From assembly GCA_017651345.1 (NCBI GenBank), contig JAGCDD010000072.1:1-37325 (forward strand): DNA of 37,325 nt, given 5' to 3'. Shown piece by piece: positions 1 through 37,325 of the stretch. The position numbers and the translations under genes are program-made. The notes below the pieces were generated by a model. The model ran no database searches and was not told the DNA's origin. It saw only the letters and a program-made list of their open reading frames with translations. Every line of letters starts with the position of its first letter. Within the stretch, counting starts at the first letter, position 1. The DNA comes from Bacteroidales bacterium. Lineage in GTDB: Bacteria; Bacteroidota; Bacteroidia; Bacteroidales; UBA3824.

Positions 1-28
1 AAAAATAGCAGAAAAATACAAAAACTAA
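1..28 (+). CDS. 3' end of an upstream gene (partial)
   Basis: Reading in the frame that starts at base 2 gives eight sense codons (K-I-A-E-K-Y-K-N) followed by TAA at 26-28. That stop overlaps the ATG of mqnD as TAATG, a common layout for translationally coupled genes. The charged lysine-rich ending looks like an ordinary protein C-terminus. Too little is visible to name the product; another futalosine-pathway gene would be a natural neighbour, but that is only a guess. Confidence 0.35.
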
Positions 29-861
29 TGAAACTTACATTAGCATATTCAACCTGTCCCAACGACACATTCATTTTCGACGCCCTCGCCAACGGCAAAA
101 TCGACACCGAGGGCATCGATTTTGATATTTCGCTTGCCGACATCGACGTGCTCAACAAAAACGCCGTTGCAGCCAATCCGCCCGACATTACCAAAATTTC
201 GTCAAATGCTTACGGCATAGACATTTGGAAAAATTACGTGATACTCGATTCTGGTTCGGCTCTCGGCAGAAACAATGGTCCGCTACTTGTGGCAAAAGAG
301 GCGTTTCCATTATCCGAAATGGATTCAAAAAAAATCCTCATCCCGGGCGTAAACACCACGGCTAACTTGTTGTTTACCACGTTTTTCCCTAACGCCAAAG
401 ATAAGACCCCTCTCCTATTCTCCAAAATCGAGGGCGAGGTTATCAGCGGACACTACGATGCAGGATTGCTTATTCACGAAGGTCGTTTTACATACCAAAG
501 CAAGGGTTTGGTAAAAATAGCCGATATGGGCGAACTTTGGGAACAGAAATTCGGAATGCCCATTCCGCTCGGCTCTATAATAGCCAAACGCTCTTTGCCT
601 CAGGATGTTATAGCCAAAGTAGACCGCATTATCCGCCGCAGTGTGCAATACTCGTTAAATAATCCCGAATCGCCTATGCCCTACATTCGCGACAATGCCC
701 GCGAAATGGACGACACCGTAATGCGCAACCACATAGCTCTTTACGTCAACAATTTTTCAGTATTGCTCGGAGAAGAAGGCCGCGCCGCTATCACATTCCT
801 CTATCAAAAAGCCTACGAAAACGGATTGTATAAAGAATTGCCTGAGGGGATATTTGCATAA
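28..861 (+). CDS. mqnD: 1,4-dihydroxy-6-naphthoate synthase MqnD (menaquinone, futalosine pathway)
   Basis: This cytoplasmic 277-aa protein matches the MqnD family (formerly DUF178). Family knowledge: MqnD converts cyclic dehypoxanthine futalosine to 1,4-dihydroxy-6-naphthoate, a late step of the alternative menaquinone route. The N-terminus carries the family signature S-T-C-P-N-D-T-F-I-F-D-A-L at residues 8-20, and the length is normal. The fold is related to periplasmic binding proteins, but no signal peptide is present. The ATG at 28 overlaps the stop of a preceding gene, so it is probably the last gene of a menaquinone operon. It ends 40 bases before the thi promoter and no strong terminator lies between them. 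I am confident of the family. Confidence 0.9.
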   Translation: MKLTLAYSTCPNDTFIFDALANGKIDTEGIDFDISLADIDVLNKNAVAANPPDITKISSNAYGIDIWKNYVILDSGSALGRNNGPLLVAKEAFPLSEMDSKKILIPGVNTTANLLFTTFFPNAKDKTPLLFSKIEGEVISGHYDAGLLIHEGRFTYQSKGLVKIADMGELWEQKFGMPIPLGSIIAKRSLPQDVIAKVDRIIRRSVQYSLNNPESPMPYIRDNAREMDDTVMRNHIALYVNNFSVLLGEEGRAAITFLYQKAYENGLYKELPEGIFA

Positions 862-901
862 TGTTCTATGCAAAAAAAATTGAATATTTCTGCTTTTAAT
901 A

Positions 902-931
902 TTTGCACATAAAAAATTCCCGCTATCTTTG
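902..931 (+). promoter_or_regulatory. Bacteroidetes-type promoter of the thi operon
   Basis: TTTG at 902-905 and TATCTTTG at 924-931 are separated by 18 bases. This matches the Bacteroidetes primary-sigma consensus TTTG-N19-TAnnTTTG with one base less spacing. Initiation about 6-8 bases downstream would start the transcript just 5' of the TPP aptamer, as expected for a riboswitch leader. Confidence 0.75.
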
Positions 932-944
932 CACTCGGAATAAA

Positions 945-1028
945 CACACGGGGTGCTGCGCTCAAAGGGTGCGGCTGAGATGATACCCATATAACCTGAT
1001 GCGGGTAATGCCGACGAAGGGAATGTAA
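945..1028 (+). promoter_or_regulatory. TPP riboswitch (THI element)
   Basis: The leader contains the conserved Thi-box blocks in order: GGGGTGCTG near 950, GGCTGAGATGATACCC at 973-988, AACCTGATGCGGGTAATGCC at 993-1012, and GACGAAGGGAA at 1013-1023. CTGAGA forms the pyrimidine-sensing loop region of the aptamer and the ACCTGAT...GGGAA part forms the pyrophosphate-sensing arm. It lies directly upstream of thiS and upstream of a perfect terminator. The expected logic is that TPP binding promotes termination and shuts off the operon. Boundaries are approximate because P1 was placed by eye. Confidence 0.93.
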
Positions 1029-1052
1029 CAAAGCGGTAAAATCGTATAACAG

Positions 1053-1091
1053 CAGACCTCGGATTTTTATATCCGGGGTCTGTTTTGTTTT
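1053..1091 (+). terminator. Intrinsic terminator acting as riboswitch expression platform
   Basis: A 12-bp stem with a single G-U wobble is formed by 1053-1064 and 1071-1082, around a 6-base loop TTTTAT. It is followed by TTTTGTTTT at 1083-1091. The hairpin ends 18 bases before the thiS ATG and 24 bases after the aptamer. It therefore sits where a ligand-controlled attenuator is expected, not at the end of a gene. Confidence 0.88.
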
Positions 1092-1108
1092 ATATAAACC
1101 TTACTAAA

Positions 1109-1306
1109 ATGGAAGTTAAAATTAACAATCAACCAAAGGACACCAACGCCTCTTCGCTTCAAGATCTTGTTAGCGAACTTGCGCTGCCCGGACAAGGCGT
1201 GGCTGTGGCAGTCAACAACGAAATGATTCCCAAAGACAATTGGGCAACGTACCAAATCAAAAATGGCGACGACATTCTGATAATTAAAGCAGCGTGCGGA
1301 GGTTGA
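1109..1306 (+). CDS. thiS: Thiamine sulfur-carrier protein ThiS
   Basis: This 65-aa ubiquitin-like protein ends in Gly-Gly (A-A-C-G-G). The terminal glycine is adenylated and then converted to a thiocarboxylate that donates sulfur to the thiazole ring. I chose the ATG at 1109 because an upstream alternative at 1085 lies inside the T-tract of the terminator and would add residues not found in the family. It is the first gene of the thi operon and stops 4 bases before thiE. The usual activating enzyme ThiF is not encoded in this window, so adenylation must come from elsewhere in the genome. Confidence 0.92.
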   Translation: MEVKINNQPKDTNASSLQDLVSELALPGQGVAVAVNNEMIPKDNWATYQIKNGDDILIIKAACGG

Positions 1307-1310
1307 TAAA

Positions 1311-1921
1311 ATGACAGTACAATTTATATCGCATTTTACACAAAAGTACGACTATATCGATTCCATAAGGCTCGCTCTCGAAGGCGGATGCCGATGGATT
1401 CAGCTGCGCGTAAAAGATATGACAGACAGCGAGGTGCTGCCCATTGCTATCGAAGCACAGAAACTTTGCAAACAATATTCTGCCACTTTCATCATCGACG
1501 ACCGTGTGGAGATGGTAAAACAGATCAAAGCCGACGGTGTGCATCTTGGCAAAAAAGATATGCCCATAGCCGAGGCTCGTAAGATTCTTGGCAACGATTT
1601 TATTATCGGCGGCACTGCCAACACTTTCGACGATGTGATGGCGCACTACAAAGCTTCGGCAAACTATATAGGCTGCGGACCGTTCAGGTTTACCACCACC
1701 AAAAAGAACCTTGCTCCTATCCTTGGTCTCGATGGTTACAGAAACATCGTATCGCAAATGCGTCAGCACAATATCTACATACCCATTGTGGCAATAGGCG
1801 GCATTGAGCAAGACGACATTCCCGAGATAATGCAAACAGGTGTTAGCGGTGTGGCTTTAAGCGGCGTGGTGCTCAGAGCCGAAGATCCAATTCAAAAAAT
1901 GAAACAAATATTAAACACATT

Positions 1922-1925
<4 letters not shown>
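1311..1925 (+). CDS. thiE: Thiamine-phosphate synthase ThiE
   Basis: This 204-aa TIM-barrel enzyme couples HMP-pyrophosphate with thiazole phosphate to give thiamine phosphate. Diagnostic segments are visible in order: I-Q-L-R-V-K-D near residues 30-36, I-I-D-D-R-V-E near 62-68, the ligand loop D-G-V-H-L-G at 75-80, [12 protein letters not shown] near 121-132 and the phosphate-binding A-I-G-G-I near 163-167. It is the fuller of the two ThiE-family proteins in the operon and keeps the complete TTTKK loop, so it is the better candidate for the true synthase. The last four bases overlap thiG as ATGA, implying translational coupling. Confidence 0.92.
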
Positions 1926-4295
<2,370 letters not shown>

Positions 4296-4299
4296 AACA

Positions 4300-5433
4300 A
4301 TGTTTTCTGACGAACTTAACAATATAGATTGGGACGAAACCACCCAAAAAATTTATTCCACCACCGACAACGATGTGCGCCGTGCCCTATCCAAAGCGCA
4401 TTGCAATGTAGACGACTTTATGGCTATGCTGTCGCCTGCCGCCGAGCCGTATTTAGAAACAATGGCAAGGCTTTCGCGAAAATACACCCAAGAGCGGTTT
4501 GGAAACACAATATCGATGTTTATTCCGCTTTACATCACCAACTCGTGCACCAATTCGTGTATCTACTGCGGATTTCACCGAGAAAACCCGATGGCACGTA
4601 CCATACTCACACTCAGTCAGATAGAAGACGAGTACAAGGCTATCAAAAAACTTGCTCCGTTTGAAAATATCCTTTTGGTAACGGGCGAAAATCCCGCAAA
4701 AGCCGGCGTGCCTTACATAGCCGACGCAGTGGAATTGGCAAAAAAATATTTCTCTAACATCAAAATAGAGGTAATGCCGCTATCTGCCGAAGATTACACC
4801 CTGCTCACCAAGCACGGACTCAACGGTGTGATTTGTTTTCAAGAAACCTACAACCGCAAAAACTACAACATCTATCATCCACGAGGAATGAAAAGCCGTT
4901 TTGAATGGAGGGTAAATGCATTTGACCGTATGGGACAAGCCGAAGTGCACTCAATCGGTATGGGCGCGCTCATTGGTCTCGAAAAAGAGTGGCGAACCGA
5001 TATGACTATGATGGCTTACCACCTGCGCTACCTACAAAAACACTATTGGCGCACAAAATACTCGGTAAACATTCCTCGTATGCGTCCGGCACAAAACGAA
5101 GGATTTCAACCAAACTGCATAATGACCGACAAACAATTGGCACAAGCCACGTTTGCTATGCGAATTTTCGACCACGATGTGGATATTTCTTATTCCACCC
5201 GCGAACCCGCATACATCCGCGACAATATGTGCACCCTCGGCGTTACCACAATGTCGGCAGAAAGCCACGTAAACCCCGGAGGCTACCACACTTACCCGCA
5301 GGCATTGGAGCAGTTTTCGGTTAACGACGAACGCACCGCCAAGGTAATCGACAAACGGCTGAGAGAACTCGGTCGCGAGCCTGTGTGGAAAGATTGGGAC
5401 GCATCGTTTGACCATTTGAAACAAGCCGTATGA
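4300..5433 (+). CDS. thiH: 2-iminoacetate synthase ThiH (tyrosine lyase)
   Basis: This 377-aa radical-SAM protein cleaves tyrosine to p-cresol and dehydroglycine for ThiG. The cluster motif CX3CX2C is Cys83-Cys87-Cys90 in the segment N-S-C-T-N-S-C-I-Y-C-G-F. The oxygen-sensitive ThiH in place of the aerobic glycine oxidase ThiO fits an anaerobic or microaerobic lifestyle. The stop overlaps the next gene as ATGA at 5430-5433. Confidence 0.95.
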   Translation: MFSDELNNIDWDETTQKIYSTTDNDVRRALSKAHCNVDDFMAMLSPAAEPYLETMARLSRKYTQERFGNTISMFIPLYITNSCTNSCIYCGFHRENPMARTILTLSQIEDEYKAIKKLAPFENILLVTGENPAKAGVPYIADAVELAKKYFSNIKIEVMPLSAEDYTLLTKHGLNGVICFQETYNRKNYNIYHPRGMKSRFEWRVNAFDRMGQAEVHSIGMGALIGLEKEWRTDMTMMAYHLRYLQKHYWRTKYSVNIPRMRPAQNEGFQPNCIMTDKQLAQATFAMRIFDHDVDISYSTREPAYIRDNMCTLGVTTMSAESHVNPGGYHTYPQALEQFSVNDERTAKVIDKRLRELGREPVWKDWDASFDHLKQAV

Positions 5434-5966
5434 TAATTGCGATAACCAAACCCGATTTTTTTGACAGCGAGGCAAAACAAATTATCGCCCTGCTCAATAG
5501 CGGCAAGGTAGACTTGGTGCACATACGCAAGCCTCAGCAGCAAGAGCAGGATGTAGAAAGGCTTTTGAACCAACTGCCGCAAGATCTTTGCAGCCGTCTT
5601 GTAATACACGACCATTTTGGTCTTGCAAGACGGTTTGCCTTGCGCGGCGTTCATCTCAATAGCCGAAACCCCGTCCCGCCTGAGCATTGGAACGGTGCAG
5701 TGAGTATCTCGTGCCATTCTATCAGCGAACTTGCCGTCTGCCGACAAAAAGATTTCGCTTATATGAGCCTCTCCCCTATTTTCAACAGCATTTCAAAACC
5801 CGGCTACAACGCCGCTTTCACTGCCGAAGAATTAGAGCAGGCTCGTCAGCAAGGCATTATCGACCATCGCGTTTTGGCATTAGGAGGCGTTACGTTCAGT
5901 AATATCAACAATGTTTTAAAAATGGGCTTCGGAGGAGCAATGTTACTCGGCGACGTATGGAAATAG
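5430..5966 (+). CDS. Second ThiE/TenI-family protein (probable thiazole tautomerase)
   Basis: This 178-aa TIM-barrel protein belongs to the ThiE/TenI family but is shorter than ThiE at 1311. Recognisable elements are V-H-I-R-K-P near residues 30-35, G-V-H-L-N-S near 73-78, S-L-S-P-I-F near 113-118 and A-L-G-G-V near 150-154. The ThiE pyrophosphate loop with consecutive threonines and lysines is replaced by I-S-K-P-G-Y-N. In TenI this is associated with aromatising the ThiG product rather than with coupling. I infer thiazole tautomerase; a second thiamine-phosphate synthase is the alternative. It overlaps both neighbours, by 4 bases with thiH and by 10 bases with thiD. Confidence 0.8.
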   Translation: MIIAITKPDFFDSEAKQIIALLNSGKVDLVHIRKPQQQEQDVERLLNQLPQDLCSRLVIHDHFGLARRFALRGVHLNSRNPVPPEHWNGAVSISCHSISELAVCRQKDFAYMSLSPIFNSISKPGYNAAFTAEELEQARQQGIIDHRVLALGGVTFSNINNVLKMGFGGAMLLGDVWK

Positions 5967-6748
5967 TATTATCAATAGCAGGCAGCGACCCTTCGGCAGG
6001 CGCAGGCATTCAGCAAGATTTAAAAACCATAACGGCAATAGGCTGTTACGCCGCCACAGCAATCACTGCCATCACTGTTCAAAACACTCTCGGCGTATCA
6101 AACGTAATGCCCCTGCCTGGCGATATTGTGGCTGCGCAAATACAAGCCATATTCAGCGATTATGATGTTAAGGCGGTGAAAATAGGACAGATACCAAATT
6201 TAGATGTGGCTAATGCAATTGTAAACACCCTGCAAGATTATTACACAAAACACTCATTACCAACAATATACGACCCAGTAATGATTTCTACCAGCGGACG
6301 TGCACTGATGGAGCAAGAGTGCGTTGGCTATCTTTGCAGCCATCTGTTCAAACTATGCACTCTTGTTACTCCAAATCTGCCCGAAGCACAAACCCTTTCG
6401 CAATGCAAATTAAACACTGTCAACGACATCGACAATGCAGGCGCAGAACTTGCAAAGATTTACGGCTCAGCCTTTTTGCTCAAAGGCGGACATTCGGCAG
6501 ATAGCCATTCCACCGACTGCCTATATTTGCCCGACGGCACATCGCATAAATTCAGTTCCCAAAAGATTGCCACCAAAAACCTCCACGGCACAGGCTGTAC
6601 ACTCTCGTCGGCAATTGCGTCGTACATAGCGCAAGGCGCAACCATAGCCCAAGCCGTGTCGCAGGCGCACACATTTGTGCACAACGCCATCAAACGCAGC
6701 ACAAATCACGGCATCGGACACGGCAACGGACCACTATTGGTGGAATAG
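5957..6748 (+). CDS. thiD: HMP / HMP-phosphate kinase ThiD
   Basis: This 263-aa ribokinase-fold enzyme performs the two phosphorylations that turn HMP into HMP-pyrophosphate for ThiE. The N-terminal substrate loop G-S-D-P-S-A-G-A-G-I-Q-Q-D-L is at residues 9-22. The ATP/anion-hole motif H-G-T-G-C-T-L-S-S-A is near residues 210-219, with the catalytic Cys in the usual place. The start overlaps the previous gene by 10 bases. It is the last gene of the thi operon and faces the M23 gene with only 8 bases between their stop codons. I see no clear hairpin terminator there. Confidence 0.95.
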   Translation: MEIVLSIAGSDPSAGAGIQQDLKTITAIGCYAATAITAITVQNTLGVSNVMPLPGDIVAAQIQAIFSDYDVKAVKIGQIPNLDVANAIVNTLQDYYTKHSLPTIYDPVMISTSGRALMEQECVGYLCSHLFKLCTLVTPNLPEAQTLSQCKLNTVNDIDNAGAELAKIYGSAFLLKGGHSADSHSTDCLYLPDGTSHKFSSQKIATKNLHGTGCTLSSAIASYIAQGATIAQAVSQAHTFVHNAIKRSTNHGIGHGNGPLLVE

Positions 6749-6756
6749 AAAATGAT

Positions 6757-7980
6757 TTATTCCGGCAACTTCGGCAGCAATTCTGCCTTAACTTTATTAA
6801 ACCTCTCCATATTCTCCGGCTTAACGGGGTCAACGGGCGGAGCGTCGAGGTTGAGGGGGTTGACGGGCTGGCCGTTTTTCCATACACGGAAATCAAGGTG
6901 CGGACCTGTGCTCAATCCTGTGCTGCCAACATAACCTATCACCTGACCTTGCTTTACCAATGCTCCTTTGCGTATGCCGTCAGCAAATTTCAAAAGGTGC
7001 AGATAACCAGTTTCGTACACGCCGTTGTGACGGATTTTGATCCAGTTGCCCGACTGTGCGGCTCGTTCTGCCAAAAGCACCACGCCGTCGCCAATGGCCC
7101 TTACAGGTGTGCCCTGCGGTGCTGAATAGTCTACGCCATAATGCGGACGCACAATCTTTAAAATCGGGTGCATACGGGCAGGATTAAAATACGACGCTAT
7201 GCGCGAATATTCCAACGGTGCTTTGAGAAACGAGCGACGCAGCGAAGTGCCGTCTTTGTCGTAGTAACTTGTAAGGCTGTCTTGATAAAACGGAATGGCG
7301 TAAATATCTTTGCCATAGTGATTAAAGAGTGCCACGTGCACATCGCCAAACTTTACGAATGTGGTATCTACATATAGTTCATCAAAAACCACCTTGATAT
7401 AGTCGCCGTTTTGGATTCCAAAAAAGTCAACAGTCCAAGCGTAAATTTCAGAAAGGTCGTTTGATAGCAGCGGATTAACACCAGCCTTCTTAAAATCTGT
7501 CCAGAGGTTTGAACTGATGGTTACAGATGCCGTGCGGGTGATGGTGTCAACTTGGAGCGAACGGTTGTACACGCCGAGAGTGTCGGTAAAGTCGAACACG
7601 ATAAAGTCAACCAAGTTTTTTTGATAAACAATGTAACTGACTTTTGAAGTGTCTTTTTTGCTACGAAAAACGGCGTAAGGCTGACCACGGCGCATCTTGC
7701 GGATGTCCCACACGGGTTTGGCTTTCTGCAAAATGGTTGTAACTGATTTGTTGTCGATTTTTTCGTCGGCAAAGAGTTTTCCAAGATAAAGTCCGTCGGT
7801 AATCTTGCCCTGATGTATAACAAACGAATCTACATTAAAGCCGTAGAGCAATGTAGGAGGTTTTACAGCAATGTTGGCAGAATCAGAGTTCTGCTCTGCA
7901 TTATTATTAGAATTGCCGCCGCCGCAAGCCACAACGGCAGCAGAAACGGCGGCAAATAATACCTTCTTAAATATGTTCAT
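6757..7980 (-). CDS. M23-family metallopeptidase lipoprotein (LytM-like)
   Basis: This 407-aa exported protein has a lipobox V-V-A-C with lipidated Cys19, followed by a glycine/asparagine-rich linker. The C-terminal third is an M23 (LytM/lysostaphin) domain that would act on peptidoglycan peptides in the periplasm. The zinc motif HxxxD is His280-Asp284 in P-H-Y-G-V-D, and a further conserved His is His328 in Y-L-H-L. The last motif, normally HxH, reads His361-Leu-Asp363, so one expected histidine is an aspartate. The gene starts 11 bases after recA ends and is probably cotranscribed with it. Residues 40-260 are a beta-rich region of unknown role typical of Bacteroidetes M23 proteins. Confidence 0.88.
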   Translation of the reverse strand: MNIFKKVLFAAVSAAVVACGGGNSNNNAEQNSDSANIAVKPPTLLYGFNVDSFVIHQGKITDGLYLGKLFADEKIDNKSVTTILQKAKPVWDIRKMRRGQPYAVFRSKKDTSKVSYIVYQKNLVDFIVFDFTDTLGVYNRSLQVDTITRTASVTISSNLWTDFKKAGVNPLLSNDLSEIYAWTVDFFGIQNGDYIKVVFDELYVDTTFVKFGDVHVALFNHYGKDIYAIPFYQDSLTSYYDKDGTSLRRSFLKAPLEYSRIASYFNPARMHPILKIVRPHYGVDYSAPQGTPVRAIGDGVVLLAERAAQSGNWIKIRHNGVYETGYLHLLKFADGIRKGALVKQGQVIGYVGSTGLSTGPHLDFRVWKNGQPVNPLNLDAPPVDPVKPENMERFNKVKAELLPKLPE

Positions 7981-7991
7981 TTTATATAATT

Positions 7992-9035
7992 CTATTCGTC
8001 GGTGGCGGGAAGATCACCGCCTTTGAGTTGTTCGCGTACTTTCTGCTCTACCTCGGCATAAACGTCGGGATTGTTTTTGAGCATATTGATAGCAGCATCG
8101 CGACCTTGACCAATCTTGTTTTCGCCGTATGAGAACCACGAACCAGACTTTTTGATGATATCCATCTCAACTGCAAGGTCGATAAGTTCGCCCACTGCCG
8201 AAATACCTGTGCCAAACATAAGGTCGAACTCAGCCTTCTTGAAAGGAGGCGCAACTTTGTTTTTTACAACCTTTACCTTGATACGTCCACCGATAACATC
8301 CTCACCGTCTTTGATTTGACCTGTGCGACGAACATCCAAACGTACCGATGAGTAGAATTTGAGCGCATTACCGCCAGTGGTGGTTTCAGGATTACCAAAG
8401 AGCACACCGATTTTGTCGCGCAACTGGTTGATAAATATTACACAAGTATTTGTTTTGCTGATGCTTGCGGTAAGTTTGCGGAGAGCCTGGCTCATAAGGC
8501 GTGCTTGGAGACCCATCTTGCTGTCGCCCATATCGCCTTCAATTTCGGCACGGGGTGTAAGCGCTGCCACAGAGTCGATTACGATAATATCCAAAGCGCC
8601 GCTGCGGATAAGCGAGTCGGCAATTTCCAAAGCCTGCTCGCCGCAGTCGGGCTGCGAAATCAAAAGTGATGAAACGTCTACGCCAAGGTTTTCGGCGTAT
8701 GTGCGGTCAAAAGCGTGCTCGGCGTCGATAATAGCGGCAATTCCGCCCATTTTTTGTGCCTCGGCGATTGCGTGAATAGCGAGAGTGGTTTTACCTGACG
8801 ATTCAGGACCATAAATTTCTATTATTCTGCCTCTTGGATAACCTCCAACGCCGATAGCGAAATCGAGGCCTATGGAACCGGTAGGAATCGATGGAATATC
8901 TTCAACGGCTTTGTCGCCAAGTTTCATTATCGTTCCTTTGCCGTAATCTTTGTCTATCTTGTCGAGCGTAAGTTGCAAGACCTTAAATTTCTCAGCCTTA
9001 GCATCTACGGGCTCTTCGTTTTTTTCTTTTGCCAT
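7992..9035 (-). CDS. recA: Recombinase RecA
   Basis: This 347-aa protein is RecA, the ATP-dependent strand-exchange protein of homologous recombination and SOS induction. The Walker A motif G-P-E-S-S-G-K-T is at residues 76-83. The Walker B-like strand [10 protein letters not shown] and the L2-region segment [15 protein letters not shown] are both intact. Length and ends are normal. It has its own upstream region with a probable promoter and is followed 11 bases later by the M23 lipoprotein gene. I noticed no obvious LexA-type operator in the 94-base leader. Confidence 0.97.
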
Positions 9036-9081
9036 AATGGTAATATATTGAAATTAAAATTATACGTTTGTTTTCCGGTTG

Positions 9082-9114
9082 TAAAGATACAAAAAAATCT
9101 GACTTTACACCAAA
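9082..9114 (-). promoter_or_regulatory. Probable recA promoter
   Basis: On the minus strand TATCTTTA (plus-strand 9082-9089) is one base off the TAnnTTTG -7 element. A TTTG lies at plus-strand 9111-9114 with a 21-base spacer, slightly longer than ideal. It falls in the 94-base gap between obgE and recA and in the correct orientation. Confidence 0.45.
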
Positions 9115-9129
9115 AATGCCAAAAAAAAT

Positions 9130-10203
9130 TTACATCGATTCGTAATACTCTTTTTCGTCGATAACGCGGGGAGCAACAAATTTTTCTTCGGCAACGGCGG
9201 GAGCATCACCCTTGTCGAGCAAGTCCCAAATGCCGTATACCAACTGCTTGATGCCTTCCTGAGTATACGATGAGAAAAAGAAATGCGGAATGCCCTCAGG
9301 CAGATTTTTTTCGATGTCGGCACGGATTTCGTCGTCGATAAGGTCGCACTTGGATATGGCGAGTATGCGTTGCTTGTCTAAAAGTTCGGGATTGTATTCA
9401 CCAAGTTCGTTGAGCAGCACCTCATAATCGTGAGCCACATCGTCGCTGTCAGCAGGAACAAGGAACAACAAGAGAGAATTGCGTTCAATATGGCGCAAAA
9501 ATCTTATACCCAAGCCTTTACCCTCGGATGCTCCTTCGATAATACCCGGAATATCCGCCATTACAAACGAGTGCTTATTGTCAACATTTACCATTCCGAG
9601 ATGCGGCACAAGGGTGGTGAATGGATAGTCGGCTATTTTGGGACGCGCTGCCGAAACATTGCTCAATAGGGTAGATTTTCCGGCATTGGGAAATCCCACC
9701 AAGCCTATATCGGCAAGCACTTTAAGCTCAAGAATTTTCCAACCCTCTTCGCAGTCTTCGCCGGGCTGAGCATAGCGTGGAGTCTGATTGGTGGCAGATT
9801 TAAAATGCACATTGCCCAAACCGCCTCTGCCGCCTTTGGCAAGTATCTCCTGCTGACCGTCTTCGATTATCTCAAAAAGAAACTCCTCGGTTTCGCCGTC
9901 CTTAGCCACTGTGCCAAGGGGAACATCTATGATAACGTCCTTGCCGTCAGATCCGTGCCACATATCGCGCATACCCGACACACCGTCTTCGGCAAAGATA
10001 TGTTTTTGATATTTAAGGTGAAGAAGTGTCCAATACTGCTTGTTGCCGCGTACAATAACGCTTCCGCCCTTGCCGCCGTCGCCTCCATCGGGACCAGCCT
10101 TAGGACGGTATTTTTCTCTTTTCAAGTGTGCCGAACCTGCTCCTCCCCTGCCCGAACGGACGTAAATTTTTACATAATCGATAAAGTTGCCGTTGTCTGC
10201 CAT
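9130..10203 (-). CDS. obgE: GTPase Obg/CgtA
   Basis: This 357-aa protein is Obg, an essential ribosome-associated GTPase linked to 50S maturation and stress signalling. The glycine-rich Obg fold covers residues 1 to about 158. The G domain follows, with P-loop G-F-P-N-A-G-K-S at 170-177, the G3 motif D-I-P-G-I-I-E-G and the base-specificity motif S-K-C-D. The start is 4 bases after the clpX stop, so clpX and obgE form a tight operon. The C-terminal extension is short and acidic. Confidence 0.96.
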
Positions 10204-10207
10204 AGAG

Positions 10208-11443
10208 TTACGCTCTTATTCGTGCATAATTAAAATGCTCCAACTTCGATTTTGCGTAGTCGAGCGTTACTGTAAAAGAAGAAATCTTTTGCGAAGGAAT
10301 GTCGTACATAATGTCGAGCATAACAGCCTCACAGATAGAGCGTAAGCCACGTGCGCCGAGTTTGTATTCCACAGCCTTGTCTACAATGTAGTCGAGAACT
10401 TCGGGGTCGAACGAGAGTTTCACCTTATCCATCTCAAACAAACGGATATACTGACGTATGATGGCGTTTTTGGGTTCGGTGAGGATATTGCGCAAAGCCG
10501 TGCGGTCGAGCGGTTCAAGGTGTGTCAACTGCGGCAAACGACCAATGATTTCGGGTATAAGTCCGAATGATTTGAGGTCGACGGGAGTGATATATTGAAG
10601 AAAATTGTTGCGGTCGATATTGTCGTTTTCGCGTATAGAGTTGTAGCCCACAACCTCGGTGTTGAGGCGCTGAGCGATTTTTTTCTCAATGCCGTCGAAC
10701 GCGCCGCCGCAGATAAAGAGAATATCCTTGGTGTTAACCTGAATCATCTTCTGCTCAGGGTGCTTGCGACCACCGTTTGGCGGAACGTTTACCACACTGC
10801 CTTCCAACAGTTTAAGCAAACCTTGCTGCACGCCCTCACCCGAAACGTCGCGAGTGATAGAGGGGTTGTCGCCTTTGCGGGCAATCTTGTCGATTTCGTC
10901 GATAAACACAATACCGCGCTCAGCCTGCTTAACATCGTAGTCGCATTCCTGCAAAAGTCGCGAGAGAAGGCTCTCAACGTCCTCGCCCACATATCCTGCC
11001 TCGGTAAGCACCGTAGCGTCAACAATGGTAAAAGGAACATTTAAAAGACGTGCGATAGTTCTCGCCAAGAGGGTTTTGCCAGTACCGGTTTGACCCACCA
11101 TTATGATATTGCTTTTTTCGATTTCCACATCGTCGGTCTTAACCTTCTGGTTGAGACGTTTGTAATGGTTGTAAACAGCCACCGATAGGGTTTTCTTAGC
11201 CATCTCCTGACCAATAACATATTGGTCGAGAAACGCCTTGATTTCGGCAGGCTTGTAGTTGAAGTTAGGCGAGCCTGAATGCGATTTTGATACAGGCGAA
11301 TCTTGCAATTCGGTGTTAACAATTTGATACGCCTGCTCCACGCAGTAGTTACAAATATAAGCCTCCTGCCCTTCTACGAGCAGTTCGGTTTCGGATTTAG
11401 GCCTTCCGCAGAACGAACATCTGCTAATATTCTGTTTTGCCAT
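10208..11443 (-). CDS. clpX: ClpX, ATP-dependent unfoldase subunit of ClpXP
   Basis: This 411-aa AAA+ protein unfolds tagged substrates for ClpP. The N-terminal zinc-binding domain has Cys9, Cys12, Cys31 and Cys34. Walker A is G-Q-T-G-T-G-K-T at 117-124, Walker B is F-I-D-E-I-D-K, and the pore loop G-Y-V-G-E-D is intact. The ClpP-docking tripeptide, IGF in E. coli, appears to be Val265-Gly266-Tyr267 here. No clpP gene is in the window. It is first in a clpX-obgE operon behind a strong promoter. Confidence 0.97.
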
Positions 11444-11479
11444 TGTCTATGGTATGAGTTTTCAATAAATTTCAGGGTG

Positions 11480-11510
11480 CAAAGGTATAAAAGATAGATA
11501 AAACCGCAAA
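11480..11510 (-). promoter_or_regulatory. Bacteroidetes-type promoter of clpX-obgE
   Basis: On the minus strand TTTG (plus-strand 11507-11510) and TACCTTTG (plus-strand 11480-11487) are separated by exactly 19 bases, a full match to TTTG-N19-TAnnTTTG. It is 37 bases upstream of the clpX ATG. The rest of this intergenic stretch up to 11720 shows no gene and only weak inverted repeats, so I could not place a terminator for the large operon that ends at 11721. Confidence 0.8.
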
Positions 11511-11720
11511 ATTAATTTTTATAGCAACCTTTAGATTTTGCGTTTGGTCATCATTTGACAGAATGGTTCTTGCCGCACACATCATTAAAATAAAGCAATG
11601 CCCAGTTCGGCGATAGATGATGTATCACAGACAGCACTGTATAGCAACTTGTTAATATACTAAATCGGACTTGATTAATGAAAAATCGTGGTAGGTGTAG
11701 AATGTGATGTGGTGTTTTCA

Positions 11721-12104
11721 TTATTGTACAACAAATTTTTCTGTTACCGATGATGTTATTATATTTTTCCCAGGCAGACGATATGATACCTTGAAGGGGT
11801 AGTCACCGGGGGTGTAGGGTTTGGGTTCGTAGTAATTGTAAAAATCTTGATCGTGTCCAGATATGGTTTGTTTATTTAACATTTTTCTACCCACGATATC
11901 TTTTATGGCGCGTACATCCTGATCGCACTGATAAACAACATAATATCGAGCTATGCCCTCACCTGGCAATCCTGTAGGAGTGCCCGAATTGATTTCATTG
12001 TCGTTAAGCCTGTCGTGTTGAGCAAAATAGGCATTGAAAACAATCATAGCGTTATTTGGAGGGAAATTGTAATACCGTGTGTCTTTGTTCGAAAGCTGCG
12101 ATGC
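11721..12104 (-). pseudogene. C-terminal remnant of the giant exported protein, cut off by an in-frame TAA
   Basis: This stretch continues the frame of the gene at 12105-16169 without a shift. After the TAA at 12105-12107 come 127 sense codons and then a second TAA. The translation still aligns with the end of the paralogous lipoprotein at 25926-27461: Y-N-F-P-P-N-N-A matches V-K-Y-P-P-I-N-A shortly after the stop, and the endings Y-R-L-P-G-K-N-I-I-T and F-R-L-P-G-K-N-I-I-T are nearly identical. An ATG at 12047 could restart translation but lies in the middle of the homologous region, so I do not regard this as an independent gene. It is either a recent nonsense mutation, a read-through site or a sequencing error. 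Confidence 0.8.
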
Positions 12105-15100
12105 TTAGTACTCTTTGTAGGCATGAATAAAGATACTGTTTTTATACCATTCTGTTTGATCGAGAAGAGGTGTCATCACAATCATGTTATCTTTAGAGAA
12201 ACCCGTTTTACTGTCTAAATATTGGTATTCAAAGCCATCTGGAAATTCATCGGTAATGAGATTTCGTGTCATATTTTTTATTAAAGCATCACTACCAGAT
12301 ACAACCACATTGCCACTAAGTTTTAGGTATGCCACTTTTTCTTTAAAAGTATTAAACTTGCTGGTTCTAAAGCAGTACGAAGTAAGTTCTTTGGTTTCGA
12401 GGATGTCGAGTTCGCCTTCGGCTTCTATCTTGCGTTGGGTGATTTCATCAGATACCGAGGTTTCGGAGCGCGACACGTTGGCATCTATTTTAGCCTGCTC
12501 TTTGGGTATATTGAGCACCGACAAGCGGTATATCTCGTTTTTGCCAAACTGCAATCCACTAAGGTTGAAATCTATTTCGTATTTTGCCCCGTATTGCGAT
12601 ATTGTCTTTGAGGAGAATGTGATGTCTTTACCCTTACCGTCGAGGGTCTCTACCCTCACCCTCTGCATATAGCCTTCGGGTACGTCGGTGGTAAAGAGGT
12701 AAGAGTAATTTTCTTTTACCAATATGTATCCATCGTTCCACTCTTTGGGATAAAAATTGTATTGGCGCAGTTGCGGATATGCGCACAAGATATGCTCTGG
12801 CAATATGTGGTCGGGACGTTTTCCAGATGTAAAACGAACGGTTTTCTCCTCGGCATAGTCGCTGCCATCTTCGGTGTAAGTTACCCATCGTCCTGAACTC
12901 TTTTTCTGGAAAAGCACACGTGCGGATACAGTGTATGGTGTGGTGCTTTCAAATGCCTCTTCGGGGTCGAATGTGTACGAAAGACCATCGTCGCTCCTTA
13001 CTGATTTGCCCTCTACCTTGGTGCCGTCTTCTTTTTTCACGGTAAAATGGTCTAAAATAATACGGTAAGTGCCTTTCTCACCTCGGTTGTCTTCGATTGT
13101 CATCTCGGTTTCGGATGCCACGTTGAGCAGCAATTGCGGCGCGGCAAACACGCTTACATCTTTGTCGCCATTGCCAGGCGTTATCTGTGCTATCATATCC
13201 TCGCCAAGCAGCGGACCGCCTTTTACAGGCTCGCATTTGGTGCCACATTCAAAGTCGATATGGCACTTGCCTTTGATTAAGCCGCCGAGCACGCTGTAAC
13301 TACCTGTGATTATGCCTGTAAAATAAAACGGATTTGGTCCCATGCCTTTTAAGCATGTTCCGGCGTGCAGGGCTAATATGTCGAAGTTGCGTCTTTTGCC
13401 AAAAAGTTTTGCTTGTAGACCAACAGCTGCATCAAGATATGCCCAAATTTGCGCCTCGGCATACCATCCGTTGATACCAAGCGTACCTTCGCGACCTTTG
13501 CAGTAGGCGTTTTTGCCATAGTCGGCAAGCATAAACTCGCCGCCCGCACCAATGTCTAACTTAGCGTAAAACGGACCCACGGACGGTTTTAGATGAGTAT
13601 TGAAACCAAGACCGAAAGCTATCCCCTTGCCTGAGGATGGCATATCGTTGTGAATACGTCGCAAAAAATCGTCTTTTTGGGCGGCAGATAAGTCGCTGAG
13701 CACCTTGTCGGGCGGTGGCGGCAATTCGGGAAGACCGTTGCCAAGCATAAAGTAAGAGTCTAACTTAACAAAATCGAGCACTTTGACACCGCAACGATTG
13801 TCGGGTGTACCCATGTGCAGATACCAGTCGGAATCGCCGAACCTTGCCTTTGCCCACACGAGCATATCATTTGCTCCTGTACCTTTGATTATACCAGCAA
13901 TATTTAGGTAGGTTTTGAGATCCATATTGAATATCTTGCTGGTGTTGTCGTATTTCATCAGCACCGAAGCAGAGAGTATTCCGTCGCTACCGCCGTTGTC
14001 TTTTGGTTTTTCTTCCGACGGACGGTATTCTTGTTTTAGGTTGCCTACACCGCCAGCCTGTTCTTGTTGTTTTACACTCTCCATCATGCCTTCGCCAAGG
14101 CCACCCCATTTTTTGGGGTCGCGCATAAATGCCACGTCGCCCTTAAACTGCACATAGTTGAGCCCCCAATTATCGTTGAACTGCACTTCAAAGGTGGTTT
14201 TTGCATTGAGCGTGTTTTTTTGCGCCACATAAAAATTAGCATGGGCAAGAAATCCGAAACCCACTTTTTCATTGGGCACGTAGCAGATGCCGGAGATTGC
14301 CTTGCCAAAGGAATAGTCTTTTAAGGTTTGATCCATGTGGCGGTAAAGTCCACCGCCCAATCCCGAAACGCTTATACACGGCGGAATTGTAAAAATAGGA
14401 TCTGCCTCTAACAGCACGTCGGCAAGGAAATATCGGTTGCCATCTTTTTTGCCAAACACACCAACGGCATTGAGTCCATATTTGTTGAGCAGTTTAACGT
14501 CAAGGTCGCCACGGAAACCGTTGCCGTAGATTTCATCACCTTTCTTAATCTCTACCGAGCCGTCGATTGATAGTGTGTTTTCGGCTTTGTAATGCACCTC
14601 CGCCCGCGACAGTGCCACTTTTTTTATCTTGAATCTATCAAAGTCGCCTTCAAGTTTTAGACTGGCGGCACCGTTGAGCATTTCGTTTAGTTTTAGTTTT
14701 ATGGTAAATGCCAATGCCTCGTTTTCAAAGCCTATATCGTCGATTTCTAATTGAAAGCCACCTATCGAGGGCATCGACAGTTTTGAAACCGCCAACGACA
14801 TTACACCTGGCTTAAAATATGGTTTGCGGTTGCTAATCTCCATGCCTTCAAATTTAATGTCGGGCAAGGTTACTTTCATTTTTTCTAATTCGGTATTAAT
14901 CGAGAGAGTGCCGTCGGCGTGTATCAGCGGATAAAAACCCTCCTTGCCAACCGAAAGGTTGATATACGAAGATGGTTGCAATGTCAGGTTGGCGCCAAAC
15001 ACAGGAAAATCCAATGTGTCTTTGAGATTACAAGTAAAGTCAAACTGTTTAGAAATATCGTTGTAGCGTGCCACAAAATCCATTTTAGAGTTTTTGCCAA

Positions 15101-16169
15101 AAGGTGGAATATTGGCTATGCCGTAGAAACTTATGCTGTCGATTTTGTTTTTGGTGAGCGATAGGTTGGCGGCATCCGCCATTATCTGCCATTTTGTTGT
15201 GTCGATTTTTTGATGCTGAATGTTTTCTACAAAGGCAGTTAGCGTTATTCCATACTTGTCGATAATCAAACTTTGGCAGCCCACCTGTGTGCGAGAGTTG
15301 CCATTTTTGCAGAAACTTTCGGGCAGTGCCACCGCAATGGTTTTTGCCGAAAAACCCTCCCACAACTTTATCTCGGCGTTAGAATTGAAATATTTGTCGG
15401 GGAATCTTACCGATGCTGGCGTGCGGGTTTCGCTCTTGTCGAGCACAAGGTTGTTCATCGTGAAGACAAAGTCATCGAGCCCTTTGATACCAAAATTGAT
15501 ATCAGCATTGATTTCAAAGGTCAGGTCTTCAAACGATTCAAAAAATGTCTGTATATTAAACGACGGTGATTTGTCGGTGGGTTTAAAATTGCTGTCGTAT
15601 GCGATAATCTTGTCGGATGTAATGGCAACAGTAATATCGGCAAAAAACTGGGTGATGCCGTCGCAGTCAAATTCGCAGTACGAACCTTTGTTGAATGTAA
15701 GCCGGATGTTTTTCCCTATCGACACCGACCTCTGGGCAAGGAGTTCTATCTTAGTGGGCATCGCCGTGCCGCATTGTCCGCTGAGCGAGCAAGTGCCGCC
15801 AAATGCTATTGTGTCGTTTCCTATACCGATGGCTGTGGTGGCAGTAATCTTGGTAATGCCGTCGTCGCCGTGCTGTATATCCGAAAGCACCAAAGTATAT
15901 CTGCCCTCGCCAAGGCCGCACGGAAGCGGAAGTTCGCCGTTTGACAACACCTCTTGCAGGTTTTTGATATAGTTGCCAAGTTTTTTAACCTTGTTTGCCA
16001 TAGCAATAGCCGCCCTCACTCGCTTGGCGTTGGCGGTGTCGGACATTAGTTCTATGGCATCTTGCTCAATATTTTGGCTTTGCGCTTTTTGTGGCATCAT
16101 CCATAACGCGCATAACATTATCAGCAGTATCGCCGAATGTTTACAACTATAAGTTCTCATTGTTTTCAT
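12105..16169 (-). CDS. Giant exported protein of unknown function, prematurely terminated
   Basis: This 1354-aa protein begins with a Sec signal peptide that ends near A-Q-S-Q around residue 32. No known enzyme motif was recognised. Residues about 50-1000 are dominated by alternating beta-strand patterns, with a cysteine-rich stretch near residues 80-180. A charged Pro/Gly-rich linker lies near 700. Residues from about 1003 onward form an Ig-like plus C-terminal module that is homologous to the lipoprotein at 25926; for example Y-P-Q-L-R-Q-Y-N-F-Y-P-K-E-W matches Y-P-I-D-R-Q-L-N-Y-M-P-K-E-Y. The module is cut by TAA at codon 1355, and its continuation is still readable downstream. The start overlaps the barrel gene by 23 bases; an in-frame ATG three codons later is an alternative. 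It is the last gene of a five-gene exported-protein operon. Confidence 0.8.
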   Translation of the reverse strand: MKTMRTYSCKHSAILLIMLCALWMMPQKAQSQNIEQDAIELMSDTANAKRVRAAIAMANKVKKLGNYIKNLQEVLSNGELPLPCGLGEGRYTLVLSDIQHGDDGITKITATTAIGIGNDTIAFGGTCSLSGQCGTAMPTKIELLAQRSVSIGKNIRLTFNKGSYCEFDCDGITQFFADITVAITSDKIIAYDSNFKPTDKSPSFNIQTFFESFEDLTFEINADINFGIKGLDDFVFTMNNLVLDKSETRTPASVRFPDKYFNSNAEIKLWEGFSAKTIAVALPESFCKNGNSRTQVGCQSLIIDKYGITLTAFVENIQHQKIDTTKWQIMADAANLSLTKNKIDSISFYGIANIPPFGKNSKMDFVARYNDISKQFDFTCNLKDTLDFPVFGANLTLQPSSYINLSVGKEGFYPLIHADGTLSINTELEKMKVTLPDIKFEGMEISNRKPYFKPGVMSLAVSKLSMPSIGGFQLEIDDIGFENEALAFTIKLKLNEMLNGAASLKLEGDFDRFKIKKVALSRAEVHYKAENTLSIDGSVEIKKGDEIYGNGFRGDLDVKLLNKYGLNAVGVFGKKDGNRYFLADVLLEADPIFTIPPCISVSGLGGGLYRHMDQTLKDYSFGKAISGICYVPNEKVGFGFLAHANFYVAQKNTLNAKTTFEVQFNDNWGLNYVQFKGDVAFMRDPKKWGGLGEGMMESVKQQEQAGGVGNLKQEYRPSEEKPKDNGGSDGILSASVLMKYDNTSKIFNMDLKTYLNIAGIIKGTGANDMLVWAKARFGDSDWYLHMGTPDNRCGVKVLDFVKLDSYFMLGNGLPELPPPPDKVLSDLSAAQKDDFLRRIHNDMPSSGKGIAFGLGFNTHLKPSVGPFYAKLDIGAGGEFMLADYGKNAYCKGREGTLGINGWYAEAQIWAYLDAAVGLQAKLFGKRRNFDILALHAGTCLKGMGPNPFYFTGIITGSYSVLGGLIKGKCHIDFECGTKCEPVKGGPLLGEDMIAQITPGNGDKDVSVFAAPQLLLNVASETEMTIEDNRGEKGTYRIILDHFTVKKEDGTKVEGKSVRSDDGLSYTFDPEEAFESTTPYTVSARVLFQKKSSGRWVTYTEDGSDYAEEKTVRFTSGKRPDHILPEHILCAYPQLRQYNFYPKEWNDGYILVKENYSYLFTTDVPEGYMQRVRVETLDGKGKDITFSSKTISQYGAKYEIDFNLSGLQFGKNEIYRLSVLNIPKEQAKIDANVSRSETSVSDEITQRKIEAEGELDILETKELTSYCFRTSKFNTFKEKVAYLKLSGNVVVSGSDALIKNMTRNLITDEFPDGFEYQYLDSKTGFSKDNMIVMTPLLDQTEWYKNSIFIHAYKEY

Positions 16170-17895
16170 TGGTGTCTTTTCGTTTTATAGCAAATGTATA
16201 GGAATAGTTGAAATTTACGGTGCAGCGGTTTTTGAGTGTTGCCGCTACCGAGTTGTGTATATATGCCGCAGATAGCGATATATTATGCTTTTCAAAAAAG
16301 GTATACGCTGCCGAAAACCTCGCATTAACTATATACGACGATATAGTATCGTACATGGTATTTGCCAATGTACCGTCGAGCGAGAGGGTTAACGGATTTT
16401 TAAACCTTTGCGACACTCCCGCGCTCACTGTGGCTATATCCACTTTTTGCGCCGAGGTGTTGGTGCGGTTGAATCCGCCCCTAAGCGATAGTGTAGCACC
16501 GATATTGGTGAGCGACAAAGAGTATCCAGCGTTGGTGTTGAGTATTTTGGCTTTGGCGGAGAGTGTGTCGTAGCGTTGCTCTTCGTTGGTGGTCTGGTAG
16601 GTAAAGTCGGCTGTAATGGATTGCGACACCTGCTCCGACCCCCCAAGCGTGTACGAGAGCGACAGCATCGACGTGCTGCTTAGTTGCGAATAGTTGTTGG
16701 TGTCGAGGTCTTCAAACTGCGATGTCTGTATCAATTGACGGTAGTTGTCGCGGATGTTGATATAACTCTGGTCGTTGTTAAACGAAGCAGACATGTTTAG
16801 TTTTTGCGTAACATTGCCCGAAACATTAATAGAATACACCATATTTTTGTTGGTGGATAGTTTCTGATGCTTTACATTGTCGCGGCTAAAACCCGCATCG
16901 CCTGCCACTGCTATCCTGTCGGCTATCATTGTGCTGAATGTGGCTGTTATCTGCCTGAGGTCTTCGTTGAAATAGTAGCCTCCGAGTGTTTCGTAGTTGG
17001 GCGGCATATATTTGTAAGCCATACCTACCTGACTGTTGCCCAACGTATAATCCAAAGCAAAATTGTAGGCGTGAAACACAGATGTGTAGTTGAGCGACCC
17101 CCCTTGTTTTAATGGCTCGGTTTTCAGGCTGTCGGTTGAGTACTGACTCTTGATAACGCTGAATGCGTATTCGCCGCGGATATTGAGGTTGGGTATCAAT
17201 GTGGTGCCGGCTTCTATCGACGAGGCTACGTTTTCTTTGGCAGGGATGTACAATTCTGGATGGCTGTCGAACGATACTGTGTTGCTCTTGTCGCCTATGA
17301 ATATCACATTGCCCGCAAGTGTTACCTTATCAAAGTTGTGCCCTATTTTAAAACCTCCGCCCATACGTTTGTAGCCTATATCAAACTTGGTGGCAGCCGA
17401 ATCAGGGGCGCACGCCTTGCGCAAACGTCCGTAGAATGCAGCAATGTCCCAAACTTCGTTTTGATACGCCGCGCCTATGCCAAGAAAATCGTGCCCCGAG
17501 AGGGTGTATTGCGAAAATGTCAGGCTGTTGTAGCCAAGATAGAGCGTGTATCCTTTGTATGTGGGACTTAGCGAAAACCTATTAAACGGCAAAGCGGCAT
17601 TTTTGGTAAATGTATTGTCGGTGAATGCAAAACTTATCGGCACGCTCACTACGCCATAAACCGTGGTGGTGAGGTTGCCATTGAGGTAATAATAAAAACT
17701 ATTGTCGGCAAGGGTGGAATCGGTGATAAGTTCGTGAGTGGTGCTGGCAGAAAGCGAACCCGAGGCTTGTATGGGCTTGGCGTTCTTTATGGATTCAATA
17801 TCTTGGGCAGAGACAGTGAGAGCCGTTGATAATAGAATTATCAATGGGAATAACCAGTAGGCGGATATATTACGATTCGATATAAATCTATGCAT
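16147..17895 (-). CDS. Predicted outer-membrane beta-barrel protein
   Basis: This 582-aa protein has a signal peptide (cleavage near V-S-A-Q, residue 30). The rest alternates polar and aromatic/hydrophobic residues in strand-length blocks separated by Asn/Asp/Gly turns, as in Bacteroidetes outer-membrane barrels. The sequence approaches its end with a strand-like segment V-N-F-N-Y-S-Y-T-F-A-I followed by a short charged tail. No TonB-box plug domain was seen, so it is unlikely to be a SusC-type receptor, and it is much longer than PorP/SprF proteins. It sits between the secreted 369-aa protein and the giant protein and overlaps the latter by 23 bases. An export channel or surface anchor for the neighbouring proteins is a reasonable inference, not shown by sequence. 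Confidence 0.65.
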   Translation of the reverse strand: MHRFISNRNISAYWLFPLIILLSTALTVSAQDIESIKNAKPIQASGSLSASTTHELITDSTLADNSFYYYLNGNLTTTVYGVVSVPISFAFTDNTFTKNAALPFNRFSLSPTYKGYTLYLGYNSLTFSQYTLSGHDFLGIGAAYQNEVWDIAAFYGRLRKACAPDSAATKFDIGYKRMGGGFKIGHNFDKVTLAGNVIFIGDKSNTVSFDSHPELYIPAKENVASSIEAGTTLIPNLNIRGEYAFSVIKSQYSTDSLKTEPLKQGGSLNYTSVFHAYNFALDYTLGNSQVGMAYKYMPPNYETLGGYYFNEDLRQITATFSTMIADRIAVAGDAGFSRDNVKHQKLSTNKNMVYSINVSGNVTQKLNMSASFNNDQSYINIRDNYRQLIQTSQFEDLDTNNYSQLSSTSMLSLSYTLGGSEQVSQSITADFTYQTTNEEQRYDTLSAKAKILNTNAGYSLSLTNIGATLSLRGGFNRTNTSAQKVDIATVSAGVSQRFKNPLTLSLDGTLANTMYDTISSYIVNARFSAAYTFFEKHNISLSAAYIHNSVAATLKNRCTVNFNYSYTFAIKRKDTNENNENL

Positions 17896-17974
17896 CGTAT
17901 ATGATGTAATTATATAGTGTTCTACATTGTTTCTTGTTTGTAGGTAAGAATTGCTGTATATTTCTGAGCAAATT

Positions 17975-19084
17975 TTAGAATCTTATATTCGGATTAACTT
18001 CCAATTTGTCAATATTTTCTTCCATCCATTTGGCAACTTCTTCGCATTTGGGAAATAGCGAGATATCCCCATTGTTTATATATCTGTTTCCTTCAAAAGG
18101 TATTTCAATAGTAAAATAATGCCCCAATAGTAATAAATCCAAATTGCTCAACTTATAAAATGCACCATCCACTTCCTCTGAAACAAATTTTCCTTGTTTA
18201 TATGCTGAGATAAAACCACGACTACGACCTTCTATTCTTAACCCTTGTATCATTGCAACTTTACTCTTTGGAGAATTCAAATATGCTAATTCTTCATAAG
18301 CAAGAAACTTTTTAGATAAATTATCCTTAATTAATTCGTCCTCATAATATTTATTACCTAACCGAGCCAAATGAACCTTTAAACGACGGTTATTATTATG
18401 TGTTTCTAAATATTTCTCAATATATGGAACAGCCTCGTAAATATATAGCCAAGCACATAATTCCGATAGTATTTCTATATCGCAAGAAGGAGTTTTTAAA
18501 CTTTCTGAAAACTCAATCATTGATCTATGAATTAAACTATCCCTTGCATAAGATAAACTAACCTTAGATGTATCAATATGTTCAAAACGTATTAAATGGT
18601 CATCTGTATAATATGTTCTGTTGAAATATATTTCCTTAGTTGTTAAAACTTTAAGTTCTTTTTCAGAGTAAGGCTTATTGGATATTATATTTAGAATTTT
18701 AGCCTTGATTTTATTGTCTACATCGTCAGTCTTTATAAGCAAACTTCCTGAAAAGCCACCACTAAGTCGATATGTGTCCAAAAAAAGATGAAACGCTTTA
18801 TTTCTTATGCTTTTATCAATATGTGTCATATATACCCTTAGTAATTCTGAATAATCATGAAAATGATTATAGATAGCCGAATCAGTGTCGTATTTTGACA
18901 AATAGTCAAAACTTCTGCGTAATGCCTTTGCAGAAAAACCTTTTAGAGAATCTTCATTTTCTGATTGATATATTTTAATTTTCTGATTTAAAATGTCATA
19001 GATAAAAGTTTTTAATGTACCATCTTCTTGCCCTAAGGCGGTAAGTGGTGATACCAATAGTAAGATAAATAATATAGTCCTCAT
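17975..19084 (-). CDS. Secreted 369-aa protein of unknown function in an AT-rich patch
   Basis: The protein starts with a clear Sec signal peptide (M-R-T-I-L-F-I-L-L-L-V, cleavage near L-G-Q, residue 19). The mature part looks largely helical, with segments reminiscent of HEAT/ARM-type repeats, but I do not recognise the family. It begins only 8 bases after the stop of the two-peptidase gene and shares the low G+C content of that gene's 3' end, unlike the rest of the operon. A short, secreted, compositionally matching gene directly behind a probable effector domain is the layout expected of an immunity or chaperone partner. That role is inference. The 79-base gap before the barrel gene holds no recognisable promoter. 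Confidence 0.7.
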   Translation of the reverse strand: MRTILFILLLVSPLTALGQEDGTLKTFIYDILNQKIKIYQSENEDSLKGFSAKALRRSFDYLSKYDTDSAIYNHFHDYSELLRVYMTHIDKSIRNKAFHLFLDTYRLSGGFSGSLLIKTDDVDNKIKAKILNIISNKPYSEKELKVLTTKEIYFNRTYYTDDHLIRFEHIDTSKVSLSYARDSLIHRSMIEFSESLKTPSCDIEILSELCAWLYIYEAVPYIEKYLETHNNNRRLKVHLARLGNKYYEDELIKDNLSKKFLAYEELAYLNSPKSKVAMIQGLRIEGRSRGFISAYKQGKFVSEEVDGAFYKLSNLDLLLLGHYFTIEIPFEGNRYINNGDISLFPKCEEVAKWMEENIDKLEVNPNIRF

Positions 19085-19092
19085 GTCTTAAT

Positions 19093-22000
19093 TCATTTTA
19101 TTTTAGTATTTATTTTTCGCCATTGGAAATACCAAAAACGAGTCATATTTTTAGCACCGCTATAATCCATAAAATTATTGGTAATGTGTCCTTTCCCATC
19201 GCTTTTGCTTGGATCAGGTTTATATATATAATATGGCTTATCAAAAATATGAGTCAACCCAAAAGCATGTCCAACTTCATGAATACCAATTTGTACATCC
19301 AATGCATTTTTGGAAAGATAAACATCATGGAAAAATGATGTGTCAGTTGCACTTGGAGAATTACAAAAACCACTAAAACTATAAATAGCAGTAGGTGTTG
19401 TAACATAAAAAGAATCGATAGGAACCAAAAATAAGTAGTAATCGTCACCTTTATTAGTTCTGGTAATATGCAATGAATCTAATACAGTTTTTGGAAGATC
19501 TACAAACGAATTATTACTTTTATTCATACGATTAAGAAAATCGTTTTTAAACTGATAATGCATTATTTTTATATCAAAATTCACAAATGATTGATTATAT
19601 GAATTTTCATTAAACATAATAGACCCTTTATCAAAAAAATTTTCAGTTGGAAATTTTAAAATAGTATCACTAAGATAATAAATATGCAATTTTTTACTGA
19701 AATTGATATTTTGACATATTACACTTAATATTCCTATTGTATCATTGGCATTATCAATAGCATAGATCCATTCATAATCAGGTAAGATTTTACTTTTAAT
19801 TTCAATTGTCAAATTCGATGATTTTGTTTTTAAATTGGAATTAGATAAAGAATTTGTTTTATTAAGCGTCATGGACAGATCTGGCTTAGACGAAACAAAT
19901 TTGATTACAGCACTCGAATCATTCATAAACTCGTCTGCAACATTAACTGTCATTTTTAAAGAAACCAATGAGTTAGGCTGTATCGATAAGATTGAGGCAT
20001 ATCTAGTATTATCTAAAATTTTGTATTTATACTTATTATAATCAGAGACTAATCTAATTCTGCTTGCAGTTTCTAATACTGAACAAGCATTATCAAATCC
20101 AAATTCTCCTTTATAACTTGGCAAAGTATCAAATACTACTTCCGACTTTTTATAAATTATCAAGTCAACACTTGCTATCTCTTTGTTATTTACATTATTA
20201 ACTGTTATTTTGTTTGATGATTCTTTTGAGAAATCAATTGACACAGTAGAGGTTGGAGTATTGGTAGAATCGACACTCCAAATACCTGTTATCAAAGAAT
20301 CTCCCCTAAACAATTGCAAATCAAGGTTGCGCTTTCGTTGCACCACATACATCTCAGTTCCTGATTTTGCCTGTATATTTTGTATATTTGTTGTGTCCTT
20401 GATTTTGAAGACATACGGCAAGTTCTGTATGTCGATTTTCAACGAACCTAACAACAAGGTGTCTTTCCAATAAATTTTAAGTGTATCTTTTACTTCTTTA
20501 TCTATTGGCAATGAATACGATGACGTGTCTTGTGCGGTAGTGGAGTTGAACTGCCATGTGCATTTTATTGGTTTTTCACCTCTTACAAAAACGAGATGGA
20601 TTAAAGAATCTTTTTCCGTTGGCAACAACAAACTGTCGTTGCGGCTCAAATATTTATCCAATTCTTCTATTTTGATTTTATAATCATCATATTGATTGAT
20701 ACTTATAAAATATTTTGCAAGTAGTGAATCGTGTTGTAATATATATAAGGTATCCTTTTGTGGTAAGGAAATGTCTAATTTGAAGACATCTGATTTTTCT
20801 ACAACAGTGTTTCGATATTTCCAATCACAATTATAAACAGAATCTCCTTTAAGTAATTGTATTTCATAACTTTTACCTAAGTAAGACTCTATTTCAATAG
20901 ATTCATCTGATTTATACTTTGTATTAGTATCAGCGATTTTCAAGTAAAAGACTGTATCTGCCAATAAATCTTCCGCATCCTCTTCCTCAAACCTCCACTT
21001 GAATATCCTGTTAGGCGGATTCTGTAACTTGTCCCATTGGAAGTGCCAAAGCGTCAGCCCTTCGTTGTAGTCCATCAGGTTGTCGGTGCGTCCGCTGACC
21101 TGAGATTCGGGGAACGGGTGCTGTAAACTTGCTATTCCGTGGGCGAGTTCGTGGGCTATTGTGCGGTTGCCCGCACCGTAGTAGATGAAACCGAAGTTGT
21201 AACCGAGGGGATTGTAGCCTGCCACACCGTTGGTCTCCGCTCCGTCGGGGATGAAGAACAGGTAGTTGATGTCGGGCTGGATGCGAGAATCGTATGCCTG
21301 CAATACTCGTTTCTGGTCATCGTTGTAGCCTGAGAAACGGTTCTTGTCGCCGTGGGTGAAGGGGAAGAGATTTTTTATAGTCAGGGTGTCGGTGGAGATT
21401 TCAAAGGAATCTACGGCTTGTCTGAAAATATCGTTGAGTACTTTTTGTAATTGATTGATTTTCGGTAACTTTGCCTCGTTTACGCTAATTAATACCACCT
21501 TGTACGTCTTTTTCTGATAGGTATTCAAAAACAACTTTCCTATCTTCTTATCGCCTCGATAAGCATAAATATAGTTCGTATCGGCTTGGCTTACGCCGGT
21601 GAAGGTGAGTATGCGGTCTTTTATTGGGTATGTTACTCCGTATTTATCTTTAAATACTACCGAATCTTTTTCACGGTAGGTGTCGAATTCTACAATAACT
21701 TTGTCGTTCTTTCCACACTCCACACTTTTATAGCGGAAATCATAACTTCCTACCTGCGGATAATATTCTGATGATGAAAAAATTCCGTGGTCGCCGCTGC
21801 CGATGTGGTCGAAGGCGTAGGTTTGGGCGTCGTATTTTGAAAAGTTGATTTGCCATTGGGCGAGGGAGTCGGATTTGCGGTGGTACTCTTTTAATAATAC
21901 GGAGTTGCCGCCAGTGGCGTTGAACTCGGTTTTGCCCATCACCTGGCCTTTTTTGGTGAGGACGAGTTCTTCACCGTTTTTGCCTTGTATCAGGGTGTTT

Positions 22001-23619
22001 TCTTTGAGGTTGGTGGCGGAAATCTCGGTGGTTTTCTCTTCGGTTTTGCCGTTGTTGTTTACTGATACTGCCACCACCTTGCCCGATTCGTTGATATAAA
22101 GGTAGGTGTAGGGCTTGTCGATTTTTACAGTGTCTTTGATAGAAAAATCTGTTAGCACGGTGGCTGCATCAAAAAATGCTTGCTCTACTTCTTTGCGTAT
22201 GGTTTCGGGTTTGATATATAGGGTGCTATCCGTCACGCTGTGGAATATGGTTTTCAGCACAATGTTGTCGGTGTTGATTTGAGTTTTTGAAAACTCGCAT
22301 CGTATTTTCGCTCCGCCCCAGCAGTCCATAATCATAAAGAATTGTCCGCTAAGATAACCATTTTTTTCTTCCGAAAAAATTATTTCGTACCTTGTGTCGC
22401 CGTTTTTCGATTCCACTATCTCGCCAGGGGCGAAGGAGTGTTTTAATTCAAGGTTGGTTATCTCCCTGTCTTCAAATACTTTGCCGCACTCGTATTCGGG
22501 TACGGGGATGGGTTCGAGGTAGGTATCTAAGTATGGTGTGTAGTCTGACATCAGTGTCGGGTCGCCGTAACATTCTGCTTTTACGCGGACTTTAAGGTGG
22601 TAGCCTGTTTGGGGCATATTGCGGACAAACTCGGCGTAATCGCACGCTACGGGGTCGATGGTTCTGCCGGTCTGCGGGTCGTAGTATTCAAAGTAGTATT
22701 TTGTGTGGGCGGGGTCCATATCCCATGTCCAAGTGATTTTTAGTCCTCGGTTGGTGAATCTAAGTCCTGTTACGGGTTCGGGCTTGCGCTTGTAGGTGAA
22801 GGTAAAGATTTCGGACTGTCCTTGGTTGGCGAATTTCTGCTGGTTGTGCGGGTCTTCAACGGTTATGCGCCAGGCGTATTCCATACCGGGTTTCATATTT
22901 ACGGTGGCGGGGTGGAACGATATCTGCGATGTGGTATATGTTTGTGAATATATTGGTCTTACGGTGCTGACAACGGTCTGCACTGGTATGCCTGGCACTG
23001 CGCACTCCCATAGTTCAAACTTGTAGTTAAATGCTCCCACGGTTTTGGGTATCCACGTGAACACTATTGGCGACTGCTGCTGGGCGGGCGGTATCAATGT
23101 TTTGTTTTTGGGTAACGAGAGCACCGGCGGCTTGCCCATGCGCGCGTTGAACATGGTGAAGGCGGTGTTGCTGATTACGCGGTTTTCGTGGTAGTGGATT
23201 ACTTTTACGTTCATGCGGTAAAATCCTTCGGGAAGTTGTCCGTCTTGGAGGTATTTGGCGGCGGTGATGCCGTGGAAATCAAGGTTTTGGATGTCGAAAT
23301 ATCTTGCGAGGTCGGCACCTGTTAGCACTATGGTTTGTCCGCCGTTAATATATAAAGGTGCGGGGTTGAACGATGGTTTTGTAGTTACTTTAACATTCTG
23401 ACATTCAAGCGAGAAGGATAGTTTGTAGGGGCAGTTGGCGTCTAAGAGGTCTTGTCCTGTAAGGGTAATGATGAGTTTGGGCGTGGCATAGTCGCCAAGA
23501 AAGAGGCTGTATGGAGGGGTATATTGCACGGTGGCACGGATGGGGTAGTTGCGCTGGGCGGAGGATGTCGCAGTGCAGAATGTCAATAGGGTTAGTAATA
23601 TTAGTAGTTTCTGTTTCAT
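19093..23619 (-). CDS. Large secreted protein with Fn3-like, Ig-like and two HExxH metallopeptidase domains
   Basis: This 1508-aa protein has a signal peptide (cleavage near S-S-A-Q, residue 21). The N-terminus, with the motif P-P-Y-S-L-F-L-G-D-Y, resembles what I remember of the TANFOR-type domain of Bacteroidetes surface proteins. A fibronectin-III-like domain covers about residues 280-372. Zinc-peptidase site 1 is His823-Glu824-x-x-His827, with a further His834 and a Met-turn-like M-D-Y at 849. Three tandem Ig-like modules follow at about 902-976, 988-1065 and 1084-1158. Zinc-peptidase site 2 is a canonical metzincin HExxHxxGxxH at 1447-1457 with M-D-Y at 1484. Both sites end in a similar aromatic F-Q-W segment, so the catalytic unit appears duplicated. 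There is no T9SS C-terminal domain. The coding sequence turns AT-rich 3' of about 20980. Confidence 0.8.
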   Translation of the reverse strand: MKQKLLILLTLLTFCTATSSAQRNYPIRATVQYTPPYSLFLGDYATPKLIITLTGQDLLDANCPYKLSFSLECQNVKVTTKPSFNPAPLYINGGQTIVLTGADLARYFDIQNLDFHGITAAKYLQDGQLPEGFYRMNVKVIHYHENRVISNTAFTMFNARMGKPPVLSLPKNKTLIPPAQQQSPIVFTWIPKTVGAFNYKFELWECAVPGIPVQTVVSTVRPIYSQTYTTSQISFHPATVNMKPGMEYAWRITVEDPHNQQKFANQGQSEIFTFTYKRKPEPVTGLRFTNRGLKITWTWDMDPAHTKYYFEYYDPQTGRTIDPVACDYAEFVRNMPQTGYHLKVRVKAECYGDPTLMSDYTPYLDTYLEPIPVPEYECGKVFEDREITNLELKHSFAPGEIVESKNGDTRYEIIFSEEKNGYLSGQFFMIMDCWGGAKIRCEFSKTQINTDNIVLKTIFHSVTDSTLYIKPETIRKEVEQAFFDAATVLTDFSIKDTVKIDKPYTYLYINESGKVVAVSVNNNGKTEEKTTEISATNLKENTLIQGKNGEELVLTKKGQVMGKTEFNATGGNSVLLKEYHRKSDSLAQWQINFSKYDAQTYAFDHIGSGDHGIFSSSEYYPQVGSYDFRYKSVECGKNDKVIVEFDTYREKDSVVFKDKYGVTYPIKDRILTFTGVSQADTNYIYAYRGDKKIGKLFLNTYQKKTYKVVLISVNEAKLPKINQLQKVLNDIFRQAVDSFEISTDTLTIKNLFPFTHGDKNRFSGYNDDQKRVLQAYDSRIQPDINYLFFIPDGAETNGVAGYNPLGYNFGFIYYGAGNRTIAHELAHGIASLQHPFPESQVSGRTDNLMDYNEGLTLWHFQWDKLQNPPNRIFKWRFEEEDAEDLLADTVFYLKIADTNTKYKSDESIEIESYLGKSYEIQLLKGDSVYNCDWKYRNTVVEKSDVFKLDISLPQKDTLYILQHDSLLAKYFISINQYDDYKIKIEELDKYLSRNDSLLLPTEKDSLIHLVFVRGEKPIKCTWQFNSTTAQDTSSYSLPIDKEVKDTLKIYWKDTLLLGSLKIDIQNLPYVFKIKDTTNIQNIQAKSGTEMYVVQRKRNLDLQLFRGDSLITGIWSVDSTNTPTSTVSIDFSKESSNKITVNNVNNKEIASVDLIIYKKSEVVFDTLPSYKGEFGFDNACSVLETASRIRLVSDYNKYKYKILDNTRYASILSIQPNSLVSLKMTVNVADEFMNDSSAVIKFVSSKPDLSMTLNKTNSLSNSNLKTKSSNLTIEIKSKILPDYEWIYAIDNANDTIGILSVICQNINFSKKLHIYYLSDTILKFPTENFFDKGSIMFNENSYNQSFVNFDIKIMHYQFKNDFLNRMNKSNNSFVDLPKTVLDSLHITRTNKGDDYYLFLVPIDSFYVTTPTAIYSFSGFCNSPSATDTSFFHDVYLSKNALDVQIGIHEVGHAFGLTHIFDKPYYIYKPDPSKSDGKGHITNNFMDYSGAKNMTRFWYFQWRKINTKIK
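20146..20916 (-). repeat. Three tandem Ig-like protein modules between the two peptidase sites
   Basis: Within the 1508-aa protein, residues about 902-976, 988-1065 and 1084-1158 share the pattern aliphatic strand, then L-x-x-G-D/E-x, then a conserved Trp six to nine residues later, then a strand with I-x-I near the end. Examples are L-L-K-G-D-S...D-W-K, F-V-R-G-E-K...T-W-Q and L-F-R-G-D-S...I-W-S. The repeats are diverged at DNA level. They probably space the two catalytic domains. Confidence 0.55.
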
Positions 23620-23625
23620 ACCTTG

Positions 23626-25629
23626 TTAAAAAGAAATTTTACCTTCATCGCTTAATGATGATTCTGTGCCATCATCAAATTGATGCCTGATGCAATATTT
23701 GTATGTTTTGCCCGCCGACACGTTGGTGTCGGTGTATTCGTTGCCGTGCACTATGGCGTAGGTGCTTATATCATTAGTGTCTACCGCTCGGAAAACAACG
23801 GTTGACACCACCTTCTTGCGCAATTGGTCGGTGTTCCACTTTAGTTTTATTCCATTGGGTGTTACGGTGGTGGTAAATACTATTTTTTCGGATTTTGCTG
23901 GGATATCTGCCGCCATAATATTCGACAGCGAAGACCACAGTCCGCCATTATCCATAGCCTTGAGTGCGTAATAGTATGTCTCGCCCTCCTCTATATTGTT
24001 GTCGCTGTATTCGGTGTCGCGTGGTTGCAATATAGCCAAGGTGTCGAATTTGCTATTGAGATTAGTTTTGCGAAATAAAACAACGTTTTTTACATCGCCC
24101 GAAACCGATTTGTGCCACGAAACTATGTTTTTTTTGCGGGCTATCTCCACATTGCTGATTCTGGGCGGCGACGGCGGAATGGTGTCGTATCGTGCCACAG
24201 CCGCAGGGGGCGACATTGCGCTCTGATTGTCGCGTCCGTCCACTGCCTTGAGCCGGTAATATATATACTCGGTGCTGGTGTTTAATGTAATGGTGTCGGT
24301 GTAGGTGGTATCTTTAATCATATAAGGGCACGCCATCACAAACTCCACATCGGGCAAATTGGCGCGGAAAAGGCGGTAACCTATCACATCGGGGTCGGTG
24401 CTGCGATGCCAATACACCGTAACGCGTCCAAGACTGTCGCAAAAGCCCTCGGGCGGAGCGGGTGCGGCAGGAGGGACACTGTCGATAAGCATCGCATACG
24501 ATGGAAAGGGGTTGATTACTTCGCTTACAGAATTGTATGCAGAAATAAAATAGTAGTTGTCGTTGAGAGGTTTGGAGTCGGTAAAACTGCGCGATTGCGG
24601 ACTGATATTGCCCGACAGCAGTTGTTTGGTGCCGCCTGACGATTTGGAGCGGTATATCTTATATCCCTCAATTGCGGATTCTTGGTTGGCATCGTAAGTC
24701 CAGTTTATCACCACAGAATTGTTGTTAACAGTTTCGGCGTAGGTGAGTTCAGGCACCGAGGTTATTTCAGGCTTGCCTATGCATTTCGACACATCCGACA
24801 TTGGACCACTTTCTCCAAAACTATCAAAGCCGTAGGCACGGTAGTAATATGCCTTGCCGTCGGTTTCGAGTGTGTCGATTATCCTCATTTCAAACGAACC
24901 GTAGGTGGCAGAGATGGGTTGTTCGGATATTTTTTCAAAATGCTTGCCATCTTCGCTCTTTTCGATATAGTATGCTATATAATAAGGTGTGGCTTGCGTA
25001 TCCCACGAAATATGTGCCGCGCGGTTGCGAACCACAATTGTGGGGGCTGGCGGAGGGTATAGCGGGCGGTAGGCTCGTATCGACGACATCACCACTGCTG
25101 TGTCGGTGTAGAGTGTGTCGGCGGTTGCCAACCTCACAGAGTAGATGTAGGTGCTGCTTTTGTCCACATCGGTGTCGTTGTAATATAGTCCGGCAAGGCG
25201 GGCGGTGGTGGTGTCCATATCAGCGCAGTAGAGGGCAAAGCCAAACCGCTGTTCGTTGTCGTTGTGTTTTTTATATGCTGTAATAGGATTAAAATCGGTG
25301 TAAGTCTCGCGCTCTCCAAAAATGCACTCTGCCGCCACTGCGGTATAGTTATTATCAGCAAAAGGTTCCCATTCTGATATATCGGCAATTTTGATATTTT
25401 TAGAAAATTGTTTTTCTGCCCATACCGAGTCGCCCGATTCAGCCACTAAATACTTTTCAAAAATGTATCCGCATTGTTTAGCCTCGTCCCATACGGGATA
25501 GGAAACCGGAGCCCAACGGAGTTCTATACGGTCGCGCCCAGGCTTGGCCATCAGCATGATATTCTGCTGCCGCTGTGCCATAGCGGATGTGCATATTATT
25601 AAAAAAAGTAACAATGAGGGTAGTTTCAT
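23626..25629 (-). CDS. Secreted protein with tandem fibronectin type III domains
   Basis: This 667-aa protein has a signal peptide (cleavage near A-M-A-Q). I chose ATG at 25629; an upstream TTG at 25638 would only add three residues. After an atypical first ~190 residues come about five Fn3-like repeats of ~90 residues, starting near 199, 290, 390, 490 and 585. They have the typical W-x-x-x-x-D-x-x-I-x-G-Y-x-I/L-F/Y-R core and end in Y-Y/Y-C strands with D-N-x-S/G-x-S/x-S-x-L-S. The first gene of the minus-strand operon, it ends 6 bases before the two-peptidase gene. The likely role is a surface or periplasmic binding scaffold; no enzyme domain or T9SS tail was seen. Confidence 0.82.
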   Translation of the reverse strand: MKLPSLLLFLIICTSAMAQRQQNIMLMAKPGRDRIELRWAPVSYPVWDEAKQCGYIFEKYLVAESGDSVWAEKQFSKNIKIADISEWEPFADNNYTAVAAECIFGERETYTDFNPITAYKKHNDNEQRFGFALYCADMDTTTARLAGLYYNDTDVDKSSTYIYSVRLATADTLYTDTAVVMSSIRAYRPLYPPPAPTIVVRNRAAHISWDTQATPYYIAYYIEKSEDGKHFEKISEQPISATYGSFEMRIIDTLETDGKAYYYRAYGFDSFGESGPMSDVSKCIGKPEITSVPELTYAETVNNNSVVINWTYDANQESAIEGYKIYRSKSSGGTKQLLSGNISPQSRSFTDSKPLNDNYYFISAYNSVSEVINPFPSYAMLIDSVPPAAPAPPEGFCDSLGRVTVYWHRSTDPDVIGYRLFRANLPDVEFVMACPYMIKDTTYTDTITLNTSTEYIYYRLKAVDGRDNQSAMSPPAAVARYDTIPPSPPRISNVEIARKKNIVSWHKSVSGDVKNVVLFRKTNLNSKFDTLAILQPRDTEYSDNNIEEGETYYYALKAMDNGGLWSSLSNIMAADIPAKSEKIVFTTTVTPNGIKLKWNTDQLRKKVVSTVVFRAVDTNDISTYAIVHGNEYTDTNVSAGKTYKYCIRHQFDDGTESSLSDEGKISF

Positions 25630-25663
25630 TAGTAGCAAGTGTTTTTTTTCGGCGGCTAAGTAA

Positions 25664-25671
25664 CAAAGATA
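25664..25671 (-). promoter_or_regulatory. Possible -7 element for the minus-strand operon
   Basis: Minus-strand TATCTTTG is an exact TAnnTTTG element 34 bases upstream of the Fn3 gene ATG. A correctly spaced TTTG is missing; the nearest is only 11 bases further upstream. Only the -7 half is therefore supported. Confidence 0.45.
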
Positions 25672-25847
25672 AAAGCACTCTGCAAAATATTTTTAACACT
25701 TTTTTAAAATTATATAATACATTGATAATCTTTTATACTATCAATAATAATCGAAAACAAGCAACGCACTGACACATATACATATACTACAAAATAGTAT
25801 AAATATTTACAACAAAACAAAAATACAAAAAAATAGATAAGAAAAAA

Positions 25848-25878
25848 TTTGCGATATTAGATATAATGTCTACATTTG
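25848..25878 (+). promoter_or_regulatory. Bacteroidetes-type promoter of the plus-strand surface-protein operon
   Basis: TTTG at 25848-25851 and TACATTTG at 25871-25878 are separated by exactly 19 bases, a full match to the Bacteroidetes consensus. It lies 47 bases before the lipoprotein ATG. The rest of the divergent region from 25639 is very AT-rich and shows no gene. Confidence 0.8.
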
Positions 25879-25925
25879 AGGCGAAAAAAAACTTAAAGAA
25901 AGGAACAAGAAAATAATTAAACTAT

Positions 25926-27461
25926 ATGGAAAGACTTTTTCTACTACCAATAGCCGCAGCAATGTCGGCAATGATATTTTTGCCATCGTGCAATAAAGAT
26001 GACAACGAAGTAAAAATTTCTCATAAAGACTCCGCAAACGTTATTGAAGTGCTTACTAAAAGCCAATATGCCGTTGGAGGCAACTTTTCTCCAAGCAATG
26101 GCGCAAAAGATATATATGTGGGAACTGACTTTTCTATCAAGCCGGGCGTGGCTTTGAATACTCCGTTTGAGGTAAAGTTAGCCGACCAAACCGTCACCTA
26201 CCGCTACGACCTTAAAGCTTGCACCATTACCGATGCGAGCGGTGCCGACTTTGCCACAGGTTTCAATTACAGCGAGCAGGACACTTTGATAACTATCAAT
26301 AGCAAAATCCTGAACGGAAACACTGAATACACACTATCGTCCACAATAGCTCTGATGCAGCAAATCAACGGCGAATGGCAGCCTGTGGTATACAACGGAG
26401 ATGCCAAGGAGTATGTGTCAACATCATTGTTTACCACCTGCCAAGCCGCCGACACACTCCGCCCAGCCGACATTCTCTTTTCATATCCTATCGACCGCCA
26501 GTTGAACTATATGCCCAAAGAGTATCAAGAAGGCTACATAATGCTCTCGTACAAATATCCCGAACTGTTCAACGGAGCATCGGCAAATGATATGAAGGTG
26601 ATAATCAAAAATATCACCGACGACACCAAAGCCGAACAATCTACCCCATTTACTGTAAAAGAGAGCCACGAAGTGGAAGGCGAAGCAGTTGAGTTGGGCT
26701 ACTCGCTCAAAGACATTATGTTCGACCCAAACCAAATTTATAGCCTTGCCTTCTATTGCGGTGAAAAACAAGTACATCAGATATATTTTAGAACAAGTTT
26801 TTATGAAACGCTGAAAAGTAAGTTGGCGGCTCATGAGGGTAATTTTGATGGGGAATTACACTATGATGGACTATCAGATAATTATTTGTGTGCATCTTTT
26901 AAAGTAGAAGAATATTTTGATAAATTTGAATGTCAAACCTTAGACAATTTTATCTATGAGAAATATGGCGAATTGCCACGGTCGGAAACTTTAAATACAT
27001 GTCTCATTCCAATCGAATTCGACTTTGATAATTGCGATTGGTATCAAACTTCAATATTTAAATATATATACGACAAAATTCCTACACCCACTAATGACCA
27101 AAGAGGTAATGTCAAATATCCACCAATAAATGCATGTGAATTATTTCAAGTACATATCACCAAAGTATTCCTTTCTGATGAAGAAATTCAAACAAAAATA
27201 ATTAATAGTTGGCCGAATATATATAGATTAAGAATATATATGTCATACTATTTTATTCAAGATGGCAAGAACAGTCAGTCACATATTTTTAACAACGGAG
27301 CGGAATCAGAAACAGAGGAACAAATTATGAAGATAAATGTAAAAGATTGGTTTTTACTGGCAAATCCCATAGGTACTTATTCCTATGATCTATCTTTTCG
27401 TCTACCAGGAAAGAATATCATTACATATCAAGAACGGCATATGTTTACTTATAATAAGTAG
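25926..27461 (+). CDS. Predicted surface lipoprotein, paralogue of the giant protein's C-terminal module
   Basis: This 511-aa protein has a lipobox L-P-S-C with lipidated Cys22. It is followed by N-K-D-D, which fits the K-(D/E)2 form of the Bacteroidetes lipoprotein export signal and predicts display on the cell surface. Residues about 60-170 look like an Ig-like (Big_5-type) domain. The remainder aligns with the C-terminal module of the protein at 12105-16169 and with its remnant after the TAA, including Y-F-R-T-S-F, D-W-Y-Q-T-S-I-F and F-R-L-P-G-K-N-I-I-T. The G+C content drops from about nucleotide 26780 to the end of the gene. It is first in a three-gene plus-strand unit, 3 bases before the adhesin gene. 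The function is unknown; anchoring or binding the same partner as the giant protein is inferred. Confidence 0.8.
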   Translation: MERLFLLPIAAAMSAMIFLPSCNKDDNEVKISHKDSANVIEVLTKSQYAVGGNFSPSNGAKDIYVGTDFSIKPGVALNTPFEVKLADQTVTYRYDLKACTITDASGADFATGFNYSEQDTLITINSKILNGNTEYTLSSTIALMQQINGEWQPVVYNGDAKEYVSTSLFTTCQAADTLRPADILFSYPIDRQLNYMPKEYQEGYIMLSYKYPELFNGASANDMKVIIKNITDDTKAEQSTPFTVKESHEVEGEAVELGYSLKDIMFDPNQIYSLAFYCGEKQVHQIYFRTSFYETLKSKLAAHEGNFDGELHYDGLSDNYLCASFKVEEYFDKFECQTLDNFIYEKYGELPRSETLNTCLIPIEFDFDNCDWYQTSIFKYIYDKIPTPTNDQRGNVKYPPINACELFQVHITKVFLSDEEIQTKIINSWPNIYRLRIYMSYYFIQDGKNSQSHIFNNGAESETEEQIMKINVKDWFLLANPIGTYSYDLSFRLPGKNIITYQERHMFTYNK

Positions 27462-27464
27462 ATT

Positions 27465-30400
27465 ATGAAAAAGATATATGTTTTATTGCTTTCTATCTTT
27501 GTTTTTGCTAATATTGTATTTGCGCAAGACAAAAATGTAGACCACCAAAAAATAGGTGTATTTGCCTTATCCTTAGAAATAGATCAATATTCTCACACCG
27601 ATTATCGAGACTCACAAATTGATGTATATGTATCATATCGTAATAAATTTTCAAAAACATTTATTTCTTTAGGGTGGCAAAAGTATACGCTAAAACGCAA
27701 AAGCGATTATTATGGAAGATATGCTATTGTTCCATTTCAACAAGGAGGAGTTTCATCACCTGAAATTATATATTTTGAGGTGGAGTTGGATGGTAACACT
27801 ATAAAAACCAAAGAATTCCCATTAACTGATTTACCTTCAACAAAAGAAGGATATTACACTGAAGTTGAGATTAATGATGATTTAACATTATGTGTTAATG
27901 CTCCTTATTACTATTACATAAATAAATTTACAGATTTAAACTTTTGTCAAAACGATAATTTACCGTTGGATGTTGAGTGTCCGGGAAATCAATGGCCCAA
28001 GGTCGCATTAGAAGTAGCTTACAAAGATCCAAATAAGAGTATTGTTGATGCAGATTATGTATTTATGGATTCTATATCATATTCACATCCAATTAGTTAT
28101 TCCCATTTTGCGGATTTTATTGATAACAAATTAAGCAAAAGTATATTTTCAACTGAGAATAATGGAGGCAAATTTCTAATGCGCTTAAAATTGGGGAAGT
28201 TCATTTCTGATTCTGTTGAAGTCCCACCCTACTATCGTCAAGTAGTATTCTCGAAAGATAATATCTCTCTTGATGATAATAAGATAAGTATTTCCAATAA
28301 TATCAATAACTACCAAATTACAATAACCAATACAATAACAAATAATTATTATCCACGTGAAGATGACGACAAGACACAAAACAAAATAGTCATCGAAGAT
28401 TTAACTTATGGTTTATATTCTATACGAATAGAAGATACGAAAGACCCAGGATCCAAGTGTTATGTTGAATATTATGCCAATATTATGGAGGCTAAAAATA
28501 ACTATCTTCAACCTAATAAAGATAACGAAAAAAATGTAGCCGATTTTTGGAGTGCATCACATACAACACGTAATGATGCTATTATACTGCATAGTTATAG
28601 AACTCACACAGAAAGTGAAAAATATCAACCGACAAATTTAGTAGATAATGATATTCGTCTTGTACCTGAAGATCTTTATGATAAAAATAATGCAATTGTT
28701 TGCAGAATTGAAGATAAGAATGGCGCAAAAAAGTGTGATGTTGAGGCTTCAGAAACTCAATATTATATTAAAAATTGTCATAGTGGGGATAATCAAACTA
28801 TAACTATCTCTTATCCCGAAGGCTCTAACTATCTCCCCCAAACCATCCATTACACTCTCAACAACTATTTCAAAAACATATCTGCCACACCTGAACTTAT
28901 ACAGCCTGAATGTGCCGACGGAATAGGCACACTCAAACTTTCAGGAATTCAGGGTGGTTTAAATAATGGTTACTACTATACATTAAATAGAGGCAACACA
29001 ATTATTGAAGAAAGCACAATTTCAGGTAATAGCGTTTCAATCAATGTGCAAAATGGTGACAGGGTTAAGATATACGACAATAAAATGAATGAAAAAGATT
29101 TTCCTTACACAGAAGACCGTGCGTGGCCGGATAAAAATGAAAATGGTTATGTTGTAAAAGGTCTGTCTGCAATACAACCCTCATTTTCTTATCCTCGAGC
29201 CAATATAACATGTTTTGGTGGCTCAACTGAACAAGTCGTGGAAATAAGTAACTATTCCAAGAATATAAATTATTCGTGGACAGTAAAAGTAAACAAATCT
29301 GACGGAAATACAACATCAGGTATTGCCAATGGGTCTACCATTGTTATCAACAATCTTCCTGCCTACGAACATTCTATTACTTGGCATATAACCAAAGATA
29401 ATAAAACCTGTTGGAATGATAATAGTACATCTTTCACAATCACCCAACACGATCCAATAGAATTTGAAGCCAAACCAGTTTCACTTACTTGCAAAGACAG
29501 CGATGATGGCGAAATAAATATATCTAATGTCAAAAATACACAGGGAAATAATATAGCGTATTATTATCCTGAATCAGGGAAAAAGGAAGATGCATCACCT
29601 ATTTATGGTAATCAAAATAAACCAAACCCATTAGGAGCAGGAAAATACATTGTCTATATTGTAGACAAAATTAAAGTGAATGAAGAAGAAAATGAAAAGA
29701 CATGTGAATCCGCCCCCCAAGAGGTTACAATCGGTACACAAACACCACAAATGAATTTAACAACCACCGCCGCTTCGTGCGATGCGGCAGAGAATGGGAA
29801 GGCTGTGTTTACTAAAAAAGAAGGTATTCGTTTTGAACCTGATGTATTTGAATGGAAAAAAGATAAACAACAAATCCACGGTATCACTTTCTCTAATTCA
29901 TCATTAGGTGTAGGTAATTATTCAATAACATTCAGAGGCAACAATGGGGTGTGTACAATGTCATCCACATTCACTATTGTATCAAATACATACTCATTTT
30001 CAGCCTCCACCTTCAACGCCTCATGTGCCGCTGCCCCGAACGGCAGCGCAGAGATTTTAGCACCTATTATAACTTCAAAAGGTAATAAACAAGGAGAGTT
30101 TAATCCAACATGTTACTCTTGGACACTGGTCAATAAATCAAATACAAATATTACCGAACGAACCACCTCAGTCAATACCATAAGCGGTCTGTTGCCTGGC
30201 ATATATAAAGTAGAGATTAATCATGATGAAAATTGCACCTCATCCACCGAAGTGGTAATCGGCACTAACACATACAACTTCCAAGGCACTCAATACCACG
30301 ACCTTTCGTGCGTAGATGCATCAAACGGCTATATAACTGCACAAATCAACAAATCTGGTAATGGCGACTTTAATATAAAGGGTTACGAGTGGCACGTTAA

Positions 30401-32807
30401 ACCACATGGAAGTTTTAATAACTCAAGCCAAGATAAAAACATTTTTTATCTTAGCGGCATCAACGAGGGTGAGTATACATTGGAAATAAATCACGATAAT
30501 TATTGTACCGAAAGTACTACCGTAAATATCAGTGTCAACGATTATGAGTGGACAACCAACCATCTCAACCTCTCCTGCAAAGAGGTTTCAAACGGCTACA
30601 TCTCTGCCACCATCAATAGAAAAGATGATTTCAACGGAGTATTCAAAATAAATAAATATTCTTGGACAGTAGCCGACACAACTTATAAAAGTGGCGAAAA
30701 TCCTGCAAATGAGAAAGACGGCACTTACTCATTTGAACTTACAGACCTTGCACCTGGACTTTACAAACTTTCGCTAACCCACGATGAAAAATGTACTGAG
30801 AGCACCACGGTAAATATTGACGTAAACGATTACTATCATTATGTAACCACCACCAACGCTCCGTGTGCTGATATACCCAGTGCTACTGCCACGGCTGTAA
30901 CAAATATTTTATCTGGCACACCAGAATCTTTTCATCCTCACTACATTTGGACTATTAAAAACGGCGAACCTGTACCTACCGGCTCGGACAATTTCATCAC
31001 AGAACGTTATTCGGGCGATTACAATGTGCGGTTAGAGTGGGAAGGCGGATGCTACACCGAAATCAATTTCGACATCAAACACGACACTCTCCGTCCATCG
31101 TTTTTTACCACCCACGCCGAGTGCGCCGACAAGCAGTCAATTGGCGGCAGAGTAGAAATTAATATGTCGCCTGAGCGCACCTATACATACTATTGGAACG
31201 ACGATAACGAAGGTGTAAAATATAATTTCGCCGAAAACTTAGCAGCAGGCTCTCACACTGTAAGAATCGTCGACCAACATAATTGTTCCATAAAAGAATC
31301 GTTTGACATACTCAACAGCGATTTTTCGGTAGATGTAAAATCAGAGAACGCCCTTTGCCGGCAGGATGCCACAGGAAAGGTGATTTTTGATATCAAAGGC
31401 GGCAGAGGCAAGTATGCTATCGACTGGCAAGGCAACAACGCCCTCTCGCAGAGCAATATCACTACAAACACCTTTACTCAAGATAATGTTCCCGTGGGTG
31501 TGTATACCATCAATGTTAAAGACGAAACCAACTGTGTATCAATGCATAAGATAACTATCGCCAGCGGCAACCTCAAGGTTTCGCACAAAGAAACAGAGGC
31601 AAGTTGCTCGTCAATAGGCAATGCAAGAGCCGAAATTGCAGTGTCGGGTGCAAAATTGCCCGTAACCTACAAATGGAGCGACAATGTGGAAACCCCCGAC
31701 CCTGTTCGTAACAACCTTGCCAATGGCAACTACGTGGTAACAGTGGTAGACCAAAACAACTGCAGCATGCCTGTTGACATAAAAATTTACAGCAAGAAAC
31801 TCAGCACCGCCACCGCTATCGACAGTGCCACCTGCGGTCTTGACCCCGACGGAGCAGCCGAAATAAGGTTGTTTTCGGCAACGTCGCCATTCACATTCAC
31901 TTGGCCCGACGGAAAAATCACTTCAGAGAGCAAACGCAACGGTCTCGACAAGGGCAACTACGATGTGCTGATAACAGATGCTAATGGTTGCGAGGTGCAT
32001 GCCAATGTGGCTATTCCCCATAAGGGATATTTGCAAAACGATGTTCCAAGCAGCATCAACCTGTGTTACAACGGCGAAATCACCGTTGATGCCAACGAGT
32101 TTGACGGCTATGAGTGGATATGCAACGGCTGGGTGGTAGACAACAACCGATTTTTAACAGTAAAATCGCCTGGAACTTATATCGTAAAAGCCAACGGCTA
32201 CGACGACTGCTATGCCGTGGATACAATTTCGGTTACGATGTCACCAACATCGTTCTCGCCATATTTCCGTATGTCGTCGGTATCGTATATCAACGACACC
32301 CTCGTGGTAATGGAGATGTCGCAAACCAATCCCGACAAATATTCTTGGAAATACGATACTCTCGCTTTCGACTGCGACAATTCCAAAGGCTCAGAACGTG
32401 AACTGCGACTTATTCCCAAACTTTCGGGCATATACAGTGTTACACTTTCTGCCGAAAACCAAGACTGCGTTTCTGACATTTCCAAGCCTGTGGAGATATT
32501 TGCCACGGTACGTCCCGACGATGAGTTTTCGCCGCTATACGTCGATAATTCTATAGTCAAGGCATTTAACTTATCGCCCAATCCCACCAAAGGACCTATC
32601 ACGGTAGAGGTAAACCTTTCGCAAATTTCCGATGTGCGGCTTACTATTTACGACCTCAATTTTGGCAAAATACGCAAACAGGTTACGCTCCGCAATTCCG
32701 ACAATTACAAACTCGACATCAACGATGTAATCTCTACCGGAGCTTATGTAGTAATATTGCAAACCGGCAACGAAACCAAACAAATAAAATACATTGTTAG
32801 CCGATAA
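27465..32807 (+). CDS. SprB-repeat adhesin-like T9SS cargo protein
   Basis: This 1780-aa protein has a signal peptide ending near V-F-A-Q (residue 21). Residues ~22-450 are AT-rich and of unrecognised function. From about residue 765 to 1520 there are nine repeats of ~85 residues. Each starts with x-x-C-x-x-x-x-x-G and ends with G-x-Y-x-V-x-I-x-D/H-x-x-x-C-x, the SprB-repeat pattern of Flavobacterium gliding adhesin SprB and related proteins; three looser repeats precede them. The last ~80 residues, with L-S-P-N-P-T-K-G at 1703-1710 and the ending I-K-Y-I-V-S-R, form a T9SS type A sorting domain. The protein should therefore cross the outer membrane by T9SS. G+C rises sharply toward the 3' end. 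It is 15 bases ahead of the DUF285 gene. Confidence 0.87.
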   Translation: MKKIYVLLLSIFVFANIVFAQDKNVDHQKIGVFALSLEIDQYSHTDYRDSQIDVYVSYRNKFSKTFISLGWQKYTLKRKSDYYGRYAIVPFQQGGVSSPEIIYFEVELDGNTIKTKEFPLTDLPSTKEGYYTEVEINDDLTLCVNAPYYYYINKFTDLNFCQNDNLPLDVECPGNQWPKVALEVAYKDPNKSIVDADYVFMDSISYSHPISYSHFADFIDNKLSKSIFSTENNGGKFLMRLKLGKFISDSVEVPPYYRQVVFSKDNISLDDNKISISNNINNYQITITNTITNNYYPREDDDKTQNKIVIEDLTYGLYSIRIEDTKDPGSKCYVEYYANIMEAKNNYLQPNKDNEKNVADFWSASHTTRNDAIILHSYRTHTESEKYQPTNLVDNDIRLVPEDLYDKNNAIVCRIEDKNGAKKCDVEASETQYYIKNCHSGDNQTITISYPEGSNYLPQTIHYTLNNYFKNISATPELIQPECADGIGTLKLSGIQGGLNNGYYYTLNRGNTIIEESTISGNSVSINVQNGDRVKIYDNKMNEKDFPYTEDRAWPDKNENGYVVKGLSAIQPSFSYPRANITCFGGSTEQVVEISNYSKNINYSWTVKVNKSDGNTTSGIANGSTIVINNLPAYEHSITWHITKDNKTCWNDNSTSFTITQHDPIEFEAKPVSLTCKDSDDGEINISNVKNTQGNNIAYYYPESGKKEDASPIYGNQNKPNPLGAGKYIVYIVDKIKVNEEENEKTCESAPQEVTIGTQTPQMNLTTTAASCDAAENGKAVFTKKEGIRFEPDVFEWKKDKQQIHGITFSNSSLGVGNYSITFRGNNGVCTMSSTFTIVSNTYSFSASTFNASCAAAPNGSAEILAPIITSKGNKQGEFNPTCYSWTLVNKSNTNITERTTSVNTISGLLPGIYKVEINHDENCTSSTEVVIGTNTYNFQGTQYHDLSCVDASNGYITAQINKSGNGDFNIKGYEWHVKPHGSFNNSSQDKNIFYLSGINEGEYTLEINHDNYCTESTTVNISVNDYEWTTNHLNLSCKEVSNGYISATINRKDDFNGVFKINKYSWTVADTTYKSGENPANEKDGTYSFELTDLAPGLYKLSLTHDEKCTESTTVNIDVNDYYHYVTTTNAPCADIPSATATAVTNILSGTPESFHPHYIWTIKNGEPVPTGSDNFITERYSGDYNVRLEWEGGCYTEINFDIKHDTLRPSFFTTHAECADKQSIGGRVEINMSPERTYTYYWNDDNEGVKYNFAENLAAGSHTVRIVDQHNCSIKESFDILNSDFSVDVKSENALCRQDATGKVIFDIKGGRGKYAIDWQGNNALSQSNITTNTFTQDNVPVGVYTINVKDETNCVSMHKITIASGNLKVSHKETEASCSSIGNARAEIAVSGAKLPVTYKWSDNVETPDPVRNNLANGNYVVTVVDQNNCSMPVDIKIYSKKLSTATAIDSATCGLDPDGAAEIRLFSATSPFTFTWPDGKITSESKRNGLDKGNYDVLITDANGCEVHANVAIPHKGYLQNDVPSSINLCYNGEITVDANEFDGYEWICNGWVVDNNRFLTVKSPGTYIVKANGYDDCYAVDTISVTMSPTSFSPYFRMSSVSYINDTLVVMEMSQTNPDKYSWKYDTLAFDCDNSKGSERELRLIPKLSGIYSVTLSAENQDCVSDISKPVEIFATVRPDDEFSPLYVDNSIVKAFNLSPNPTKGPITVEVNLSQISDVRLTIYDLNFGKIRKQVTLRNSDNYKLDINDVISTGAYVVILQTGNETKQIKYIVSR
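29757..32025 (+). repeat. Nine tandem SprB-like coding repeats
   Basis: The repeats are about 85 codons each and are recognisable at protein level only. Repeats three and four share C-T-E-S-T-T-V-N-I-x-V-N-D-Y although their codons differ, which points to an old internal duplication kept by selection. Each unit has a cysteine near its start and another near its end, suggesting paired disulfides along a stalk. Confidence 0.75.
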
Positions 32808-32822
32808 ATACATTACCCTGTT

Positions 32823-35126
32823 ATGCAAAATCAAAATTTACAAAAACGTCTCGGGGTTTTCTTGACTACAGTATTAGTGGTAAGTATGTTTGCTTTTGGC
32901 AGCCAACTGTCAGCACAAAACGCATACGCGACATTAGAAAACGGCACTCTAACTTTTTATTACAACGATAATCAACCTTCGGGCGCATTTGAAATCAACA
33001 TTGGCAGCGAAACTCCTGCATGGAACGCATCTTCGGCAGATATTACTAAGGTGGTTTTCAACAGTTCGTTTGCAAACTATAAGCCCAACACCTGTTACCG
33101 ATGGTTTTGCGGATGTGTTAACTTGCAATCGGTAGACGGTATCCAAAACCTTCAAACGCAAAACGCCGAATCAATGGCTTATATGTTTTACCAATGTGGT
33201 AATCTTAAGTCGCTCAACCTTAGTGGGTTCAACACTGCAAAAGTTAAAAGTATGATGGCTATGTTTGCCAACTGCGAAAAACTTAATACTCTCGACCTCA
33301 GTGCGTTCAACACTCAGAATGTGGACGATATGAACTCGATGTTTTTCCGCTGTAGAAATCTCAGCCAGGTGGTGCTCAGCAGTTTCGACACCAAGAATGT
33401 TGCAAATATGTACTCGATGTTTGCCTATTGCCGCGCCCTCAACGAAATAGATTTAAAATCATTCAACACTGGCAAGGTAACAGATATGCGCCGCATGTTT
33501 TACGATTGCCCACAGTTAGAAACCATTTATGCCGGAGATTTATGGTCAACAGTAAATGTATCGCAATCCGACGATATGTTTTATGGCTGCAACAATCTTT
33601 TTGGCGGGTATAATACTATTTTTAGCGATGCAATTACTGATAAAGAATACGCACAAATAGATTCCGAAACACAGGCAGGATATTTAACACAAAGCGGCAC
33701 CACCCAAGTGGCACATCGCTTAATTGTGGCTTCTCCGCCTATAAAAACAGAATACTGCCTTGGTGAGCCGTTAGATATTACGGGCTGCAAAATATCAGTA
33801 TTCTTTAACGACAATAGTTCCAAAACTTTCAACCTCCGCCAAGATTTAGTGGCAGAATACAATCCGTCGTCCGTTGGCGAACACAATGTGACAATCAGGG
33901 TTTATGGCGGTGAATGTAGTTTCAAAGTCAATTTCTACGACCAAGAATCTCCCTATTATCTATGGGACAGCAAAACGCTTACAGCCACATTATATTATGG
34001 GCATTATCGCAACGGCGCAACTTGTATGCACACTCTGCCTGATTCGATAAAAAATAAGGTAGAAAAAATTGATTTTGAAATATCGTTTGCCAAATACGCC
34101 CCCGAAAGCACCGTAGAATTGTTTAAAGGTTGCCAAAATCTTGTTGAATTTACCAACTTGCAATATTTCAACACCACAGCAGTCCGCGATATGTCGTATA
34201 TGTTTGATGGTTGCGAAAATCTTCGCTCACTCGACCTTAGCAATTTCAACAACAGCAAAGCCGCATACGCTCAAGGTATGTTTAAAGAGTGCGGAAAATT
34301 AAAAACTATCTACTATGGCGACTATTGGGATACCGAGAAAACCGCCGATGCCGTTATCTATAATCCTGATTGCGCACAATATTTCACCTACAAAAAAGCA
34401 CAGGCATTTGTGTTTCCTCCCGAACCCCTCCCTCTTATATTCAACAATCAGCCACAGAAGTTGATTGCAGAGATGGAGTCGAATCTTGGTACGGTATTGT
34501 ACAGCCTCGACGGTAAAAACTATTCCGAAGATATTCCCTCAGCCACACATGCCGGCGATTACACCATGTATTACAATGTAGAAGACAATGAAAAATATGT
34601 TGGCACACAACCGCAAACCATCAACGTAAACATAAGCAAGGGCAAAAGCGTGATTACAACTATTCCTACCGCCATCGGGTTTCTTGTATACATGGGACAG
34701 CCTCAGCCACTGATTACCGAAGGTACATCCAATTTTGGAACAATATTGTATCGTCTCGGCTCCGAATGTGATTATTCCACAACTCTGCCCGAGGCTACCG
34801 AACCTGGCACATACCTCATATACTACAAAATTGAAGACACCGACGATTATGATGGTGTTGCAGAGCAGTTTTTAGAGGCAAAAATAGATGCCAAAACGCC
34901 CGTTGATATCGCACCAGAGGCAATCAAGCCAAACGTTTGGTGCAGCAACGGCACTATATTTATAGAAAGTGCGTCCTTAGGTGTAAGATTTAGTGTAATC
35001 GACATCTCCGGTCGCATAATCACTTCATCTACAATAAATTCCTCACTACAAGAAATCTATATCAACAAAAAAGGAATTTTTGTTGTAACTATTGGTAAAT
35101 ACTGCTTTAAGGTGGTAAATAATTGA
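32823..35126 (+). CDS. BspA/DUF285-type leucine-rich-repeat T9SS surface protein
   Basis: This 767-aa protein has a signal peptide with a long N-region (cleavage near L-S-A-Q, residue 31). Five DUF285/BspA-type repeats of ~24 residues (residues 114-238) read M-x-x-M-F-x-x-C-x-x-L-x-x-L-x-L-S-x-F-N-T. An Ig-like (Big_3-type) domain follows at about 295-370, and a second, partly degenerate DUF285 block at 378-535. Two ~75-residue modules at about 540-695 share L-I-x-E-x-x-S-N-x-G-T-x-L-Y and G-x-Y-x-x-Y-Y resembling MBG/YDG domains. The tail from about 700 (D-I-S-G-R-I-I...K-K-G-I-F-V-V-T-I) matches a T9SS C-terminal domain. Family members bind host or matrix proteins; that role here is inferred. 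It ends 11 bases from the convergent TPR gene. Confidence 0.86.
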   Translation: MQNQNLQKRLGVFLTTVLVVSMFAFGSQLSAQNAYATLENGTLTFYYNDNQPSGAFEINIGSETPAWNASSADITKVVFNSSFANYKPNTCYRWFCGCVNLQSVDGIQNLQTQNAESMAYMFYQCGNLKSLNLSGFNTAKVKSMMAMFANCEKLNTLDLSAFNTQNVDDMNSMFFRCRNLSQVVLSSFDTKNVANMYSMFAYCRALNEIDLKSFNTGKVTDMRRMFYDCPQLETIYAGDLWSTVNVSQSDDMFYGCNNLFGGYNTIFSDAITDKEYAQIDSETQAGYLTQSGTTQVAHRLIVASPPIKTEYCLGEPLDITGCKISVFFNDNSSKTFNLRQDLVAEYNPSSVGEHNVTIRVYGGECSFKVNFYDQESPYYLWDSKTLTATLYYGHYRNGATCMHTLPDSIKNKVEKIDFEISFAKYAPESTVELFKGCQNLVEFTNLQYFNTTAVRDMSYMFDGCENLRSLDLSNFNNSKAAYAQGMFKECGKLKTIYYGDYWDTEKTADAVIYNPDCAQYFTYKKAQAFVFPPEPLPLIFNNQPQKLIAEMESNLGTVLYSLDGKNYSEDIPSATHAGDYTMYYNVEDNEKYVGTQPQTINVNISKGKSVITTIPTAIGFLVYMGQPQPLITEGTSNFGTILYRLGSECDYSTTLPEATEPGTYLIYYKIEDTDDYDGVAEQFLEAKIDAKTPVDIAPEAIKPNVWCSNGTIFIESASLGVRFSVIDISGRIITSSTINSSLQEIYINKKGIFVVTIGKYCFKVVNN
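33162..33536 (+). repeat. Five tandem DUF285/BspA leucine-rich coding repeats
   Basis: Five units of 24-25 codons encode residues 114-238 of the 767-aa protein. The pattern is M-F-x-x-C-x-x-L, then L-x-L-S-x-F-N/D-T, then x-x-V-x-x-M. They are diverged in DNA and would form a solenoid surface. Confidence 0.8.
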
Positions 35127-35137
35127 TAAGGAAACAC

Positions 35138-36961
35138 TCACTTTCCATCAATTTTTCTAAACTTTTCTCGTGCTTGAACGGCGTATATGCTGCCGGGGTA
35201 GTCGGTTAAAATCTTTAAATAATATGTTTTGGCGGTTTCGGGGTCGGCAAGATAGGAGGAGGATATTTCGGCAAGGCGGAAGGCGGCTTTATCGGCAAGA
35301 TTGTCGTAGGCATAGTCGTCGGCTACTTTTTGATAAAGCGAGGCGGCTTCGGCGAAATCTTTCTGACGCTCACGGATTTGTGCCTGACGGTAGAGCGACT
35401 CATCTACAAGGGGACTGCTCTTAAACTGCGTTACAATAGTGTCGTAACAGCTCAAGGCATCGCTCCAACGGTTTTGAAACATATACATATCTCCTCTGGC
35501 AAAAATCTGCAACTCACGGTCGGGATTTGCGGCAGTGTCGGCAGGCATAAATTCGTCAGCCACGGCAAGATTGTCGTTGATAATGATGGCGAGTTCCATA
35601 GCATCGTTTGCCACAAGTTTTGAGGTGGCGGCTTTCAATACGTCTAATTGCGACAAAGCCCATTTGAAACTGCCTGTGTAATAGGCAACTTTGGCTTTGC
35701 GGAGTTTTGCCTCATCGCCTTTTTCGTTTTGCTTGTTGTCGGTTTCCACTTTGGCGTATATCATCAGAGCCTCCCACTCATCACCCGAAAATAGGTAAAT
35801 ATCAGCCAGTTGTAAGTTCAAATCGGCTTTGATGGCATAATTGAGTGGCTGTTGCAACGCTTTGTTGATGATAGCCTTGGCAGTGTCGGCGTGGTTGAGG
35901 TAATAGGTTTCTAACCGAGCGTAATTAATTACGTGCTGCACTGTGGAGGCATTGATTCCCTGCTTGGCAAACACCGAGCGGTATTCGTTTTCGAGATATG
36001 CAAGTTGTTCAGAGTCTGTGATAGAACCGGCTACAACCTGCTGATACATAGTATTTAATACACCGAGTTTGGCGTAGAGATAATACGGAGATTTTTCACC
36101 AAGTTCGATCACATATTTGTATGCGTCGGATGCGGTGGCAAAGTCGCCTGCGACAACAGCCTGCTGACCAAGCGAAACAAGATGCCGTCCTTGTCCATTG
36201 GTTCTGCGGTCTAACGCTTTGGCTTGATTTACAGCCATCTTGAAGTTCTTTTTCTGCACATAAACCCAAATGAGCATTTCGCTAAGGGCTGTGGAAGGCG
36301 TTTTTTGAATCCGCTGCATTAGCGACGAGCGGAGTATGGAATAAAGTTCGTCGTTGGTGTCGTTGTTGAGATAGTATTGCAGCATATTCTCCACAGTGGC
36401 AAGGCGCGATGCATCGGCAGAAACCACATCAAGCGATGTTTCTGACATTTTTTTATAATTTCTCGACGAGGCATACACCGAAAACAATTCCATACTAAAA
36501 TCAATATGAGCCACTTCGGCACCTTGTAGCAATGTTTTTTCGGCATAATCGGGTTCATCGGCTTGCAAAAAACTGTTGCACAGCGCAATAATCGAATTTC
36601 GGTCGTGTGGAAGCGCAGAAATCACACCATCGAACTGCTCGGAGGCTTTATCCATCTTGCCTTGACTCTTATACACCGAGCCGAGGATAATCTTGTAAGC
36701 AAGGTCGTTTTTGTTGGCTGTCATCTGTTTTTTAACAGCCTTCTCCGCCTTGTCTAACTCTCCGAGCGATTCGAGGCACTTGATATAATAGTTAAAATAA
36801 TTCTTGGCATGTGTCTGATTAAAAAGGTTTTCAAACAGATAAACCGCTTTTTCGTACTCGCGGCTGTTGTAGTACGAATAGGCAAGCGACACGTCTTCTT
36901 GATTTTGAGCATTTACCCAAAAAGGAAGCGCTAACGCCAAGATTATCAACAGTTTTTTCAT
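35138..36961 (-). CDS. Exported tetratricopeptide-repeat protein
   Basis: This 607-aa protein has a signal peptide (cleavage near V-N-A-Q, residue 19). Helical TPR-like pairs cover most of its length. They are clearest at about residues 22-150 (A-Y-S-Y-Y-N-S-R-E-Y-E-K-A-V-Y-L-F-E) and at about 500-605, where the pattern resembles the BamD/YbgF-type repeats Y-x-x-I/V-x-x-x-Y/F-P/K-x-S. No enzyme motif was found. It is likely a periplasmic or outer-membrane-associated scaffold. The ATG is 2 bases after the stop of the upstream acyl-CoA synthetase gene, so the two are translationally coupled. It converges with the T9SS operon. Confidence 0.85.
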   Translation of the reverse strand: MKKLLIILALALPFWVNAQNQEDVSLAYSYYNSREYEKAVYLFENLFNQTHAKNYFNYYIKCLESLGELDKAEKAVKKQMTANKNDLAYKIILGSVYKSQGKMDKASEQFDGVISALPHDRNSIIALCNSFLQADEPDYAEKTLLQGAEVAHIDFSMELFSVYASSRNYKKMSETSLDVVSADASRLATVENMLQYYLNNDTNDELYSILRSSLMQRIQKTPSTALSEMLIWVYVQKKNFKMAVNQAKALDRRTNGQGRHLVSLGQQAVVAGDFATASDAYKYVIELGEKSPYYLYAKLGVLNTMYQQVVAGSITDSEQLAYLENEYRSVFAKQGINASTVQHVINYARLETYYLNHADTAKAIINKALQQPLNYAIKADLNLQLADIYLFSGDEWEALMIYAKVETDNKQNEKGDEAKLRKAKVAYYTGSFKWALSQLDVLKAATSKLVANDAMELAIIINDNLAVADEFMPADTAANPDRELQIFARGDMYMFQNRWSDALSCYDTIVTQFKSSPLVDESLYRQAQIRERQKDFAEAASLYQKVADDYAYDNLADKAAFRLAEISSSYLADPETAKTYYLKILTDYPGSIYAVQAREKFRKIDGK

Positions 36962-36963
36962 TT

Positions 36964-37325
36964 TTACTGATAGAGAAAACGTTTTATGCTGCGCTTGGGC
37001 GTTTTTTCAAATTCTTCGTTATAAATTTTTACTCCTTTAATTTGGCTGTAAGCGGGTAATTCCTTGTTGAGTTGCAGCACATATTTTTCGATAGTAGCGG
37101 GAATTTCTGCCTCAGCTACATTCTGACTGCGAAGCGAATCAAAATCGGGATATACCAACGCCACAAGTTTGCCCTCTTTCTCTACCACGATCGACTCGTT
37201 GACAAAGAAAAGGTTGTTGATTTTGTCCTCAATTTCTTCGGGATAAATATTCTGACCGCTGGGACCAAGTATCATATTCTTGATTCTGCCTTTGATAAAG
37301 ATATTGCCGTCTTTGTCCATAAGAC
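36964..37325 (-). CDS. C-terminal part of an AMP-binding acyl-CoA synthetase (partial)
   Basis: The 5' part of the gene lies outside the window; the frame is open to the last base, with a Leu codon before the first visible Met. The visible ~119 codons match the C-terminal domain of long-chain fatty-acid-CoA ligases: D-K-D-G-N-I-F-I-K-G-R-I-K-N-M-I, then G-Q-N-I-Y-P-E-E-I-E. The catalytic-lysine region near the end reads T-P-K-R-S-I-K-R-F-L-Y. The enzyme would activate fatty acids or another carboxylate with ATP and CoA; the exact substrate cannot be told from this part. Confidence 0.85.
   Translation of the reverse strand, partial: LMDKDGNIFIKGRIKNMILGPSGQNIYPEEIEDKINNLFFVNESIVVEKEGKLVALVYPDFDSLRSQNVAEAEIPATIEKYVLQLNKELPAYSQIKGVKIYNEEFEKTPKRSIKRFLYQ

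Follow-up and report, generated by a model that had tools for sequence, protein, structure and literature searches.

The 23.6-kb island and its genes

The window, that is the whole stretch of 37,325 nucleotides from a Bacteroidales genome analysed here, carries a 23.6-kb insertion with eight main genes (11523..35137), located between clpX and a TPR gene. In three relatives, G005, G006 and G013, the flanks adjoin, and the sequence upstream of clpX, up to window 11522 or slightly less, abuts the TPR gene (window 35138). The island is absent at this place in the three genomes, and the giant gene that it carries is accessory. At the same clpX/TPR boundary, G003 harbours another insertion of about 3.3 kb (contig C35, ~9880-13220), in which a 65-base stretch is a partial repeat of the TPR gene's end, and the boundary is a possible insertion hotspot. 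Mobile-element ends were considered for the window island and rejected: the family hits for the eight main genes included neither an integrase nor a transposase, and repeats of at least 24 bases were not found in 11444-35137.

By eye, all eight main genes have signal-like N-termini. Five are on the minus strand. The giant gene (12105..16169) adjoins a gene for a 582-aa exported protein (16147..17895), an outer-membrane barrel by inspection only, and this adjacency was found in all four orthologous loci. Other neighbours of the giant gene vary among these loci; soon after it, a TANFOR-like gene is present in L086 and L087 and another gene in L085 and L088. The remaining minus-strand genes encode a 369-aa exported protein located after the TANFOR gene (17975..19084), immunity-like by position only, a TANFOR-domain protein (19093..23619) and a fibronectin type III protein (23626..25638). 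The plus strand encodes a lipoprotein-like protein (25926..27461) in which residues 280-511 are homologous to the C-terminal module of the giant, a 1780-aa protein carrying a T9SS type A sorting domain and, just below the Pfam cut-off, a SprB-like repeat (27465..32807), and a PARCEL/DUF285 repeat surface protein (32823..35126).

The protein at 19093-23619 resembles the TANFOR polymorphic toxins. Its match to TIGR02542 (E 6.6e-7) is below the curated cut-off, and it displayed a weak C-terminal match to reprolysin-like metallopeptidases and, by eye, two HExxH-like stretches. Jana, Salomon and Bosis (2020, PMC7073777) describe TANFOR proteins as polymorphic toxins and report an over-representation of SprB, T9SS sorting and Fn3 domains around their genes. 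The window island likewise combines TANFOR-like, Fn3 and T9SS-sorting/SprB-like proteins, but the giant gave no match to the TANFOR domain or to a recognised toxin domain, and a giant partner of this kind is absent from the neighbourhood description in the available part of that paper. TIGR02542 was detected in 5 of the 18 genomes of the genus, which are exactly the five with a giant of the window's own paralogue type, type A (Fisher p 1.2e-4). This co-occurrence is given no weight here, as the five may be one clade and the TIGR02542 model missed a protein of G013, encoded next to that genome's own giant, that is 42% identical to the window TANFOR protein.

A premature stop with an open, homologous continuation

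The giant gene starts at 16169 on the minus strand and encodes 1354 aa with a signal-peptide-like N-terminus (by eye) before an in-frame TAA at 12105..12107, codon 1355. As originally predicted, the frame stays open past this TAA for 127 codons (12104-11724) up to the natural stop, a TAA at 11721..11723 that is followed by a TGA in frame. The DNA homology to L086 and L087 ends at 11713, just past this natural stop. When the bases of the 127-codon stretch were shuffled 20,000 times, the continuation frame was without a stop in only 6 cases, and the open continuation is therefore not due to chance.

The claimed homology of the giant to the lipoprotein on both sides of the stop was confirmed by BLASTP and hhalign. 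Alone, the 127-aa continuation matched the lipoprotein with 28% identity over 108 aa (BLASTP E 5e-8, for a single comparison). When 14 relatives, none of them interrupted at the stop position, were combined into a profile, it aligned to either side of that position with residues 280-511 of the lipoprotein (hhalign probability 99.0, E-value 3.9e-18). The motifs that had been reported as shared are similar and not identical, the lipoprotein having WYQTSIF, YPPINA and FRLPGKNIIT. Closer comparisons than the lipoprotein are offered by four orthologues and by an intact full-length paralogue in the same genome, G000:C197 (41%).

The search for relatives covered 59 genomes including the window's own, and 15 of them had a match. 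Besides the window's own genome, the genus was represented by 17 genomes, and four of these had a type A orthologue, in each case as a single open frame: G005 (1482 codons, 85% identity to the window giant), G016 (1480 codons, 94%), G006 (1479 codons, 78%) and G003 (1483 codons, 91%). All four have a sense codon at the position of the window stop, differing from its TAA in 1-3 bases, and in all four the homology runs through to the natural end. The 18 genus genomes contain 15 full-length copies of the giant, namely 13 intact ones, the window copy and the copy in G009:C2; the intact copies measured are 1450-1520 aa long. Excluded from this count were copies at a contig end or with a part missing (G006:C33, C90 and C206; G015:C39 and C83; G010:C51 and C56; G001:C76), an isolated 170-codon remnant (G003:C24:420533) and the shorter relatives of the lipoprotein type. 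The copy in G009:C2 (245-4626) is a second broken giant, split near residue 880 into two frames that overlap, one of 867 codons and one of 617. In G010, C51 and C56 hold tail-module pieces at contig ends, and in C51 a 494-codon module-bearing gene follows directly after such a piece, perhaps as tandem tip-bearing genes.

An open and homologous continuation is also what would be expected if the TAA were read through or recoded to yield one protein of full family length. TAA is, however, an ordinary terminator in this DNA, the commonest among the other listed window genes, where it ends 10 of 20, and the four orthologues all carry a sense codon in its place. The use of TAA by these ten genes excludes recoding in our judgement, and next to no weight is given to read-through or recoding. 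The original prediction had offered a recent change, read-through or a sequencing error; the third of these and the first are retained, because of the sense codons in four of four orthologues and their homology to the natural end. Most likely, judged from the sequences, the window TAA is a recent nonsense mutation.

The original prediction had further suggested a phase-variation-like off state of a surface protein, and surface structures of Bacteroidales are indeed often phase-variable. Against such reversible switching, no suitable repeat or tract lies near the stop. The only repeats in 11440-12700 are a direct pair and an imperfect inverted pair, each of 12 bases, and the lack of longer ones over 11444-35137 was given above. 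Tandem Repeats Finder detected four short arrays in 11444-16300, the nearest to the stop at 14686, and none with a score of at least 30 in the 2.5 kb that adjoin the stop on the gene side. Homopolymers within 20 bases of the stop were at most 3 bases long. A near-identical donor was not found either: as a candidate, a silent-donor archive in this genome was discarded when a 901-base probe matched just the gene itself and an 82-base stretch of a paralogue at 71%, in a genome that is incomplete. Phase variation is thus considered very improbable.

A mosaic hypervariable cassette at the tip

The stop had been described as lying inside a conserved module. The module is homologous across the family, but the stretch that bears the stop is the most variable part of the protein among the five type A sequences, and in the closest pairs it is enclosed by sharp mosaic borders. 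With the borders of the window-G016 pair, this hypervariable cassette spans codons ~1277-1447 (11829..12341, minus strand), about 170 codons, with the premature stop about 80 codons inside. Past it lies a conserved C-terminal end with the motif YTPGDYPFKVSYRLPGK (11724..11828, minus strand).

The borders were obtained from a two-break scan of the alignment. For window-G016 they fell at columns 1276 and 1448, with nucleotide identities of 97.9, 59.5 and 92.4% to the left, inside and to the right, and for G003-G005 at columns 1279 and 1438 (94.8, 57.6 and 93.3%). The first border of both pairs is 10-13 columns past the start of an FRTSK motif. In a pair of another paralogue type, type C, between the same-genome paralogue C197 and G005:C262, the jump occurred at column 1290, 20 columns past the FRTSK start, with identities of 98.9, 62.3 and 71.6% and without a clear return at the end. 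A sharp jump is visible only where the left part matches closely enough, which applied to five pairs. Three of these five, from two paralogue types, dropped from 95-99% to 58-62% identity just past the FRTSK motif; the remaining two, G003:C35-G013:C95 and G016:C9-G006:C90 (a partial copy), were near-identical through the tip.

Among full-length copies, the scan covered 10 type A, 6 type C and 10 type B pairs. In six of the ten type A pairs the first border was 10-21 columns past the FRTSK start and the second at 1438-1452, and the other four, all involving G006, were without such borders. Strong support was confined to two type A pairs, with log-likelihood gains of 140.9 for window-G016 and 119.4 for G003-G005, the others gaining 9-40. 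A break at the FRTSK motif was found in one of the six type C pairs, C197-G005:C262, and in none of the ten type B pairs; the type B tips compared are not switched. The C197-G005:C262 pair also diverges elsewhere, around codons 435-555 and 690-720, so that the mosaic change is strongest at the tip and not unique to it.

Synonymous divergence between the window and G016 followed the same course. The dS was 0.10-0.20 over codons 1-900, about 0.50 over codons 900-1080 and 0.12 over codons 1080-1265, and the proportion of synonymous differences was 0.70-0.76 over codons 1265-1450 and 0.33 over the final 33 codons. That the tips differ so much at synonymous sites suggests an exchange of old alleles over targeted mutagenesis by a diversity-generating retroelement. 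Homology is retained among the type A tips, with an identity of about 47-72% per 60 residues.

Exchange is also suggested at the scale of the gene block. In the clpX region, which served as background in place of the gene at 2709-4295 because that gene gave no match in G003 and G016 at the threshold applied, the window was 95.9, 95.5, 95.8 and 86.8% identical to G005, G003, G006 and G016, respectively. For the stretch of giant gene and partner the corresponding values were 80.8, 89.6, 75.7 and 92.5%. The disagreement between the two orders suggests recombination or transfer of one of the two regions. Elsewhere, the type B giants of G016 (C9) and G006 (C90) are 91-100% identical in nucleotides per 15-codon block over their shared part, tip included, whereas the type A proteins of these genomes are just 52-92% identical per 60 residues. 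Such near-identity despite divergent type A proteins suggests recent transfer.

Origin of the stop and biology of the giant family

The whole may be depicted as follows: A recent, lineage-private nonsense mutation probably truncated an accessory giant exported protein that a 23.6-kb island encodes. Either the mutation occurred in place or the stop arrived with an imported tip. At columns where the other four type A sequences agree, and with one genome per species so that a private change is based on one assembly, the window had 5 private changes in 65 columns past the stop compared with 12 in 252 for the others pooled (each 1-4 of 61-64; Fisher p 0.36). In the variable part past the stop, the window count was the highest, 5 of 37 against a pooled 8 of 136, and leans towards some decay, a difference that is not significant (p 0.15). 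The last 33 codons differ from G016 by 8 synonymous and 0 non-synonymous changes. The lack of a significant excess of private changes is as expected of a young event.

The same lack of significant decay is compatible with an error of assembly or consensus, or with a strain chimera, in which case the gene of the living cell would be full-length. The window is contig C37 of a draft metagenome-assembled genome in 483 contigs, with a completeness of 90.42% and a contamination of 6.08%, and a strain-mixed consensus could yield a stop; the stop also lies in the most strain-variable stretch, where reads from several strains are presumably hardest to merge. On the other hand, the other main genes of the contig are long uninterrupted frames, both island flanks match adjoining genes in relatives, which indicates that the contig is sound at large scale, and a lone in-frame change without frameshift is atypical of a chimeric join. 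An error is regarded as the less probable explanation by a wide distance, but one to be reckoned with.

A nonsense mutation in the living lineage agrees with what is familiar from nonsense pseudogenes in bacterial accessory islands, where a single stop, a homologous continuation, intact orthologues and an accessory locus likewise occur together, and the broken copy in G009:C2 fits this picture as another one in the genus. What sets the window stop apart from the usual nonsense pseudogenes is its position within a mosaic hypervariable cassette. The shortened protein might remain functional, if the tip were dispensable or its loss selected, for example as an escape from a phage or from immune recognition of the tip, the tail being newly non-coding. 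Variable tips are typical recognition targets, and the body is strongly constrained, with dN/dS of 0.06-0.19 between the window and G016 in the five 180-300-codon blocks up to codon 1265. This low dN/dS is inherited and carries little information on the time since the stop. The cut falls in mid-cassette, away from a domain border, and the conserved end is kept in 14 of 14 rows of the module alignment. A functional short protein is accordingly thought improbable, and the private nonsense mutation remains the preferred explanation.

The intact giant comprises a long body, two probable Ig-like domains, an apparently exchangeable hypervariable tip of about 170 codons and the conserved C-terminal end. 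It may be exported together with the partner encoded at 16147-17895, possibly via the T9SS. SprA of this system had matches in all 18 genomes of the genus, over the cut-off in 17, and models of the T9SS sorting domain gave no match to 14 module copies and two window pieces. The tip would be a surface-exposed recognition surface for a ligand, prey or host, diversified by between-strain recombination through its conserved flanks. In the window allele, translation would end about 80 codons into the tip, the tip could not form and the conserved end would be lost, making this allele a putative natural loss of function. Since the gene is accessory and the intact paralogue C197 remains, the loss is probably tolerated.

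The family cannot be named, as the tip and body matched no usable profile, with scattered weak family hits, and the structure models were too poor to compare. The search for a C-terminal toxin in the giant likewise returned scattered weak family hits only, the model of the tip being below usable confidence. Polymorphic toxins with exchangeable tips, such as CdiA and Rhs, have in common with the giants a conserved body, a junction motif and a variable C-terminal part. The giants differ in that their tips are homologous within a paralogue type and end in a conserved segment, and in having no known toxin fold or assigned immunity gene. No description of the giant family was found in the accessible parts of a limited set of open-licence papers on TANFOR, T9SS polymorphic toxins and hypervariable Bacteroidetes surface proteins. 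Tentatively, and with more doubt than confidence, we propose that the giants of TANFOR/T9SS islands form a class of surface proteins not described before, in which a constant body and a conserved end enclose an exchangeable recognition tip and the swap point is fixed just past FRTSK in different paralogue types. The choice of the neighbour, host glycan or partner toxin to be engaged would then lie with the tip, and the window allele would be a natural tip-off mutant.

The giant gene was found in the Bacteroidales metagenome-assembled records RGIG1597 (goat abomasum), RGIG10234 (yak rumen), RGIG9950 (yak reticulum) and Tb.RUG.368, and the source organism looks like an uncultured ruminant-gut commensal. 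The stop itself, an ordinary private breakage or an error, points to a giant exported family in ruminant-gut Bacteroidales, and the hypervariable tip is the more interesting lead. Some sister genomes have near-identical bodies, yet tips as different as those of distant relatives. A near-identical body with a divergent tip usually marks an interface under strong diversity selection. The borders of the cassette define about 170 residues as binding candidates, and a natural tipless allele would reveal how the strain behaves without its tip.
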